Shown here piece after piece: positions 1 to 64,000 of a stretch of DNA of 64,000 bases; position 1 is the first letter of the stretch; the number at the start of each line of letters is the position of its first letter. Position numbers and translations under genes: made by a program. The notes below the pieces were generated by a model, which saw only the letters and a program-made list of their open reading frames with translations, did no database searches and was not told the origin of the DNA. Where the stretch lies: contig JAPPBT010000078.1 in assembly GCA_026702745.1 (NCBI GenBank), forward strand, positions 1 to 64,000, in the 5' to 3' direction. The DNA is from Gemmatimonadota bacterium. Lineage in GTDB: Bacteria > JAAXHH01.

Positions 1-878
1 GTCATGGCACCCTGAATCGATCTGAAATCGACCGCCCTGGTCTGCCGCCATGATATACGCTGAATGGCGACACAACTGCTGATCGTACGGAGCGAGACGA
101 CCACCGCCACCAGCAGAAATCCGGGAATCAGCACCCAGAAGTCGCCCCCGAAACCCAGGTCGAACCCCGGCCAGAGGAATGCGGGCAGGCTGATCCAGTC
201 CGCCTTCGCGATGCTATCCACGTCGAACAGTCCGAAGTAACTGCCGACCACGGTACCGGCGGTTACGCCGATGATCGGCGCCCAGAGACGTAACTTCGCT
301 GAACCCTTGAGCGTTAAGCCGGAAATGACGGCCACGGTGGCCGCGGCGCTGAGGACGGCGCCGAGTGACAACTGGCCATCCGTCGTCGACGACAGCATAT
401 CACCCATAACGGGCATCACCGTAATGGGTATCAACATGATCACGGTGCCGGAAACCGTGGGGGTGAGGACACGCTGGAATATCGAAAGCCGCCACGAAAG
501 GGCGATCGGAACCACGGAAGACACGACGACGAGCACGGCGAGCAGGACCGGACCGCCGGCCGTCAACGCCTCGATGCAGATCGATATGTACGCCGCCGAC
601 GTGCCCATGACAAGGAGATGGCCCGAACCGATTCTGCCGAAACGAAGGACCTGCAACATCGTGGTCGCACCGCAGATCGCGACCGAAGCGAATACGGCCC
701 ACGCAACGTAGTCTTCCGTCTGTCCGGCGGCCCGCATGACGATCATCGGGATGATCATCACCGCAGCGATGTTCAGCAAGGCCAGTTGCAGTCCCAGGCC
801 GAGTGCCAGCATCTTCGGGGGCGGTTCATCCGGTTGAAACCGCAAGCCCGAACGGATGACGGGTCCACCAGAACTCAT
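1..878 (-). CDS. NCS2-type xanthine/uracil permease, 3' end outside the window
   Basis: This is a nucleobase:cation symporter of the NCS2 (xanthine/uracil permease) family, an inner-membrane importer. The frame is open from ATG 878-876 to the left edge, about 292 residues; the remaining third of the protein lies outside. Successive hydrophobic segments start around residue 27 (ALGLGLQLALLNIAAVM). The segment near the edge, AIQRISWRQ followed by RAVDFRSIQGAM, matches the family's conserved core loop after the substrate-binding helices (VAIQRVSWR-like). Substrate (xanthine, urate or uracil) cannot be told from this part. It is divergent from the acyl carrier protein gene, with 144 bp between the two starts. 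The opposite-strand open frames here (271-711, 618-908) have no family features and are shadows. Confidence 0.85.
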   Translation of the reverse strand, partial: MSSGGPVIRSGLRFQPDEPPPKMLALGLGLQLALLNIAAVMIIPMIVMRAAGQTEDYVAWAVFASVAICGATTMLQVLRFGRIGSGHLLVMGTSAAYISICIEALTAGGPVLLAVLVVVSSVVPIALSWRLSIFQRVLTPTVSGTVIMLIPITVMPVMGDMLSSTTDGQLSLGAVLSAAATVAVISGLTLKGSAKLRLWAPIIGVTAGTVVGSYFGLFDVDSIAKADWISLPAFLWPGFDLGFGGDFWVLIPGFLLVAVVVSLRTISSCVAIQRISWRQTRAVDFRSIQGAM

Positions 879-937
879 AGGGACGATTCTCCCGGTTGCC
901 GCCTGTGATTTTTCTATACGATTTCTAAAAAGTTCAT

Positions 938-966
938 TTGATTTAGTAACGGCAGAATGTTATACT
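938..966 (+). promoter_or_regulatory. sigma-70 type promoter for the acyl carrier protein gene
   Basis: TTGATT at 938-943 and TATACT at 961-966 are separated by 17 bp, in the AT-rich divergent intergenic region. Transcription should start near 973, giving an untranslated leader of about 50 nt before ATG 1023. It means the ACP has its own control, separate from the PKS operon on the other strand. Confidence 0.65.
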
Positions 967-1022
967 AAGCAAGCAATCCAAATAACAGGTTGATTTACCC
1001 CCAATTGGAAAGGAATACATCC

Positions 1023-1265
1023 ATGGCTACGACCGCTGATCGTATCAGGAAGCTCATCGAAGACAACCTGGAAGTCGACGGGCAGCCCATCGCACTGCCG
1101 GATGATCTCAACATCAGCCTTTCAGAGGCCGGAGTTTCCTCCGTGGACATTCTTGCGTTCGCCAAGATTGTCGCCGAGGAATTCAACATGGAATTCTCGC
1201 CTCAGGATTGTGTAGACGTCAAGACGGTGCAGGAACTCGTCAGCCGCCTGGACGCTGCTGCCTGA
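1023..1265 (+). CDS. Discrete acyl carrier protein
   Basis: An 80-residue acyl carrier protein, a phosphopantetheine-bearing shuttle for acyl intermediates. The ATG at 1023 is chosen over the upstream codon at 990 because it follows an AAAGGA ribosome site and begins directly at the conserved helix I (TADRIRKLIEDNL). The phosphopantetheine site is GVSSVD with Ser40 as the attachment residue, replacing the usual DSL; downstream AEEFNMEF and the TVQELV helix fit the family. It ends 144 bp from the stop of the convergent PKS, whose last module has no ACP of its own. That makes it the obvious candidate partner for PKS module 2; this is inference. It is not beside fatty-acid genes, so it is unlikely to be the housekeeping AcpP. 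Confidence 0.9.
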   Translation: MATTADRIRKLIEDNLEVDGQPIALPDDLNISLSEAGVSSVDILAFAKIVAEEFNMEFSPQDCVDVKTVQELVSRLDAAA

Positions 1266-1310
1266 GCATTCCATACGACTGTCGTGTGTTTCGACGGTCG
1301 CGCGAAATAC

Positions 1311-1352
1311 AAGCCCGCCTGTGAGAGCGTTCGAGTTTTTGCAGGCGGGTTT
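1311..1352. terminator. Hairpin between convergent ACP and PKS genes
   Basis: AAGCCCGCCTG (1311-1321) pairs with CAGGCGGGTTT (1342-1352), an 11-bp stem with one G-T wobble around a 20-nt loop. It lies between two convergent stop codons, so it could end transcription from both sides. There is only a short T-run on the plus side, so the call is moderate. Confidence 0.5.
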
Positions 1353-1409
1353 CGTACGTTTGGCGCACCCGGCCGGACCGTTGGCACAGTTCGGCCGGGC
1401 CGTTAGCGC

Positions 1410-4400
1410 CTAGCGGATCCAGAAGCTCCTGCGCTGGAACGGATAGCCGGGCAGGGCGCGTCTTCGACGGGATTCACCCGCGAACAGTCCGCCCGGTGAT
1501 ACCGGCAATCCGATATCGTAGGCCGTCTTCACGGCTTGCAGGAATCCGTCTCCTTCCTCTCCGTCGATTTCATCTGCAGTATGAGCAAGGCTGCCGAACA
1601 GGGTGGGCGCCGCGGCGGCTTGGTCCGACGGCTTCTCCGGCCATGCTTCGGCTATGCCCGCCGCAAACTTCGATACCGAGCCAATTTCAATCAGCGTATC
1701 CACTGCCAGGTCGGCCAGGCTACGCGCGGGAGCGCGCGATCCCTCGCCCTGGCCCGATCCTTCGCCCAGACTCGAACCCTCGTCCTCGAGCGTCCCCTGG
1801 AGCCAGCGGTCCAGGTCCGCCATCTCCGCCGCCCCCACCCTGTTACCCGTGGCTCCGCTGACGATCGTCAGTGACGGCGTCGATACGGATATCCCTTCCA
1901 GCCTGGTCTTCGATGCAGCTGCATTTGCATCGCACGCTTCCTCCATGGCCTTGAGGGCCACCCCGCGCGCCAGTGCGATTCGGAGTCCCTGGTCGAGCGT
2001 GAACGCCCCGGCAGCCTGTGCGGCGGCGATTTCCCCGCCATTGCGGCCGCAGACTGCCGAGGGCCGAACATCCAGGCTGGACCACAGGGCGGTGATCGCA
2101 CACTGAAGCGCATAGGCCGCCGGATCCGTCCAGTCCGGATCGTCGATCGGAGGCGCAGTACCTTCCCCGTCGAAAAGGGGATCGAGCAGGGAGGTCCCCG
2201 TTTCACCGCGGAACAGCGCTTCGCAGTGATCAAGGACGCCTTGCACCACGGGTTCCGAATCGTACAGGCGCTTGCCGAATTCCCGCCATCCGTCGTCCCA
2301 TCCATCATATACGAACGCCACCTTCGGCGTGGCCGCGGTCACGTTGGTCCCGTTCGACTCGACGGCATCTGAACGGGCTTCATTCGACGCGATGGCCTCC
2401 AGTCCTTCGCGAAGCGTTGCGACATTGCGGAACATTACGCTGTTCCGGCAATTGAAATGGCTTCTTCCCATGCTCGCGGTCCAGGCCAGGTCCGCCAGGA
2501 ACTCCTCTTCCGATTCCTCGCCCGAACCGGCTGGGAGATTCCGATCCAGCAAGGACAGGTAACTGCCGGCGAGTTCCCTGAGCGCCGTCGGGTTCTTGCC
2601 CGACAGCGGCAGGAGGCGGCTCGTACGCGACCCTGGACGCGCGCTGTCCCGTTGCGGTTCCGGGACGCCCGGAGAAAGTCTCACTGCGACGGTCTGTCGT
2701 GTTCCGGCCGTTTCGATCTCCGTTTCCGACGATTGCGCGCCGTCGTCGCGCGCCCCATAACCTTCGACCACCACGTGGGCGTTCGCCCCGGATATGCCAA
2801 AAGCGCTGACCGCCGCGCGATGCGGCCGTTCGGGATGAGCCGGCCAGGTTACCGCTTCCGAGGCCACCCGTACGGGAAGGCGATCCCAATCCACGTTCGG
2901 GTTCGGACTTTCGAAATGCAGTTGTTTCGGGATGCGCTCATGGCGAATCGCCATGACCACCTTGATCAGTCCTGCGAGGCCGGCAGCAGACTCGAGATGG
3001 CCGATATTGGTCTTCACCGACCCGACCAGAAGCGGCCGGTTCGGCGCACGTCCCCTGCCGTAAACCGCGGCGGCCGCCTGCACCTCGATCGGGTCGCCCA
3101 GCGCCGAACCGGCGCCGTGAGCTTCCAGGTAATCCACTTCCGCGGGATCGAAGTCCGTCTGCGCCAGCGCGTCCTGGATCACGCGTTCCTGCGCGGGACC
3201 GTTGGGTACCGTGGGACCCGCGGTCGCGCCGTTCTGATTGGTCGCGGAACCCCGGATTACGCCCCAGATGCGGTCACCGTCCGCCTGCGCTTCACTCAGT
3301 CGTTTCAACACAACCACGCCGCAGCCTTCGCCGCGCACGAAACCGTCCGCCCTGGCGTCGAAGGCGTAGCAGCGGCCTTGATTGGAAAGCATGCCCAGGT
3401 AGGCCATTTCCGACGTGATATCGGGGGACAGCACCGTATTCACGCCACCGGCGAGGGCCAGGTCCACTTCTCCGAGACGGAGGCTGGCCACGGCCTGGTG
3501 TACGGCGAACAGCGCAGAGGCGCAATTCAGCTCCAGGGGTACCGATGGACCTTCCAGGCCCAACAGGAAGGATATCCGGCTTACGGCCAGGCTCCGGGCG
3601 GTACCCAGGTAATTGACCCCGCCTCCCCGGCTCTGCATCAAATCGCGGTACTCGCTGGAAGCGATCCCGGTATATACTCCCGTACGCGAACCCCGAAGCC
3701 CGTCAGGGTTAACTCCCGCGTCTTCGATCGCGTGCCAGCTCGTCTCCAGCAGGAGGCGTTGCTGGGGATCCATGCTGCGCGCCTCCAGTGGCGATACCCG
3801 GAAGAATCTCGCGTCGAAACGGTCGATGCCTTCTATGAATCCCGCGCGGCGCCAACCTTCGCCGCCTGAGTCCGGTCCTCCCTGGCTCGGCCCTCCCTGG
3901 CTCGGCCCTCCCTGGTCCGGCCCTACCTGGTCCGGCCCTACCTGGCCCGTCCTTCCCGGCGATCCACTCTCCGATCCGGTGTCGGGTCGTACATCCGCGA
4001 CGGCATCCGTACCCTTTTCCAGCAAGTTCCAGAAGGCATTCAAGTCCGGTGCGCCGGGGAAACGGCACGCCATGCCGATGATGGCAATGCCTTCGTTGTC
4101 GGTCCGAGCCACGGTACCAACTGCGGGCCCGGTGGGCGCTGCTGGGGCGGCAGAGATACCGCTCTCGGTCCCGGTGGGCGCCTCCGGGGCGGCAGAGGCA
4201 TCGCTCTCCTGTCCGGTGGGCGTCTCCGGCGCGGCGATAGCAAAGCGGCCGGAACCGGCGGGCACCTCCGAATCCGCGGCTTCGCTGCCGGCACCGCCAC
4301 TGGAATCAGGACCATCGCTTTCCAATTCCGCATCGCCGATCTCGTCGATCAGGTGGGTGGCGAGTGACGAGATATCCGGATAGTCGAAGACGAGGGTGTT

Positions 4401-7400
4401 GGGCGCCGTGTAGCTGCCCGCAAGGGCGCGGTTCAACCGATTCCTCAGTTCGACCGCCATCAGCGAATCCATGCCGAGATCGAAAAATCCCACGGTGGGC
4501 GCGGGCGTGGACGACAGCCGAAGCACCGACTGCACTTCCCCTTGCAGGAAGGAAACCAGCACGTTCTCCCGCTCCGCGGAGGGTGTATTCCGCAGGCGGG
4601 TCAGGACGTCATCCGAGGAGGAATCCGTCGCCTCTTCCGTCGCCTCCTGGGCTGCCGCAAGCAGGTCCTCGAGCAAAGGCGGCCGGCTTTCCGCCGCTTC
4701 TTCGAACACGGCCCAGTCCATCGCCATGACCACGGAATGAGTCCCGTCCTGCCGGACCAGCCGGTCCATCGCCCTCAGGCCCTGCTGCGGGGTGAACCAG
4801 CGGCCGCCGAGGGCCGCGCGTTGGCTTTCGATCCGGTCCTTCTGCTCCGCCGCTTCGCCGATCTCCGACCAGGCGCCCCAGGCGATGGCCTGACCCGGAA
4901 GCCCCAGCGCCCGCCGGTGGCCGGCCAACTGGTCGAGGAACGCGTTGGCCATGGCGTGGTTCGCCTGGCCCGGATTGCCCATGACGCCGACCCGGCTCGA
5001 GAAGAGCACGAACAGATCCAGGTCCCGATCCCGGGTCGCCCGGTGAAGGTGCCAGGCGCCCAGGATCTTGGGCCGCAACACGGTCTCGAAGTTCTCCCAG
5101 CGCTGGTTCCCCAGCGCACCGTCCGACAGCACACCCACGCTGTGGATCACTCCGCCCAGAGGAGTAAGTTCACGATCCATGCGCTCGAGCATTGCGTCTA
5201 CCGCGTCCAGGTCCGTCACGTCCGCCAGTTCCACCTGTACCGATACACCCCGCTCCCGGAGTTCCTGAATGGCTTCTTCGGCTTCCGTATCCGGTTGGCG
5301 GCGGCCGTTCAGCACGATCGTGCCGGCGCCGCGGTCCGCGAGCCAGCCGGCCACCGCGCAACCGATGCCGCCCAGTCCCCCTGTCACAAGGTAGGTACGA
5401 TCCCGCTTCAGACGGCCCGTGACCAGCGGCGGCGGCGTCACGACGATCTTTCCGAGATGGCGGGCGGACCGCATGAAGGTCAGGGCGGCGCCCGCTTCGG
5501 CCAGCGGCCAGCGGCTGTGTATGATGGGTTTGAGTTCTCCCGAAACCAGGCGCCCCATGATTCCTCTGAGGACGCGGCCGACCCAGGCGGGGTCCGTCTT
5601 TTTCAGTACATCCAGCTCCAGGATGTCGTAGGCCACGTCAGGACGCAGCGCGGCCATTTCGTCCCCGGTCAGGATGTCGCGTCGGGCCATCTCCACGAAA
5701 CGTCCATCGGGCTTGAGGCAGGACAGGCTGGCGTCGATGAACCCCTCGCCCGTCAGGCTGTTCAGGACCACGTCCACCCCTTCGCCATCGGTGGCTTCGA
5801 GGATCTCCGGTCCGAATTCCGTCGTGCGGCTGTCGTAAATGTGCTCAACGCCCAGCGAACGGAGATAGGCCTGTTTCGGGGCGCTTGCCGTGGCATGGAC
5901 CTCGGCCCCCGCGGCCTGAACCAGTTGGATGGCCGCCAATCCCACCCCGCCCGCACCGGCGTGAATGAGCACTTTTTCTCCCGCCTCGAGTCCCGAGTAC
6001 TCGAAGGAAAGCGCGGCAGAAACGAAGGCGCTGGGCACCGTAGCCAGCCCGGAAACGGAGAACCCCTCCGGCGCGGGCGCTACGAGGTCCCCATGGGTAA
6101 TCATGAGCGGCGCGAAGGCACCGAAGCCCAGTCCCACCACGTGATCGCCCACCGAGACGGACGATACTTCGTCGCCCACCTCGGTGATGACGCCGCACAT
6201 CTCCCGGCCCAGTAGACCCTCTTCGATGAAACCGAGGGACCGGAAAACATCCCAGAAATTGAGCCCAGCCGCCTCGACGGCGACCCGGACTTCCCGGGGT
6301 TCGAGCGGGCGCGGCGGGAGTGGTTGTACAAATGGTTGGTCGAACACGCCCGCCGGGTCGGGCGCCAGCACCCACTCCGGGTCTTCCGGAAAGTCCAGGC
6401 GGCCGGATTCTTCTCCCATGCGAACCAGCCGCGCCACCATGCGGCATTCCCGCCGGAAGACGATATGGTTCTCGTCGTCCGGGTACATGAGTTCATTGAC
6501 GAGATCCGGATCCGGCGCAAGTTCCGCGGGATCCAGGTCCAGCATCCGTGGTTGCAGATGGGGCGCTTCGCGGGCCACTCCTTTGCCGAATCCCCAGAGG
6601 GCGGCGCCCGCCAGTTCACCGCCGAGTTCCCGTTCCAGCACCTGGGAACCGCGGGTGATGAACCAGACGCCCCTGGACGGGGTCGAATCGGTGTCGATCA
6701 GTCCCTGCACGAGTGCGAGGGCACAGGCTCCGGCACGCTGCACTTCGGCGGCCAGTTCAACCGTGGTGGCCTGCGCACCGGGGCCATCCAGGCCGGCCAG
6801 ATGCACGACGCCGCTGAACGGTACGTCCTTTGGCAGGCTTTCGATCAGCGTTCGCCAAGACTCGCGTTGCCCGCATTCCGCGGTGGTCCTGACGACTCCC
6901 GTGCCGTTGGCGGCGGGCAACCCGTCCGCCGCATCGCCCTCCCGCACCAGGTATACCGCCTGGTTCCGCGCCGCCAGTGCGGACGCGAGTTCCACCGCCC
7001 GTCCGCCCCGGTCCTCGGTGAGGATCCAGGTTCCGGCAGGTTCGGACACCTTCGCCGGACCCTGGGCTACGATAACGCCTTTGTCCAGGATCGTGGACGC
7101 GTTCGATGTATCCGATGCATCCGGGCCGCTCGGTCCGCCTGGTGCGCCTGTTCCGTCCGGTCCGCCTGGTGCGCCTGTTCCGTCCGGTCCGTCGGGTCCC
7201 AGCACTTCCGCTTCCGCGAATCCTGCGTCGCCGAGGGCCTGCTTCCATACGTCGGGGCCTGCCAGCGCGTGGTGGGGCCGGTAATCGTCGGCGAACCGCC
7301 ACCAGCCGTCGAGCTGTCCGAAGGTCAGGTCCATCCAACCCAGTCCGCTGAGGTTTTCGAGCGCGATCAGATGGCCCGACGGCGCGAGCAGATCCCTGCA

Positions 7401-10400
7401 GTGGCCGAGGGTCTCCGTCAGGTACCGTGTCGCGTGCAGTACGTTCGACGCGATCAGCAGGTCGTAGCCATGGGGTTCGAATCCCTGCTCGAACGGGTCC
7501 TTTTCGATATCCAGCGGACGATAGTCGATGGCTCCGCCACGGTCGCCGAACCGGGCTTCCGCCTCGGAGAAGAAGCCCGCGGAGATATCCGTGTAGGTGT
7601 ATGCGAACCGGCCATCCGGAAGCTCGGGCAACACGGACGCGGTAGCGGACCCCGTGCCGGCACCGACTTCGATCACCCTGAGGCGCCGCCCATCCGGCAG
7701 GGTGGACACGAGGGCCTGCACCGCTTCCGTGAGCATCCTGTTCGCGGCCCGCGCGACGGGTGCTTTCAGATAGAGATCGCCCGCCGTCGGTTCTCCGCTG
7801 CTGAACAGGAGGGTCAGGGGGTCCTCTTCTCCGCGAAGCACCTCCGCCAGGGCGAGGCCGGACCGCAGGAACAGCCCGATCTCGATCTGGCCCTGGTCAT
7901 ACCTTTCCTTCATCCAGCCGGCGAACGCCTCGAGGTCTGCGGGCATATGTTCAGGGAGCGGATCCTCCGGACCCACGGCCACGCGGAACCCGTCGTCTAT
8001 CTCCTCCATTACGCCGGACCTGGCGAGCATCTCAAAGAGCCGGCGAAAGAGGCGGGTGTGTTCGGGCAGGACGCCCAGCGCCTGTCTGAGATCGTCAGGA
8101 TCCACTACCTCGCCTTTCTCACGCTGCCATCCCAGTTCCTCCAGCGACGCGAGTGCGCGGGACCACGACCATCGCTCCAGGTCCGTCAGCAGGGCATTCC
8201 GGTTCTCCGGATCCACGCCGGCGTCTGTCAGGTAGCCCGTAAACGACTGGGCGTTGCCCGCGACCTCCGAAGGACTCGGAAAGAAGTCCGCCGCTTCGAT
8301 GCCGGGGGCCAGGGGGCGTTCGCGCCATACGACCTCGTACAGCAGGTCATTCACGCCCTCGACCGCCGCCAGCAGGGCCGCCCGGGTCGCCCGTTTCACC
8401 GTGTATCCGCTCAGGCGGCCGACCAAGGCGCCGTCCGGATCGTAAATCCGCATCTCGCCGCTCAGGACCTCCGGCGTCTCATCCGGATTCGTCTCGGCGC
8501 CGCGCGAGGATTCGCTCAGCAGCACGTGGCAGACCACCCGGTCCGGCAGCGGTCCCGCCAGCCACATCCGCTCCCAGCCGAAGGGCAGATAGGTCGCTCC
8601 GCCTTCGGTCTCCGCCACGTTCCGCGCAACGCCCATGACCTGGAAGCAGCCGTCGAGGACGAGCGGATGCACGTCCAACCCATCCCTGTCGTGGGATTCC
8701 GGTAAAGCAACCTCCGCAACCGCCTCACCCGGCCGGGACCATGCGTTGCCGAGCGTACGGAAGCTGGGACCGAGATCGACCCCCGTACTCGCCCGGTGGC
8801 GGTAGTAGCCCGCGACGTCCACGGGCGAGAGACCGTCTTTCAGCGATTCCAGGTCGACCTGTTTACCGGCTTCCTGATCCGGAACGCCTTGCGCAAGACG
8901 TCCTTCCACGTGAATCGTCCAGATGCCCTCGTTCCCCTTGCTGTATATCTGCAGGTTTCTGGATGAGGCCGGTTCGGCAGCATCAAGTACGACCTGTATG
9001 CTGCGGCCGTTTTCTCCTGTCTCTTCATCCTCGAAGACCATGGCGTTGTGCAACTGCATGTCTTCCAAGGAGATCGGTCCGCTCTGCTCGAGCATCGACA
9101 CAGCACTCGCCATGGATCCGTACAGGGCGCCCGGAGCCAGGACGCGATTGAACACACGGTGGTCGTCCAGCCATACAGGATCGGTTGGGAACACTTCGGT
9201 CTCGAACGTAATCTCTCCGCGGGCAGACTCGCGGCGTTCCCCGAGCAAGGGGTGCCCGGCGGTGCTCCGATGCTGCCTGGACGATTCGACCCAGTGGCGC
9301 TGGCGCTGGAAAGGATAACCCGGCAGGGAGATTCTCCGTCTGGATTCCCCGGCGAAGAGTCCCTCGAAGCGTATCGGCTGTCCGGCTTCGTATACCGACG
9401 CTACCGCCTGAAGGAGACTGCCTTTATCCGTCTCTGGGGTATCGCCGGAGGGCCTGCTGAGACTGGGTACGATCGCGGGTGCCGGGGTCTGTGGCGAATC
9501 CGGCCAGGCCGATACCGCCATGGGCGCCAGGATCGCATGAGGACCGATCTCGACGACCAGGTCCACGCCGAGTACGGCCAGTGTGCCGACACTCTGTGCG
9601 AAAGCCACGGGTTCCCGGGCGTGCCGTTTCCAGTAGGCCCCGTCGAATGCGTGATCCGGCGCCACCGCCTGCCCGGTGAGATTGCTGACGACTGCAATCG
9701 AGGGAGCATTGACGGTCACGCCATCGAGTGACGCTTCCAGCGCGTCCAGGGCCGGTTCCACCAGCGCGCTGTGGAAGGCCCTGGTGGTGTTCAGCCGTCT
9801 TGCGCGGATCCCCGCCGACTCGAAATGCTTCATGACGGCTTCGATGGCGGGAACCGTTCCACTTACCACCTGGTGCGACCCGTTGTCCGCCGAGATATTG
9901 CACCCGATACCGCCGGACACCTCGGTGCTGGTTGACGCTTTGATACCTCCGGACACATCATTGCCGCCGGACGTCCCATTCAGCCCTTCCAGTTCCGATG
10001 CGACCCGTTCCGCGGGCGCAAAAACCGCGGCCATGGCGCCTTCGTCGGTACCGGACAGCAAGGTGCCCCGCGTGGCGGCGAACCGCATCCCGTCCTCCAG
10101 GCTGAATACCCCCGCGGCGTGCGCCGCGGCCAGTTCGCCGACGCTGTGGCCCATGACCACGGCCGGCTGCACGCCAACGCTCGACCAGAGGGCCGTCAGC
10201 GCACATTCCAGCGCGAAGAGCGCCGGTTGCTCCCATGCCGTGTCGTTCAGCGGTCCTTCCGCTTCGTTACGGCCGAACATTACATCCAGCAGCGAGGTCC
10301 CGCGGACCTCCTGGAACACCGCTTCACAACGGTCCAGTACCGCACGGGCCACGGGCTCCTGTTCATAAAGCGCCTGGCCCATGCCGGCCCACTGGCTTCC

Positions 10401-12281
10401 CTGCCCGGTGTAGACGAACGCGATCTTCGTCGGTTTCAGGGCGTGCTCGATCGGGCCCGCTTCAGTCAGTTCGGTGAGCCGTTCCCGCAATGAACCGGTG
10501 TCGTGGAAGGCAATGCCTGCACGGTGATCGAAATGGCTTCTTCCCACGCCTGACGTCCACGCCATATCCGACAGGAGCGCTTCCGGTCCAGCCTCGCCTT
10601 CGACGTCGCCGGAGTGCGATTCTTCGGCCAGTCCGGCCGGATCGGCCCGCTCTGTCTGTCCGGTCTGCCCGGTCCGCTCAGCCTGCTGGTCGAGCCAGGA
10701 CAGGTAGCGGCCGGCCAGTTCGCGCAACGCGCTTTCCGATTTACCCGACAGCGGAAGCAACCGGGCCTTGCGCGGTTCCAAGTCGTCGGACGGCACAGGC
10801 GCGCCATCCATCGATTCGGGCAATGAAGCGGCCACGGCGACCGGCGATCCGGCCACCGGCGATCCGGCGACCTCGCGGCCGCTGTCCCCTGCTTCATCCG
10901 GCGCGCGGTACTCCTCCACCACGATGTGGGCGTTGGTTCCGGAAATGCCGAAGGAGTTCACGCCCGCCATGCGCGTGCGCCCGGTGGAGCACGGCCAGTC
11001 CGTCATTTCCGTGGTAACCCGTATGGGAAGGTTATCCCAATCGATACCGGGGTTCGGGTCGTGGAAGTGGAGGTGCTTCGGGATCACCCCGTGTTTTACC
11101 ACCAGGGCGGCCTTGATCAGTCCGGCCACGCCCGCGGCCGACTCCAGGTGGCCGAGATTGGTTTTGACGGAACCCGTCAGCAGCGGATGATCGGCCTCGC
11201 GACCCCGGCAGTAGACTTCGGACACGGCGTCAATCTCTATCGGATCGCCCACGGTCGTACCGGTCCCGTGCGCCTCCAGGTATTCCACGTCCGTAGGTGA
11301 TACCCCCGCCTGGTCCAGCGCGTCTTCGATCACCCGGATGAGTGCGGGGGTATGGGGGACGGTCAGGCCCGTGCTGGCTCCGCCGTGGTTTATGGCCGAA
11401 CCGCGGATGACGCCCCAGATCCGATCGCCGTCGGCCTCCGCCTCGCTCAGCCGTTTCAGGACCACCACGCCGCAGCCTTCGCCCCGTACGTAGCCGTTCG
11501 CCGACGCGTCGAAGGTCTTGCACTGTCCATCCGGCGACAGCATCATGGAATCGGCGCGCAGTTCGTAGATACGGGGATTCAGGAGCGCTTGGACACCGCC
11601 TGCGAGGGCCAGGTCCGCCTTGCCGTGCTGCAGGTCCGACACCGCGTCATGGATCGACACCAGTGACGACGCGCAGGCGGCGTCCACCGCCTTGACGGGG
11701 CCCATCAGCCCCAGCACGAAGGCGACCCTGCCGCAGGTGCCGTTCAGGTTCGTCCCGCTCAGCGCGTAGAGACACGAGGCCGCGTCGGAGGGCCGGGTAG
11801 ATTCCAGGACCAGCATGCGATACTCGTCGTTGCTGATCCCAGTGTAGACCCCGGTACGGCTGCCTTTCAGGCTGTCCGGGTCGATCCCCGCGTCTTCCAG
11901 CGCCTGCCAGCTCGTCTCCAGTGTCATCCGCTGCTGCGGGTCCAGCAACTGCGCTTCGACCGGCGAGATCCGGAAGAAGGACTCGTCGAACTGGTCGATG
12001 TCGTCTACGAAGGCGCCGTACCGGCAACCGTCGCTGATCGCCGCGCCTTCCGGGAAGAGCGTGCCGATGCGTCCGGTACCCGATCCGGGGATGCCCTCGG
12101 TCACCGCGTTCCCGCCCGCTTCAAGCAGGCGCCAGAATGAATCCAGGTCCGGTGCGCCGGGGAACCGGCAGGCCATGCCGATGATCGCGATCGACTGCTC
12201 GTGCACGGCGTTTCCCTTCGTCCTTTCCCCGGATCGATTTGCCGCTTTCTCGCTCGCCCGTGGTGGTGTTTCGATCGACAT
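1410..12281 (-). CDS. Two-module type I polyketide synthase with incomplete second module
   Basis: A 3623-residue PKS. Module 1: KS 28-460 (Cys203, His338, His378), AT 618-940 (GHSVGE, Ser713; AFHS at 835-838 points to malonyl-CoA), DH 1009-1300 (His1041, Asp1210), C-methyltransferase about 1330-1690 (EVGAGTG 1538-1544), a structural region about 1730-1955, ER 1970-2285 (HAGAGGVGLAA), KR 2293-2530, ACP 2570-2650 (GMDSL, Ser2606). This KS-AT-DH-cMT-ER-KR-ACP order is that of highly reducing, often iterative, synthases. In the KR the usual Tyr is His2442 (GQANHAMAN). Module 2: KS 2728-3180 with Cys2920, His3055 and His3095 intact, then a shortened AT (3318-3570) whose GHSxGE is GRNGGE (Asn3414), then the post-AT linker and stop. 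There is no second ACP and no thioesterase. The gene follows E2 after a 50-bp gap and so belongs to the 2-oxoacid dehydrogenase operon. Product unknown. Confidence 0.95.
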   Translation of the reverse strand: MSIETPPRASEKAANRSGERTKGNAVHEQSIAIIGMACRFPGAPDLDSFWRLLEAGGNAVTEGIPGSGTGRIGTLFPEGAAISDGCRYGAFVDDIDQFDESFFRISPVEAQLLDPQQRMTLETSWQALEDAGIDPDSLKGSRTGVYTGISNDEYRMLVLESTRPSDAASCLYALSGTNLNGTCGRVAFVLGLMGPVKAVDAACASSLVSIHDAVSDLQHGKADLALAGGVQALLNPRIYELRADSMMLSPDGQCKTFDASANGYVRGEGCGVVVLKRLSEAEADGDRIWGVIRGSAINHGGASTGLTVPHTPALIRVIEDALDQAGVSPTDVEYLEAHGTGTTVGDPIEIDAVSEVYCRGREADHPLLTGSVKTNLGHLESAAGVAGLIKAALVVKHGVIPKHLHFHDPNPGIDWDNLPIRVTTEMTDWPCSTGRTRMAGVNSFGISGTNAHIVVEEYRAPDEAGDSGREVAGSPVAGSPVAVAASLPESMDGAPVPSDDLEPRKARLLPLSGKSESALRELAGRYLSWLDQQAERTGQTGQTERADPAGLAEESHSGDVEGEAGPEALLSDMAWTSGVGRSHFDHRAGIAFHDTGSLRERLTELTEAGPIEHALKPTKIAFVYTGQGSQWAGMGQALYEQEPVARAVLDRCEAVFQEVRGTSLLDVMFGRNEAEGPLNDTAWEQPALFALECALTALWSSVGVQPAVVMGHSVGELAAAHAAGVFSLEDGMRFAATRGTLLSGTDEGAMAAVFAPAERVASELEGLNGTSGGNDVSGGIKASTSTEVSGGIGCNISADNGSHQVVSGTVPAIEAVMKHFESAGIRARRLNTTRAFHSALVEPALDALEASLDGVTVNAPSIAVVSNLTGQAVAPDHAFDGAYWKRHAREPVAFAQSVGTLAVLGVDLVVEIGPHAILAPMAVSAWPDSPQTPAPAIVPSLSRPSGDTPETDKGSLLQAVASVYEAGQPIRFEGLFAGESRRRISLPGYPFQRQRHWVESSRQHRSTAGHPLLGERRESARGEITFETEVFPTDPVWLDDHRVFNRVLAPGALYGSMASAVSMLEQSGPISLEDMQLHNAMVFEDEETGENGRSIQVVLDAAEPASSRNLQIYSKGNEGIWTIHVEGRLAQGVPDQEAGKQVDLESLKDGLSPVDVAGYYRHRASTGVDLGPSFRTLGNAWSRPGEAVAEVALPESHDRDGLDVHPLVLDGCFQVMGVARNVAETEGGATYLPFGWERMWLAGPLPDRVVCHVLLSESSRGAETNPDETPEVLSGEMRIYDPDGALVGRLSGYTVKRATRAALLAAVEGVNDLLYEVVWRERPLAPGIEAADFFPSPSEVAGNAQSFTGYLTDAGVDPENRNALLTDLERWSWSRALASLEELGWQREKGEVVDPDDLRQALGVLPEHTRLFRRLFEMLARSGVMEEIDDGFRVAVGPEDPLPEHMPADLEAFAGWMKERYDQGQIEIGLFLRSGLALAEVLRGEEDPLTLLFSSGEPTAGDLYLKAPVARAANRMLTEAVQALVSTLPDGRRLRVIEVGAGTGSATASVLPELPDGRFAYTYTDISAGFFSEAEARFGDRGGAIDYRPLDIEKDPFEQGFEPHGYDLLIASNVLHATRYLTETLGHCRDLLAPSGHLIALENLSGLGWMDLTFGQLDGWWRFADDYRPHHALAGPDVWKQALGDAGFAEAEVLGPDGPDGTGAPGGPDGTGAPGGPSGPDASDTSNASTILDKGVIVAQGPAKVSEPAGTWILTEDRGGRAVELASALAARNQAVYLVREGDAADGLPAANGTGVVRTTAECGQRESWRTLIESLPKDVPFSGVVHLAGLDGPGAQATTVELAAEVQRAGACALALVQGLIDTDSTPSRGVWFITRGSQVLERELGGELAGAALWGFGKGVAREAPHLQPRMLDLDPAELAPDPDLVNELMYPDDENHIVFRRECRMVARLVRMGEESGRLDFPEDPEWVLAPDPAGVFDQPFVQPLPPRPLEPREVRVAVEAAGLNFWDVFRSLGFIEEGLLGREMCGVITEVGDEVSSVSVGDHVVGLGFGAFAPLMITHGDLVAPAPEGFSVSGLATVPSAFVSAALSFEYSGLEAGEKVLIHAGAGGVGLAAIQLVQAAGAEVHATASAPKQAYLRSLGVEHIYDSRTTEFGPEILEATDGEGVDVVLNSLTGEGFIDASLSCLKPDGRFVEMARRDILTGDEMAALRPDVAYDILELDVLKKTDPAWVGRVLRGIMGRLVSGELKPIIHSRWPLAEAGAALTFMRSARHLGKIVVTPPPLVTGRLKRDRTYLVTGGLGGIGCAVAGWLADRGAGTIVLNGRRQPDTEAEEAIQELRERGVSVQVELADVTDLDAVDAMLERMDRELTPLGGVIHSVGVLSDGALGNQRWENFETVLRPKILGAWHLHRATRDRDLDLFVLFSSRVGVMGNPGQANHAMANAFLDQLAGHRRALGLPGQAIAWGAWSEIGEAAEQKDRIESQRAALGGRWFTPQQGLRAMDRLVRQDGTHSVVMAMDWAVFEEAAESRPPLLEDLLAAAQEATEEATDSSSDDVLTRLRNTPSAERENVLVSFLQGEVQSVLRLSSTPAPTVGFFDLGMDSLMAVELRNRLNRALAGSYTAPNTLVFDYPDISSLATHLIDEIGDAELESDGPDSSGGAGSEAADSEVPAGSGRFAIAAPETPTGQESDASAAPEAPTGTESGISAAPAAPTGPAVGTVARTDNEGIAIIGMACRFPGAPDLNAFWNLLEKGTDAVADVRPDTGSESGSPGRTGQVGPDQVGPDQGGPSQGGPSQGGPDSGGEGWRRAGFIEGIDRFDARFFRVSPLEARSMDPQQRLLLETSWHAIEDAGVNPDGLRGSRTGVYTGIASSEYRDLMQSRGGGVNYLGTARSLAVSRISFLLGLEGPSVPLELNCASALFAVHQAVASLRLGEVDLALAGGVNTVLSPDITSEMAYLGMLSNQGRCYAFDARADGFVRGEGCGVVVLKRLSEAQADGDRIWGVIRGSATNQNGATAGPTVPNGPAQERVIQDALAQTDFDPAEVDYLEAHGAGSALGDPIEVQAAAAVYGRGRAPNRPLLVGSVKTNIGHLESAAGLAGLIKVVMAIRHERIPKQLHFESPNPNVDWDRLPVRVASEAVTWPAHPERPHRAAVSAFGISGANAHVVVEGYGARDDGAQSSETEIETAGTRQTVAVRLSPGVPEPQRDSARPGSRTSRLLPLSGKNPTALRELAGSYLSLLDRNLPAGSGEESEEEFLADLAWTASMGRSHFNCRNSVMFRNVATLREGLEAIASNEARSDAVESNGTNVTAATPKVAFVYDGWDDGWREFGKRLYDSEPVVQGVLDHCEALFRGETGTSLLDPLFDGEGTAPPIDDPDWTDPAAYALQCAITALWSSLDVRPSAVCGRNGGEIAAAQAAGAFTLDQGLRIALARGVALKAMEEACDANAAASKTRLEGISVSTPSLTIVSGATGNRVGAAEMADLDRWLQGTLEDEGSSLGEGSGQGEGSRAPARSLADLAVDTLIEIGSVSKFAAGIAEAWPEKPSDQAAAAPTLFGSLAHTADEIDGEEGDGFLQAVKTAYDIGLPVSPGGLFAGESRRRRALPGYPFQRRSFWIR
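3869..3958. repeat. 15-bp tandem repeat inside the PKS gene (KS2 N-terminal loop)
   Basis: About five imperfect copies of a 15-bp unit (TCGGCCCTCCCTGGC and relatives). Read on the minus strand they give a Gly-Gly-Pro-Ser-Gln / Val-Gly-Pro-Asp-Gln run at residues about 2780-2806, inserted between the KS start and the FIEGIDRFD motif. Unit length is a multiple of three, so copy-number change keeps the frame. Confidence 0.8.
4110..4250. repeat. 42-bp tandem repeat in the PKS ACP1-KS2 linker
   Basis: Three imperfect copies encode AAPETPTG, AAPEAPTG and AAPAAPTG blocks (residues about 2682-2720), a flexible Ala/Pro/Thr linker between module 1 ACP and module 2 KS. Confidence 0.65.
7132..7196. repeat. 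27-bp tandem repeat in the PKS methyltransferase-to-ER linker
   Basis: Two exact copies of a 27-bp unit (7132-7158, 7159-7185) plus a partial third. On the minus strand it encodes a Gly-Pro-Asp-Gly-Thr-Gly-Ala-Pro-Gly repeat around residues 1697-1720, just after the C-methyltransferase domain. Confidence 0.85.
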
Positions 12282-12331
12282 GATCGTCCCTTTCGTCTAC
12301 TGGGTCTTTACCGTCAACTGAGTCACATTCG

Positions 12332-13666
12332 TCAGCTGGGCCCGGTCTGGATGCCATCCGCCTTGTCGAATACCGATTCCGGTACTTCCGCCATTTGCTT
12401 GATCCGCTGCAGGAACCGGGCGGCCGGCGCGCCGTCCACGATCCTGTGGTCGAAGGTCAGGCTGAGCGCCATCATGCGGCGCACACCGGACTCCCCGCTC
12501 GATTCGTCGACAACGACCACCTTCGAAACCGTTCGCCCGAGCCCGAGAATCGCACACTGGGGATAATGTATGATCGGGGTGAAGGCGTCGACATCATACA
12601 TGCCCAGGTTGGTCAGGGTGAAGGTTCCGCCCTCGATCTGGTCGAGCGTCAGGCCGCCGTCCTGCGCGGCCTGAATCAGGCGTTTCGTTGTTGCCGAGAC
12701 CTCCTGGAGCGATTTGCCCGGAACATCTCTGATCACGGGCGCGATCACCCCGCCGGTGGTGTCCACCGCGATGCCGATGTGGATGCCTTCGTTCAGTACC
12801 ACGCCGTCGCGCCAGGAGGCATTCATGACGGGATGCTCGGTCAGCGCGACGGCGGTGATCCTGACCATCAGATCGTACCAGGACGGGCGGCAGGCACCTT
12901 CGAACAACGACGAAAGCGCGGTAACGTCCGCCTCGGTGTTCAGGGTGACCGGCGCCGTGGACTGATGGGATTCGGCCATCCGGCGGGCGATGACCTGCCT
13001 CATGTCGCCCTGGCCGGTGCCGGCCCTTCCGTCTGTCCCGTCCATTGTGCGATCGTGCCGACGGCCGGCTTCGTGTTGCCGTGCGGCTTCGTGCCGCCGG
13101 GCGTCGTCGTGCTGCCGGGCGGCTTCGAGCACGTCCCTTTCCACGATCCGGCCCGATCGTCCGGTGCCTTTCAACGACCGCCAGTCGATACCCGCGGAAT
13201 GTGCCGCGCGGCGGGCCCGGGGACTGATGGCGGGGGTGCCGCTTTCGCGGTCCGTTGTCACCGGCGTGGCTTGTTCGAGTACGGTCCCGGTTCCGGGTGC
13301 GGGCTCAGGTTCGAGAAATGATCCCCCGGCGAACGCCGTTCCCTCCGCGGGTCCGACGGCCACGCCCTCGCGTCCGGCATCGTCCGACCGGTCCGCGTTT
13401 GGATCAAAGGTCTCAATTTCGTGTTCGGCAACGACGAATCCCAGGAGCGTCCCCACGGGAACGGTCTGACCAGGCGGAGGAGATGCATTCGGGATTTTCA
13501 GCGTGCCGGTCTCGAAAGACTCGACCTCCGCCGCGGCCTTGTCGCCCTCGATCGTGCATACCATTTCGCCCTGGCGAACGGTCTCGCCGTCCTGTTTCAG
13601 CCATTCGACCAGCGTGCCTTCTTCCATGTTCCATCCCAGCCGCGGCATGACGATTTCGTAGGTCAT
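12332..13666 (-). CDS. Dihydrolipoamide acyltransferase (E2) of a 2-oxoacid dehydrogenase complex
   Basis: A 444-residue E2 that moves the acyl group from E1 via lipoate to CoA. An N-terminal lipoyl domain (residues 1-80) has the lipoylated lysine in EGDKAAAEV (about Lys43). A peripheral subunit-binding domain follows around 145-185 (SPRARRAAHSAG, GRSGRIVERDV). The C-terminal catalytic domain ends with the active-site DHRIVDG motif. The linker between them is rich in His, Arg and Ala (RRHEAARQHEAG). It starts 9 bp after the E1beta stop and is followed 50 bp later by the PKS, in a single operon. Acetyl, propionyl and branched-chain E2s look alike, so substrate is open. No E3 gene is nearby; a shared housekeeping E3 is the simplest assumption. 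Confidence 0.93.
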   Translation of the reverse strand: MTYEIVMPRLGWNMEEGTLVEWLKQDGETVRQGEMVCTIEGDKAAAEVESFETGTLKIPNASPPPGQTVPVGTLLGFVVAEHEIETFDPNADRSDDAGREGVAVGPAEGTAFAGGSFLEPEPAPGTGTVLEQATPVTTDRESGTPAISPRARRAAHSAGIDWRSLKGTGRSGRIVERDVLEAARQHDDARRHEAARQHEAGRRHDRTMDGTDGRAGTGQGDMRQVIARRMAESHQSTAPVTLNTEADVTALSSLFEGACRPSWYDLMVRITAVALTEHPVMNASWRDGVVLNEGIHIGIAVDTTGGVIAPVIRDVPGKSLQEVSATTKRLIQAAQDGGLTLDQIEGGTFTLTNLGMYDVDAFTPIIHYPQCAILGLGRTVSKVVVVDESSGESGVRRMMALSLTFDHRIVDGAPAARFLQRIKQMAEVPESVFDKADGIQTGPS

Positions 13667-13675
13667 GACCCGTTC

Positions 13676-14653
13676 CTATTCCGCGAGCAAGTCGCGGACG
13701 GCCCGTTTGATCGCCGCACGATCCGGAATGACGGCCTCCTCAAGCGTGGGGCTGTAGGGCGTGGGCACGTGGGCGCCATTGAGCCGCTTGATCGGCGCGT
13801 CGAGTTCGTCGAATCCGTGTTCGGTCACGCGGGCGGAGATCTCCGCGCCGATCCCGCACGGCATGAAGGTCTCGTCCACGATGAGCAGCCTGCCCGTCTT
13901 CCGCACGGACGCGAGGATGGTATCCACGTCCAGGGGCGCCACGGTGCGGGGATCGATGATCTCCAGGGAAATCCCTTCGGCGGACAGTTCCTCCGCGACC
14001 TGAAGGGCATGGTGGACCATGACGGTCAGCGCTACGACCGTGGCGTCGGTCCCCTCGCGAACGACCGCGGCCTGTCCGAAGGGCACCCGGTGCTCGCCAT
14101 CGGGCACGGGCCCTTTAAGGTTCAGCAGATGCCGGTGCTCCATGAAGAAAACGGGGTCCTCGCTGCGCAGCGCCGTGGCGAACAGGCCCTTCGCGTCCGA
14201 GGGATTGGAGGGCAGCGCCACGCGGAACCCCGGGATATGGACGAAGAAGGGATAGTAGCTGCCCGAATGGTGGGTCGCCGCGGAGTGGCCGATGCCGATG
14301 CAGCCCCGAAGCACCATGGGCATCTTCAGCCGGCCGTTGCTCATGTACTGCATCTTGGAGGTCTGGTTGATCAGTTCGCCCAGGCCGTCGAGGATGAAAT
14401 CCATAAACATGAAATCCACGACGGGCCGGGCGCCGGTCATGGCCGCGCCCGTGCACATCCCGATGAACCCCCGTTCGCTGATGGGCGTGTCGCAGAGCCT
14501 CAAGGGACCGTGCTTCTCGTAGAGGCCGGCCGTGGTCTCGAAGTTTCCGCCGCGTTCGCCCGCGCCTTCGCCGACCACGAATATGGCGGGGTCCGCGTCC
14601 ATGGCGTCGGACAGGGCTTCCCGCGCGGCTTCGGTGAAGGTCTTCTCGGTCAT
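13676..14653 (-). CDS. 2-oxoacid dehydrogenase E1 component, beta subunit
   Basis: A 325-residue transketolase-like E1 beta chain, partner of E1alpha in thiamine-diphosphate-dependent decarboxylation of a 2-oxoacid. It is recognised by EALSDAMDADPAIFVVGE at the N-terminus, TPISERGFIG, HHSGSYYPFF (the loop near the thiamine site) and the C-terminal transketolase domain with SLEIIDPRTVAPLD and KTGRLLIVDE. The ATG at 14653 overlaps the stop of the E1alpha gene by four bases (ATGA), typical of translational coupling. An upstream extension to 15271 in the same frame is antisense-like noise over E1alpha and was not used. Family members act on pyruvate, acetoin or branched-chain oxoacids; the sequence alone does not decide between these. 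Confidence 0.93.
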   Translation of the reverse strand: MTEKTFTEAAREALSDAMDADPAIFVVGEGAGERGGNFETTAGLYEKHGPLRLCDTPISERGFIGMCTGAAMTGARPVVDFMFMDFILDGLGELINQTSKMQYMSNGRLKMPMVLRGCIGIGHSAATHHSGSYYPFFVHIPGFRVALPSNPSDAKGLFATALRSEDPVFFMEHRHLLNLKGPVPDGEHRVPFGQAAVVREGTDATVVALTVMVHHALQVAEELSAEGISLEIIDPRTVAPLDVDTILASVRKTGRLLIVDETFMPCGIGAEISARVTEHGFDELDAPIKRLNGAHVPTPYSPTLEEAVIPDRAAIKRAVRDLLAE

Positions 14654-15636
14654 ACCGTCTCCCGGTACACGTGGCGGTCCGCCGTGCCGCCTTCGGGCCA
14701 GGGACTGGCAGCCGCTACCCTTTCCGCTTCTTCGACCTCCGCCCGGACGTCGGCTTCGATCCGGTCCAGGTCGGACTCCGACATCGTTTCCTCGGACAGG
14801 ATACGGCGCCGGAACCTCGAGATGGGGTCCTTCTCCCGCCACTCGGCGACTTCGTCCTCGGTGCGATACACGCCGGTGAGGCCCATTCCCTCGGCATGGG
14901 GACGGGTGCGGTACGTCTTCGCTTCGATAAGGGTCGGTCCCTCTCCCGCCCGCGCCCGCCCCAGCGCCTCGATGGCCGCCTCGTGCACGGCCAGTACGTC
15001 GTTGCCGTCCACGCCCACGCCTGGCATGCCGTAATTGGACGCACGCGAAGCCACGTCGGGGTTCCGGGATGCGTAGGAGAAGGCCACCTCGGTCGCGTAC
15101 AGATTGTTCTCGCAAACGAAGAGGACGGGCAGGTCGTAGATGGCGGCGAGATTCAGGCCCTCGTGGAAGGCGCCGTTCCCCACGGCGCCGTCGCCGAAGA
15201 AGGCCACGCCGACGCTGCCGTTTCCCAGCAGCCTGGCGCTGTACCCGGCGCCGGCGGCCTGCAGGATGCACGGACCCACGATTCCGCTCGTACCCATGAG
15301 ACCGATCTCCGGAGCGAAGAGGTGCATGCTGCCGCCCCGGCCGTGGGATATCCCCGTCTCCCGGCCGTACAGTTCGGCGATGAGCGCGGCCGGCGACACC
15401 CCCTTGGCCAGCGCGTGCCCGTGGCCCCGGTGCGTGCTGAAGACCGCGTCGTCATCGGTCAATCCGGCACAGATTCCGGCGGCTACGGCCTCCTCGCCGA
15501 CGTAGGTGTGGCAGGCGCCGTGGATCAAGCCGGACATGAAGGACCTCGCCAGCCGTTCTTCCACCGTCCGGATCGTGAACATGGTCCGGTACAGCCATCG
15601 ATGGCGTTCGAATCGATCCCCGCTGTCGGCAGACAT
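14650..15636 (-). CDS. 2-oxoacid dehydrogenase E1 component, alpha subunit
   Basis: A 328-residue E1 alpha chain that binds thiamine diphosphate. The Mg/ThDP motif is GDGAVGNGAFHEGLNLAA ending in CENN; THRGHGHALAKG and GRGGSMHLF are the usual PdhA/AcoA landmarks. ATG 15636 is preceded by a GGAGAGG ribosome site. It is the first gene of the E1alpha-E1beta-E2-PKS operon, reading left from a promoter in the 141-bp gap shared with the divergent oxygenase gene. Placed before a PKS, the complex may supply an acyl-CoA starter or extender precursor from a 2-oxoacid; that role is inference. Confidence 0.93.
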   Translation of the reverse strand: MSADSGDRFERHRWLYRTMFTIRTVEERLARSFMSGLIHGACHTYVGEEAVAAGICAGLTDDDAVFSTHRGHGHALAKGVSPAALIAELYGRETGISHGRGGSMHLFAPEIGLMGTSGIVGPCILQAAGAGYSARLLGNGSVGVAFFGDGAVGNGAFHEGLNLAAIYDLPVLFVCENNLYATEVAFSYASRNPDVASRASNYGMPGVGVDGNDVLAVHEAAIEALGRARAGEGPTLIEAKTYRTRPHAEGMGLTGVYRTEDEVAEWREKDPISRFRRRILSEETMSESDLDRIEADVRAEVEEAERVAAASPWPEGGTADRHVYRETV

Positions 15637-15677
15637 GGCCCTCTCCGGCTAAAAAACTTGCCCGTTGCACAGGCGCC

Positions 15678-15706
15678 TTTACATTGGGTCGTGAACATTC
15701 CATAAT
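15678..15706 (+). promoter_or_regulatory. Candidate promoter for the phytanoyl-CoA dioxygenase-like gene
   Basis: TTTACA (15678-15683) and CATAAT (15701-15706) with a 17-bp spacer. Start would be near 15713, leader about 65 nt. Its -10 overlaps that of the opposite-strand promoter. Confidence 0.45.
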
Positions 15707-15731
15707 ACAGACAGATCTTCACCAGTGGCAA
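15702..15731 (-). promoter_or_regulatory. Candidate promoter for the dehydrogenase-PKS operon
   Basis: On the minus strand TTGCCA (15731-15726) and TATTAT (15707-15702) with an 18-bp spacer. The predicted start is near 15695, about 60 nt before the E1alpha ATG. It shares its -10 bases with the plus-strand promoter, so RNA polymerase cannot occupy both at once. Confidence 0.5.
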
Positions 15732-15777
15732 GGTTGATTTTGCTCTTCCACGCGGATCCAAAAGAGAGAGATCGCCC

Positions 15778-16563
15778 ATGTCCGAGGCACGAACGGAAAC
15801 CCATCGCGGACTGACCGTGGAAGAAGTCGGCACGTTCCACGACCAGGGGTTCCTGGTGGCCGGCAAGTTGCTGGACGACGAGCACGTGGAAGCGCTCCGG
15901 ACGGAGTACGACCGCGTGTTCGAGACCGCGCGCGAAAGCGGCCGTTACCGCAACCTCTCCATCGATGACACGGAAGACAAGTCGCGCAAGCGCAATGCCC
16001 GGTCGCAGATGCTGCAGATCATGCAGATGTGCGAACGCAGCATCGAGTTCAGGAAACTGCTCTACCATGAGCCGATCCTGGACATCGTCGAGTCCCTGCT
16101 TGGACCCAACATCCAGTTGTTCCACGACCAGGCCCTCTACAAGCCGCCCCGGCAGGGCGGCCCCGTCTTCTGGCACCAGGACAACGGCTACTGGCAGTGT
16201 ACCCCCGCCAATCTGGTGAGCTGCTGGCTCACGCTGGACGACGTGGACGTGTCCAACGGGGCCATGCACCTGATTCCCGGGTCGCACCGGCTCCTGGTCA
16301 ACCACGAGCGGTCGGCCGAGACCGGCGCCCTCCTCGACCTGGGCGAAAAGGCCGAATCGGAGAAGGCGACGGTGGTCGACCTCCCCGCGGGCGGCGCCAT
16401 GTTCCATCACTGCCAGACCATGCACCACACCCCGGCCAACGTCACCGACCGGCCGCGCAGGGCCTTCGCCATCCACTACATGACACCCGGCACGAAGCGC
16501 ATGCGGGACGGGGCATACATCGATGTCTCCTTCGCCCACCCCATGCTGCGGATGCGGGTATAG
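15778..16563 (+). CDS. Phytanoyl-CoA dioxygenase (PhyH) family Fe(II)/2-oxoglutarate oxygenase
   Basis: A 261-residue member of the PhyH family. The iron ligands are visible as HQD (His133, Asp135) and a distal His in the MHHTPANV segment (216/217), with RPRR (225-228) providing the 2-oxoglutarate-binding Arg. Because Asp is present in the facial triad, a hydroxylase is expected rather than an SyrB2-type halogenase, in which Ala or Gly replaces it. GAMHLIPGSH is a family landmark. It is divergent from the dehydrogenase-PKS operon and 49 bp upstream of a second oxygenase gene, so the two are probably co-transcribed. A tailoring role on the PKS product is possible but unproven; such enzymes are numerous in some uncultured marine phyla and often stand alone. 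Confidence 0.88.
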   Translation: MSEARTETHRGLTVEEVGTFHDQGFLVAGKLLDDEHVEALRTEYDRVFETARESGRYRNLSIDDTEDKSRKRNARSQMLQIMQMCERSIEFRKLLYHEPILDIVESLLGPNIQLFHDQALYKPPRQGGPVFWHQDNGYWQCTPANLVSCWLTLDDVDVSNGAMHLIPGSHRLLVNHERSAETGALLDLGEKAESEKATVVDLPAGGAMFHHCQTMHHTPANVTDRPRRAFAIHYMTPGTKRMRDGAYIDVSFAHPMLRMRV

Positions 16564-16612
16564 GACCGCACGTCCAGCGCGTAATAGTTAGCCCGCGCAC
16601 AGGGAGATTGAA

Positions 16613-17455
16613 ATGTCGACAACGCTACAGTGGGAGCCCCTCGGTCCCGACGTGGAGTCCATTTTGGCCGCCGAAAGCGATCCGCTCCTGGCCCTGTCGG
16701 AGGGCCGGATTCCTGCGATCATATGCCGGAAGGCCTATTCGCCCGCCCATTGCCAGGCCCTGATCGAGCGGTTTATCGAACGCGGGCTGATGCGGGATCC
16801 AGCCGATCCGGAGGCTGCGGCAGAGGACAGCCGCTTGCGTATCGATATCGGTACGAGCCTGGCGAACCGGGGTTCGGACAAGGAGGGTTTCCTGATGCAC
16901 GCGGTCGGAACGCGCGTCCTGTACGAGACCCTGTTCAACGGGTATGAGGATCCCGTGAAGCTACTGTACGGGGCGCTGGACACGCTCGCGGGAGAGAAGC
17001 GCGTCATGACCGCCCGGGAGCCGGACGGCCGCAAGTACGGCCCGGCCATCTTCCGCATCCACTACGGGGGCCATACCTACAAGCCCCACATCGACCACGT
17101 CACGCTCCGGGAAAAGCGGTTCGACTACGAGGTGACCCGTTTCGGCCACCAGTTTGCCGGAGTCCTCTGCTTCCAGAACGCCCTGCACGAGGGACGCAGC
17201 ACCCAGGCCATCCTGCACCGGTGCATGTGGACCCCCGAAGTGCAGGAGTCCATCGCCACCGATACCTTCCCCGAGTACGCCCGGCGCAACGGCGTCAGCA
17301 GCTACACCGTCGACCTGGAGCAGGGCGATCTCTACTTCTTCAACACCCGCCTCATCCACGAAGTTCCCGCCGTGGAGGGCGACCAGCCGCGCATCGTCCT
17401 GGCCACCTTCATCGGTTATTCCCCCGACGACCCGGAAGTCTACGTCTGGTCGTGA
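16613..17455 (+). CDS. 2-oxoglutarate/Fe(II) oxygenase, second copy of a different subfamily
   Basis: A 280-residue cupin-fold oxygenase. HID (His159, Asp161) and His249 in TRLIHEVPAV form the iron triad, and Arg260 eleven residues later is the likely 2-oxoglutarate ligand (QPRIVLATFIGY). LEQGDLYFFNTRLIHEV is the typical final beta-strand region. It shows little resemblance to the PhyH-like neighbour except the fold motifs, so this is not a recent tandem duplication. ATG 1661x follows an AGGGAGATTG ribosome site. Substrate unknown. Confidence 0.8.
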   Translation: MSTTLQWEPLGPDVESILAAESDPLLALSEGRIPAIICRKAYSPAHCQALIERFIERGLMRDPADPEAAAEDSRLRIDIGTSLANRGSDKEGFLMHAVGTRVLYETLFNGYEDPVKLLYGALDTLAGEKRVMTAREPDGRKYGPAIFRIHYGGHTYKPHIDHVTLREKRFDYEVTRFGHQFAGVLCFQNALHEGRSTQAILHRCMWTPEVQESIATDTFPEYARRNGVSSYTVDLEQGDLYFFNTRLIHEVPAVEGDQPRIVLATFIGYSPDDPEVYVWS

Positions 17456-17495
17456 TGCGTTAGTGGTACGTCAGCGGTTCGTTAACGCCAGGGCA

Positions 17496-17513
17496 GTTGT
17501 ACAATTGTACAAC
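17496..17513. promoter_or_regulatory. Perfect 18-bp palindrome, candidate operator
   Basis: GTTGTACAATTGTACAAC reads identically on both strands and contains two directly abutting TTGTACAA blocks, like tandem half-sites for a GntR-type dimer. It lies 40 bp after the oxygenase stop and about 160 bp before the cobalamin riboswitch. It has no T-run, so it is not an intrinsic terminator. Confidence 0.5.
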
Positions 17514-17670
17514 ATATTGGGTCCATCACGCCACATCCAGTACCGCCTGGAGATTCTTCGACGCGATCATCATCAATGTTCGAGCAGTATCGATTTAACA
17601 TGCCAGAGCGTTTTTGTATTGCACAAACTGTCGGATTCAGTAAATTGAAAGAACAATCGAATACAGCCGC

Positions 17671-17850
17671 AGGTGGCGGTAAGCTCATACGCTGAAAAGG
17701 GAAGATGGTGCGAATCCATCACGGTCCCGCCACTGTGTTCGGGGACGAAACTCAAACTCGTCACTGCCGGTCAGGCTGAGTCCATGGACCGGCGGGAAGA
17801 CTTGAGGAGTAGGACGATCCGTCAGTCAGGAGACCTGCCTGCGCGCTGTG
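17671..17850 (+). promoter_or_regulatory. Cobalamin (B12) riboswitch aptamer
   Basis: The conserved blocks occur in order: AAAAGGGAA at 17695, GGTGCGAATCC at 17707, CCCGCCACTGT at 17726, a GTCACTGCC segment at 17760, GGGAAGAC at 17794, and the B12-box region GTCAGTCAGGAGACCTGCC at 17821-17839. This is the standard adenosylcobalamin aptamer architecture. It leads into the uptake/salvage operon starting at 17966 and is expected to shut it off when cobalamin is plentiful. Confidence 0.95.
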
Positions 17851-17909
17851 CGAACGCTTCTCCGTGAGCAGAGAGGCCGAGCCCGGATGCGCATGCCTGC
17901 CGTCCCGAC

Positions 17910-17944
17910 CCAGCCCTTCCCTTGCGGAGCGGCTGGTTTTTTTT
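17910..17944 (+). terminator. Intrinsic terminator of the B12 riboswitch
   Basis: CCAGCC (17910-17915) pairs with GGCTGG (17931-17936), followed directly by eight T residues (17937-17944), 21 bp before the btuD start. This indicates control by premature termination. Confidence 0.85.
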
Positions 17945-17965
17945 ACCCGATGGGGACGGGGCAAC

Positions 17966-18751
17966 ATGGAAACCGCCATACGCGTAGAAGACCTCTCCTG
18001 CGGTTACGATCGTCGCCCGGTGCTGGAGGGCCTGTCCTTCGACCTGCGCCAGGGCGAGATGCTGGGGGTGATCGGGCCGAACGGATCGGGGAAGAGCACG
18101 TTGATACGCGCGCTTACGCGGATCTTGCCGCTGAGCCGGGGACGCATTGCGCTCTACGGGACGCCGCTTCAGGACTACACGGTCCGTGAGATCGCGCGCG
18201 AGGTCGCCGTCATTCCCCAGCAGACGCCGGTTACCTTCGCCTTCTCCTCGCTGGATGTCGTCATGATGGGCAGGACGCCCCACCTGAAGCGCTTCAGGAG
18301 AGAAGGTCCCGAAGACCACGACATCGCCCTCGAAGCCATGAGACGGACCGACTGCCTCGCCTTCAGGGACCGCCCCATACACGAGCTGTCCGGCGGCGAA
18401 AGGCAGCGAGTCATCATCGCCCGGGCGCTGGCGCAGCAGCCGTCGATCCTTCTTCTGGACGAACCGACCTCCTTCCTGGACCTGAACCACCAGGTCGAGA
18501 TATTTGATCTGCTACGCCACGTGTGCGCCCGCGACGGGCTCGCCGTGCTGTGCGTGTCCCACGATCTCAATCTCTCGTCGGAATACTGCCACAGGCTGAT
18601 GATGCTGAAAGAAGGGCGTATCTACACTGATGGTCCGCCCGAGCACATCCTTACCCAGGGACACATCAAGGCGGTCTTCGAGACCGATGTGACCGTGATA
18701 AAAAGCCCCTATTCGGGTTCGCCGCAGATCATTCTGAAACCGGGAGACTGA
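17966..18751 (+). CDS. btuD: Cobalamin/iron-siderophore ABC transporter ATP-binding protein
   Basis: A 261-residue ATPase of the BtuD/FecE type. Walker A is GPNGSGKST, the Q-loop follows in VIPQQTPVTF, the signature is LSGGERQRV, and Walker B is ILLLDEPTSFLD with the switch His in CVSHDLN. ATG 17966 after GGGACGGGG is preferred; an upstream in-frame codon at 17864 would run through the riboswitch terminator. It is the first gene behind the cobalamin riboswitch, which identifies the substrate as a corrinoid. The permease follows almost immediately. No periplasmic binding protein (BtuF) or TonB receptor (BtuB) is in the window. Confidence 0.92.
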   Translation: METAIRVEDLSCGYDRRPVLEGLSFDLRQGEMLGVIGPNGSGKSTLIRALTRILPLSRGRIALYGTPLQDYTVREIAREVAVIPQQTPVTFAFSSLDVVMMGRTPHLKRFRREGPEDHDIALEAMRRTDCLAFRDRPIHELSGGERQRVIIARALAQQPSILLLDEPTSFLDLNHQVEIFDLLRHVCARDGLAVLCVSHDLNLSSEYCHRLMMLKEGRIYTDGPPEHILTQGHIKAVFETDVTVIKSPYSGSPQIILKPGD

Positions 18752-18762
18752 CCGGCTTGACG

Positions 18763-19779
18763 ATGAAACGGCCCCTCATACTGGCCTTGACGGCCGTCAT
18801 CCTCTTCGCCGCCTGTGTCTTCTCCATGGGTGTGGGCGCCGTGTATATACCGGCCGGCGACGTGCTGCGGGTGCTGGCGGATCACCTGTGGCCAGGCGGC
18901 ACACTCGAGGCGGCGAGGACGGCGACGGACACGATCGTCTGGGAGATCCGCCTGCCGAGAACCCTCCTGGCGGTGCTTGTAGGGGCCGCCCTGGCCAGTT
19001 CGGGCGGGGTGATGCAGGGTTTCTTCCAGAATCCCATGGCCGATCCCTATATCATGGGCATATCGGCCGGCGCCGCGCTGGGCGCTACGGTCGCGGTCAC
19101 CCTGGACCTGCAATTCTGGATGCTCGGGCTGAACGCCGTATCCATCGCGGCGTTCCTCTGCGGCCTGGCCGTGACCATGGTGGTGTACGCCTTTTCCCGC
19201 CGGGGAGGCCGCGTGGCTTCGACCACCCTGCTCCTGACGGGCATAGCCATCGGCGCCATGGCGACGTCCTTCACGTCCTACATGCTCGTGATGGGCGGCG
19301 AGAACCAGCGCCAGTTGCTTTTCTGGCTCATGGGCAGCCTGTCCGCCCGGAGATGGGACCACGTCTGGATGCTTCTGCCCTATGCAGCGGTGGGTCTGGC
19401 CGTCGTGCTCGTTTACGCACGGGAACTGAACGTGCTGCTTCTGGGGGATGAGCAGGCGTCCCAGCTGGGCGTGCACGTCGAACGGGTCAAGCTGATCCTG
19501 CTGACGGCGGCCGCCTGCCTCGCCGCGGCCGCGGTATCGGTGAGCGGCATCATCGGTTTCGTCGGCCTGCTGGCGCCGCACATGGTCCGGCTGATTGTAG
19601 GACCCGACTACCGCATCCTGACGCCCATGGCCGCCCTGGCCGGCGCCCTTCTGCTGGTGCTGGCCGACCTGGTCGCCCGGACGGCCATGGCCCCCGCCGA
19701 AATGCCCATTGGCATCCTGACCACGTTGCTCGGTGCCCCGTTCTTTCTGTACCTGCTTCACCGGCAACGGCGGGTCTGA
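18763..19779 (+). CDS. btuC: Cobalamin ABC transporter permease, FecCD/BtuC family
   Basis: About 338 residues with roughly nine to ten hydrophobic helices. [33 protein letters not shown] is the hallmark FecCD segment in the N-terminal third, given here only for its position around residues 66-98, and [12 protein letters not shown] is the conserved cytoplasmic coupling loop that contacts BtuD. A TTG at 18757 is a possible alternative start two codons earlier. It is the second gene of the riboswitch operon, encoding the membrane half of the importer. Confidence 0.9.
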
Positions 19780-19850
19780 AACGAGCGTGCCGGATAGGAC
19801 CGGCAACACCCTCTTCAACAACAACGCCGTATCCGAATCAAGGAGATCGC

Positions 19851-20414
19851 ATGCCCAGGCTTACAAAGATCTACACCCGCAAAGGCGACGACGGGACCAC
19901 CGCCCTCGGAAGCCGTCAGCGCGTACCCAAGGAGTCGCCCCGCGTGGCGAGCTACGGCACCGTGGACGAGCTCGATTCCGTCATCGGTGTCGCACTGGCG
20001 CACGGACTGGCGCCCCGGCTGGCCGAAACGCTGCCGGTCATTCAGAACGAACTCTTCCACCTTGGATCGGACCTGTGCTTCACCGAAGAGGACAAGGTGA
20101 AGTACCAGATCCCGCTGATCGAAGCCCGGCACGTCGAGAAACTCGAAGCGATCATCGACGAGTTGAATCCCATCGTCGGCCGGCTCGAGAACTTCATCCT
20201 TCCCGGCGGCTCTCCGGGAGCGGCGTATCTGCACCTGGCGCGGACGGTCTGCCGGCGCGCGGAACGGGAAGTGGCGGCCCTGTCCCGCGATGAGGCGATC
20301 GGGGACTACGTGCTGGCCTACCTGAACCGCCTCTCCGACCTGCTCTTCGTCATGTCACGATATGAAAACAAGGAACGGGGCGTCGAGGAACCGCTTTGGG
20401 ACAGCAGGTTGTAG
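19851..20414 (+). CDS. pduO: PduO-type cob(I)alamin adenosyltransferase
   Basis: A 187-residue ATP:cob(I)alamin adenosyltransferase (PduO/MMAB family) that attaches the adenosyl group to the cobalt of cobalamin or cobinamide. The N-terminal ATP-binding motif [12 protein letters not shown] is intact, as are [10 protein letters not shown] and the C-terminal [10 protein letters not shown] and [13 protein letters not shown] helices. An AAGGAG ribosome site precedes ATG 19851. Its position behind a cobalamin riboswitch with transport and salvage genes fits. One base separates its stop from the next start. Confidence 0.93.
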
Positions 20415-20415
20415 G

Positions 20416-21555
20416 ATGGAAGAAATCCTCGACCGCCAAGAGTATTACCTGCTCAAGAGAGACGGACGGTTCCTCGTAACCGCATTGCGCACCCCCCACC
20501 AGGTGCTGAGTACCTCGGCCTGCAGCGGCGGAATGACCGACCGCGTCCGTTTTCTCGTCAACCACCAGAGCGTCGAGGGCCAGGGCCACCTGGATCGATT
20601 CGAATGGATGTTGGGACTTGGCGAGACCGGATACCATCACCACGTGTGTAAGGAGCTTGGGCTCGAACCGGAAGCCGTCGCGATGATGGGCACGGCCGCG
20701 AACATGAACTACGCCGCAAGGATCGTGGAGACCTTCGCGGAACTGCGCGTATGCGCCGTCGTGACCGCCGGGGTCGAGGGAAACGCCGGCTGCGCCGGCG
20801 ATCCCGCGGACTGGCATGAAGCGGAATCCGGGCAGATGGAGAGACATCCCCACGAGAGACATCCCCACGACGGTACGATCAACACGATGCTGCTCGTCAA
20901 CTGGCCGCTTACGCCCGGCGCCATGGCCCGCGCGGTCGTCACCATGACGGAGGGCAAGTCGGCGGCCCTCCGGGACCTGGCCGTCTCAAGCCGGTACTCC
21001 CAGGACCTGGCGACCGGTACGGGCACGGACCAGTACTGTATCGCCGCGCCCCTGGACGGGACGAAACAGCCCAAGGCCAGGGCGGGTCACCACGCGAAAC
21101 TGGGCGAATTGATCGGTTCGTCCGTCCGCCGGGCGACCCTGGAGGCGCTGAGGTGGCAGAATGGACTGGAAGCCTCCAGCACGCGCAGCCTCTATCACGC
21201 GCTCAAACGTTACGGATTCAAAGCCGATCGGTTTCCGCCCGCCATGGAAAGCCGCCTGGGCGCGGACGAATACGCGCTCCTGGACAAGAACATCCGGTCG
21301 GTCGTCCACGATCCGGGCGTATCGGCCGCCGCGTACGCCTATGCGGCGGTCTGGGACCGCGTGAGGTACGGGACGTTGTCTCTGGTGCTGGCCGCCCCGC
21401 TGCTGAGACAGCAGGCCGCGGTCCTGGCCTCCGCGGTCGCGGCGAAACCGGAGGCCTGGCCGGCCTGCTACGAACAGCTTGCCGTCCATGAAGACGCGCT
21501 GCTGGATGCCGTCTACGACGCGATAGCCCTGGGATGGCGCCTGAAATGGACCTGA
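20416..21555 (+). CDS. cbiZ: CbiZ-type adenosylcobinamide amidohydrolase
   Basis: A protein of about 379 residues related to CbiZ, which removes the aminopropanol or lower-ligand loop of adenosylcobinamide or pseudocobalamin to give adenosylcobyric acid, so that it can be rebuilt with the organism's own lower ligand. Seen in the sequence: LSTSACSGGM, GTAANMNYA and VTAGVEGNAG in the N-terminal half, and TMTEGKSAALRDLAV, the typical CbiZ core; TGTGTDQYCIA is a further conserved block. It is longer than the minimal CbiZ (about 220 residues) because of a C-terminal region from about residue 240. The next gene starts inside its last codons. Its presence points to salvage of foreign corrinoids. Confidence 0.85.
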   Translation: MEEILDRQEYYLLKRDGRFLVTALRTPHQVLSTSACSGGMTDRVRFLVNHQSVEGQGHLDRFEWMLGLGETGYHHHVCKELGLEPEAVAMMGTAANMNYAARIVETFAELRVCAVVTAGVEGNAGCAGDPADWHEAESGQMERHPHERHPHDGTINTMLLVNWPLTPGAMARAVVTMTEGKSAALRDLAVSSRYSQDLATGTGTDQYCIAAPLDGTKQPKARAGHHAKLGELIGSSVRRATLEALRWQNGLEASSTRSLYHALKRYGFKADRFPPAMESRLGADEYALLDKNIRSVVHDPGVSAAAYAYAAVWDRVRYGTLSLVLAAPLLRQQAAVLASAVAAKPEAWPACYEQLAVHEDALLDAVYDAIALGWRLKWT

Positions 21556-22511
21556 CGGTACTCGCGCCGGACCCCGTTCTGCTCCTCTGCGCGGTGGTAC
21601 TGGACGGCATCCTGGGGGATCCGGTCTACCGGTGGCATCCGGTACGCCTGATGGGCCATACGCTCACGGGCGTTGAGCGCGTGCTCCGCCGGACCGGACT
21701 GGACGGTTATGCGGGCGGGTGCGTGCTGTTCCTGGCGCTCTCTGCGTTCTGGGTAGGCGTCAGCGCGGCGTTGGCCCTGTGGCTGAACGGACTGCATCCG
21801 GTGCTGAACGGGGTCTACCAGGTTTTCTTGATTTACAGCATGGTGGCGCTCCGGGACCTGTGCCGCCATGGTATGGCCATCGATCGCGCCGGGGACCTGA
21901 AAGGCGCGCGACGTGCCGTGTCCATGCTGGTCGGCCGGGATACGTCCGCCATGGACGCCGCGGCCTGCCGTAGGGCGGGCATGGAAAGCCTGAGCGAGAA
22001 CGCAGTGGACGGCTTCATCGCTCCGCTGTGCTGGTATGCCCTGCTGGGGTTGCCGGGCATCGTGCTCTACAAGGTGATCAGCACGATGGATTCCATGGTG
22101 GGGTACCGGACGCCCCGGTATGCGCGCTTCGGCTGGTGCGGGGCGCGGCTGGACGACCTTTTCAATCTCCTGCCCGCCCGGCTAACTTGGCTGCTGATGA
22201 CGGCGGTCGCGTTTCTCCTGCCCGGGTATTCGGGCCGCAATGCCCTGTCAGTGGGATGGCGGCAGCATGCGCTCATTCCGGGTCCGAACTCCGGCTGGAG
22301 CGAAGCGGCAGCTGCCGGCGCCGTGCAGCGGCGATTAGTCGGACCGGTCCGGCAGGACGGTAAGCTGGTTACGGAGATCTGGATCGGCGACGAAGGCGAT
22401 CCGGAAGGCGGCCAGACCGGCGACCTGCGCCGCATGTGCGTCCTGGTCGTGGTTACGTGCCTGGTAGCTACCGCTCTCTCGATTCTGGCCATGGTCGTGC
22501 CGGCAAAATAG
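21546..22511 (+). CDS. cbiB: Adenosylcobinamide-phosphate synthase CbiB/CobD
   Basis: A membrane protein of about 321 residues that joins adenosylcobyric acid to aminopropanol (phosphate), the step that follows CbiZ. GDPVYRWHPVRLMG at the N-terminus, SENAVDGFIAPLCWYALLG, YKVISTMDSMVGY and GPNSGWSEAAAAGA are family landmarks; four to five hydrophobic helices are visible. The start at 21546 lies within the cbiZ end (a further ATG four codons upstream at 21534 is possible), implying coupled translation. It is the last gene of the riboswitch operon. The gap after it, 22512-22793, has no further gene. Confidence 0.92.
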   Translation: MDLTVLAPDPVLLLCAVVLDGILGDPVYRWHPVRLMGHTLTGVERVLRRTGLDGYAGGCVLFLALSAFWVGVSAALALWLNGLHPVLNGVYQVFLIYSMVALRDLCRHGMAIDRAGDLKGARRAVSMLVGRDTSAMDAAACRRAGMESLSENAVDGFIAPLCWYALLGLPGIVLYKVISTMDSMVGYRTPRYARFGWCGARLDDLFNLLPARLTWLLMTAVAFLLPGYSGRNALSVGWRQHALIPGPNSGWSEAAAAGAVQRRLVGPVRQDGKLVTEIWIGDEGDPEGGQTGDLRRMCVLVVVTCLVATALSILAMVVPAK

Positions 22512-22793
22512 AAAGGTAACCGATGGTAGTTTCACCGCGAACAAACGGTCGCTTCCCGCGCCGTAAAATGAGGCGAAGTACACGGTAACACCTGCTACTC
22601 CTACCAAAGAATCTTCCTGTTGCGCAATCGTTAAACCGGTCTTTAGTTTTAAGTTACATCCGATTTACGTGTGGCTGGCTTGACTTTGTCCACACCTTGT
22701 TACGCATGAATTTATGGGTATGGTGCATTCCGTGATGTTCTGCCAAGTACCGTTCGGCATCCTGCTTTCACACGCTCCTGATCGGGTAGTGAT

Positions 22794-23630
22794 ATGACCT
22801 TACAACAACTCAAAGATAGTGGAATCCAGATCGCGGTATGGCTGAGAGACACCGTCCTGCAGGTAGCGCCGCTCCTTCTGGAGGCGTTGCTATACCTGGT
22901 CGTAGGGCTGTTCGTCGCATGGCTGATCAGAAAACTCGTCTCCAGATTGCTGGACAAGGCGGACCGCATCGTGCCTTACGGGAGCATGAAGACCTATGTG
23001 AAAGCTTTCATCCAGCGGCATCGCGTACCCGTCCTGCTCGGTGGCATCGCCTACTGGACGGTGATTGCCGTAGTCCTCGCCGTAGTGGCCGACACGCTGG
23101 GGCTGGTCGTGGTGTCCAGCTGGCTGGAGGCCCTCGCCGGTTACCTGCCCAGGGTGATGGGTGCCGTCGCCATCGTAGTAGTCGGGTTCATCGGCAGCAT
23201 CGTCCTGCGCGACGTGATCGAGATGGCGGCCGGTTCGATCGGCCTGGACCTGGGTGATAACCTGTTGCGATTCGTGCGATTCCTGATCGTGGCGGTCGCC
23301 TTTCTCCTTGCCGCCGGTCAGCTCGGGGTCGACGTCTCGGTCATATCCGGCCTGATCATGGTCATCGTGGGCGGCGTCCTGCTCAGCGCCGCGCTGGCCT
23401 TCGGTCTCGGCGCGCGCGCTTCCGTGAGCAACATCCTGGCGAGCCACTACCTTCGCAAGTCCTTCTCCGAAGGCGAGTACGTCAAGGTCGAAGGCCACAG
23501 GGGACGCATCATCCAGATGACCGCCACCGCGGTCATCCTCGAATCCGATGAGGGCCGCGTGGTCGTCCCCGCGAGCGTTTTCAACGAGCAAATCACCGTA
23601 AGCGGCCAGAAGCAGAACCCCGATGAATAG
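22794..23630 (+). CDS. MscS-type small-conductance channel with extra membrane helices
   Basis: A 278-residue protein with about four to five hydrophobic segments (residues 22-45, 75-100, 105-140, 150-175, 180-205) and a C-terminal MscS-like beta domain (SEGEYVKVEGHRGRIIQMTATAVILESDEGRVVVP). The layout matches the CmpX/TM-helix-repeat branch of mechanosensitive channels rather than canonical MscS. Its end overlaps the next gene by 8 bp, so it is co-transcribed with the MgtE-like genes. That suggests an osmotic or ion-homeostasis unit. Gating properties cannot be inferred. Confidence 0.82.
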   Translation: MTLQQLKDSGIQIAVWLRDTVLQVAPLLLEALLYLVVGLFVAWLIRKLVSRLLDKADRIVPYGSMKTYVKAFIQRHRVPVLLGGIAYWTVIAVVLAVVADTLGLVVVSSWLEALAGYLPRVMGAVAIVVVGFIGSIVLRDVIEMAAGSIGLDLGDNLLRFVRFLIVAVAFLLAAGQLGVDVSVISGLIMVIVGGVLLSAALAFGLGARASVSNILASHYLRKSFSEGEYVKVEGHRGRIIQMTATAVILESDEGRVVVPASVFNEQITVSGQKQNPDE

Positions 23631-24498
23631 CAAGCACGATCTCGTCCAGTCTTTCCTGAAGGCCCATCCCACGGAGGCGGCCAGGGTCCTGGAGCGGCAG
23701 CGGGGAAGCGATGTGCTTCGGCTGTTCGAGGACCTGGAGCCCGGGACCGTTGCCTCGGTGGTCGAGCGAATGAACGACCATGCGGCGGCCGACCTGATGG
23801 ATCGGCTCGAAACCGGGCCGGCCACCCGGGTCGTGGCGGCGTTGCCCTTCCGCGCCATGGCGATCCTGCTGCGTCGGATGCAGTCGAAGGAGGCCGTGCT
23901 GGACGGCCTGCCGGACGAAGTCGTCTCCGGGTTCCGCCTGGTGGACCGCTTCCCCGATCGCTCCGTCGGCGCCTGCATGGACCCGCGCGCGTTGACCGCG
24001 ACCGATGATATGAAATCGGGCGACGTGATCAGTGCCGCGCGCCGTTACCCCGACCGCGTGAGGGACGTCCTCTTTGTCGTCGACCGCGCAGGCGTCCTGA
24101 TGGGCCTCTCCCCAATGCGGCAGATACTCGGCGCTCCCGCGGAATCGTCTGTCCGGGACGTCATGGAACCCGTCCGGCACACCCTTTCCCCCTACCTGAC
24201 CCTGCAGGATGCGGGCGATGCGCCCGGTTGGCGTTACAACAGCGAGTTGCCGGTGGCCGACGGCGAGGGCGTTTTTCTCGGTACGATCGGACTCGTGGAT
24301 ATCCAGCGACAGGGCGGCAGGGATTCGGGATACGACCACGAATCGGAAAAAGCCCTGGGCGAGCTGTTCCGCCTGGGATTCTCGGCGTTCGCGGGCGGGC
24401 TTCACCTGGAAGCCGACGGAGACCCGGAAATAGAAGGCGGCCAAGATGAAGGCCATGAAGACGAAGGCAACGCAGAAAAGGAATCAGGCCATGAGTGA
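23623..24498 (+). CDS. Soluble MgtE N-domain/CBS-like protein without membrane domain
   Basis: A 291-residue protein beginning with an MgtE N-terminal superhelix (repeated hydrophobic/acidic helices with AARVLE, DVLRLFEDL, VASVVERM) and continuing into two weak CBS-like motifs around residues 110-225 (RSVGACMDP, RDVLFVVDRAGVLMGLSPMR, GVFLGTIGLVDI). It stops before any membrane segment and ends in an acidic tail (EIEGGQDEGHEDEG). It overlaps both the channel gene before it and mgtE after it (8 bp each). In MgtE the N and CBS domains sense cytoplasmic Mg2+; a separate copy could regulate the MgtE or MscS partner. That role is inference. Confidence 0.7.
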   Translation: MNSKHDLVQSFLKAHPTEAARVLERQRGSDVLRLFEDLEPGTVASVVERMNDHAAADLMDRLETGPATRVVAALPFRAMAILLRRMQSKEAVLDGLPDEVVSGFRLVDRFPDRSVGACMDPRALTATDDMKSGDVISAARRYPDRVRDVLFVVDRAGVLMGLSPMRQILGAPAESSVRDVMEPVRHTLSPYLTLQDAGDAPGWRYNSELPVADGEGVFLGTIGLVDIQRQGGRDSGYDHESEKALGELFRLGFSAFAGGLHLEADGDPEIEGGQDEGHEDEGNAEKESGHE

Positions 24499-25813
24499 AT
24501 CCACCACCCCATCCTGCGCCGATGCGCTGATCCATGAATATGTCCGGCTGTTCCCCGCGGAAGCAGCCTCACACATCGAGCGGATGTCCCCGGAGGAGAT
24601 CGTGCCGGCCCTGGCCCTGGTCTCGCCGCCGGAACTCGCAGAAACCGTCAGAAGGATGGATCCCGATGTCGTCGCGGCGTGCGTCCCCGCCATGCAGCCC
24701 GAGATGATCCGGACCGTGTTTACCCGAGTCGAGCCTGCCGTCGGGGTAAGCGTCTTCGTCCGAATGGAAAGGAAGGACCAGGACAGGGCGTTTTCCCATC
24801 TGCCCCATCACCTGGTGAGAGAATACCGGTCGCTGATGTCCTATCCCGCCGAGTCCGCCGGTAGCCTGATGGATTCGCGCGTGACCATGTTCCGGGAGGA
24901 CAGCACTGTGGAAGAAGCGCTGGTGCAGCTCCGAGCGGTCAAGGGACGCGACCTGCTCGATCTCTGCGTCGTCGACCGGGAGAACCAGCTGACCGGCATG
25001 GTACCCCTGCACCGCCTGGTCAAAGCCGATCTGGGTACCCGGCTCACCGAACTTGTGGACGGCGAGTCCATCCACATTCCCGACATGGCGGAGCGGGAGG
25101 AAGTCGTCGCGCTGATGGAGAAATACCAGATTACCACCATCCCGGTCGTAAACGCGGATGGATTTCTGATGGGCGTGATTCGCCACGATACGATCTTCAG
25201 GGCGGCCCAGGCGGAGATCACGGAGGACCTGCAGACCATGTTCGGCGCCGGCCGGGAGGAACGCGCGTGGTCCCCGGTCTCGTTCTCGATCCGGAAGCGG
25301 CTGCCCTGGCTGGAGGTGAACCTCGTGACGGCCTTCCTCGCTTCCTTCGTCGTCAGCCTCTTCGAGGACACGATCGCCCAGATCACCGCTTTGGCGGTAT
25401 TTCTGCCGATCGTGGCCGGCCAGTCCGGCAACACGGGCTGTCAGGCGCTCGCGGTCGTCATGCGCGGCCTCGCCCTGCGCGAAGTCCGGACCGGCAACTG
25501 GTGGCGGGTCACGCGGAAAGAAGCGGCCATCGGGTTTATCAACGGGTTGGTCGTCGCGGCGACGACCGGTCTGGCCGTGGGGCTGTGGACCGGGATACCC
25601 GCCTTCGGGCTGGTGATCGGCATATCCATGGTCGCGTCCATGTTGGTCGCCGGCGTCGCTGGCGCGCTGATCCCCCTTCTGCTGAACGCGGTCGGCCAGG
25701 ACCCCGCGCAGTCCTCGTCCATCATACTGACCACCGTAACCGATGTGGTGGGCTTCATGAGCTTTCTCGGTCTTGCCACGCTGATGATGGGAATGCTGAC
25801 GCCTACGCCGTGA
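24491..25813 (+). CDS. mgtE: Magnesium transporter MgtE
   Basis: A protein of about 440 residues with all MgtE parts: N domain (residues 10-130), two CBS domains (about 135-260, with YPAESAGSLM and TTIPVVNADGFLMGVI), a plug helix, and five membrane helices at 285-440 (FLPIVAGQSGNTGCQA is the conserved pore helix region; GQDPAQSSSI and the final FLGLATLMMG follow). It imports Mg2+ and closes when the ion fills the CBS/N-domain sites. The start at 24491 overlaps the preceding gene by 8 bp. Confidence 0.93.
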   Translation: MSESTTPSCADALIHEYVRLFPAEAASHIERMSPEEIVPALALVSPPELAETVRRMDPDVVAACVPAMQPEMIRTVFTRVEPAVGVSVFVRMERKDQDRAFSHLPHHLVREYRSLMSYPAESAGSLMDSRVTMFREDSTVEEALVQLRAVKGRDLLDLCVVDRENQLTGMVPLHRLVKADLGTRLTELVDGESIHIPDMAEREEVVALMEKYQITTIPVVNADGFLMGVIRHDTIFRAAQAEITEDLQTMFGAGREERAWSPVSFSIRKRLPWLEVNLVTAFLASFVVSLFEDTIAQITALAVFLPIVAGQSGNTGCQALAVVMRGLALREVRTGNWWRVTRKEAAIGFINGLVVAATTGLAVGLWTGIPAFGLVIGISMVASMLVAGVAGALIPLLLNAVGQDPAQSSSIILTTVTDVVGFMSFLGLATLMMGMLTPTP

Positions 25814-25843
25814 CCTCGCCGTCCGGCCGTCGGGTGGCCATGT

Positions 25844-26836
25844 TTATTTGGAATCGCCCTGATTCCCGGGTTCCAGGGGCACGTACCTGAACACCGGCGG
25901 CAACGACGCTTCTTCCGAAATCTTGTATTCCACGGCCGAATGGGGATAGGCGAAACCCAGCCTGTCGCTGTTTGAGAACGCATTGACGATCTTCGCGACG
26001 ATGGCCGTGGAGATCTTCTGGCGTTCCACCGCGATGGACTGGTAGCGCAACCGCATCAGGACCCCGGAATCGAAGAATTCCGCCCTCACCTCCGGCTCCC
26101 GCCCGAGTTCTTCCACGATCTCCTTCGTCGACTCCCGCGCACAGGCAATGAGCGTCGATTCCGCGAGTTGATAGTCCGAATCATAGGACACCCGCACGGG
26201 CACCTCGTCCAGGATGTACTTCGTTTCCTTCGATACCGCGTAGTTGATCACCATCTGGTCGAACAGCACCGCGTTCGGGATCAGGATGCCCCGGTTGGAC
26301 GATTCCTCGCCGCCCACCGTCCCGCCGACCTCTCCCAGCAGGACATGGGTCGGCGATATGTCAAGGACGTCGCCGCGCACGCCCATGATGATGATGCGGT
26401 CGCCGATCTTGAAGGGCCGCTTGATCATGACCATGAGCCACGCCGCCACGCCGGTCACCGGACGCTGCAGCGACCAACCCAGTACCATGCCCAGGAACGC
26501 CACGGTCAGCCCCATGGCCGCCAGCGAACCGGACATGCTCACGATCACGAAGACGATGCCCGTAAGGAGGAAGGCGTATTTCCACATGGTAGTGAACTGC
26601 AGGACCTGGGCGTCGCTTCGGTGCTTCTCCTTCATGGCCCGTATGACCAGGTTCTTCGAAATCCTGTACAGCACCAGAAGGGCCAGGATCGTAATCACGG
26701 CGTAAAGGATTCCGGTCATGGATTCTCCCAGGGCACTGACCAGCATTTCCTGGATCCGCTCCGGGAATCCATTCGATACGGCCTGGGAAGCGGCGGCCTG
26801 GAGGGAATCCTGTGCGACTTCCAGCGAATCGTTCAT
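25844..26836 (-). CDS. MscS-family mechanosensitive channel
   Basis: A 330-residue channel protein: an amphipathic N-terminus, then membrane helices at about 38-57, 80-105 and 108-135 (the last with GMVLGWSLQRPVTGVAAW as the pore-lining TM3-like helix), then the MscS beta domain (FKIGDRIIIMGVRGDVLDI, RGILIPNAVLFDQMVINY) and the alpha/beta C-terminal domain. It is of a different subgroup from the channel at 22794 and convergent with mgtE, 30 bp apart. Two MscS relatives flanking MgtE suggest a local osmotic/ion cluster. Confidence 0.9.
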   Translation of the reverse strand: MNDSLEVAQDSLQAAASQAVSNGFPERIQEMLVSALGESMTGILYAVITILALLVLYRISKNLVIRAMKEKHRSDAQVLQFTTMWKYAFLLTGIVFVIVSMSGSLAAMGLTVAFLGMVLGWSLQRPVTGVAAWLMVMIKRPFKIGDRIIIMGVRGDVLDISPTHVLLGEVGGTVGGEESSNRGILIPNAVLFDQMVINYAVSKETKYILDEVPVRVSYDSDYQLAESTLIACARESTKEIVEELGREPEVRAEFFDSGVLMRLRYQSIAVERQKISTAIVAKIVNAFSNSDRLGFAYPHSAVEYKISEEASLPPVFRYVPLEPGNQGDSK

Positions 26837-26853
26837 TGCGTCTTCCTTTCCTC

Positions 26854-26889
26854 AGCGATGCAAGCGATGCAAGCGATACAAGCGATGCA
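26854..26889. repeat. 9-bp tandem repeat upstream of the mscS-like gene
   Basis: Four copies of AGCGATGCA (third copy AGCGATACA) end to end, 18 bp before the minus-strand start at 26836. They fall within its expected leader or promoter, so copy number could affect expression. Confidence 0.8.
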
Positions 26890-26892
26890 GAA

Positions 26893-26925
26893 CTGCCAAA
26901 ATGGCAGCCATATGACAATTTGGCA
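26893..26925. promoter_or_regulatory. Paired dyads, candidate upstream activator sites for the sigma-54 promoter
   Basis: TGCCAAAATGGCA (26894-26906) is a perfect TGCCA-N3-TGGCA dyad; TGACAATTTGGCA (26913-26925) is a second, imperfect copy 19 bp on. They lie 77-108 bp upstream of the -24 element, the normal place for binding of an enhancer protein. Confidence 0.5.
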
Positions 26926-27001
26926 TATTCCACTACGCCATATATACAAAAACAGATATCCTTGTTGTCCGCAATCCTTTGTTCAGCCCGTTTATTCAAA
27001 A

Positions 27002-27017
27002 TGGCACGGCAGTTGCA
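27002..27017 (+). promoter_or_regulatory. Sigma-54 (RpoN) -24/-12 promoter of hsp20
   Basis: TGGCACGGCAGTTGCA matches the consensus TGGCACR-N4-TTGCW at every fixed position, with the GG and GC doublets 12 bp apart. The start would be near 27028, 80 nt before the hsp20 ATG. Confidence 0.8.
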
Positions 27018-27107
27018 ATAAGATATGGCCAGTCGACGGTGAATTCACTTTAAGATGGTCGATTCGACAGAAGTGTTTCACTTTTTACTACAAGAAGGAG
27101 GATTCAA

Positions 27108-27554
27108 ATGAATCTCATCAGATGGAAACCCGGCGAGCTGTACAGTCTCAGACGCAACATGGACCGCATGTTCGACAGTCTGTGGAACCAGTCCGACGGC
27201 GGAGAGGGCACTGACTCCGCGATCTGGACCCCGTCTGTCGACATTGCCGAGACTGAAAACGGCTATGTCATCTCGGCGGACCTGCCCGGCATGAACAAGG
27301 AGGATTTCGACATTTCCTTTTCAAACGGCCGGTTGGCCATCTCGGGCGAACGCAAAGCGGAGAACCGTACCGGGAAAGATAACGTGCACAGGATCGAACG
27401 GCTGTACGGCAAGTTCACCCGGTCCTTCGATCTGCCGCAGGACGCGGACACCGCCAGGATCGACGCCATGTACAAGGACGGCGTGCTCACCCTCACCATC
27501 GGCAAGGCGGAAGAGGCGAAGCCGAAGCAGATCTCGGTGAAGGTCCACGCGTAA
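27108..27554 (+). CDS. hsp20: Small heat-shock protein, Hsp20/alpha-crystallin family
   Basis: A 148-residue holdase chaperone. The alpha-crystallin domain spans about 43-138: VDIAETENGYVISADLPG, MNKEDFDISF, GRLAISGERK, and the conserved YGKFTRSFDLP and YKDGVLTLTI strands. The C-terminal PKQISV is the IxI/V-like tail that docks on neighbouring dimers. A strong AAGGAGG ribosome site lies 9 bp before ATG 27108. It is preceded by a sigma-54 promoter and followed by its own terminator, so it is monocistronic. Confidence 0.95.
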   Translation: MNLIRWKPGELYSLRRNMDRMFDSLWNQSDGGEGTDSAIWTPSVDIAETENGYVISADLPGMNKEDFDISFSNGRLAISGERKAENRTGKDNVHRIERLYGKFTRSFDLPQDADTARIDAMYKDGVLTLTIGKAEEAKPKQISVKVHA

Positions 27555-27607
27555 GCGCCCTTAAGGTCCGCGAAGCAGGACCCGAAAGGCTTGTAAGCAA
27601 GACCCGC

Positions 27608-27650
27608 GGGGAAGCGCCCGTAAGCAGAATCAGGGCACTTCCCCTTTTTA
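27608..27650 (+). terminator. Intrinsic terminator after hsp20
   Basis: GGGGAAGCGCCC (27608-27619) pairs with GGGCACTTCCCC (27633-27644), a 12-bp stem with a single C-A mismatch, followed by TTTTTATT. Confidence 0.8.
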
Positions 27651-27714
27651 TTGTCTCACTATGACCGGGAAAGTCCAGAGACGCACGAGGAGATGCACTA
27701 AGGAGAATACAACG

Positions 27715-27903
27715 ATGAAATGCCGCTTAGGTTCGTTCTTGACCGGTGGACTGCTCGCCGCCGTAGCCGGCCTGGTGATCACTATTCCCGTGCTGATCCT
27801 GGTTGAGTATCTGAGATCGAAGGAGAAAGTTTCAACGGGGGCGGGCGACGAACCCGAATCCGAGCTCGAACCCGAAACTGAAACCGATCACGAAACGGAC
27901 TGA
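27715..27903 (+). CDS. Small single-span membrane protein with acidic tail
   Basis: A 62-residue protein of no recognised family. ATG 27715 follows AAGGAG with 8 bp spacing, which is the better start; an in-frame codon at 27661 is within the terminator loop region of the previous gene. One hydrophobic helix (residues about 9-30, GGLLAAVAGLVITIPVLIL) is followed by a basic stretch (RSKEK) and a C-terminal run of Glu/Asp/Pro with the pattern ESELEPETETDHETD. It lies between hsp20 and the convergent glycosyltransferase. Function unknown. Confidence 0.6.
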   Translation: MKCRLGSFLTGGLLAAVAGLVITIPVLILVEYLRSKEKVSTGAGDEPESELEPETETDHETD

Positions 27904-27923
27904 TTGGCCGGAATCCAGGATAC

Positions 27924-28844
27924 CTACCGGACCACCCCGTAGAAACGCGCCAGGAACCTGGGCGGGACGAAAAGGGTATAGAGCAGGCGCAGCAGCCAGG
28001 TCAGCACCAGCGTGCGCACCGGCCCGCGGCGTTCCCAGCGCCGCGCGGATGTCAGCACGGCTTCGTCGATCCAGTCCAGGCCGCCGGCCTTCTTCAGCCG
28101 GTCGGCGAACCGGGCGTCCTCGAAGACCGGAATCCCGGGAAATCCCCCCACGGCCTCGAAGGCCTCCCGCGTGGTATAGATCGCCTGGTCACCGTAGGTA
28201 ATGCCCAGGACGCGCGATCGGAAATTGGTGCCCCGCGCGATCCACCGGTAGATCCGCTTCCCATGGGCGATGTCGAAACGGAACCGTCCTCCGGCCTTGC
28301 CGTGCCCGCGGATTGATTCGGCCACGAGCTCACGCCAGCGGACCGGTAGCCGGGTATCGGCGTGAAGAAACAGCAGCACGTCCCCGGACGAGGCCGCGGC
28401 GCCCGCGTTCATCTGGATCGCCCGGCCCCGCATGCTGGATTCGATGAGTCTCGCCCCCGGCCGCGACCGGACGATCTCCCGCGTGCCGTCGTCGCTTCCG
28501 CCGTCCACGACGATGATTTCCAGCGCGAACGGATCGGTCGGACCCGGCGACCCGGGCGGCCCATCCTGCCCTGTCGGACCTGTCGACCCAGACGACTCTG
28601 GCGGACCGGCCGGCCCAGGCAGACCGGCCGGCTCGTCAGGACGCACCGTACCGCCGGTGAACTGGCCCAGGCAGTCCTCGATCGTCGATGCCTCATTGAG
28701 TGTGGGGATGATGACGCTGATCCGGGGGATTCCGGCGCGATACTCATCTCCATGCCCGGGCGTGCTATGATCGGGCAGAGATGCCGGGTTCGATGAGGCT
28801 GGCTTATCCGAGGGTCCGTTCCAATGTCCAGATGAAGGCTTCAT
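27924..28844 (-). CDS. Family 2 glycosyltransferase (TIGR04283-like) with collagen-like insert
   Basis: A 306-residue GT-A glycosyltransferase. ISVIIPTLNEASTIEDCL opens the nucleotide-binding fold, IIVVDGGSDDGT and the later LFLHADTRLP (DxD-type) are the catalytic landmarks, and GDQAIYTTREAFEAVGGFP fits the TIGR04283 subgroup, annotated as arsenosugar/rSAM-associated transferases. Between the first and second motifs (about residues 63-98) sits a Gly-Pro-X rich insert (PAGPPESSGS, GQDGPPGSPGP) absent from ordinary relatives. An N-terminal extension of about 40 residues precedes the fold. It overlaps the aminotransferase gene by 41 bp, so it is its operon partner. Acceptor unknown. Confidence 0.85.
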   Translation of the reverse strand: MKPSSGHWNGPSDKPASSNPASLPDHSTPGHGDEYRAGIPRISVIIPTLNEASTIEDCLGQFTGGTVRPDEPAGLPGPAGPPESSGSTGPTGQDGPPGSPGPTDPFALEIIVVDGGSDDGTREIVRSRPGARLIESSMRGRAIQMNAGAAASSGDVLLFLHADTRLPVRWRELVAESIRGHGKAGGRFRFDIAHGKRIYRWIARGTNFRSRVLGITYGDQAIYTTREAFEAVGGFPGIPVFEDARFADRLKKAGGLDWIDEAVLTSARRWERRGPVRTLVLTWLLRLLYTLFVPPRFLARFYGVVR

Positions 28845-30069
28845 TTTCTTCCCTCGAACCCGTCGAAACGCGGATGTGGTTCGGTGAGGCCCACTGGCCG
28901 GCGCCCGCGCGGACCATGACCCGCCGGGACCATAGCTGGCGGACGATGCGCTGCGTCTCCCGGCCGAAGTCGGCCCAGAGAAAACACGCGTGGCTGGGCA
29001 TGACCCGGGCGCCGAGCCGCACCAACTCGGCGGTCAGGTAGTCGTTCCCGTCCCATACGGCCTGTTGGGACCGCCGGACGTGCTCCTCGTCGCCCAGGGC
29101 CGCGGCGGCCGCGTGGACGGACAGGACGTTCCGGCCCAGGAGGCCCATGGAGAAAGGCGCCAGCCGGTAGATCACGTCTCGGTGGGCAACGGCGTAGCCC
29201 ACGCGGATGCCCCCTAGACCATACGCCTTGGAGAAGGTCCGAAGCACGATCACGTTTTCCCGTTCCTTCGCGACCTCGATGAAATCCCGGTATGCCGGGT
29301 CACGGACGAAATGCACATAGACCTCGTCGATGGCCACGAGGACGTGGGGCGGCACCCGGTCGATGAAATCCAGGATCCGTTCATGGGGCAAAAGCGCCCC
29401 GGTGGGGTTGTGGGGGTTGCAGATGATGACCAGGCCCGTGCGGTCGCCGATCTGCCTGCCCATGCCTTCGAGATCGTGGTTTCCGTCGGGCAGGACGGGC
29501 GACTTGCGCGCCTGTACCGCGTGGCCTGCGTCACGGAGTTCGTCACCGACGCGCGTGATCTGGCCATAGGAGGGGAGGGCTTCCACGACTTCGCCGTGTT
29601 TCATCAGGGCCTGCAGGGCCAGGATCTGGAGCAGCTCGGTCGTTCCCACGCCCAGCATCAGGCCGTGGCGGTCGCCGGTGGCCTTGAAATCGAAGCCCGA
29701 AGGGCGGGGGATGTCCAGGCCGTGGTGCCGGATGATGGCCTGCTGCAGGGTGGTCGTGTAGTCGTACCGGTTCATCCAGTCCTGGTACCTCAGCACGGCT
29801 TCTATGGCCGCGGGGGAGGCGCCCAGGGGATTCTCGTTGAAGGCCAGCCGCACCTGGCCCGGCTCGAGCCCCACGCTCCTTACGTCCGCTGGACGACGGC
29901 CCTCAAGCTGGGCCGCAACCGCTTCCCTTGAATGAAGTCCCGCCGCCAACGTGTCCGCGCCCGCCGGTCCGCCCAGGCCCGCCGCCAATCCGGTCGCACC
30001 CATCAGGCCGCCGCGGAGGAAGTCTCTGCGCGACACGGGATCGTCGCCGTTGTATTCGTCAGAGGTCAA
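28804..30069 (-). CDS. HisC-like PLP aminotransferase with a twin-arginine signal
   Basis: A 421-residue fold-type I aminotransferase resembling histidinol-phosphate aminotransferase. The PLP lysine is in RTFSKAYGLGGIRVGY; NPHNPTGALLP and AIDEVYVHFV are the cofactor-binding motifs. The N-terminus carries SRRDFLRGG followed by a short hydrophobic Gly/Ala stretch and AGADTLAAG, a textbook Tat export signal. Cytoplasmic HisC has no such signal, so an exported, periplasmic enzyme is indicated. It overlaps relA by four bases and the glycosyltransferase by 41 bp. Alternative: the signal is retained but uncleaved. Substrate unknown. Confidence 0.85.
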   Translation of the reverse strand: MTSDEYNGDDPVSRRDFLRGGLMGATGLAAGLGGPAGADTLAAGLHSREAVAAQLEGRRPADVRSVGLEPGQVRLAFNENPLGASPAAIEAVLRYQDWMNRYDYTTTLQQAIIRHHGLDIPRPSGFDFKATGDRHGLMLGVGTTELLQILALQALMKHGEVVEALPSYGQITRVGDELRDAGHAVQARKSPVLPDGNHDLEGMGRQIGDRTGLVIICNPHNPTGALLPHERILDFIDRVPPHVLVAIDEVYVHFVRDPAYRDFIEVAKERENVIVLRTFSKAYGLGGIRVGYAVAHRDVIYRLAPFSMGLLGRNVLSVHAAAAALGDEEHVRRSQQAVWDGNDYLTAELVRLGARVMPSHACFLWADFGRETQRIVRQLWSRRVMVRAGAGQWASPNHIRVSTGSREENEAFIWTLERTLG

Positions 30070-32384
30070 TTGCCGGGATCCTGCTCGAGGTGGTCGAAGA
30101 CGTCCTCCGACACGTTGCCGTACTTCACGCCCGTTTCCCGTTCCACCCGGTCCACGCCCTTGATCTTCTTTATGCGGACGATCAGCCGGTCCAGCTGGCT
30201 GAGATGTTCCACCTCGATGCCGAAATTACCGTCCGCCATCCCGTCCGTGGTGTCCATCGCGGCATGGGTGATGTTGATGCCGGCGTCGGTAATCGTCCGG
30301 GAGATCTCGTTGAGCAGGCCGGGCCGGTCGGAACCGAAGATACGCAGGCCGACGATGAAGAACTGGTCCTTCTCCACGTCCCAGTGCACCTCGAGGCGCC
30401 GCTCCAGGTCGTCCACGATGTTCGCGCATTCCTTGTTATGCACCGTCACGCCGCGCCCGCGGGTGATGAAGCCGATGATGGGATCTCCCGGGACAGGCTG
30501 GCAGCACTGCGCGAAGCGGATCATGAGATTGTCGATGCCCGTGACTTTGACCCCGCCCCGGGATCTCCGCACCCGATCCACGAACCGCGTCAGCACCGAC
30601 TCCCTGGGCGGTTCTTCCTCGGAAGGCTCCTCCGGAAGCAGCTTCTGGGCGACCTGGGCCGCGGAATACTCTCCCCGTCCGATCGCGGCATAGAGGCGAT
30701 TCGCATCGGGCAACCCGTATTCTTTCGCGAGGGCCTCCATTTCGTCGGCAACCTTGCGCTTGACCTTGAGCCGTTTCAATTCCCGGTCCAGCATGTCTTC
30801 GCCGAGGCTGATGCTCTGTTCCAGCGTGGCCTTTCTGAACCACGACCGGATCTTGGAAGACGCCTTGGTGGTCTTGACGATATCCAGCCAGTACGAACTC
30901 GGCGTCTGGTGCGGTGAAGTGAAAATAGTGACCGTGTCGCCGTTTTGCAGCTTCCCGGCCAGCGGCGCGATGTTGCCGTTCACCTTCGCCCCGCTGCAGT
31001 GGAGTCCGATATCGGTGTGAATGGCGAAGGCGAAGTCCAGCACGCTGGCGCCCTGCGGCAGTTCCTTGAGATCCCCGCGCGGGGTGAAGACGAAGATGGC
31101 GTCGTCGTACAGGTCCATGCGGAGGTAGCTCATGAACTCTTTCGGGTCGGTCATGTCGGTCTGCCAGTCCAGCGCCTGGCTGAGCCAGTCTTCACGGCCC
31201 TCACCGTCCTGGACTTCCTCCCTGCCTTCCTTGTAGAGCCAGTGGGCGGCGATCCCCACTTCCGCGATCCGGTCCATTTCCCGCGTGCGGATCTGGATCT
31301 CGGCCGTTTCCCCGTTGGAGGCGATGATCGTGGTGTGAAGGGATTGGTACATGTTCATCTTGGGCCGGGAAACGTAGTCTTTGAAGCGATCGAAGATGGG
31401 GGTGTAAAGGGTATGGATGATCCCGAGGGCGTGGTAGCAGTTGGGCACCGTGTCGGTCACAACCCGCAGCGCCAGCAGGTCGTAGATCTCCTCGAAAGGC
31501 CGGTTGCGACGCTGCATCTTCGTAAAGATGCTGTAGAAATGTTTGGCCCGGCCGTTCACCGTGGCGTCGATGCCCGCGTCCTTCAGGGCCTTGACGATGG
31601 GCTGGCGGATCTCGTCGATCAGCTTCTCCCGTTCCGCCCGCTTCTGGTCCAGCTTGCTCGCGAGATCCCGGTAGACGTCGGGAGACAGGTATTTCAGGCT
31701 GAGGTCTTCCAGTTCGGACTTGATCTTGGCCATGCCGAACCGGTGGGCGAGCGGCGCGTAGATCTCCCGGGTTTCGAGGGAAATCCGCTGCTGCTTCTCT
31801 TCTTCCAGGAAGGACAGCGTCCTCATGTTGTGAAGCCGGTCCGCGAGCTTGATGAGGATGATGCGCACGTCCTTCGCCATGGACACGAGCATCTTGCGGA
31901 AGTACTCGGCCTGGAGTTCCTCCTGGCTTCTGAAGGACAGCCCGGTGATCTTGGTGACGCCGTTCACCAGGACGGCCACTTCCTCGCCGAATTCCGCGGC
32001 CAGTTGTTCGATGGTCACGTCTTCCACGTCTTCCACCACGTCGTGCAGGAGCCCCGCCGCGATCGTCACGGCGTCCAGTTGCAGGCCGATCAGCGTAAGC
32101 ACCACCTGCGTGCAGTGCACCATGAAGGGCTCGCCCGACTTGCGGACCTGGCCGGCGTGGTGCAGGGTGCTGAAATGATAGGCCCTTTCGATGAGGTCCA
32201 GCTGGGCTTCCAGCGCCTCGTCGGAGTCGATTTCCGGATGGGAAATGGCGTACTGCTCCAGCAGTACCTGGACCGGAACGATCGAGGAGTGGGTAAGGGC
32301 GTTTTCAACCGTGGCAGTCATCGGGACATTCGCCTCGCCGGCCCGACTGGGGGCCTGAACGCGCTTGACAGGGCTGCGGGACAT
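30066..32384 (-). CDS. RelA/SpoT-type (p)ppGpp synthetase/hydrolase
   Basis: A 772-residue long RSH protein controlling the stringent response. Domains in order: HD hydrolase (about 60-205; HDVVEDVEDV and the KLADRLHNMRTL helix), synthetase (about 255-375; ALRVVTDTVPNCYH, MNMYQSLHTT, EIQIRTREMD), TGS (about 425-490; FVFTPRGDLKELPQG), a helical/zinc-finger region with CCQPVPGDPIIGF, and a C-terminal ACT domain (about 695-770). The HD motif is intact, so a bifunctional Rel/SpoT-like enzyme is likely. A second Met at residue 22 is an alternative start. It is followed by the Tat aminotransferase with an ATGA overlap. Confidence 0.95.
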   Translation of the reverse strand: MSRSPVKRVQAPSRAGEANVPMTATVENALTHSSIVPVQVLLEQYAISHPEIDSDEALEAQLDLIERAYHFSTLHHAGQVRKSGEPFMVHCTQVVLTLIGLQLDAVTIAAGLLHDVVEDVEDVTIEQLAAEFGEEVAVLVNGVTKITGLSFRSQEELQAEYFRKMLVSMAKDVRIILIKLADRLHNMRTLSFLEEEKQQRISLETREIYAPLAHRFGMAKIKSELEDLSLKYLSPDVYRDLASKLDQKRAEREKLIDEIRQPIVKALKDAGIDATVNGRAKHFYSIFTKMQRRNRPFEEIYDLLALRVVTDTVPNCYHALGIIHTLYTPIFDRFKDYVSRPKMNMYQSLHTTIIASNGETAEIQIRTREMDRIAEVGIAAHWLYKEGREEVQDGEGREDWLSQALDWQTDMTDPKEFMSYLRMDLYDDAIFVFTPRGDLKELPQGASVLDFAFAIHTDIGLHCSGAKVNGNIAPLAGKLQNGDTVTIFTSPHQTPSSYWLDIVKTTKASSKIRSWFRKATLEQSISLGEDMLDRELKRLKVKRKVADEMEALAKEYGLPDANRLYAAIGRGEYSAAQVAQKLLPEEPSEEEPPRESVLTRFVDRVRRSRGGVKVTGIDNLMIRFAQCCQPVPGDPIIGFITRGRGVTVHNKECANIVDDLERRLEVHWDVEKDQFFIVGLRIFGSDRPGLLNEISRTITDAGINITHAAMDTTDGMADGNFGIEVEHLSQLDRLIVRIKKIKGVDRVERETGVKYGNVSEDVFDHLEQDPGN

Positions 32385-32454
32385 TTTAAACTATTGCTTG
32401 CCCCATAGGTCAACCGACGCGGAATGCGTGTGTAACGTTTCTTATTTACAATAG

Positions 32455-32479
32455 GTTATCTTATATACTGTTAGATAAC
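32455..32479. promoter_or_regulatory. Inverted repeat upstream of relA
   Basis: GTTATCT (32455-32461) and AGATAAC (32473-32479) flank an 11-bp AT-rich centre in the 113-bp gap between the hydrolase stop and the relA start. It could be an operator or a weak attenuator; no T-run follows on the minus strand. Confidence 0.35.
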
Positions 32480-32497
32480 GGGCGGAAGGGACCGTTG

Positions 32498-33643
32498 TCA
32501 AGCCGGTTTTGACGGGCCCGGGAACAGGAAAGCCGACACTTCGTGGATGAATCGATCGAAGGCGGATCGGTATTCCGGCCCGATGCGGTGGGCGTTCCGG
32601 AGGTTCCTGATCATGGTACGGGTCTCCTTTGCGCGCCGGTCGTAGCGGTCCGGCAAGGGTTCTCCCGTGGTGAAGGGGAACTCGTGCACGCCCAGGTCGA
32701 GGCGCAGGACGGGTGCTGGAAGCAGGTTCCATTCGGCCTGATCGGCCGATATGACCCGGTCGGCGGGATTGACGACGACCAGCAACCGGTCCTGGAGTTC
32801 TTTCATGCGCGCTGCCAGGGCGTCGCCGTGAAACAGCACCTCCTTCAGCCAGCGCAACGGTAGCCCGTCCGGGAATGACCCGCTACGAAGATACGCGGAC
32901 AGCCCCTTCGCGGCCGAATAGTCCATGATGAACAGACTTTCGGGGCGGATGCCGCCGAGGGGTGCGCCGGACGCGAAGAGGGCAACCCGTGCATTGGAGA
33001 ACCGGCCGAAGGGATCGGCCAACAACAGGACCAGGGCCAGGTAGCCACCCGCCGAGTATCCCAGGAAGCGCACCCGCGTGCCGGCCCTGCAGGATACATG
33101 ATCACCTGCTTCGATGTGCGCGACCAGGTCCGCGGCGTCGAAGAAGGACTGCAGCCCGCCCAGGCAGTACCGTTCGGGCGCCCGGTCCAGCCTTTCGCTG
33201 ATCCGGCCGTTGAAGGGGCTGGTCCGGCCGTTACCGGTCATGGCGGCGCGGCGGGAGGCGATCCGGGTCTGCTCCTGAACGCCCCAGAGATCCGATCGTC
33301 TCCCCACGTGGAAGGACAGGGGGAAGAGGATGACGGGGATGCCGAGCCGCAGGGCGAAGCTGGCGGACCAGGGCAGCATCCTGGCGTAGCTGCCCTCGTT
33401 CAGCCCGTGGAAGATGACCAGGGCCTCGCCGGCCCCCGCCGCGGGCAGACCGACCGGTTCCACCATGAGGTAGCTGAACCCGCGGTTCTCCTCAATGTCC
33501 CGGTCCTCCGGCAGCAGCAGGCCAGTCCAGCGGGACTCGAAACGCGGGCGGCGCAGCCGGAAGCGTCCGTCGTCGACCGGATCGCCGCCCTTCCGGTACA
33601 GCCGGTTCAGCTCATCGGGCTCGTATACGTTTCCAGACATCAA
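32498..33643 (-). CDS. Alpha/beta hydrolase
   Basis: A 381-residue hydrolase. LVIFHGLNEGSY holds the oxyanion-loop HG motif, FLGYSAGGYLALVLLL is the nucleophile elbow (Ser in GYSAGG), NPADRVISADQAEW provides the acid-bearing loop, and LGVHEFPF the likely catalytic His. The family is not one I can name with certainty (DUF6051-like is my best guess). There is no signal peptide, so it acts in the cytoplasm. It precedes relA in the same direction and is divergent from the membrane protein gene, across a repeat-containing gap. Confidence 0.72.
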   Translation of the reverse strand: MMSGNVYEPDELNRLYRKGGDPVDDGRFRLRRPRFESRWTGLLLPEDRDIEENRGFSYLMVEPVGLPAAGAGEALVIFHGLNEGSYARMLPWSASFALRLGIPVILFPLSFHVGRRSDLWGVQEQTRIASRRAAMTGNGRTSPFNGRISERLDRAPERYCLGGLQSFFDAADLVAHIEAGDHVSCRAGTRVRFLGYSAGGYLALVLLLADPFGRFSNARVALFASGAPLGGIRPESLFIMDYSAAKGLSAYLRSGSFPDGLPLRWLKEVLFHGDALAARMKELQDRLLVVVNPADRVISADQAEWNLLPAPVLRLDLGVHEFPFTTGEPLPDRYDRRAKETRTMIRNLRNAHRIGPEYRSAFDRFIHEVSAFLFPGPSKPA

Positions 33644-33687
33644 GACCGTTCCCCCCGGGGTCTGTCCGGCACACCGAAGACCCGAAA

Positions 33688-33806
33688 CGCGTCCGATCCG
33701 GTCTGCGCGTCCGATTCAGGCTATGCGTCCGGCTCGGGCATCTGGCGACCTCTAGCGCGTCCGATCCGGGTTGCGCGTCCGGTTCGTGCTACGCGCCTGG
33801 TTCGCG
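33688..33806. repeat. 18-bp degenerate tandem repeat in the divergent intergenic region
   Basis: Units beginning CGCGTCCG or TGCGTCCG start at 33688, 33706, 33724, 33756, 33774 and 33792, an 18-bp period with one 14-bp interruption. Copies differ in the second half, so this is an old or diverging array. It fills most of the gap between two divergent genes, where promoters would be expected. No spacer structure, so not CRISPR. Confidence 0.8.
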
Positions 33807-33835
33807 GCGGATGAACCTACCGCGCTTATTTGAAT

Positions 33836-35776
33836 ATGCAACCACAAGACCCCCGCCGCGTGACCCTCCGCTCGATCCTGATCGGGATCGTCCTGGCTGT
33901 TTTCATCAGCCTGTGGATCCCCTACAACGTCTGGGTCGTGCGCGGGACGTTCATGGACTTCGAGCACGTCTCGGCGTCCCTGATGGCGCCCTTCCTGTTC
34001 TTCGTCATCGTCGTGAACGGCCTGCTGCGAAAGTACCGCCTCACGGCCACGTTCACCACGTCGGAACTCCTCGTCATCCTCGCCTTCGGCCTGATCGCGT
34101 CCACCGTGCCGTCCCACGCCTTCATGAGCTATTTCATCGGCGTGATCACCACCCCGTACTATTTTGCATCGCCCGAAAACCAGTGGGTAGAGGTTTTCTT
34201 CCAGTACCTTCCGGCCTGGCTGCTGGTCGACCCCGAAGACCACACCATCCGCTGGTTCTACGAGGGGCTGCCCGCCTACGCCCGGCTCCCGTGGCGTCCC
34301 TGGATCGTCCCGCTCTTCTGGTGGGGCACGTTCTTCATCGCCCTGTTCTTCGCGGGGTCCTGCCTGGTGGTGATCCTGCGGAAACAGTGGATCGTCCACG
34401 AGAAACTCAGCTTCCCGCTGGCCCAGGTCCTCGCCCAGGTCATCGACGAACCCGGCGGCCATTCGTTCCTGCCGCCCTTTATGCGTGGCAGGCTTTTCTG
34501 GATCGGGTTCACGCTGCCGCTCGTCGTGATCGGCTGGAACATGGTCGACTACTTCACGCCGATCGGGGTGATCCCCATCGGACAGCCTTACGCGACGGAC
34601 CTCGTCATCGGCCACCTGTTCCCCGCCATCAAGATCAAGATCAACATCTACCTCCTCTGTTTCGCCCTCTTCTCCCCGGTGGACATCCTGTTCAGCATCT
34701 GGGTCTTTCACCTGCTGGCCATCCTCGAGTCCGGCGGCATGAACGCCGTGGGCCTGCTCGAAACCGGGGCTTCTCCGGACGCCGCGGTGCGGCTGCAGGA
34801 GATCGGCGCCCTGATCGTATTCGTACTGTGGGGGTTCTGGATCGCCCGGCGCCACTTGTGGGACGTGGCGCGGAAAGCCCTGGGCCGGGCGCCGGAAGTG
34901 GACGATTCCGAGGAGTTCTTTTCCTACCGGGCGGCCGTCCTCGGCGTGTTGCTCGGCGTGGCCTATATGGCGGCCTTCCTGCACATGGCCGGCATGAGTC
35001 CTGTCATCATGGCGCCGTTCCTGTTTCTGCTCTTCATCTTCTACGTCGGCGTGGCCCGGATCGTGGCGGAAACCGGCCTCGTCGCCCTCGATCTGCCCAT
35101 GAACTCCCACGAGTTCCTCATCCGCGGGGTGGGCTCCTCCGGCATAGATCCTTCGTCCCTCACGGTCTTCGGCCTGACCAACGCCTTCGCGCGGAACTGG
35201 AAGACCTTTACCATGGTCTCCGTCTCCCACATCACCCGGATCGGGGACCGGGTCTGGACCGACAAGAAGCTGATGTTCGCCGTGATCTGCGGGGCTTTCG
35301 CCCTGGCGTTCCTGATCGGCGCCGCATACACCGTCTATTCAGGATATGAGACCGTCGGCGCGTCTCAGTTCGACCAGTGGGCGTTCACCACCGGGAACAT
35401 CCACTTCTTCGAGAGCGTCAAGGTATGGATCCAGAACCCGACCCGGTTGTCGGTCATGGAGACCGCCTGGTTTTTCCTCGGCGGTCTGGTCATGATGGTG
35501 CTGATCTTCCTCCGGTACAAGTTCCCGGGCTGGCCGCTCCATCCCGTGGGACTCACCATCGCCCGCGGGGTGGCGATCGACAACGGGGCCTTCACCCTCT
35601 TCGTCGCCTGGGCGGTCAAGGTCCTGCTGCTCCGGTCCGGTGGCATCAGCCTGTTCCGCCGCGCCCAGCCGCTGATCATGGGGATGCTGGTCGGGTTCTG
35701 CACGGGGCTCGTCCTGTCCAACCTCGTGGACATCATCTGGTTCCCGGGACAGGGCCACCGGATACACGGCTGGTAG
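33836..35776 (+). CDS. Large polytopic membrane protein, DUF6785/DUF6784-like
   Basis: About 646 residues with 12 to 13 hydrophobic helices, for example residues 15-36 (IGIVLAVFISLWIPYNVWVV), 45-65 and the final LIMGMLVGFCTGLVLSNLVDIIWF. I associate the layout and the WIVHEKLSFPLAQV and VARIVAETGLVALDLP motifs with the DUF6785/6784 proteins of uncultured Planctomycetes- and Latescibacteria-like genomes, which have been compared to oligopeptide transporters. Function unproven. ATG 33836 is chosen; a TTG two codons upstream is possible. It is monocistronic and divergent from the hydrolase. Confidence 0.7.
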   Translation: MQPQDPRRVTLRSILIGIVLAVFISLWIPYNVWVVRGTFMDFEHVSASLMAPFLFFVIVVNGLLRKYRLTATFTTSELLVILAFGLIASTVPSHAFMSYFIGVITTPYYFASPENQWVEVFFQYLPAWLLVDPEDHTIRWFYEGLPAYARLPWRPWIVPLFWWGTFFIALFFAGSCLVVILRKQWIVHEKLSFPLAQVLAQVIDEPGGHSFLPPFMRGRLFWIGFTLPLVVIGWNMVDYFTPIGVIPIGQPYATDLVIGHLFPAIKIKINIYLLCFALFSPVDILFSIWVFHLLAILESGGMNAVGLLETGASPDAAVRLQEIGALIVFVLWGFWIARRHLWDVARKALGRAPEVDDSEEFFSYRAAVLGVLLGVAYMAAFLHMAGMSPVIMAPFLFLLFIFYVGVARIVAETGLVALDLPMNSHEFLIRGVGSSGIDPSSLTVFGLTNAFARNWKTFTMVSVSHITRIGDRVWTDKKLMFAVICGAFALAFLIGAAYTVYSGYETVGASQFDQWAFTTGNIHFFESVKVWIQNPTRLSVMETAWFFLGGLVMMVLIFLRYKFPGWPLHPVGLTIARGVAIDNGAFTLFVAWAVKVLLLRSGGISLFRRAQPLIMGMLVGFCTGLVLSNLVDIIWFPGQGHRIHGW

Positions 35777-35942
35777 GCGTTTCGTACAACCGGTCACGCG
35801 GCTGGCAGGCGGTCGGAACCCGCAAGGCATGCGTCCGACGGCGTTCAGGGTCTCCGGTCACGCGGCCGACAGGCGTCCCGGGCCGCCGATAGACCCGGCT
35901 TGCGAGGGTGCGGGAAATGTTGCGATTCCATGACGAATAGAA

Positions 35943-35972
35943 TTGACATCCGGGTGCCTAACTCCATATAAT
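35943..35972 (+). promoter_or_regulatory. Full-consensus promoter of korAB
   Basis: TTGACA (35943-35948) and TATAAT (35967-35972), both perfect, with an 18-bp spacer. Start near 35979, leader about 45 nt to ATG 36024. A strong constitutive promoter is expected. Confidence 0.85.
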
Positions 35973-36023
35973 CAAATGGTTTTGTGAATTTGAACCCGAC
36001 TGGAGATCGACGAGGGCTGCTTG

Positions 36024-37760
36024 ATGGATCAGCTTGACCTGACTATACGCATCGCCGGCGAGAACGGCGAAGGCGTGCTTACCGTCGGCGACGTGCTGGC
36101 CGAAGCGCTGGCCCGGTCCGGACTGCACATCTATACCTTCAAGAACCTTCCCGCCGAAATCAAGGGTGGCGCGTCCATGACCCAGGTCCGGGTGCAGGAC
36201 ACGCCCGTGCGCTCGCCGGGCGACGCCCTGGACATCCTGATGGTCTGGAACCAGGAGAACTACGACATTCACGTGGGCGAGGTCAAGCCTACCGGCGTAG
36301 TGATCTACGATCCCGACGAATGTGACGCGGACGAGAGCCTGGCGCTGACGCAGATCGGCGTGCCGCTCCAGACAATTACGAAGACCGTCATCAAGACGAT
36401 GAAGTCCAAGAACGTGCTGGCCTTCGGGATCCTGACCGCCTGCCTCGGCATTCCCTTCGATTCGGCGAAGCAGATGGTGTCCGAGAGCCGGTGGGGACGG
36501 CGCAAGGAGTTTCTCGAGTCCAATATCAACGCGTTGAAGCAGGCCTACGTATACGTGGACGAAAACGGCATAGACCTGGGCCTCCGGGTCGCCGTGGAAC
36601 GCAAGAACGGACACGCCCAGCTGATCATGACGGGGAACGACGCGCTCTGCATGGGCGCCCTGGCCGCCGGTTGCCGGTACTACGCCGGGTATCCCATCAC
36701 GCCGGCCAGCGACGTCATGGAGACGCTGGCGAAAGCGATGCCCAGGGTAGGCGGCGTCCTGATGCAGACCGAAGACGAGATCGCCGCCATTACCGCTTCC
36801 ATCGGCGCTTCCTTCACGGGCGCGAAGGTGATGACCGCCACGGCGGGGCCAGGCCTTTCCCTCATGGTCGAGGCCCTCGGCCTGGCGACCATGGAGGAGA
36901 TCCCGCTCGTGGTCGTCGACGTCCAGCGTGGCGGTCCGAGTACCGGCATGCCCACCAAGACGGAGCAGTCGGACCTGAACCTGGCCATCCACGGCGCCCA
37001 CGGCGAGGCGCCCCGCATCGTGATCGCGGCGACCAATACCGAAGACTGTTTCTACACGGCGGTCAAGGCCTTCAATCTCGCGGAGAAGTACCAGACCCCG
37101 GTCATCCTGCTCAGCGACCAGCATCTCTCCCAGCGCGCCCAGGTCATGTCCCGCCCCGATCTGAGCCACGTCGAGATCGTCGAGCGCAAGCAGCCCGAAT
37201 TGAACGGGAGCGAGTCTCCCGGGGAATTCGACCGGTACGAGATGACGGAGGACTACGTCTCCCCCATGCCCTTGCCGGGTCGCCATGACCAGCATTACGT
37301 GGCCACGGGGTTGGAACACGACGAGCACGCCCACATCGACTACTCGCCCGAAGCCCATATCCGCATGACCGAAAAGCGGCATCAGAAGATCGAATCCGCG
37401 GTGAACGAACCCGGATTCGTCCAGCGGTACGGCGCGGAGGACGCCCAGCTCGGGCTGATCGGCTGGGGATCGTCGGAAGGTCCAATTCTGGAAGCGCTGG
37501 ACCGGACCCTGGCGAAGGGGTACAAGGTAGCCGCCCTGATATTCAAGATGCTCCATCCCCTGCCGGAGAAGGAAGCCCGCGCCTTCATCGAATCCATCCC
37601 GGTGGTTTCCGTGGTGGAACTGAACGCCAGCGGGCAGTTCGCGAACTACCTGCAGGGCCGCCTGGCCGTTTCTCTCCAACGGTTCAACATCATAACGGGA
37701 CTGCCCTTCAAGGCGGGCGAGATCGAGGAATATATCGAAGGAGTGCTGCAGTATGGCTGA
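36024..37760 (+). CDS. korA: 2-oxoacid:ferredoxin oxidoreductase, fused gamma-alpha subunit
   Basis: A 578-residue subunit. The N-terminal 190 residues are the gamma domain (IRIAGENGEGVLTVGDVLAEAL, FKNLPAEIKGGASM) and the rest is the alpha (pyrimidine-binding) domain with GYPITPASDVMETLA, TAGPGLSLMVEALGLA and the C-terminal VVELNASGQFANYL. Such gamma-alpha fusion with a separate beta subunit is typical of 2-oxoglutarate:ferredoxin oxidoreductase (KorAB), which interconverts 2-oxoglutarate and succinyl-CoA with reduced ferredoxin. It overlaps korB by 8 bp. A ferredoxin gene lies 1.4 kb downstream on the other strand. Confidence 0.92.
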   Translation: MDQLDLTIRIAGENGEGVLTVGDVLAEALARSGLHIYTFKNLPAEIKGGASMTQVRVQDTPVRSPGDALDILMVWNQENYDIHVGEVKPTGVVIYDPDECDADESLALTQIGVPLQTITKTVIKTMKSKNVLAFGILTACLGIPFDSAKQMVSESRWGRRKEFLESNINALKQAYVYVDENGIDLGLRVAVERKNGHAQLIMTGNDALCMGALAAGCRYYAGYPITPASDVMETLAKAMPRVGGVLMQTEDEIAAITASIGASFTGAKVMTATAGPGLSLMVEALGLATMEEIPLVVVDVQRGGPSTGMPTKTEQSDLNLAIHGAHGEAPRIVIAATNTEDCFYTAVKAFNLAEKYQTPVILLSDQHLSQRAQVMSRPDLSHVEIVERKQPELNGSESPGEFDRYEMTEDYVSPMPLPGRHDQHYVATGLEHDEHAHIDYSPEAHIRMTEKRHQKIESAVNEPGFVQRYGAEDAQLGLIGWGSSEGPILEALDRTLAKGYKVAALIFKMLHPLPEKEARAFIESIPVVSVVELNASGQFANYLQGRLAVSLQRFNIITGLPFKAGEIEEYIEGVLQYG

Positions 37761-38727
37761 AGTCCGAACGGCCGACACGGCCAAGACCACGGCGCCCGAG
37801 CGGGCCGGTCAGGCCAGTCAGTCCGAGCCGGCCAAGCCGCCCAAGCCGGCTGCAAAACGAACGCTCAAGGACTACCGGAGCGAAGTCAAGCCCACCTGGT
37901 GCCCCGGTTGCGGGGATTTCGGCGTGCTTGCCGCATTGCAGCGCGCGCTTGCCGAACGCAACCTGGATCCAAAGGACGTGGTCATCGTTTCGGGCATCGG
38001 CTGTTCCGGCCGCCTGCCTGAATTCGTCAACGCTTACGGCCTGCACGTGGTGCACGGACGGGCGCTGCCCGCGGCCCAGGGCGTCAAGGCGGCCAATCCC
38101 GACCTGACCGTCATCGCCGTCGGCGGCGACGGCGACGGTTTCGCCATCGGCGGCGGCCACGTGCCCCACGCCGTACGCCGCAACCAGGACATCACCTACA
38201 TCGTGATGGACAACCAGGTGTACGGTCTGACCAAGGGCCAGCCGTCACCCAGCACGCCCACGGGGATGCAGGCGTTGCGGCGCAGCGTTTCCATGCCCAA
38301 GATGGCGCCCTACGAAGGCGTGCTGGAAGGCCAGTTGAACATCCTGGCCATGGTGATCGTGTACGGCTGCAGTTTCGTCGCGCGCACGTTCTCCAGCCAG
38401 GCGACGGAAATGGCGAAAACCATCGGCCGGGGGCTCGATCACCCCGGGTTCGCCTTCGTCCACGCGATGAGTCCCTGCCCCACCTTCTACAACACCTACG
38501 ACCCCTGGAAAGAGTCTTTCATGCCGTTGCCGGACGAGTGGGACACGGGCGACCGGATCAAGGCGATCGACATGGCCATGGAAGAGGTGGGCGACGGCGT
38601 CTTCCACAGCGGCGTGTTCTTCCAGGACGTGTACCGCACCTACACCGACAAGCTGCAGGATGTGTACGCCAAGGCCTACGGCGACGAGCAGGCGACCATC
38701 GACGCCCTGATGGACCAGTACGCCTGA
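37753..38727 (+). CDS. korB: 2-oxoacid:ferredoxin oxidoreductase, beta subunit
   Basis: A 324-residue thiamine-diphosphate subunit. WCPGCGDFGVLAAL and GIGCSGRLPEF carry the cysteines of the 4Fe-4S cluster; GGDGDGFAIGGGH with MDNQVYGLTKGQ is the ThDP/Mg site; SPCPTFYN follows. The first 35 residues are a Lys/Pro/Ala-rich extension (KPPKPAAKR) not needed for the fold. With KorA it makes a two-subunit oxidoreductase. It is convergent with purU, 110 bp apart. Confidence 0.93.
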   Translation: MAEVRTADTAKTTAPERAGQASQSEPAKPPKPAAKRTLKDYRSEVKPTWCPGCGDFGVLAALQRALAERNLDPKDVVIVSGIGCSGRLPEFVNAYGLHVVHGRALPAAQGVKAANPDLTVIAVGGDGDGFAIGGGHVPHAVRRNQDITYIVMDNQVYGLTKGQPSPSTPTGMQALRRSVSMPKMAPYEGVLEGQLNILAMVIVYGCSFVARTFSSQATEMAKTIGRGLDHPGFAFVHAMSPCPTFYNTYDPWKESFMPLPDEWDTGDRIKAIDMAMEEVGDGVFHSGVFFQDVYRTYTDKLQDVYAKAYGDEQATIDALMDQYA

Positions 38728-38837
38728 GCCTGCGGCATCGTTCCACTCAATCCGGCGCTTCGAGCCGGCCGCCTTTAGTCCCGGTCCGCCCTTCCCCCGG
38801 ATCGGCTCACCCTTAAATCCGCAGCTTCACCTGAACA

Positions 38838-39695
38838 TCACCGGAACACCACGGTACGGCGACCGTTGATCAATACGCGCCGCTGTATGTGGTAGAGTAC
38901 GGCCCGCGCCAGCACGATGCGTTCGATGTCGTGCCCCACGGCCGTCAGTTCCGCCGGAGACATGCGATGGGTCACGGTCTCCACGTCCTGCTCGATGATC
39001 GGACCTTCGTCGAGGTCGGCCGTCACGTAATGGGCGGTGGCGCCGATCAGCTTCACTCCGCGCCGATGGGCCTGGTGGTAGGGCCGGGCGCCCTTGAAAC
39101 CCGGCAGGAAGGAGTGGTGGATGTTGATGATGCGGCCCGCCATCCGCTCGCAGACCTCGGGGCCGATGATCCGCATGTACCGGGCCAGCACGACGAAATC
39201 GATGTTGTTTTCCTCGATCTCGTCGATCAGCCGCTCCTCCTGCTCTTCCTTGTTCTCCGGCGTGATGGGCAGGTGCAGGAAGTCGATGCCCGATTCCGTC
39301 GCCAGTTGTCCGGCGTCCGGGTGATTGGAGATGATCAGCGGAATATCCAGCCTGAGCTTGTCCATGCGGGTGCGGTTCAGCAGGTCCAGCAGGCAGTGCA
39401 ATTCCCGCGACACCATGATGAGCGCCCGCGGCCGGGTGTCGTCGGAAGAGAGGTCCCACTGCATCTCGAGCTCATCCGCCAGGGGTGCGAAGGTCCGCCA
39501 CAGGGACCCCAGCGTTACCGGACCGCCGAAATGCACCCGCATGAAGAACCGCTCGCTGAACGGATCGATGTACGTGTCGCTTTCGATGACGTGGCAGCCC
39601 TGTTCCGCCAGCCAGCGGGTCACGGTGTAGATCAGTCCCGTGCGCTTGGGACAGGACAGGGCCAGCAGGAAGTTCTTTACGGTGCGTGTCTTCAT
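38838..39695 (-). CDS. purU: Formyltetrahydrofolate deformylase
   Basis: A 285-residue enzyme releasing formate from 10-formyl-THF, balancing one-carbon pools. An N-terminal ACT domain (residues 5-85; LSCPKRTGLIYTVTRWL) precedes the formyltransferase fold with INIHHSFLPGF and ATAHYVTADLDEGPII, where Asn, His and Asp form the catalytic site. Length and order are normal for PurU. ATG 39695 begins directly at the ACT domain. The 226 bp upstream to the ferredoxin stop contain nothing recognisable. Confidence 0.95.
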   Translation of the reverse strand: MKTRTVKNFLLALSCPKRTGLIYTVTRWLAEQGCHVIESDTYIDPFSERFFMRVHFGGPVTLGSLWRTFAPLADELEMQWDLSSDDTRPRALIMVSRELHCLLDLLNRTRMDKLRLDIPLIISNHPDAGQLATESGIDFLHLPITPENKEEQEERLIDEIEENNIDFVVLARYMRIIGPEVCERMAGRIINIHHSFLPGFKGARPYHQAHRRGVKLIGATAHYVTADLDEGPIIEQDVETVTHRMSPAELTAVGHDIERIVLARAVLYHIQRRVLINGRRTVVFR

Positions 39696-39921
39696 TAATG
39701 GAGACCGTTACCGTGGGTGGGTGGTTTGGCTGCGTACCGCGTGTCCTCTTCGGTGGGCAGGATCGAAGATGAAGAGGGCATGATGGCGGACCCTGCCGCA
39801 GGGCCCGGTTGCCGGGGAGCGGCGGGCGGGATCAGGCGGAACCGGGCGGAATCGACGGACGCTGGTGTGCGAATGGCGTGCACTGGCGGCGCTCCGCCCT
39901 GGCCTGACCGGCGCAAGGCCG

Positions 39922-40167
39922 TCAGTCGTCCGTGAAGAAGTCCGCGTTGATCTGGATGTAGTTCTGCCATTCGTCCGGAGTGTCTTCTTCGGCGAAAATG
40001 GCCTCAACCGGACATTCGGGCTCGCAGGCGCCGCAGTCTATGCACTCTTCCGGATCGATGTACAGCATCCGTTCGCCGTCCTTGGTGTGAATGCAGTCCA
40101 CCGGGCATACATCGACACAGCCCTTGTCCATTACGTCAATGCATGGCTCTGCGATAATGTAGGTCAT
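39922..40167 (-). CDS. Two-cluster (7Fe/8Fe) ferredoxin
   Basis: An 81-residue ferredoxin. ATG 40167 preceded by GAGGAG is the start; the upstream frame to 40308 lacks homology and crosses the promoter. The N-terminal site has Cys9 and Cys17 with VCPVDC, as in FdxA-type 3Fe-4S/4Fe-4S proteins, and the second site is CIDCGACEPECP. The acidic C-terminus (EEDTPDEWQNY) is usual for the type. It is a plausible electron partner of KorAB nearby, but this is inference from proximity. Confidence 0.93.
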   Translation of the reverse strand: MTYIIAEPCIDVMDKGCVDVCPVDCIHTKDGERMLYIDPEECIDCGACEPECPVEAIFAEEDTPDEWQNYIQINADFFTDD

Positions 40168-40289
40168 CCGAGTCTCCTCGCTAAACAAGCTTTCTTGAAA
40201 CAAACCGGCTATGAGGATGCGTCGAACCCGGTATCGTCGGGAACAAACAATCATACCGGGCAACGGTTTCGCCGCCAAAATACCGTAGT

Positions 40290-40318
40290 ATAATAGTCGG
40301 CGCGCCATGGCCTGTCAA
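40290..40318 (-). promoter_or_regulatory. Promoter of the ferredoxin gene
   Basis: On the minus strand TTGACA (40318-40313) and TATTAT (40295-40290) with a 17-bp spacer. The leader to ATG 40167 is about 116 nt. The same bases contain TATAAT on the plus strand (40289-40294), pointing at the divergent methyltransferase gene, though without a good -35 there. Confidence 0.75.
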
Positions 40319-40367
40319 GCCTGAATTCGTTTGACCGCGCGCCTGTTCTTCCTTAAGTTCAAAGGCC

Positions 40368-41051
40368 ATGCCACCGTTCGCCGTACCCACCGAGCTGGCC
40401 CGCCGTTACGACGTCTGTTTCAAGTCCATAGCCATTGGCAAGTGGGTGAACCTGGACATGCTGGCGGTACGTGATCCCGATGTGCTCATCGACGAAATCG
40501 ACCCGGAATTCTACGATGAGGATGAACGCCTGCCCTACTGGGCGGAGATCTGGCCCTCGGCGATCGGTCTCGGCCGTCACCTGTTCGAGTACCCCGCGCC
40601 CGCCGGTTCCCGGATCCTGGAGCTGGGCTGCGGCATCGGCCTGGCCGGTATCGCCGCGGCCGCGGCCGGACTGGCGGTCACCGCGTGCGATTACGAGGAA
40701 GACGCCCTGGCCTTCGCCCGGTACAACGCCCGGCTGAACGCCCTGGATGGACGCGTATCCTTCCGCTTCCTGGACTGGAGAAACCCGGATCTCGACCGCA
40801 AGTACGCCATTGTAATCGGTTCGGACATCCTGTACGAAAGGCCGAATCACGACCCGATTCAGCGCCTGCTCCATGAAACGCTGGAAAAGGGCGGCATGTT
40901 CCTCGCGAGCGATCCCGACCGCCGGGCGGCCGCCCCATTCGTCGAATCCATGATCGCCCGGGGATACCGCCACAGCGCGCAGCCCCGCAAGGTGAAATTC
41001 GAAAGCAAGGATAACCGCGTTATCGTCCACCGGTTTCTCAAGGCAGACTGA
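40368..41051 (+). CDS. Class I SAM methyltransferase, protein-lysine methyltransferase-like
   Basis: A 227-residue SAM-dependent methyltransferase. PYWAEIWPSAIGLGRHL just before motif I (ILELGCGIGLAGIAAAAAG), then TACDYEED as motif II and IGSDILYE as motif III, is the pattern of the METTL21/ETF-beta-lysine methyltransferase group (PF10294-like). A protein substrate is therefore more likely than a small molecule. It is divergent from the ferredoxin gene and 108 bp upstream of the CCA-adding enzyme. Confidence 0.75.
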   Translation: MPPFAVPTELARRYDVCFKSIAIGKWVNLDMLAVRDPDVLIDEIDPEFYDEDERLPYWAEIWPSAIGLGRHLFEYPAPAGSRILELGCGIGLAGIAAAAAGLAVTACDYEEDALAFARYNARLNALDGRVSFRFLDWRNPDLDRKYAIVIGSDILYERPNHDPIQRLLHETLEKGGMFLASDPDRRAAAPFVESMIARGYRHSAQPRKVKFESKDNRVIVHRFLKAD

Positions 41052-41158
41052 ACCCGTTGCCCTGGGCCCGCTCAACCTGGGCCGCCGCCCCTGGGTTGGC
41101 CGCCCTGGGCCCGCTGTCCTGATCTTGCTGACTGAGTCCGCTGCCGATTGGATGGGAC

Positions 41159-42442
41159 ATGAAAGAAGCCATCGACCAACTGCCGGAGGGGATCCAAGAG
41201 CAACTGTGCCGCGCCGGCCGCCTGGCCGATGAATCGCGACTGGCGCTGTACCTGGTCGGCGGGACCGTGCGGGATCTGCTGCTGGGACGTACCAGGACGG
41301 ACATCGACCTGGCAGTGGAAGGAGACGGTATGGCGTTCGCCGACCGGCTGGCTCGGGCGTTCGAAGTCCGCTCCACACCGAATCCCCGGTTCCTGACAGC
41401 CACCGTGGAAATGCCCGGAGGCCACAGCCTGGACGTGGCCACGGCCCGCAGCGAGACCTACGAACGTCCGGGTGCGCTGCCCAGGGTGGCGTCCGCGACT
41501 ATGGACGTGGACCTGGCGCGGCGGGATTTCACGATCAATGCCATGGCGGTCTCGCTGAACGGACGAAGCTTCGGCGAACTGGTCGATCCGTTCGAGGGCA
41601 GGGCCGACCTGCGAAAGAAACGGGTCCGCATCCTCCACGACTGGAGCTTCATCGACGATCCGACCCGCCTCTTCCGGGCCGTCCGGTTCGAAGAGCGCCT
41701 TCGGTTCAGGCTCGAGGACGGGACCGAACGAAGGTTCCGGGAAGCGGTCGCCGGGGGCATGATCGGGAACCTTTCGGGTCCTCGGTTGCTCGAGCAGTTG
41801 AAACTGGTCTGCTTCGAACCGGATCCCTGGCTGGTCTTCAACCGGCTGGAAGGACTCGAGGTCCTGAGGGCCATCCACCCCGCCCTCGGATCCGACGAAG
41901 GACTGAAGACGCTTGTCCGGGAGATCAGCCCCTCCGGCGCGTCCGGCGGCCTGGCGTCTCCGGCCCGCGACGGCTGGTGGATCCTGTACCTGGTGGCGCT
42001 GTTCGGTCCGCACCGGGCCGAGACTTTGCAGGGCGTCGTGGACCGGCTGAAGCCCAACCGGCGCCTTCGGAAAGCCATCGAAGACATGTCCCGGTGGTCT
42101 GCCGTAGAGCGGGCCGTCGAGTCAGGGGAGATCGAAACGCCGGCGGACTTCTTCCGCGCGGTGCGAACGATTTCGGAGGACACCATGCTGTTCGTCACCC
42201 TGACCCACCCGGACGACGGCATGCGGAAGCGTTGCGAAACCTTTTACCACCAGCACCGGCACATGCGCCTGTCCATCGACGGAAGTACGCTCAAGGACCT
42301 GGGCATCGCGGAAGGTCCGGCTTACGGCCGGATTCTGGAGGGTGTGCTTTCGATGAAGATAAACGGTGAAATCGGTACCGCGGAGGAGGAACGAAGCGCC
42401 GCGCGGGATCTCGGGTCGCGCCTTCACCCCCCCGAGCCCTGA
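41159..42442 (+). CDS. CCA tRNA nucleotidyltransferase / poly(A) polymerase family
   Basis: A 427-residue class II nucleotidyltransferase. LVGGTVRDLLLGR with DIDLAV (two metal-binding Asp) is the catalytic head; RRDFTINAMA and DDPTRLFRAVRFEERL are the neck motifs that select CTP and ATP. The length suits CCA-addition without an HD domain; poly(A) polymerase or an A-adding enzyme cannot be excluded. The C-terminal region (IEDMSRW, KDLGIAEGPAYGRIL) fits the tRNA-binding body and tail. It is followed by the M50 protease gene 31 bp later. Confidence 0.9.
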   Translation: MKEAIDQLPEGIQEQLCRAGRLADESRLALYLVGGTVRDLLLGRTRTDIDLAVEGDGMAFADRLARAFEVRSTPNPRFLTATVEMPGGHSLDVATARSETYERPGALPRVASATMDVDLARRDFTINAMAVSLNGRSFGELVDPFEGRADLRKKRVRILHDWSFIDDPTRLFRAVRFEERLRFRLEDGTERRFREAVAGGMIGNLSGPRLLEQLKLVCFEPDPWLVFNRLEGLEVLRAIHPALGSDEGLKTLVREISPSGASGGLASPARDGWWILYLVALFGPHRAETLQGVVDRLKPNRRLRKAIEDMSRWSAVERAVESGEIETPADFFRAVRTISEDTMLFVTLTHPDDGMRKRCETFYHQHRHMRLSIDGSTLKDLGIAEGPAYGRILEGVLSMKINGEIGTAEEERSAARDLGSRLHPPEP

Positions 42443-42473
42443 ATGGATCCGCTAGCCTAGCAAAGGAGTATCC

Positions 42474-43121
42474 ATGCCCGACTTTACGATCCTGTTCGTC
42501 GCCATGCCGGCGATCCTCTTCGCCCTGACCTTTCACGAGTACGCCCATGCCTGGGCGGCGTGGAAACTGGGCGACCCCACGGCGCGCAGCATGGGGCGGC
42601 TTTCGCTTAACCCTCTGGTGCATCTCGACCCGGCCGGGACCATAATGCTGATCATCACCGTCATGAGCGGATTCGGCATCGGCTGGGCGAAACCCGTGCC
42701 GGTGGATCCCCGCTACCTGCGCAATCCCCGCAAGGACATGCTCTGGATCGCCCTGGCCGGGCCGGTGTCCAATATCATCCTGGCCTTCATCCTGGTGGGC
42801 GTCTTCACCCACATGCCCTCGGGAGGCGCCCTGACCGACACGCTGCGCCAGATGGTCCGGTACGGCATCATCATCAACCTGGCGCTGGCCTTCTTCAACA
42901 TGCTGCCGATCCCCCCGCTGGACGGGTCGCGGGTCCTGAAGGGACTGCTGCCCCCGGCGCAGGCGCAGCGCTACGGCCAGCTGGAGATGTACGGCCCCAT
43001 GCTGCTGATCGGCCTGATCATCGCGGACCAGATGCTCCGGCTGGGTATCATCCGGACCTGGATCGCCGTGCCTGCCCAGATCAGCCTGCGCCTGATGAGC
43101 GAGATCTTCAGTAGCTTCTAA
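42474..43121 (+). CDS. Site-2 protease (M50) family membrane metalloprotease
   Basis: A 215-residue compact rhomboid-sized M50 protein. HEYAHAWAAW near residue 20 is the zinc-binding HExxH helix, and NMLPIPPLDGSRVL near residue 140 supplies the third ligand Asp. Four to five membrane helices are visible and there is no PDZ domain, so it is of the minimal type rather than RseP. An AAGGAG ribosome site precedes ATG 42474. The next gene starts 10 bp after its stop. Confidence 0.9.
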   Translation: MPDFTILFVAMPAILFALTFHEYAHAWAAWKLGDPTARSMGRLSLNPLVHLDPAGTIMLIITVMSGFGIGWAKPVPVDPRYLRNPRKDMLWIALAGPVSNIILAFILVGVFTHMPSGGALTDTLRQMVRYGIIINLALAFFNMLPIPPLDGSRVLKGLLPPAQAQRYGQLEMYGPMLLIGLIIADQMLRLGIIRTWIAVPAQISLRLMSEIFSSF

Positions 43122-43131
43122 CGAGGTCTTC

Positions 43132-44145
43132 ATGCGGCTAAGCGTCGAGACGGTCCGCCTGGACCTCATCCATCCCTTCCGCATTGCCCGCGAGGTCAGC
43201 GACCACAAGCACAACGTGCTCGTGCGCATCTCCGACGGCGAGTTGTCCGGCACGGGCGAAGCCGCACCTTCCCGCTACTACGGGGAAGACGCCGATACGG
43301 TCATCCGGGCGCTGGAGAAAGTGCCGCCGCTCCTCGGCGGTGATCCCTTCGAACTCGAGGGAACGGCCGATCGCCTCGCGTCCGCGCTTCCAGGCGACCC
43401 CGCGGCGCGCGCGGCCGTGGATACCGCACTGCATGACCTGGCCGCCCAGCGGCTTGGCATACCGCTTTACCGGTGGCTCGGTCTCGATCCCGCGAAAACG
43501 CCCGTCACTTCATTCACTATCGGCATCGACGAGCCGGCAGCCGTCCGCCGCAAAGTCCGCGAGGCCGCGGGATACCCGGCGTTGAAGATCAAGCTCGGTT
43601 CGAAGAAGGACCTCGAGATCATGCGCGCGATCCGGGATGAAACGGATGCGCGCATCCGGGTCGACGCCAACGCGGGATGGACGGCGGACCAGGCCGTGGA
43701 AATGGTCGGCCGCCTGTCCGAGTTCGGCGTGGAACTTGTGGAGCAGCCCCTTCCCCCCGGTTCGCCCGCGGACTGGCGCAGGGTGCGGGAAGCCGCGCCC
43801 ATGCCGGTCTTCGCCGACGAAAGCGTACTGGTCTCTCCGGACGTGCCCGCCATGGCCGGCCTTGTGGACGGCGTCAACATAAAACTGATGAAGTGCGGCG
43901 GGGTCCGCGAAGCGCTCCGCCTCATCCACACCGCCCGGGCCCACGGGATGCGCGTCATGATCGGCTGCATGATCGAAACCTCCGTCGCCATTACCGCCGC
44001 GGCCCACCTCTCCCCTTTGGCCGATTTTGCCGACCTGGACGGCAACCTGTTGATTTCCAACGATCCCTTCACCGGGGTAACCGTTCGGCAGGGACGCTTG
44101 ATTCTGCCGGAGGGACCGGGAATCGGCATAGTACCCAGGTCATAG
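43132..44145 (+). CDS. Dipeptide (L-Ala-D/L-Glu) epimerase, enolase superfamily
   Basis: A 337-residue muconate-lactonising subgroup enolase-superfamily member. The base pair of lysines is in ALKIKLGS and the second in INIKLMKCGG; metal ligands are in RVDANAGW, LVEQPLPP and VFADESV. This set matches L-Ala-D/L-Glu epimerases, which recycle murein peptides; a different dipeptide specificity is possible. Its neighbours (M50 protease, tRNA enzyme) do not define a pathway. Confidence 0.85.
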   Translation: MRLSVETVRLDLIHPFRIAREVSDHKHNVLVRISDGELSGTGEAAPSRYYGEDADTVIRALEKVPPLLGGDPFELEGTADRLASALPGDPAARAAVDTALHDLAAQRLGIPLYRWLGLDPAKTPVTSFTIGIDEPAAVRRKVREAAGYPALKIKLGSKKDLEIMRAIRDETDARIRVDANAGWTADQAVEMVGRLSEFGVELVEQPLPPGSPADWRRVREAAPMPVFADESVLVSPDVPAMAGLVDGVNIKLMKCGGVREALRLIHTARAHGMRVMIGCMIETSVAITAAAHLSPLADFADLDGNLLISNDPFTGVTVRQGRLILPEGPGIGIVPRS

Positions 44146-44362
44146 GCAAGCTCCCCTCGCCAGGGCCGCAGGCCCAATCACTGCTCTTAACCGCCCCATG
44201 ACGCACGTCGGAAGGGATTCCCGTCGACTCCGATGCACATATTACCTTTAAATTAACTAAATGTAACGTATTGAATGCGAATATGCCTTCGCGGTTCCAG
44301 CCATCCGGTTCCCGGGTCTGCATTTCGCTGGCCCGTATTCAGGGCGTTCCAGGCCAGGATGC

Positions 44363-44376
44363 CCCGTAATTACGGG
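44363..44376. promoter_or_regulatory. Perfect 14-bp palindrome, candidate operator
   Basis: CCCGTAATTACGGG lies 40 bp upstream of the candidate -35 for the collagen-like lipoprotein gene. No T-run follows. Confidence 0.4.
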
Positions 44377-44415
44377 CTGAAACGGCTTATCCGATCACAA
44401 AAACACAAAAAAGTG

Positions 44416-44443
44416 TTGACTAAGATTAATCAAAGTATAAATT
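44416..44443 (+). promoter_or_regulatory. Candidate promoter of the collagen-like lipoprotein gene
   Basis: TTGACT (44416-44421) and TAAATT (44438-44443) with a 16-bp spacer, in the most AT-rich part of the gap; the leader would be about 220 nt. Confidence 0.35.
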
Positions 44444-44666
44444 AAGCGAAATAGTAGTTAGCTATGATTCGATTGAATTAATGATATCTGCCCGCATCAG
44501 GAGTGATTCACGTCGGGCGACGCTGACATCCGCACAATCTGCGACAGTTTCCACACTGTCCAATACGCGCAATGCACTGGACGGGAAAGGAGGACATATA
44601 GAACGGTGCCGCTAAGCATCATCCATTTTACAGCAAAGGGTAACATTCGATAAACGGGAGACGACA

Positions 44667-46028
44667 ATGCATTACCTCATAGTACTCGTGATTGCGTTCG
44701 CGCTATCCATGATGGGATGCGAAGGCAAGACAGGCCCCTCCGGCCCCACCGGTCCTCAGGGCGCGGCTGGTCCGCAGGGTGTGGCCGGCCCTGCCGGCAA
44801 TCAAGGCGCGGTTGGTCCGCAAGGTCCCGAAGGTCCGCAAGGCCCCGAAGGTCCGCAAGGCCCCAAGGGCGACCAGGGTGATCCGGGTCCCGCCGGTCCC
44901 GACGGTCCTCAAGGCCCCGCTGGCCCGCAAGGTCCCGCCGGTCCCCAGGGACCCCAGGGCGAGGGCATCGACGCAGATCAGATCATCGGTAGCGGCGTAC
45001 TGTCCGATATTCATCACATCAAGTTGATGCAGGATGGCAACGACAAGAAGATCGCCGTGTTTGACGCGCCGGATTACGCACTCAGGGAAGGTACGGAAAA
45101 CACCATGGATCTGATCATGGCCGTGGGCGATATGACCATGATCGCCGCAAAGGCCGCCAGCCAGAGCGGTATGGCACTGCCCATCACGTTCGACTGGGCT
45201 TCCGATTCCGACGCCGTTACGGTCGACGGTGGCGCCATCGACGCCGTGTCTTCGACCGGCAAGGCGACGGTAACGGTCACCGCGGTGGGACGAGGTGTGG
45301 AAATCGACCTGACCATCAAAGTGCTCGACCTGATCAAGCGGATCGAGTTTGCATCAGGCCAGGCGACCTCTTATGTGCTGCCGGTCGGCGGTTCGATCGA
45401 TTTGATGACACCTGTCGCCTACAATGAGGAAGAAGAAGGCGAAGTTATCGACGGCGCCGAAGCGCTGATTGACTGGGTAAGTTCCGATACCGACGTTGTC
45501 AGCGTGGACGGGAACACGATCACGGCGGAAGGCAGAGGCAAAGCCGAGATCACGGCCCAGGGTCAGGGGGTTACATCCAAGGCCAAGGTCATGGTCACCG
45601 TAGCCGGCGGTACCGGGGTCATCAGGTACGTGATGAATCCATACCCGTCCAGTACTGCCGACCGTACCAGGACCCTGACGCTTGCCGTCGAAGACGATCC
45701 AGCCACTACCGACGTGAATGAAACGGTGGCGCGATCAGTAGACCCCGTCACGAATATCGTGCTTCGAATCCAGGTACTCGAGGTCGGCCCTGACGGCAGG
45801 ACTTCGAACAATGACGACTCCCTGACCGCGACCGTCCGAAGCCAGAACCCGGACGTGATCACCATTCCCGAAAATCAGAACCCGGCCGTGATAGCTAATG
45901 CTTTAGGGACAATTACCATCCCAACCGCCGAGGAGTGGATCGTAGGTCATGGTACAGCGTATCTGGTGGTTTCGATTCCCGGGGCAGAGGACTTACCCCT
46001 GGCTCCGATCTTCATCAACGCGCCCTGA
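44667..46028 (+). CDS. Collagen-like lipoprotein with bacterial Ig-like domains
   Basis: A 453-residue surface or periplasmic lipoprotein. The signal peptide ends in a lipobox LSMMGC (lipidated Cys18). From about residue 23 to 100 the sequence is an unbroken series of roughly 26 Gly-X-Y triplets ([11 protein letters not shown] and similar), predicting a collagen triple helix. Then come two Big2-like Ig domains (about 125-215 and 225-312, each with a VTVDG or VSVDG strand, then GKATVTVTA or GKAEITAQG), and a C-terminal beta-rich domain. Trimeric, outward-projecting architecture is inferred. A GGGAG site precedes ATG 44667. It is monocistronic. Confidence 0.88.
44733..44966. repeat. 9-bp based collagen repeat
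   Basis: In-frame repeats of GGTCCGCAA-like 9-mers coding Gly-Pro-Gln, Gly-Pro-Glu and Gly-Pro-Ala, with longer duplicated blocks (GGTCCGCAAGGCCCCGAA). This array is the source of the Gly-X-Y domain. Confidence 0.85.
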
Positions 46029-46348
46029 ACCGTCGTTACTGGTCGCATAACCGTTCACCAGGTTCGGGATAATCCGGGCCCGTAGCCAGGGTGCAGATAG
46101 AGTCCTGGAAGTACCGCGAAAGTTCTGGGGTGTCGCCTGGGATTATCCAAAAATGGGGTTAGGATCCTCCTCCGAGGATCAGCCTTCGCGGAAGCCTCAT
46201 GCATTTGTATCAGGCATCCTGGAACACCTTCCCGTTCGCCCTGAGTAGGAGCTACGGCCACTGAAAGGGGCGAGCGGCCTGATATTCATAGCCCCGGTGC
46301 GGGTACGTGCCGGGGCTATGTCATTGAAGGATGTTCTATATTCCGCGC
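46029..46348. other. 320-bp intergenic region between convergent genes
   Basis: No gene found. Its main content is a strong hairpin at 46287-46320 described separately, and a smaller GATCCTC/GAGGATC dyad near 46165. Confidence 0.6.
46287..46320. terminator. Strong hairpin between convergent genes
   Basis: CATAGCCCCGG (46287-46297) and CCGGGGCTATG (46310-46320) form a perfect 11-bp stem around a 12-nt loop, between the lipoprotein gene and the convergent lpxH. Neither side has a clear T-run, so it may be a weak or factor-assisted bidirectional terminator. Confidence 0.5.
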
Positions 46349-47089
46349 TTATTCCCCATGGGACCCGTACCGTTCCAGGGTCATCACTCCGTCGCACAGC
46401 AGGCCATAGGTGTCGTGCTGCAGCCAGTCGCCCAGGTTGATGTAGACCTTGTCCTCCTTATGTTGCAGTGTCGGACAGTGGATGTGCCCGAAGACCACCG
46501 CATCATAACCCTGGTCGAGTAGTGAAAAGGCCAGGTCCCGGTAAGCTTCCCGCGGGTCCCACGCCGTGGGTGTGCCGTGGCGCCTGCTCAGCCGTGATGC
46601 CAGGCGGCCGATCCTGAAGCCGCAGTCCGGGTGAATCAGTTGAAACAGGCGGATGCTGACGGCGCTGTGCATGATCTTCGAGAGCAGGCGGTATCCAAGA
46701 TCCCTGGATATGAGCCCGTGACCGTGGGCGATATAGATCTTCCGGCCGTGATGGGTAACGGTCAGTGGTCCTTCGGCCGTTTCCACCCCGACCTGCTCGT
46801 CCAGGAAGGTCCCCAGCCAGAAGTCGTGGTTTCCGGCGAGGTAGGTGACCGGGACGCCGCTCTCGACCAGCGAGCTCAGCGCGTGCAGCACCGTGTAGTG
46901 CTGGCGCGGTACTACGGTGCGATATTCGAACCAGAAATCGAATAGATCGCCCACGATATACAGATGGCCGGCCCGGGCCCTGAGACTTCGCAGGAAGTCA
47001 AGCAAACGGCCTTTTCTCTCTTCCTCCGCCCCGTAATCGTCGATTCCGAAGTGGGCGTCGGAAATGAAGTAGACGGGTTTAATACTCAT
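46349..47089 (-). CDS. UDP-2,3-diacylglucosamine diphosphatase-like (LpxH) metallophosphatase
   Basis: A 246-residue calcineurin-like phosphoesterase. Metal-binding motifs are FISDAHFG, GDLFDFWF, AGNHDFW, IAHGHG and VFGHIHCPT, in LpxH order. The length and the DFWFEYR segment fit UDP-2,3-diacylglucosamine pyrophosphohydrolase, the fourth step of lipid A synthesis at the inner membrane surface; a relative with another substrate is possible. ATG 47089 starts at the first motif. The open frame continues to 47953 but that part lies over the divergent BlaI gene and is not coding. Confidence 0.85.
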   Translation of the reverse strand: MSIKPVYFISDAHFGIDDYGAEEERKGRLLDFLRSLRARAGHLYIVGDLFDFWFEYRTVVPRQHYTVLHALSSLVESGVPVTYLAGNHDFWLGTFLDEQVGVETAEGPLTVTHHGRKIYIAHGHGLISRDLGYRLLSKIMHSAVSIRLFQLIHPDCGFRIGRLASRLSRRHGTPTAWDPREAYRDLAFSLLDQGYDAVVFGHIHCPTLQHKEDKVYINLGDWLQHDTYGLLCDGVMTLERYGSHGE

Positions 47090-47229
47090 ATCAGGCACCA
47101 GGACCGAAACAGGCCGGCATACGCCGGTTTCCCGGGGATCCAGGGGGACAACTTTGGATTGACATTTCGCCGCGTGCGCGTTAATTAAAATACAATAGGA
47201 CATATATTTAACTAACGAAATCTTTGGTC

Positions 47230-47255
47230 GCAATCGCAGTGCGCAATCGCAGTGC
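47230..47255. repeat. 13-bp exact direct repeat upstream of the BlaI-type gene
   Basis: GCAATCGCAGTGC occurs twice back to back, 53 bp before the regulator's ATG, in the divergent gap with lpxH. It could be a regulator site or a slippage duplication. Confidence 0.6.
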
Positions 47256-47308
47256 GCGAACACTCCGGCCCGGACGCGTCGGTGTGGTGAACGCGGAGAA
47301 GGAAACGG

Positions 47309-47779
47309 ATGCCGAGAAAGAAGCTGTCGTCGTTGACGGACCTGGAAATCGATATCATGAACGTCGTCTGGCGGTTGGGACGGGCAACGGTGCGCCAGAT
47401 CGTCGATTCGCTTCGAAACCAGCGTCCCCTGGCGTATACCACCGTGCAGACGGTACTGTCCATACTCACGCAGAAGGGTGTCGTCCGGTATACCCGCGAA
47501 GGCCGGGCCTATGTCTACACCTCCATCCTGAAACCCGAGGGCGTGCGCCGGGAAACCGTCCGTGCCGTCGTGGACAAGCTGTTCGCCGGATCTCCGCAGT
47601 CCCTGGTGCTGCACCTGATCGAATCGGACGCCTTGACCGCGGAAGAAGCCGAAAGTCTGCGCAAACTGCTGGACCGGATGGCCTCGGAGTCGTCGGACGC
47701 CTCGAATCCGGACGCGTCGGACGCGTCGGACGCGTCGAATTCGGAGGCCTCGGAGGCCTCGGAGGCCTCGGATGATTGA
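47309..47779 (+). CDS. BlaI/MecI/CopY-family transcriptional repressor
   Basis: A 156-residue winged-helix repressor. LTDLEIDIMNVVWRLGRATVRQIVDSL and TTVQTVLSILTQKGVV form the DNA-binding domain (residues 8-75), followed by the dimerisation helices. The last 30 residues are an unusual acidic repeat (DASDASDASNSEASEASEAS) coded by 9-bp DNA repeats at 47681-47770. In the classic pair BlaI is cleaved after BlaR1 (M56) senses a signal; here the M56 gene follows with an 8-bp overlap. The signal is not predictable; no beta-lactamase is present. Confidence 0.9.
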   Translation: MPRKKLSSLTDLEIDIMNVVWRLGRATVRQIVDSLRNQRPLAYTTVQTVLSILTQKGVVRYTREGRAYVYTSILKPEGVRRETVRAVVDKLFAGSPQSLVLHLIESDALTAEEAESLRKLLDRMASESSDASNPDASDASDASNSEASEASEASDD

Positions 47780-49658
47780 TTCCGTCCAAGCCATAGGCCT
47801 CTTCGAACGGTTCGGCCGGCAGGTCGTGGACCTGTTGTGGCTTCCGAGCCTTGAAGCGTTGCTTCTGGGCGTCCTGGTCTGGGTGCTGCTGTTCGTGAAC
47901 CCGGGATGCCCGGCCAGGATACGGCACTTCCTCTGGTTGCTGGTTCTGGCCAAACCGCTGCTGACCCTCGTGCTGCCCTGGCATGGACCGTTCGAAATCC
48001 CGTGGGCGTCGATGGCAAGCCATGGCGTGCCCGCCGCGGGCGGTCACAACGCACTGGCATCCGGAGTCTTCGCCATCGCGGGTCTGGTCTGGATGGGTTT
48101 CGCCGGTTACGGCCTCTACCGCATCGGTTCATCGGTCATCACCATGACCCGAAGAAGGCGGCGGTCCGTCCCGGTCGCCGTCCCCCGTGTAAGCGCGCTA
48201 TTCGACCGGTGCCTGGCCGAATCGGGCTTGAAACGCAACGTGGCCCTGCGGGTCTCCGACGAGTTCGAGGTGCCTGCCCTGATCGCCGCCGGGCGCCCCA
48301 CCGTCGTGATCCCCTCCTGGTGCATTCTGGAGCTTTCCAGCGTGGAACTCAGGCAGGTCCTGCTTCATGAACTGGCCCATTATGCCCGCCGGGACCACCT
48401 TACGGTCTTCCTGGTCCAGTTCAGCAGGTTCTTCTTCTTCTTTCACCCGGCGGTATGGTACGCCGCGTACCGGGCCGGGATCGAGGCAGAACGGGCCTGC
48501 GACGCGGACGTCGTTCGTGTTTCCATGCAGCCGGAAAGCTATGCGTCCACCCTGTTGAAGGTAGCCACGGGCAGGATCCGGACACACTGGCAGGCTGCCC
48601 TCGAAATGGCGCGGTCGGCCTCCATGGCCGCCCAGCGTATCCGGGACGTGCTTGGTTCGACGGTGAACGGGAAGGACCGCGCCTTCTTCCCGTTGCTGGC
48701 CGCCGGTATCTGCTCGCTGATCGCGGTCATGCCCCTGTTGCGGCCAGCGGTCGAGGCCCCCGGAGACGCGCCCGTATCGTCGCGGACGAGCATGCCCGGC
48801 GAACCGGCGGTTCCCGTCCGGATCGGTGCGGCGCCCGTTACGCAGCATCCCGAAGCACCGGATCATGAGACGCAGGTCGCGCGGGTGGCGGACGCGCCCC
48901 TGCCGCCAGTCCGGGTAGTCGATCGTCGGATCATGGTAGACGGCCGGCCCGTGCCGCGCGGGTCCATGGCCGCCATGATGGTAAAACCGTCCGTCCATCC
49001 CCGAGACGTAATACTCGAATCCACGGAGCGCGAACGGATCAACCCCGCCGTGCTCGGACAGACCGCCGCCCCGGTCATCCCGGCTCAGACCCTGTCGACG
49101 GGTAACCAGGCCAGGCAGGGACGTATCGAGGTGCAGGGCGTGGGCCGGACCGGCAACGAGCTGTTCGATCCCGGCACGGTCTCCCTGAGCGCCGGTTATT
49201 TCATTACACCGACCCACCAGTTCGGCGGCGTGTTTTCCATTCGGCGGCCCAACGATACGGAAGCCTTTGACGATTCCCGGCGGCCTTCCGGAGCACCGTA
49301 CGGCGGTTCCCTCATACGAGCCCGGAGACTGGCCGGTTTCGGGACCTCGTCGGCGCAGAAGACGGCGCTTGAATCCTCAGAGGAAGTGCAGGCCGAACGG
49401 ATCACCCGGATCGGCGCATTCTACCGGTACAATCTGCTCGTTCCGGGCGATTCCTTCACGCCTTTCTTCGGATGGGGCGCGGGTCTGGAGATCAGGCCGC
49501 AGCACCGGAACATGACTATGATCGACGCCGGGGTCGGACTGCGTTACTTCTGGGAACGGCATGTCGCCGTCGTCGTACAGGCATCCTACCGGAAGGAACT
49601 GGATGTCATCTCTCGTCCTTACCCGGAGATGACGCTGGGCTTTTCCGCAATCTTCTAG
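47772..49658 (+). CDS. M56 (BlaR1-like) membrane peptidase fused to an outer-membrane-barrel-like domain
   Basis: A 628-residue protein. Three to four N-terminal membrane helices surround an M56 metalloprotease domain: LLHELAHYARRDH (His199, Glu200, His203) and the third ligand in EAERACDAD (Glu240). A further helix lies at about 306-325 (FFPLLAAGICSLIAVMPLL). After a Pro/Val-rich linker the C-terminal 160 residues alternate aromatic/hydrophobic with polar residues (VSLSAGYFITP, RIGAFYRYNLLVP, FTPFFGWGAGLEI, VGLRYFWERHVAVVV), ending EMTLGFSAIF with a terminal Phe, as in outer-membrane beta-barrels. BlaR1 normally ends in a penicillin-binding sensor, absent here. It is coupled to the BlaI-type repressor before it. 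Confidence 0.82.
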   Translation: MIDSVQAIGLFERFGRQVVDLLWLPSLEALLLGVLVWVLLFVNPGCPARIRHFLWLLVLAKPLLTLVLPWHGPFEIPWASMASHGVPAAGGHNALASGVFAIAGLVWMGFAGYGLYRIGSSVITMTRRRRRSVPVAVPRVSALFDRCLAESGLKRNVALRVSDEFEVPALIAAGRPTVVIPSWCILELSSVELRQVLLHELAHYARRDHLTVFLVQFSRFFFFFHPAVWYAAYRAGIEAERACDADVVRVSMQPESYASTLLKVATGRIRTHWQAALEMARSASMAAQRIRDVLGSTVNGKDRAFFPLLAAGICSLIAVMPLLRPAVEAPGDAPVSSRTSMPGEPAVPVRIGAAPVTQHPEAPDHETQVARVADAPLPPVRVVDRRIMVDGRPVPRGSMAAMMVKPSVHPRDVILESTERERINPAVLGQTAAPVIPAQTLSTGNQARQGRIEVQGVGRTGNELFDPGTVSLSAGYFITPTHQFGGVFSIRRPNDTEAFDDSRRPSGAPYGGSLIRARRLAGFGTSSAQKTALESSEEVQAERITRIGAFYRYNLLVPGDSFTPFFGWGAGLEIRPQHRNMTMIDAGVGLRYFWERHVAVVVQASYRKELDVISRPYPEMTLGFSAIF

Positions 49659-49698
49659 CTTCTTCCTTCGTCCACATGGCCATCTGAATCTCTAGCAA

Positions 49699-51150
49699 AT
49701 GGATCATCATCCCCGAAGAGCGGCCCCGGCGCTCATCATCGCCGGCGGCGCGGGCGTGCGCCTTCAGCCGGTCACCGGCCCGGTGCCCAAACCCCTGTTG
49801 AAGTTATGCGGCGTACCGTTGATCAAGCGGATCATATTGACGGCGGCGCGGGCCGGGGTATCACGCTTCGTTATCGTAACGGGGTACGAGGCGGACCGGT
49901 TTCACGAGGTCCTTTCCAACGATCCCGGCCTGGACGCTCTCGAAATCGAGTGGGTGCATAACGAACGGTGGCATCTGCCCAACGGGGTTTCCGCCCTGGC
50001 CGCCCGTACCCGAATGACGGAACCGTTCGTACTGCTCATGGCCGATCACCTCTTCGAGCAACAGACCCTGGAGCGTCTGCTCGAGGAACCGGTGGCCGAT
50101 GGGGAGTGCCTGCTCGCCGTCGACCGGAAAATCGACCGCGTGTACGACGTGGACGACGCGACCAAGGTCGAAGTGCGAGGGGATAAAGTGGTGCGCATCG
50201 ACAAGGAACTGAAGGCTTTCAACGCGGTGGACACCGGCATGTTCCTTTGTACGCCGGCCCTGTTCAACGCCCTCGATACCGTGAACGGACCGGAGGGTTG
50301 CGCGTTGAGCGACGGCGTCCGGTCGCTTGCCGCGGAAGGGCGGATGCGCGCCTTCGACGTGGGCGATGGTTACTGGCAGGACGTGGATACGCCCGAGATG
50401 CTGGCTTATGGCGAAAGGACGCTGGTGGGACGCCTCGTAAAACCCACCGACGGCTGGGTGTCCCGGCATATCAACCGGCCGATTTCGACCCGGCTCAGCC
50501 GGTGGCTGGTCCGGACGCCGGTCACCCCGAACATGGTGACCCTGATCACGTTTCTGACCGGCCTGGCCGGGGCGTGGTTCGTGCTGGACAGCACCTACTG
50601 GTCGGTGCTGCTGGGCGCATTGCTGTTCCAGGCTTCGTCCATCCTCGACGGCTGCGACGGGGAAGTGGCGGTGCTTACCTTTCGCGAATCGAAATACGGC
50701 TCGTGGCTCGACACGATCACGGACAACCTGACCTACCTGGCGTTCTTCGCGGCCGTGGTCTGGGCCTACGCGGGCGGCTCCGGAGATTCGGTCGTCCGGT
50801 CCCTCGGCCTGGGATCCGTCGTCGTAGTGGCCGCGTCGATACTCGTGATGTATTACTATCTGCTGCAGACCGGGGGGAGCGGCAGCCTGGTCCGGTTCAA
50901 CCGGGCCTTCGAAGAGCACGCCGTCGGGCGGCGGCGACACCTCGCCGCAAGGCTGCTCAACCTGTTCAGGATGATGGCCAAAAGAGATTTCTTTACCATG
51001 CTGCTGCTGGGTTTCGCCGCGCTCGACCTGCTGAACTGGATGTTCTGGACCGTTACGGCCGGCGGCCTGGCCATGGGACTGGCCATATTCATTTCAACGG
51101 GGAGGCTGCTGTCGCGGGATCGGGCGGTGGCCGGGGAAATGCGCTCATGA
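49699..51150 (+). CDS. Bifunctional nucleotidyltransferase / CDP-alcohol phosphotransferase (IPCT-DIPPS-like)
   Basis: A 483-residue fusion. Residues 8-240 are a sugar-phosphate-type nucleotidyltransferase: LIIAGGAGVRLQPVTGPVPKPLL is the NTP-binding signature, with LMADH and the VDVD-type metal Asp. Residues 260-480 are a CDP-alcohol phosphotransferase with about six helices and the motif DGCDGEVAV (317-325), Gly334, Asp338, Asp342; the usual Arg of the motif is Val325. This architecture is known for CTP:inositol-1-phosphate cytidylyltransferase / di-inositol-phosphate phosphate synthase. It would activate an alcohol phosphate with CTP and transfer it to an acceptor. The alcohol (inositol or other) is inferred from family. 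The next gene overlaps its stop by ATGA. Confidence 0.85.
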   Translation: MDHHPRRAAPALIIAGGAGVRLQPVTGPVPKPLLKLCGVPLIKRIILTAARAGVSRFVIVTGYEADRFHEVLSNDPGLDALEIEWVHNERWHLPNGVSALAARTRMTEPFVLLMADHLFEQQTLERLLEEPVADGECLLAVDRKIDRVYDVDDATKVEVRGDKVVRIDKELKAFNAVDTGMFLCTPALFNALDTVNGPEGCALSDGVRSLAAEGRMRAFDVGDGYWQDVDTPEMLAYGERTLVGRLVKPTDGWVSRHINRPISTRLSRWLVRTPVTPNMVTLITFLTGLAGAWFVLDSTYWSVLLGALLFQASSILDGCDGEVAVLTFRESKYGSWLDTITDNLTYLAFFAAVVWAYAGGSGDSVVRSLGLGSVVVVAASILVMYYYLLQTGGSGSLVRFNRAFEEHAVGRRRHLAARLLNLFRMMAKRDFFTMLLLGFAALDLLNWMFWTVTAGGLAMGLAIFISTGRLLSRDRAVAGEMRS

Positions 51151-51932
51151 GCGGGTTGCGGGACCGTGCAAGGGGACTCTTCGCCCTCCGGCTCAGGAAG
51201 GATTTCAACTTCCGCCGGTCCCAGGAAACGGTCCCCGCGTTACGCTGGCTGAAGCCGCGTAAGGACGAGCGTATTCTCGATATCGGTTGCGGAGAAGGGA
51301 CCTACGATTACCGGATCGCCTTGCGAGGCGCCAGGGTGTTCGGTTTCGACCTGGACCGGAAACAGTTGCGCCGTGCCCAGGCCTACCACAAGACGCCCTT
51401 CACGGGATTCGTCTGCGCCCATGCGGACGCGTTTCCCCTTCGTTCCGAGCAGTTCGACACGGTCATGAGCCTGTGTGTCTTCGAGCACCTGCCGGACGAC
51501 CGGCAGACGCTACGTGAGATGTGGCGCGTGTTGCGGCCCGGGGGTCGCATCCTGCTGACGCTGGACAGCCTGAGTCTCGAGGAGATCGGCGAGTCATGGC
51601 GCGACGAGCACCGGAAGCGTCACAGCGTCCTGCAGTTCTACACCCACTCGTCGATCGGCTCGTTGCTGGAAGCCTGTGGATTCAGACTGACAAGACACCG
51701 GTACCTGCTCCGTTCCCGGCTGGACCTGGCGTTGATCCGGTTGAGTTACGCCACGGAGCGCATGCACGCGGTCCCGGCAGCGGCGATCCGGTTGGGACTA
51801 GTTTCGGCCGGCAGGGCGGTATCCGCGGTAATCAACCTGTTCACCGGGAACCAGCGGGGATGGACCCTGTTGATCGAAGCGGACAGAGTGCCCCCGGACT
51901 CGAGCCCGAACCCGGCCCCGGACCCGAATTAG
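51147..51932 (+). CDS. Class I SAM-dependent methyltransferase
   Basis: A 261-residue methyltransferase. ILDIGCGEGTYDYRIA is motif I, VFGFDLDRKQLRRA motif II, FDTVMSLCVFEHLPD motif IV and MWRVLRPGGRILLT the post-motif of the UbiE/Methyltransf_11 group. The start at 51147 overlaps the previous stop (ATGA), so it belongs to the phosphotransferase operon; the open frame upstream to 50247 is a shadow. It could methylate the headgroup or a lipid made by the neighbours. The C-terminus is Pro-rich (PPDSSPNPAPDPN). Confidence 0.85.
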   Translation: MSGLRDRARGLFALRLRKDFNFRRSQETVPALRWLKPRKDERILDIGCGEGTYDYRIALRGARVFGFDLDRKQLRRAQAYHKTPFTGFVCAHADAFPLRSEQFDTVMSLCVFEHLPDDRQTLREMWRVLRPGGRILLTLDSLSLEEIGESWRDEHRKRHSVLQFYTHSSIGSLLEACGFRLTRHRYLLRSRLDLALIRLSYATERMHAVPAAAIRLGLVSAGRAVSAVINLFTGNQRGWTLLIEADRVPPDSSPNPAPDPN

Positions 51933-51945
51933 CGAATCTCCCATC

Positions 51946-53472
51946 ATGACGCATACCCAGGAGCAACCGGCTTTGGTCCGGTCCCGATCCGACGCATCGA
52001 CGATCGCCCGGGGCGCCGCCGTCAATTTCATCGGAACGGTAGCGCGGCTGATCAAGTCCGTGTCGTTCATCGTCCTTACGCGGCTGTTCGGCGCTGAGAT
52101 CTTCGGGCTGTACATGCTCGGATGGACCATCGTGGATCTCGTATCCAAGGTCGGCCAGTTCTCGCTGGACAAGGGGCTGGTCAATTTCATCCCGCGCCTG
52201 CGAGAGGATGGGGAGACGGAGGCCATCCACCGGACCATCGCGCAGGCCCTGGGCGTGGGGCTCCTGCTGAGCGCGGGAATCGGCTCCGCGCTCTATGCCG
52301 CTGCGGCTCCACTGGCGGATGGCCTGCTCGACAAGCCCCGGCTCACCGGCATGCTGCGGCTGCTGGCGGTCGGCCTGCCGCTCATCGCCCTGACCCAGAT
52401 CATACTGGGCGTCACCCGGGCGCACAAGGTCATGAAACACGACGCCATGGTCCGGGGCGCCGTCGAGCCCCTGGTGCTGTTCGGGGCGGCCTGTGTCCTG
52501 TTCTACGCGGGCTGGCGTACCTACGGCATCGCCGCGGCCCACCTGGCCGCGCTGGCCTGCGGACTGCTATACGCCGTTTACGTGTTCACCCGGTTCTATT
52601 CCTGGCGGTCCTGTCTCGTCCACCTGCGGGCACTGCGGGTCGTCACTCCGCTGACCCGCTTCTCGCTGCCGGTCATGGGCTATGAGCTGGTCTACATGTT
52701 CATGATCCGGCTGGACGTGCTCATGGTCGGCTACTTTCTGCCGGCCGCACAGGTGGGCGTTTACGTGATCGCGGTCGAAATCGCCCTGGCGACCAAGAAG
52801 GTCCGCCAGTGGTTCGACCCCGTTTTCAGTCCCATCGTCGCCGAACTGAGTCACCGCAACGACCTGCGGCGGCTGGAGCTCAATCTGCAGCTGGTCACCC
52901 GGTGGGTGCTGACCATCGGCCTGGCGTTCCTCTGCGTGGTGTCGCTGGTCGGTAATGAACTGCTTGGACTTTTCGGCCCCGAATTCGTCGCGGGATTCAT
53001 GGCGATGGTCGTCCTGGCCATGAGCCAGGTCGTCTACGCCGCCATGGGATCGGGCGATACGGTGCTCATCATGTCGGGCCGGCCCTGGCTGAATCTCGTG
53101 AATACGGTCGTGGTCGTGGTGGTCAATTTCGTCCTGAACCTGTGGTTGATACCGGCCCTGGGCATTCTTGGCGCGGCCCTGGGAACGTTGGCGGCCTTCG
53201 GACTGTTGACGCTGATCCGCCTGGCCGAAGTGTATCATCTGTTCCGGATCCTTCCACTGTCCTGGCGCATTCTGAAGCCATGCGCCGCGGCAGTGCCCGC
53301 CTTCGCGTGCGCATACGTGGCGGGCGTCTACGCACCGGACATACCGTGGCTGCGCATGGCCGCGCTGCCCGCGATCTTCCTGGGCTGCTACGTGGGCGTA
53401 CTGGGTCTCCTGGGGTTGGAAGAGGAGGACCGGATCGCCCTCCGGCGCTTGCGCGGACGGAGCGGACCATGA
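51946..53472 (+). CDS. Oligosaccharide/lipid flippase, MATE/MVF (Wzx) family
   Basis: A 508-residue membrane protein with about 12 to 14 helices. The N-terminal GAAVNFIGTVARLIKSVSFIVLTRLFG and LFGAEIFGLYMLGW pattern and the central PVMGYELVYMFMIRLDVLMVGYFLP are typical of polysaccharide-biosynthesis flippases that move lipid-linked saccharides across the inner membrane. It starts 14 bp after the methyltransferase stop and overlaps the second phosphotransferase gene by four bases. In this operon the cargo may be a lipid carrying the CDP-alcohol-derived headgroup; that is inference. Confidence 0.85.
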   Translation: MTHTQEQPALVRSRSDASTIARGAAVNFIGTVARLIKSVSFIVLTRLFGAEIFGLYMLGWTIVDLVSKVGQFSLDKGLVNFIPRLREDGETEAIHRTIAQALGVGLLLSAGIGSALYAAAAPLADGLLDKPRLTGMLRLLAVGLPLIALTQIILGVTRAHKVMKHDAMVRGAVEPLVLFGAACVLFYAGWRTYGIAAAHLAALACGLLYAVYVFTRFYSWRSCLVHLRALRVVTPLTRFSLPVMGYELVYMFMIRLDVLMVGYFLPAAQVGVYVIAVEIALATKKVRQWFDPVFSPIVAELSHRNDLRRLELNLQLVTRWVLTIGLAFLCVVSLVGNELLGLFGPEFVAGFMAMVVLAMSQVVYAAMGSGDTVLIMSGRPWLNLVNTVVVVVVNFVLNLWLIPALGILGAALGTLAAFGLLTLIRLAEVYHLFRILPLSWRILKPCAAAVPAFACAYVAGVYAPDIPWLRMAALPAIFLGCYVGVLGLLGLEEEDRIALRRLRGRSGP

Positions 53473-54803
53473 AATTCAGCGTAGTCCTGTTCGCGGATAC
53501 CGAAGTCTCAGCGGCCGGTGCCGGCCGGTCGATTTACGGTATTTCACTGCTGGAGCGGCACCTCCGGGTCTTCGCTTCACTGGGGGCCCGGCGGGTCACG
53601 GTTGTCGGACCATCACCCGGGCCGGGATCGGACGTCAGGGGATCGGACGTCAGGGGATCGGACGTCAGGGGATCGGACGTCAGGGGATCGAACGTCCGGG
53701 TCGACGGATTCGACGATCGCTGGTACCGGGAACTGGGGGCCGTCGAATGCGTATGTTCGGACGAAAATCCGGCCCGCTGGCTGCCCGGACAGGACGAAAC
53801 GGCCCTGGTCATGGACGCCGGCCACCTGTACGACCATCGGGTTCTACGGGCCATGATCGACGACGGCCGTAACCGGAGCGCCGTGGACTCGTCGGTCAGG
53901 GAATCCTGCAGGCTGCTGGTGGCGGACGCGGACCTCCTCACAGAACTTACGGCGTCCTGGACCGGCTCCGAATCGCTGTGGTCCGCGCTGGACTCGGTGC
54001 AGGAATCGACCTGCCCGGTCTTCGACCTGCGCGAACTGGATCCCTATATCGTGGATCTGCGCCGAAGCCTGCCCCCCTGGTGGCTGGTCGTCGATTCGGA
54101 CCTGAAGATCCGCCGGGCGGAGGCCCTGTTGATCGACGCCGCACAGAAGGGTACGCTGGATTTTCCCGCGGAGTTTATCCATCCGCCCCTGGAAAACCTG
54201 CTTACGAAGTGGATTTCGGCCAGTACCGTGACGCCGAACCAGGTGACCACCCTTTCAATACTGCTCGCCTTTCTGACTACCGGTCTTCTGGCCGTGGGGC
54301 AGATGGGTACGGAGTACCTGGCCGCGGGACTGGTGATCGCTTTCATCGTCGGGGTGCTGGACGGTGTCGACGGCAAATTGGCCCGTGTGACAGTGCGATG
54401 CACCCGGTTCGGGGACCGTTTCGAACACATCCTGGACGTGGTCTGGGAGCTGACCTGGTACTGGGCCCTTGGGTGGATGCTCAGCGGCGGCGGCGAGGCG
54501 GCCGGTCCCTTTGTGCTCGCCACGGTGATCACGTTCTTTTATCTGCTTGACAAGGCGGCTACGGGGATGTTCAAGTCCAGACAGGGTATCGAACTGTTTG
54601 ACTACGCGCCCGTGGACCGCTTCTTTCGCCGTATCGGCGCCCGGCGCAATACGAATGTCCTGGTGTTGCTCGCGGGTTTGGCGGTCGGCATGCTGGAGGA
54701 AGCGTTCACATGCGTGGCGATCTGGACGGTGATCACGGCGGCGTTCCATTGGACGCGGGCGATCTGGCTGCTGTCGCAACCGTCGCCTGCCGATGGGTCT
54801 TGA
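53469..54803 (+). CDS. CDP-alcohol phosphotransferase with degenerate N-terminal nucleotidyltransferase domain
   Basis: A 444-residue relative of the fusion at 49699. The N-terminal 240 residues keep the order of a nucleotidyltransferase fold (SIYGISLLERHLRVFASLGARR resembles PLIKRIILTAARAG) but lack the GGxGxRL and KPLL signatures, so catalysis there is improbable. The C-terminal phosphotransferase has DGVDGKLAR (298-306), Gly315, then Glu319 where Asp is usual, then Asp323. Residues about 53-77 are five GSDVR repeats. It starts at ATG 53469, overlapping the flippase stop (ATGA). Two non-identical phosphotransferases in one operon suggest two transfer steps or a regulatory pair. Confidence 0.78.
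   Translation: MKFSVVLFADTEVSAAGAGRSIYGISLLERHLRVFASLGARRVTVVGPSPGPGSDVRGSDVRGSDVRGSDVRGSNVRVDGFDDRWYRELGAVECVCSDENPARWLPGQDETALVMDAGHLYDHRVLRAMIDDGRNRSAVDSSVRESCRLLVADADLLTELTASWTGSESLWSALDSVQESTCPVFDLRELDPYIVDLRRSLPPWWLVVDSDLKIRRAEALLIDAAQKGTLDFPAEFIHPPLENLLTKWISASTVTPNQVTTLSILLAFLTTGLLAVGQMGTEYLAAGLVIAFIVGVLDGVDGKLARVTVRCTRFGDRFEHILDVVWELTWYWALGWMLSGGGEAAGPFVLATVITFFYLLDKAATGMFKSRQGIELFDYAPVDRFFRRIGARRNTNVLVLLAGLAVGMLEEAFTCVAIWTVITAAFHWTRAIWLLSQPSPADGS
53624..53698. repeat. 15-bp tandem repeat, five copies
   Basis: GGGATCGGACGTCAG repeats exactly four times, with a fifth diverged copy. It encodes the GSDVR block of the degenerate nucleotidyltransferase domain. Near identity implies recent expansion. 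Confidence 0.95.
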
Positions 54804-54850
54804 TACCGCCTGTCGACAGGACGGGTACCACCGGTCTAGAGAACGAGAAG

Positions 54851-54872
54851 AACCGGGTGAGCTCGCCCGGTT
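54851..54872. terminator. Hairpin after the second phosphotransferase gene
   Basis: AACCGGGTGAGCTCGCCCGGTT is a palindrome with one wobble, 48 bp after the stop, followed only by TGTCG. It is likely a pause or weak terminator. The downstream gap to 55019 contains TATACT (54939-54944) but no convincing -35. Confidence 0.45.
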
Positions 54873-55019
54873 TGTCGCTGCCGAGCATGGACCGGCCTTT
54901 GCTATTAGTTGGATCAATAGGCGGTCGGGTGCGTCTAATATACTTGAGAAAGCGTGCATTTCCGATTACGGTGGGTCGATTTGAACGGTGAGAATGTTCC
55001 TGTGTTTAGCGGAGGTGAC

Positions 55020-56465
55020 GTGATTCGTATTCTGGTCTACATCCTGGCGGCATCGCTGATCTCGGGGCCTGTATTGGCGCAGGGACCGGGCGGACTCGTT
55101 CAGGCCGACCGGGCTGACCAGGCTGACGACCAGGTTGATGACCAGGCTGTCCAGGCTGTCCAGGCTGTCCAGGCTGTCCAGGCTGTCCGGATGACGCTGG
55201 ATCAATGCGTGGACCGGGCGTTGCGGGTCAGTCCGGACATCGAACAGGCGGTCCTTACCGTCGAGGGTCTTGAAGCCAGGTTGAGCGAAGCGAGATTCGC
55301 GGGCATCACACCCCGGTTGGAGTGGACCAATATCTTCGGTCCCGCGCCGGGTATAGAAGGCGATACGGAAGAGATCGAGACCATCCGGAGTGACCTGGGC
55401 GACCTAGGCGTTTTCTCACGCACGCAGATCGAGCTGGTCCAGCCGCTGTACACCTTCGGGAAGCTCAGTAATGCGAAGAAGGCGGCCGGGTACGGTCTCG
55501 AAGCGGGGGAGGCGGCCGTGGAATCCCGGAAATTCGACGTGGCGTTCCAGGTGAGGAAGTTATTCTACGGTCTCGTACTGGCCAGGGAACTCAGTGACAT
55601 CATCCTGGATAGCGTAGAAAAGGTACAGGAGGCCCGGGACCGCGTAAACGAGATGATCGAGGAAGACTCGGAAGACGTCGGCCAGAACGACCTGTTGAAA
55701 ATCGATGTCTTTGAATTCGAAGTGCAGCAGAGCCGGGCGCGGGCCGAGAAGTCGATCGAACTGGGGAGGGCGGCGCTGAAGGCCTTGCTCGAAATAGATC
55801 GGTCCATCGATTTCGATATCGTCCATACGGCCGCGGATACCGAAACGGCGGACCTCGATGAACTGGACGTTTATGTAGAAAGGGCGAAGAACCGGCGGTA
55901 CGACATCCGGCAACTGAGGGCCGGAGTGCTGGCCCGCCGGGCGCTGCTGAAGGTGGCCAGGAGCGACTTCTACCCCCAGATTGCCCTGGCGGGATCACTT
56001 CAGTGGGGTATCGCGCCGCACAGGCCGGAGCTCGACAATCCTTTTCTCCGGGACGAGTTCAATTTCCTTCGCGGCGGCGCCGTGATTACCTTGCGCCAGA
56101 ACTTCAATTTCGGCCTGACACGCGCCAAATATATTGCCCGGAAAGTGGAACTGGAAGCGCTGGAGAGCAAGGAATCCCAGGCGATGAGCGCGGTCGCGCT
56201 GCAGGTGGAGCAGACCTACCGCGACGTGATCGAGGCCCGTACCAACGTGGTCAACAGCGACCGGGCGCTCCGCTCCGCCAGGGCATGGCTGACATCGGCT
56301 CAACTGGGTTTCGACGTTACCGGAGACAGTTCGGAACTGCTGGACGCTTTCACCGCGCATGCGAAGATGCAACATGCGCACAGGCAGTCGCTGTACCAGT
56401 ACCGGGTTTCGCTGGCCGAACTCGATCATGTGACCGGCAACGAGGTTTACAATGGACGGCGTTAA
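55020..56465 (+). CDS. TolC-family outer-membrane channel
   Basis: An outer-membrane efflux protein of about 481 residues. GTG 55020 after GGAGGT is chosen because it begins a signal peptide directly (IRILVYILAASLISGPVLA). The frame is open upstream to 54954. After a repeat-containing linker (QAVQAVQAV) two TolC repeats follow: MTLDQCVDRALRVSPDI opens the first, LVQPLYTFGKLSNA and long coiled-coil helices follow, and the second has QNFNFGLTRAKY and SSELLDAFTAH. There is no adaptor or pump gene nearby, unusual for TolC; it lies in a run of envelope genes instead. Confidence 0.9.
   Translation: MIRILVYILAASLISGPVLAQGPGGLVQADRADQADDQVDDQAVQAVQAVQAVQAVRMTLDQCVDRALRVSPDIEQAVLTVEGLEARLSEARFAGITPRLEWTNIFGPAPGIEGDTEEIETIRSDLGDLGVFSRTQIELVQPLYTFGKLSNAKKAAGYGLEAGEAAVESRKFDVAFQVRKLFYGLVLARELSDIILDSVEKVQEARDRVNEMIEEDSEDVGQNDLLKIDVFEFEVQQSRARAEKSIELGRAALKALLEIDRSIDFDIVHTAADTETADLDELDVYVERAKNRRYDIRQLRAGVLARRALLKVARSDFYPQIALAGSLQWGIAPHRPELDNPFLRDEFNFLRGGAVITLRQNFNFGLTRAKYIARKVELEALESKESQAMSAVALQVEQTYRDVIEARTNVVNSDRALRSARAWLTSAQLGFDVTGDSSELLDAFTAHAKMQHAHRQSLYQYRVSLAELDHVTGNEVYNGRR
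55143..55187. repeat. 9-bp tandem repeat, five copies
   Basis: CCAGGCTGT repeats exactly five times, giving Gln-Ala-Val five times between signal peptide and mature TolC-like domain. Confidence 0.95.
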
Positions 56466-56504
56466 AGTACAGAACGGCTATGAAGCACGGAACGGAGGAC
56501 GGGC

Positions 56505-57485
56505 ATGAACCATAGACGTGCGGGGACGGGCATGGAGCGTGGTTTACCGACGGACAGGGCGCGGGGAACGTTGACGGTCATGGAGGGTGGAATTCCAGCG
56601 GGCAAAGCGCGGGGCTGGCCGGCCGGCCGGACCTTCGGTTTGCTGGCGGGCGCCGTCCTGCTGATCTGCGCCGCGTTCATCGATCCACCTTCAGTCTATC
56701 GCACGGACACGGAAACACAGGTGCTGTCGCCCCGGGAGTTCGGGATGGTCGGGGCATCCTGGACGGCCTGGACGGCCTGGCCGCGGACCGCCGCGTTCGT
56801 TCCGGGCGTCGCGTGGGCGGACCATGCGGACTATGCGTTCCCTCCCCAGCGGGGCGATGACCAAGGAAAGTCCATCACGATCGAAGCCTTCGACGATTCG
56901 GCCCCGGGCGGCTTCCCCCTGACCTGGAAAGCCTGGCGGGGCAACGACGACCAGGCCCGCAGTCTGTACACGATCCGGGAGGAGAAGGGCAACCGGTATC
57001 TCCACGCGGCCGACGACGGCACCTCCATCATCATTCTCAAGCCAGTCAGCGAATGGGATGCAAATAAATACCCGGTGCTGTCCTGGCGGTGGAGGGCGAC
57101 GGTCCTGCCCGAAGGCGGCGATGAACGCATCCGTACCAAAAACGACAGTTCCGTGGCCGTATACGTGGTCCTGGACCAGAACTTCATCGGCGTGCCCAAG
57201 ACCCTGAAATATGTCTGGAGCACCACCGCGCCGGTCGGCACCCACTACCGCCGCGAAGGCATCGGCCGCCCCCACGTGATCGTGCTCGAGAGCGGGAAGG
57301 AGAAGCTCGGACAGTGGGTCGAGGAGTCGGTCGACGTGCATGCGGACTATGTCCGTATCTTTGGGAAGAAGCCGCCCCGGAAAGCCGTAGGGATCGGCAT
57401 TCTGACGGATGGCAACGCGACGGGATCGGACTCCAGGGGAGATTACGACGATTTCGTGGTTCATCGACGGGACACCGGATCCTGA
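56505..57485 (+). CDS. DUF3047 family protein
   Basis: A protein of up to 326 residues with a DUF3047 domain in the C-terminal 210 residues: FDDSAPGGFPLTWKAWRG, LSWRWRATVLPEGGDER, KNDSSVAVYVVLD, TLKYVWSTTAP, GIGILTDGNATGS. DUF3047 has no known function. The N-terminus is low in complexity with a hydrophobic stretch at about 44-61 (FGLLAGAVLLICAAFI), a likely signal or anchor, so it acts outside the cytoplasm. ATG 56580 is a possible shorter start. It sits 39 bp after TolC and is followed by a repeat-filled gap. Confidence 0.8.
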   Translation: MNHRRAGTGMERGLPTDRARGTLTVMEGGIPAGKARGWPAGRTFGLLAGAVLLICAAFIDPPSVYRTDTETQVLSPREFGMVGASWTAWTAWPRTAAFVPGVAWADHADYAFPPQRGDDQGKSITIEAFDDSAPGGFPLTWKAWRGNDDQARSLYTIREEKGNRYLHAADDGTSIIILKPVSEWDANKYPVLSWRWRATVLPEGGDERIRTKNDSSVAVYVVLDQNFIGVPKTLKYVWSTTAPVGTHYRREGIGRPHVIVLESGKEKLGQWVEESVDVHADYVRIFGKKPPRKAVGIGILTDGNATGSDSRGDYDDFVVHRRDTGS

Positions 57486-57488
57486 CCC

Positions 57489-57560
57489 GGCCAATCCGGC
57501 CAATCCGGGTGATCGGGCCAGACCGGGTGATCGGGCCAGACCGGGTGATCGAGACGGTTC
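57489..57560. repeat. 9-bp and 18-bp tandem repeats between genes
   Basis: GGCCAATCC twice, then GGGTGATCGGGCCAGACC twice exactly (57507-57542) and a third partial copy, directly after the DUF3047 stop. Confidence 0.9.
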
Positions 57561-57636
57561 GGGCGATCCCGTGGGGTCGTGTGACCCTGCCAATTCGTGC
57601 AATCGGTCCTGCAGCATGAAAGGATGGAGGTGGGGA

Positions 57637-58236
57637 ATGCAAGTGAATCGCCGTGCGGTCCGCCGCCTGGGACGCCTTGCCGCCTGGGCTGCGGTGTCGC
57701 TGCTGGCTTTTGGGAGTTACGCGCAGGAATACTCGCCCATCGAGACGCTGAAACAGCGGGACGCCGCGCTACGCGCCCTGGACGGGGCCGCCACCGAAGC
57801 GGCAATGGACAGCCTGGTGCGCCATGCCGTCGTCTCAGGGTTCGATTTCGAGCGGCACAGCCGCATTTCACTCGGCAGACACTGGCGGGAGCGGACGGAC
57901 GCCGAACGGGAGGAGTTCGTTTCGGTCCTGCGAAGGTGGACCGAAAGCCGGGCCCTGGACAAGCTGCGCAAGCGGTCGGACAGGACGACCTACGACGGGG
58001 AAGAGACCCGGGGCAGCCGCTCGCTGGTGAGAACGACGGTATGGTACAAGGGCACCAAAACCCTCGTCGACTACAAGATGGAGCTGAAAGCGGGGGAATG
58101 GCTCATCTATGACATGGTCATCGACGGGGCGAGCGTTGCGCTGGCCAACCGGGACGCATTCTACAAGAAAATCAGCAGGACATCCTACGACGAACTGCTC
58201 AACACTCTCCGTGCGAAAACCCTTGAAATCGAATAG
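57637..58236 (+). CDS. MlaC/Ttg2D-like periplasmic phospholipid-binding protein
   Basis: A 199-residue exported protein. ATG 57637 with GGAGG six bases upstream is chosen over 57616. Signal peptide residues 1-29 end in FGSYA. The mature part is the MlaC/ABC-toluene-tolerance fold: helical N-terminal half, then FEVSLGR-like (RISLGRHW), a central strand pair (RTTVWYKGTKTLVDYKMEL) and the conserved WLIYDMVIDGASV with NRDAFYKKI. MlaC carries phospholipids between membranes. No MlaFED transporter is in the window, so it may work with other local genes (TolC, DUF3047). Confidence 0.8.
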   Translation: MQVNRRAVRRLGRLAAWAAVSLLAFGSYAQEYSPIETLKQRDAALRALDGAATEAAMDSLVRHAVVSGFDFERHSRISLGRHWRERTDAEREEFVSVLRRWTESRALDKLRKRSDRTTYDGEETRGSRSLVRTTVWYKGTKTLVDYKMELKAGEWLIYDMVIDGASVALANRDAFYKKISRTSYDELLNTLRAKTLEIE

Positions 58237-58316
58237 CGAAACGAGTATACTCTCAAGCCTGTACTGTATACTTGAATTGAGTAATGTAACGATGTCCTAA
58301 GTTTTTAGGAGACGGA

Positions 58317-59759
58317 ATGGCGGCGACCGCCTTTAATCGATGTATCTTTTTCCTCGTCGACGGCGCACGGGAAGACGTCATGCGGAAGCTGATTGAGGCC
58401 GGCGAACTTCCGTCCCTGCGGCGGTACGTCCTCGACCGGGGAGATTACCGGAAAGCGGTGACCTCGTTCCCGTCCACGACCGGTCCGGCCCATGTGCCCT
58501 TTTTGACCGGCTGTACGCCCGGTTCGTGCAATCTTCCCGGCATCCGCTGGTTCGACCGGTCCCAGCCCGAGGGGCTCACCCATTTCCGGCAAGCGCGCAG
58601 TTACGTGGGACCGGGTGGACTGTATATCGACAGTGATCTGAAGGACGAGATCCACACCATCTTCGAATACTACGAGCGCCCGGCGGGCGTTTTCAGCCTG
58701 GTAAACAAGGGGTTGGGCATATTCGAAAACCGGACGTTGCTGACCAGGAACTGGTACTTGTACTATGCCCATTTATCCGGCAGGTGGAAAGTCATGGACG
58801 ACGCGGCCTGGAGGTACATCGACCGGGCCGTCGACCGGGGGGTAGATTTCCTGTCGGTCGTATTCCCCGCGGTGGACGAATACTCTCATTACACCGATCC
58901 CTTTTCGGATACCACGTTGGAGGCCTATCGGGCATTCGACCGGGGATTCGGCAGGCTGGCGGAGCGGCTTCAGCGGCTGAACAGGCTGGACGACACGCTG
59001 CTCGTGGTATCCAGCGATCATGGTCTGACGTCCACCCACACGCATTTCGAGTTATGGTCCTTTCTCGACGAAATAGGATTCAATACGCTGTACTATCCCC
59101 GGATCCTGCGCAGTGGATGCGACGCGGCCATGATGGTTTCGGGCAACGGCATGGCGCACATCTACCTTAAAAAGGGCGAGACCTGGGAAGAAAGGCCATC
59201 ATACGATGAGATCCGCGCACTGGGGGAAACCGATCCCGTCGAGGCCCTGCTCGAACAGGAGGCGGTAGACCTGGTGGCGGCGACCCGGGGTGACTCGGTC
59301 ATCGTCTGCGGGCGCCGGGGGATCAGTGAAATCAGGGAGATGCCCGGCGGCATTGCGTACCGGGTGCTCGAGGGCCAGGATCCTTTCGGTTACGGCGGCA
59401 TGCCGGCCGAAGCGTCCGATGAGCAGATGCTCGCCGCCACCTACGACACGGACTATCCAGACGCGCCTTACCAGTTGCTACGCGTCTTCGGTTCGCCCCG
59501 GTCCGGAGACCTGATCGTCAGCGCCCGGATCGGCTACGATCTGAGACACCGCCATGAACATCCTGAGCACAAGTCGACCCACGGTTCATTGCATCGCGAC
59601 CATATGCACGTACCTCTGATGATGAACACGGACATTGCAGCGGAATGCGTCCGCACCGTGGACGTGTTCCCCGCCATGCTGAACTTGACGGGACGTACCG
59701 TCAAAGGGACCATAGACGGAAGAGATTCCGTCACCGCGGCAACGCGGGCGGTGGCGTAG
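58317..59759 (+). CDS. Alkaline-phosphatase-fold phosphodiesterase/phosphatase
   Basis: A 480-residue member of the type I phosphodiesterase/nucleotide pyrophosphatase family. FFLVDGAREDV supplies the first metal Asp, SFPSTTGPAH the Thr nucleophile, VFPAVDEYSH and VSSDHGLTST the second metal sites, and LHRDHMHVP the last His. No signal peptide or membrane helix is seen. In this cluster it could trim or hydrolyse a phosphodiester headgroup. TTTAGGAGA precedes ATG 58317. The radical SAM gene follows 10 bp after its stop. Confidence 0.85.
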   Translation: MAATAFNRCIFFLVDGAREDVMRKLIEAGELPSLRRYVLDRGDYRKAVTSFPSTTGPAHVPFLTGCTPGSCNLPGIRWFDRSQPEGLTHFRQARSYVGPGGLYIDSDLKDEIHTIFEYYERPAGVFSLVNKGLGIFENRTLLTRNWYLYYAHLSGRWKVMDDAAWRYIDRAVDRGVDFLSVVFPAVDEYSHYTDPFSDTTLEAYRAFDRGFGRLAERLQRLNRLDDTLLVVSSDHGLTSTHTHFELWSFLDEIGFNTLYYPRILRSGCDAAMMVSGNGMAHIYLKKGETWEERPSYDEIRALGETDPVEALLEQEAVDLVAATRGDSVIVCGRRGISEIREMPGGIAYRVLEGQDPFGYGGMPAEASDEQMLAATYDTDYPDAPYQLLRVFGSPRSGDLIVSARIGYDLRHRHEHPEHKSTHGSLHRDHMHVPLMMNTDIAAECVRTVDVFPAMLNLTGRTVKGTIDGRDSVTAATRAVA

Positions 59760-59769
59760 GAGCATATTC

Positions 59770-60870
59770 ATGTCCGAACAGGTTCAGATCTCACCGGCGG
59801 CGGAACCCATCGCGCCGTCTCCTGCGCCTCCCGGACCGCCCGTCCTGCAGCCGGACGCGGGCTATCTCGGGTACGACCGGACGTTGTTGCGGCCCATGTC
59901 CCTCGCCACCAAGCTTCGCGCCCTGCTCAAATACCTTTGGGTGCGACTGAAGGGCGGACCGATGGCGGTGAACATGGAGGTGACCTACCTGTGCAACGCC
60001 ACCTGTGATTTCTGTGATTACTGGAAAACGAAACGTTCGGGCAAGCTGGGCGACTACGATTACGTGGCGGCGCTGCGGAAGCTGAACCCCCTGTCGGTCA
60101 CCCTGACCGGCGGGGAACCCACGATCAACAAGCAACTGCCCGAGGCGGTCAGGCGCATCAAGGAGTCCCAGGGATTCGTCTACATCGGCATGGTCACCCA
60201 CGGTTCTCTGCTGACCGTGGAAAAGGCCATGGCCCTTTGGGACGCCGGCCTGGACCACATCTCGATTTCGTTGAATTACATCGGACGGGAACACGACGAG
60301 GAACGGGGCATCGAGGGGCTGTACGAACATATTACCACGCTCGTGCCCCAGTTAACGGCCCGGGGGGTCAACGTGATCTTCAACACGGTGATCATGCGGG
60401 ACAACCTGGACCACGTCGTGCCCATAGCGCACCTGGCGCGCACCATGGGCGCGAAGGTTTCCTACAGCTGCTACAGCGATTTCAAGAACGAAAACGAAAC
60501 CCACCTGGTGGATCCCGCCCACACTGAGCGTCTGGAATCCGTGATCGAGGAACTGATCTACCAGAAGTCCCGCCTGGGAAACATCGTCAGTTCCGCCTGG
60601 TACCTGCGCCGCATCCCCGATTACTTCCGGAACGCCCTGCCGGGTTCCTGCACGGCGGCCGGCAAGTGGCTGGTCCAACTGACCCCCGACGGCGACATAA
60701 AGCCCTGCGCAGAACTGCCCGTACAGTCCGGATACGCCGACTTCAAAAAGGTCTCGAAGAAGATCGACTGCAACCGGTGCTGGTACAGCTGCCGGGGCGA
60801 AACGGAATCTTCGTTGAAGATCGGCAGATTGTGGGAAGGCCTGGAGAGGGTCTGGAAAGCCGGAGTCTAG
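59770..60870 (+). CDS. Radical SAM enzyme with C-terminal cysteine cluster
   Basis: A 366-residue radical SAM protein. CNATCDFC (Cys75, Cys79, Cys82) binds the 4Fe-4S cluster, TLTGGEP is the SAM-binding GGE motif. C-terminal cysteines in GSCTAAGK, IKPCAELPV and CNRCWYSCRGE resemble a SPASM/twitch auxiliary cluster. The N-terminal 30 residues are Pro/Ala-rich, and a basic amphipathic helix (LATKLRALLKYLWVRLKGG) precedes the barrel, as in membrane-associated HpnH-like enzymes acting on lipids. Its stop overlaps the convergent uvrA stop within CTAG. Substrate unknown; lipid-linked is a guess from context. Confidence 0.85.
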   Translation: MSEQVQISPAAEPIAPSPAPPGPPVLQPDAGYLGYDRTLLRPMSLATKLRALLKYLWVRLKGGPMAVNMEVTYLCNATCDFCDYWKTKRSGKLGDYDYVAALRKLNPLSVTLTGGEPTINKQLPEAVRRIKESQGFVYIGMVTHGSLLTVEKAMALWDAGLDHISISLNYIGREHDEERGIEGLYEHITTLVPQLTARGVNVIFNTVIMRDNLDHVVPIAHLARTMGAKVSYSCYSDFKNENETHLVDPAHTERLESVIEELIYQKSRLGNIVSSAWYLRRIPDYFRNALPGSCTAAGKWLVQLTPDGDIKPCAELPVQSGYADFKKVSKKIDCNRCWYSCRGETESSLKIGRLWEGLERVWKAGV

Positions 60871-63800
60871 TCGACCGCCGCCAACTCCCTCGACAGTATC
60901 CGCCCGGTATGGGACAATGAACCGGCGATTTCCTCGGGCGTTCCCGCGGCAACTACGTGACCGCCCCGGTCACCGCCTTCCGGTCCGAGATCGACGATCC
61001 AGTCGGCCGTCTTGATGATGTCCAGGTTGTGCTCGATCACCAGCACCGTATTCCCCTTGTCCACCAGCCTGTTCAGGACCGTCAACAGCTTGCGGATGTC
61101 ATCGAAGTGGAGCCCCGTGGTCGGCTCGTCGAGCAGGTAGATGGTCTTGCCGGTGCCCGGCCGGGAGAGTTCCTTCGCGAGCTTGACACGCTGCGCCTCG
61201 CCCCCGGACAGCGTGACGGCCGACTGGCCGAGCTTGATGTAGTCGAGACCCACGTCGTAAAGCGTCTGGAGCATGCGCCGGATGCGGGGCACGTTCTCGA
61301 AATGCTCGAGGGCCTCGGCCACGGTCATGTCCAGGACATCGGCGATGGTCCTGCCCTTGTAGGTCACCTCCAGCGTCTCCTTCATGAAGCGCTTCCCGTC
61401 GCAGACCTCGCAGGTCATCCACACATCCGCCAGGAAGTGCATCTCGATCTTGCGCACGCCGAGTCCCTGGCAGGCCTCGCAGCGGCCCGCGGGCACATTG
61501 AAGCTGAACCGCCGGGGTTCGTAGCCCCGCATCCGGGCCTCCACGGTCCGGGCAAAGAGCTGGCGGATCGGCGCGAAGAGCCCGACGTAGGTGCAGGGGT
61601 CCGACCGCGGGGAATGGCCGATGGGCGTCTGGTCGATGTTGATGACCTTGTCCACGAAGCGCAGCCCCTTGATCTCGTCGTGGGGACCGGGATTGACCTG
61701 GGCGCGGTGCAGGGTGGAGGCCAGTACGGGATACAGGATATCGTTGACGAGGGAGCTCTTCCCCGATCCGGAAACCCCCGTAACGCAGATGAAGAGGCCG
61801 AGGGGCAGCGTTACGTCGATGTTCTTCAGGTTGTTCTGGCGGGCCCCGAGGATGCGCAGCCTGTTGCGGCCCGGCTTGCGGCGGTCCGTGGGCACTTCGA
61901 TGCGTACCCGGTCGGCGAGGTAGCGCCCGGTGAGCGAAGCTTCGAGATCCTTGAGGGTCTTGGGCGCGCCCTGGCCCACGATCCGGCCCCCGTGCACGCC
62001 GGCTCCCGGACCGAAATCCACCAGGTTGTCGGCATGCTCCAGCGTGTCGCGGTCGTGTTCCACCATGATGAGGGTATTGCCGAGATCGCGCAGGTTCTCC
62101 AGGGCCTCGATCAACCTGAGATTATCCCGCGGATGGAGTCCGATCGTGGGCTCGTCCAGCACGTAGAGCACGCCGGTCAGTCCCGATCCGATCTGGCTGG
62201 CCAGGCGGATCCGCTGCGCCTCACCACCCGAAAGCGTGGGCGCCCGTCGGTCGAGCGTCAGGTATTCCAACCCTACGTCCAGCAGGAAGCGCATGCGGTT
62301 TCGGATTTCCGTCAACACCTCGCCCGCGACTTCCCGCTGGGACGCGGAGAGTTCCAGCTTCTCGATGAAGCCCATGGCGCGGTCGACGGGGAGGGCGCAG
62401 AGCCCGGCAATAGACAGGCCGTCGATCAGCACGGAGAGGCTCTCGGGCCTGAGACGCCCGCCCTCACAGGCCGGACAAGGCGTCGGTTGCAACATACGGG
62501 CCAGTTCAGGGAAGCGGTTCGCGTACCGGGCGACCAGTTCCACCGTCGGGAAGATGCCCCGGAACTGGAAGGACAGACCGGGTACCCGCTGGTCGTCCAC
62601 CCACCGGTCGCTTCCATAGAGTAACACCTGCAGCTGTTCCTGCGACAGGGCATCGACCGGCGTTTCAAGGGTAAATCCATTCGAGGACGCCACCTGTTCC
62701 AGCAGGTCGAGCATGGACCGCTCGCCCATGACGCTTTCACCCGCCGCGCCTACACCCCAGATCGCGGCCGCGGCTTCACGCACCGGTTTCGCGCGATGGG
62801 GTATCAGCAGGTCGAGTTCGATCCCGGGCTGGGTACCGAGTCCCTCGCATTCGGGGCACATGCCCGACCGGTGGTTGAAGGAGAAGCACTGGGGCGTGGG
62901 CTCATCGTAGCTGTTGCCGCAGGACGGGCACGAATAGAAACGGCTGAAACGGATGTCGCGGGGACCGCTTGCATCCGGTTCCTCCACTTCGGCGATCAGC
63001 AGTCCTCCCGACAGTTCCAGGGCCGTCTCCACCGAGTCGGCCAGGCGCTGGCGCACGTCGCCCTGCATGACGATCCGGTCCACCACCACGCACAACTCGT
63101 GGCGCCGGCGGCGGTCGATCTCTATGTCCTCTTCGAGCCGACGAAGTTCGCCGTCGATGCGCACCCGGATGAACCCGTTCCGGCGGGCCCGGTCCAGGAG
63201 GACGTCATACCCCTCGGCGCCTTCGGGTTCCAGCGGGGCGTGGAGCGTGGCGCGGGTCCCTCCCGGCAGGGTCATGACGCGGTCCACGATATGGCTGGGC
63301 GTCTGCGCGCCGATGGGCACCCGGCAGGCCGGACAGTGAGGGACGCCCACGAGGGCGTAGAGCCCGCGCAGGTACTCGTAGATCTCCGTGATGGTGCCCA
63401 CCGTGGAGCGGGGGTTCCGGCCCGGGGACTTCTGTTCGATGGATATGGCGGGGGACAGGCCGACGATGTGGTCCACCTTCGGTTTCTGCATCTGCTGGAG
63501 GAACTGCCGCGCATAGGCGGACAGGGACTCCACGTACCGCCGCTGGCCTTCGGCGTAGATCGTATCGAGGGCCAGGGAGGTCTTCCCCGAACCCGATACG
63601 CCCGTGAATACCGTCATCCGGTCCCGGGGGATCGTCACGGAGAGATCGTTCAGATTGTGTTCCCGCGCGCCGCGCACGGTGATCTCCCGGATGTGGCCGT
63701 CCGCGCCGGCGGTCCGGTCCGCGCCGGCGGATTTGCCGTCTGCGCCTCCGGTACTTCCGTCTGCGCCGGCGGTCCCGTCCGCGCCGGCGGCCTGGCCGGC

Positions 63801-64000
63801 GGCCGGCAGTGATTCCGGAATCGCCGGAGTGGCCGATGACGATGAAGGCCCTGGAGATCCGGGAGGCCGCAGCGCTTTCGCCAGGATCTGTCCAGTGGAC
63901 GAACCGGCAATGCCCGCGACGGTCTCCGGCGTGCCCTCGGCGATGACGTGTCCGCCCGCTTCTCCGCCCTCCGGTCCCAGGTCGATGATCCAGTCGGCGG
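60867..64000 (-). CDS. uvrA: UvrA, tandem double-copy form, 5' part outside the window
   Basis: Nucleotide-excision-repair damage sensor. A complete UvrA runs from about 63677 to the stop at 60867: two P-loops (GVSGSGKTSL, GVSGSGKSSL), zinc fingers (CPACRVP, CPSCGNS, CEACQG, CEVCDG), two LSGGEAQR signatures and two Walker B motifs (VLDEPT, LLDEPTTGL). GTG 63677 could be read as a start, but the frame is open upstream to the right edge. That upstream part, read directly, is ADWIIDLGPEGGEAGGHV, AEGTPETVAG, TGQILAKAL, which repeats this protein's own C-terminus (ADWIVDLGPEGGDRGGHV, AAGTPEEIAG, TGRILSREL). A Gly/Ala/Asp linker of about 64 residues joins the two. So this is a UvrA-UvrA fusion, an arrangement also known from chlamydiae. 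The visible part is 1044 residues. Confidence 0.9.
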   Translation of the reverse strand, partial: ADWIIDLGPEGGEAGGHVIAEGTPETVAGIAGSSTGQILAKALRPPGSPGPSSSSATPAIPESLPAAGQAAGADGTAGADGSTGGADGKSAGADRTAGADGHIREITVRGAREHNLNDLSVTIPRDRMTVFTGVSGSGKTSLALDTIYAEGQRRYVESLSAYARQFLQQMQKPKVDHIVGLSPAISIEQKSPGRNPRSTVGTITEIYEYLRGLYALVGVPHCPACRVPIGAQTPSHIVDRVMTLPGGTRATLHAPLEPEGAEGYDVLLDRARRNGFIRVRIDGELRRLEEDIEIDRRRRHELCVVVDRIVMQGDVRQRLADSVETALELSGGLLIAEVEEPDASGPRDIRFSRFYSCPSCGNSYDEPTPQCFSFNHRSGMCPECEGLGTQPGIELDLLIPHRAKPVREAAAAIWGVGAAGESVMGERSMLDLLEQVASSNGFTLETPVDALSQEQLQVLLYGSDRWVDDQRVPGLSFQFRGIFPTVELVARYANRFPELARMLQPTPCPACEGGRLRPESLSVLIDGLSIAGLCALPVDRAMGFIEKLELSASQREVAGEVLTEIRNRMRFLLDVGLEYLTLDRRAPTLSGGEAQRIRLASQIGSGLTGVLYVLDEPTIGLHPRDNLRLIEALENLRDLGNTLIMVEHDRDTLEHADNLVDFGPGAGVHGGRIVGQGAPKTLKDLEASLTGRYLADRVRIEVPTDRRKPGRNRLRILGARQNNLKNIDVTLPLGLFICVTGVSGSGKSSLVNDILYPVLASTLHRAQVNPGPHDEIKGLRFVDKVINIDQTPIGHSPRSDPCTYVGLFAPIRQLFARTVEARMRGYEPRRFSFNVPAGRCEACQGLGVRKIEMHFLADVWMTCEVCDGKRFMKETLEVTYKGRTIADVLDMTVAEALEHFENVPRIRRMLQTLYDVGLDYIKLGQSAVTLSGGEAQRVKLAKELSRPGTGKTIYLLDEPTTGLHFDDIRKLLTVLNRLVDKGNTVLVIEHNLDIIKTADWIVDLGPEGGDRGGHVVAAGTPEEIAGSLSHTGRILSRELAAVD
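63698..63790. repeat. 18-bp degenerate repeat in the UvrA-UvrA linker
   Basis: Repeated GTCCGCGCCGGCGG-like units encode AGADGT, AGADGS, GGADGK, AGADRT and AGADGH on the minus strand, a flexible linker of Gly-Ala-Asp. Confidence 0.8.

Follow-up and report, generated by a model that had tools for sequence, protein, structure and literature searches.

A four-gene locus with two CDP-alcohol phosphotransferases in a Gemmatimonadota bacterium, possibly for an inositol-phosphate-bearing envelope lipid

A 64,000-nucleotide stretch of Gemmatimonadota contig JAPPBT010000078.1 (the window) was analysed; its host is an uncultured marine, sponge-type bacterium. Four co-directional open reading frames were confirmed at positions 49699-54803, encoding P0001, a methyltransferase, a MOP flippase, and P0004 (Table 1). 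The phosphotransferase domains of P0001 and P0004 are named CAPT1 and CAPT2 here. The gene junctions are, in order, ATGA, a 13-bp gap, and ATGA. The genes and junctions were all found as described in an earlier sequence-only reading, which had set the splitting of the genes in other genomes against itself. Within the genus no such splitting was seen: the four-gene order is kept in 10/10 congeneric genomes with intact contigs (among G001-G011; 77-95% identity). The eleventh congener was left out of this count, as a contig end cuts its locus. Beyond the genus, the gene order is retained in part in the family and the order.

Table 1. Features of the locus and its flanking genes, in window coordinates.
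Feature	Position	Strand	Basis
BlaI-type repressor and BlaR1/M56-type sensor protease	47309..49658	+	M56 by Pfam; BlaI from its own sequence and the BlaR1-like neighbour; synteny
P0001: live IPCT-type cytidylyltransferase (~aa 10-245) and CAPT1-type CDP-alcohol phosphotransferase (~aa 252-473)	49699..51150	+	Pfam, NCBIfam, PDB 4mnd, nucleotidyltransferase tree
Cytidylyltransferase loop GGAGVRLQPVTGPVPKPLL, Arg21 and Lys31	49744..49800	+	Aligned with T. maritima IPCT R16/K26
P0001 CDP-alcohol phosphotransferase signature DGCDGEVAVLTFRESKYGSWLDTITD; Val325 (codon 50671-50673) in place of the usual Arg	50647..50724	+	Alignment
SAM-dependent methyltransferase (Methyltransf_11 type)	51147..51932	+	Pfam
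MOP-superfamily flippase (Polysacc_synt / Polysacc_synt_3)	51946..53472	+	Pfam
P0004: CAPT2-type CDP-alcohol phosphotransferase with a catalytically degenerate nucleotidyltransferase-like N-terminal domain	53469..54803	+	Pfam, profile-profile comparison, tree
Degenerate nucleotidyltransferase-like domain of P0004	53469..54158	+	Profile-profile match; median dN/dS 0.29
P0004 signature DGVDGKLARVTVRCTRFGDRFEHILD; Glu319 (codon 54423-54425), then His320	54360..54437	+	Alignment
TolC-type outer-membrane protein, DUF3047, MlaC/HpnM-like protein, phosphodiesterase, radical SAM protein	54954..60870	+	Pfam, NCBIfam, synteny

The conserved gene string exceeds the four genes, a longer extent that the earlier reading had missed. 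The BlaI-M56 pair lies directly upstream of the four-gene set in the relatives also, and its proteins are possible regulators of the operon. The downstream string, whose TolC-type gene likely starts at 55020, is possibly a separate transcript. The methyltransferase is absent at the locus in G012 and G014, and is thus dispensable outside the genus. G014 also has no CAPT2; another, different CDP-alcohol phosphotransferase lies near its locus. DUF3047 was rejected as a general CAPT partner, because only G068 among the five DUF3047 genomes outside the order has a strong CAPT2. Positions 46000-61000 gave no Rfam match, and promoter and terminator scans of the locus gave signals no higher than shuffled sequence.

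P0001 scored above the Pfam cut-offs for NTP_transf_3, NTP_transferase, and CDP-OH_P_transf. Its closest full-length structural homologue is the bifunctional IPCT-DIPPS (PDB 4mnd, E 1.4e-52), an enzyme of Archaeoglobus and Thermococcales, which it resembles in domain order, nucleotidyltransferase catalytic residues, and overall homology. Its score against the top NCBIfam model, IPCT-DIPPS NF041135, is 241.9 bits, far under the 580-bit cut-off. Moreover, its phosphotransferase domain falls outside the DIPPS clade, in a separate CAPT1 clade, and has a longer loop towards the C-terminus; P0001 is accompanied by a flippase and another transferase, and the gene for myo-inositol-1-phosphate synthase (MIPS) is not adjacent. 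Alignment showed that R21, K31, and D116 of P0001 are conserved, and correspond to R16, K26, and D112 of the T. maritima IPCT, in which R16 and K26 are active-site residues (PMC12275187). The motifs NGxS, MxDH, and DxD[TD] are common to the nucleotidyltransferase domain of P0001 and the MIPS-linked IPCTs. In the nucleotidyltransferase tree, P0001 clustered with these IPCTs with moderate support (84/90), and the group is apart from the CpgD-, PntC-, and LicC-like enzymes (94/84). In the signature of class I CDP-alcohol phosphotransferases (D1xxD2GxxAR...GxxxD3xxxD4), all four Asp residues are present, and AR is changed to AV at Val325, which had been missed before. Members of the genus share this Val, whereas the rest of the order has Lys at the aligned position and the MIPS-linked bifunctional IPCTs have Arg. 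Among signature-Arg mutants, R118A lowers the activity of yeast Cpt1, whereas R133A keeps the activity of C. albicans Cho1. Val325 could lower the CAPT1 activity.

P0004 scored above the Pfam cut-off for CDP-OH_P_transf only. Its N-terminus is homologous to the nucleotidyltransferase domain by profile-profile comparison (probability 97.4%, P 1e-11; an unrelated methyltransferase gave 0.2% as control), without the GxGxR...K loop. The Pfam and profile-profile evidence thus agrees with the sequence-only reading that one phosphotransferase carries a live and the other a dead nucleotidyltransferase domain. The dN/dS values given for selection were 0.29 and 0.14; the median of 0.29 in the degenerate domain indicates purifying selection, and rules out a decaying relic. 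The dead domain is therefore predicted to be retained for a structural or docking role. In the signature of P0004, the Arg is present and Glu319 occupies the D3 position. This Glu had been taken as a departure by decay. That explanation was rejected, because Glu319 is invariant across the genus in the alignment, and the Glu-His motif is found again in bifunctional homologues with a live domain and across several lineages. Glu319 belongs to the conserved motif 'EHxxD', which distinguishes a phosphotransferase subfamily of its own, CAPT2; its 'EH' follows the pattern of 'FDH' in yeast Cpt1. An AlphaFold2 model of P0004, made with 9 close homologues, was of low confidence (pLDDT 37.7, pTM 0.30). 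The architecture is common to AF2299 of Archaeoglobus (PDB 4o6m), a CDP-alcohol phosphotransferase with a cytidylyltransferase-like N-terminal domain (PMC4634129). However, P0004 falls in the distinct CAPT2 clade and AF2299 with DIPPS in the phosphotransferase tree, in which the row of AF2299 is partial. P0004 also differs in the Glu-His at the third Asp, and some of its relatives carry a live IPCT downstream of MIPS; the reported donor of AF2299 is CDP-glycerol.

The relatives of CAPT2 point to its donor. In one other phylum, CAPT2 was found in 10/17 genomes: in 4/10 it is fused to a live IPCT, and in 6/10 it carries a dead domain and follows an IPCT encoded on its own; MIPS lies directly upstream of the arrangement in 6/10. 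The live and dead forms fall in one clade (support 96/99), and all those from that phylum have EHxxD. A live IPCT accompanies CAPT2 in both arrangements, either within one polypeptide directly downstream of MIPS or, where the domain of CAPT2 is dead, as a stand-alone protein encoded ahead of it. By implication, P0004 probably takes the CDP-inositol made by its neighbour. In a survey of 384 genomes, MIPS was present in 7/7 genomes that carry CAPT2 and lie outside the order, compared with 150/368 overall (P 0.0017). A MIPS gene is found in the window genome, unlinked to the operon, and in all 11 congeners. Based on the residues, the motifs, the nucleotidyltransferase tree, and the CAPT2 arrangements in another phylum (the strongest evidence), the live domain of P0001 most likely functions as an inositol-1-phosphate cytidylyltransferase (IPCT). 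Of the two substrates suggested earlier for this enzyme, inositol-1-phosphate is therefore likely, and glycerol-1-phosphate found no support.

Taken together, the four genes and their conserved neighbours may, on balance, be expected to produce an envelope lipid that bears inositol phosphate, an inositol phospholipid or possibly a glycolipid, and to export it. The MIPS whose gene lies at another site in the genome would supply inositol-1-phosphate, which the N-terminal domain of P0001 would convert with CTP to CDP-inositol. CDP-inositol would then serve as the common donor from which CAPT1 and CAPT2 each pass phosphoinositol to an acceptor. P0004 would no longer make a donor, so that the two neighbouring membrane enzymes probably use one CDP-inositol pool made by only P0001. 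Less firmly, the acceptor of P0004 is most likely a lipid: CAPT2 homologues lie beside MlaA, LPG-synthase-TM, and MMPL genes in G083, beside MMPL and LPG-synthase-TM genes in G372, and, in G239, inside a cluster that also encodes serine palmitoyltransferase, a lipid kinase, and LptF; these contexts favour a lipid acceptor. The G239 cluster is similar to the phosphosphingolipid cluster of Caulobacter. A CAPT1-type protein is also encoded close to CAPT2 in G083 and G372 and, with less certainty, in G068. More speculatively, the methyltransferase may modify the product, the flippase may flip it, and outward transport may fall to the MlaC-like and TolC-like proteins. The unusual phospho-headgroup product proposed earlier is thus likely; of the two kinds of product then left open for export, gene context predicts that a lipid is likely, rather than a soluble solute. 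Only tentatively, the supply of two phosphotransferases by one live cytidylyltransferase, with one retained pseudo-cytidylyltransferase, might build a two-step head group, such as tandem phosphoinositol, on an undescribed outer-membrane lipid.

Alternatively, P0001, and perhaps P0004, might make di-inositol phosphate or an inositol phosphodiester solute, as in hyperthermophiles, beside unrelated flippase and transport genes. The match of P0001 to IPCT-DIPPS as its nearest structure and best model, though well under the cut-off, is consistent with a soluble osmolyte. The minimal MIPS-IPCT-CAPT2 unit contains no lipid-specific gene, which leaves some room for a soluble diester. However, CAPT1 and CAPT2 are both outside the DIPPS/AF2299 group, the linkage to the flippase, TolC, and MlaC is conserved, and CAPT2 relatives adjoin sphingolipid and outer-membrane lipid-transport genes; an osmolyte is considered rather unlikely. 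The MOP flippase might instead move a polyprenyl- or lipid-linked saccharide to which one or both transferases add phosphoinositol. In the order relatives, a PMT_2-like glycosyltransferase, an FkbM methyltransferase, or glycosyltransferases occur within the same string, and in G339 CAPT2 is followed by a glycosyltransferase and a MOP flippase. However, the four-gene set of the window has no glycosyltransferase and no Wzy/Wzz-type gene was noticed in the examined stretch; such a glycan is considered unlikely. Activation of another phospho-alcohol by P0001, such as phosphoglycerate, phosphocholine, or a phosphonate, is quite improbable: the substrates of related nucleotidyltransferases vary, and CAPT2 membership alone does not fix inositol, because relatives lie beside PepM-PntC (phosphonate donor) in G068 and with a CpgD-like enzyme (donor probably phosphoglycerate) in G239, but the tree and motifs place P0001 with the IPCTs, and CAPT2 co-occurs with and is linked to MIPS.

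Few bacteria are considered to contain inositol lipids. CDP-inositol-dependent inositol phospholipid synthesis was reportedly described in Rhodothermus marinus by Jorge et al. in 2015. An alternative inositol lipid cluster has been predicted in Bacteroidetes (PMC9246714). By description, this pathway also activates the head group as CDP-inositol before transfer by a CDP-alcohol phosphotransferase; the clustering of MIPS and, in some genomes, a nearby LPG-synthase-type gene are also alike. In contrast, one nucleotidyltransferase would serve two phosphotransferases here, and no HAD phosphatase was seen. The Caulobacter phosphosphingolipid cluster contains the nucleotidyltransferase CC_1152/CpgD and the CDP-alcohol phosphotransferase CC_1159, which, with CC_1160, is genetically required (PMC11324152, PMC12275187). 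It similarly combines a nucleotidyltransferase and a CDP-alcohol phosphotransferase with outer-membrane lipid transport, and a CAPT2 homologue takes the matching position in G239. However, its donor is CDP-glycerate and its lipid is ceramide-based, whereas ceramide genes are absent from the operon in the window.

Each pathway step has precedents, but the shared-donor pair of phosphotransferases appears to be undescribed. CAPT1 and CAPT2 also appear to be undescribed subfamilies; no characterised or assayed member of either was found here. As far as found, a single biochemical study and a single genomic prediction underlie the CDP-inositol route to bacterial inositol lipids. With this locus, the passage of a cytidylyltransferase domain from live to dead can be traced within one family, and a concrete prediction is available for the envelope lipids of a lineage that is uncultured and mostly associated with sponges.

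The four ORFs P0001-P0004 and their junctions matched the description in the sequence-only reading. P0001 encodes a fusion of a cytidylyltransferase and a CDP-alcohol phosphotransferase (CDP-AP), P0002 a SAM methyltransferase, P0003 a MOP flippase, and P0004 a second CDP-AP, whose N-terminal 230 residues matched no family in a Pfam search. Contig C78, which carries the window, belongs to a 3.88-Mb genome that is 96% complete. A protein search found eight relatives, in MAGs that carry the label Candidatus Latescibacterota or Gemmatimonadetes; myo-inositol synthesis has been predicted for sponge Latescibacterota (PMC12993501). P0004 is encoded in all 11 congeneric genomes (80-92% identity), and the ordered set lies on intact contigs in 10 of them; in the 11th it is truncated by the end of the contig. 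Upstream of the set are genes for BlaI and an M56 protease, and downstream of it genes for TolC, DUF3047, an MlaC/HpnM-like protein, a phosphodiesterase, and a radical SAM protein. An inverted repeat separates P0004 from TolC, so the downstream genes may form a second transcript. In the same family, the methyltransferase is absent from the locus in G012, and contig breaks fall within P0004 in G013. In the same order, the set is retained in G015, where the contig ends within P0001; in G014, P0001 and the flippase are followed by glycosyltransferases, DUF3047, and, in place of P0004, a different CDP-AP. The P0004-TolC interval holds additional genes in G012, G013, and G015, including a radical SAM gene and a membrane protein (PMT_2 match in G015).

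Coordinates of the gene set and of other features in the window and at distant loci (L numbers)
Locus	Positions	Feature
Window	44667-46028	Collagen-like GxP-repeat protein, upstream, conserved in genus
Window	47681-47772, 55101-55188, 57494-57551	Several short tandem repeats close to the start or end of genes; such repeats seem common in this genome
Window	49699-54803	P0001-P0004
Window	53624-53700	Five tandem 15-bp units (GSDVR repeats) adding 20 residues to the P0004 dead domain; absent from 8 aligned congeners
L050 (G068)	1756-4175	Two CAPT2 copies with Val or Ser for the fourth signature Asp
L051 (G068)	7449-11530	Two CAPT2s adjoining PepM-PntC phosphonate genes (PEP mutase-cytidylyltransferase fusion)
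L053, L078	9823-12626, 15820-18444	Gfo/Idh-like oxidoreductase and class-III-type aminotransferase pair
L081 (G372)	2316-3773	IPCT-type domain apparently fused to a DNA-3-methyladenine glycosylase 2-matching region

The nucleotidyltransferase (NT) domain of P0001 retains residues equivalent to R16, K26, and D112 of the T. maritima inositol-1-phosphate cytidylyltransferase (IPCT). In the NT-domain tree it grouped with IPCTs (support 84/90), most of whose genes adjoin myo-inositol-1-phosphate synthase (MIPS); this group was apart from the CpgD-, PntC-, and LicC-like enzymes (94/84). MIPS is present in all 11 congeners and in the window genome, where it is not adjacent to the operon. The signature Arg of the P0001 phosphotransferase is replaced by Val in the genus and by Lys in the rest of the order. 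The Arg-to-Ala change reduced activity in yeast Cpt1, whereas C. albicans Cho1 kept its activity, so the Val site may still be functional.

The P0001 phosphotransferase domain and proteins of G083, G372, and G020 form the CAPT1 group, separate from DIPPS, the archaeal IPCT partner (86/80 in one tree, 86/65 in another; several tree nodes have moderate support). In G083 and G372, a CAPT1-type protein lies near a P0004-type (CAPT2) protein, both with degenerate NT domains, and IPCT-type NTs are encoded elsewhere in each genome. Their neighbours are MlaA, an LPG-synthase-TM protein, and MMPL in G083, and MMPL and LPG-synthase-TM in G372. The IPCT-glycosylase arrangement in G372 could be a genuine fusion or the product of misassembly. 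MIPS adjoins a CAPT1-type gene in G020; two CAPT2s, a distant CAPT1-like protein, and DUF3047 occur together in G068.

Position 319 of P0004, where the third signature Asp would stand, is Glu followed by His, invariantly in the genus. The substitution had been taken as abnormal, which was not borne out: 'EH' recurs in homologues of several other lineages, including live-cytidylyltransferase enzymes, and the same site is 'FDH' in Cpt1 (PMC8727905). The Glu is thus a subfamily mark. The two G068 CAPT2 copies at L050, lacking the fourth signature Asp, are possibly inactive or play a regulatory part.

The N-terminal domain of P0004 had been described as a decayed NT domain. The homology held: a profile of P0004-type N-termini aligned along its length with the P0001/IPCT NT profile (97.4%, P 1e-11; unrelated methyltransferase control, 0.2%), and the GxGxR...K loop is missing. 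Plain decay is ruled out by a median dN/dS of 0.29 within the genus (maximum 0.42), compared with 0.14 for the P0004 membrane domain and 0.18 for the live P0001 NT domain; the dead domain is under purifying selection. A CDP-AP with a cytidylyltransferase-like domain has been described before, in AF2299 of Archaeoglobus (PMC4634129).

The weakest link in the proposed pathway is the acceptor. The G239 genome has a CAPT2 homologue beside a lipid kinase; their cluster also includes serine palmitoyltransferase (620 bits, cut-off 500) and LptF. By gene content this resembles the Caulobacter cluster in which phosphosphingolipids require the CDP-AP-type gene CC_1159 along with CC_1160 (PMC11324152). 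The best NT match in G239 is of the CpgD type, which would make CDP-glycerate a possible donor there; the G068 phosphonate genes suggest a phosphonolipid or phosphonoglycan route. The CAPT2 family therefore appears to span several donors, with a recurring lipid or envelope context. An amino-inositol is a possible product of the oxidoreductase-aminotransferase pair, which lies near lipid-transport genes in G083 and near MIPS, MMPL, and an HpnM-like gene in G239. A soluble product is possible, and the minimal MIPS-IPCT-CAPT2 unit, which is without a lipid gene, is consistent with it. A lipid acceptor followed by export is the predicted route, in which the methyltransferase, flippase, and transport proteins would have roles. 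Gene calls at distant loci are mechanical ORFs, library-checked where a Pfam or NCBIfam match is named.

In a profile search of 384 genomes, mostly MAGs, 15 members of the order had CAPT2 (the weak G014 hit being its P0001-type protein). Outside the order there were only 7 in 368, with G042, G068, and G083 hits by construction, as their sequences were included in the profile. MIPS is present in 7/7 of these genomes versus 150/368 overall (P 0.0017, or ~0.005 if two same-family genomes count once, a rough relatedness correction). In the G042 phylum, CAPT2 occurs in 10 of 17 genomes: six have a dead-domain CAPT2 directly after a stand-alone IPCT, and four a live IPCT fused to CAPT2 (one truncated at a contig end), with MIPS directly upstream in 6/10. 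The live-fused and dead-domain forms both fall within the CAPT2 clade (96/99). CAPT2 probably uses CDP-inositol, and the dead domain would accompany an IPCT supplied elsewhere; the arrangements in the G042 phylum, with both forms in a single clade, are the best evidence for both points. In the window, P0001 would supply CDP-inositol to P0004, and CDP-inositol would be the donor shared by both enzymes.
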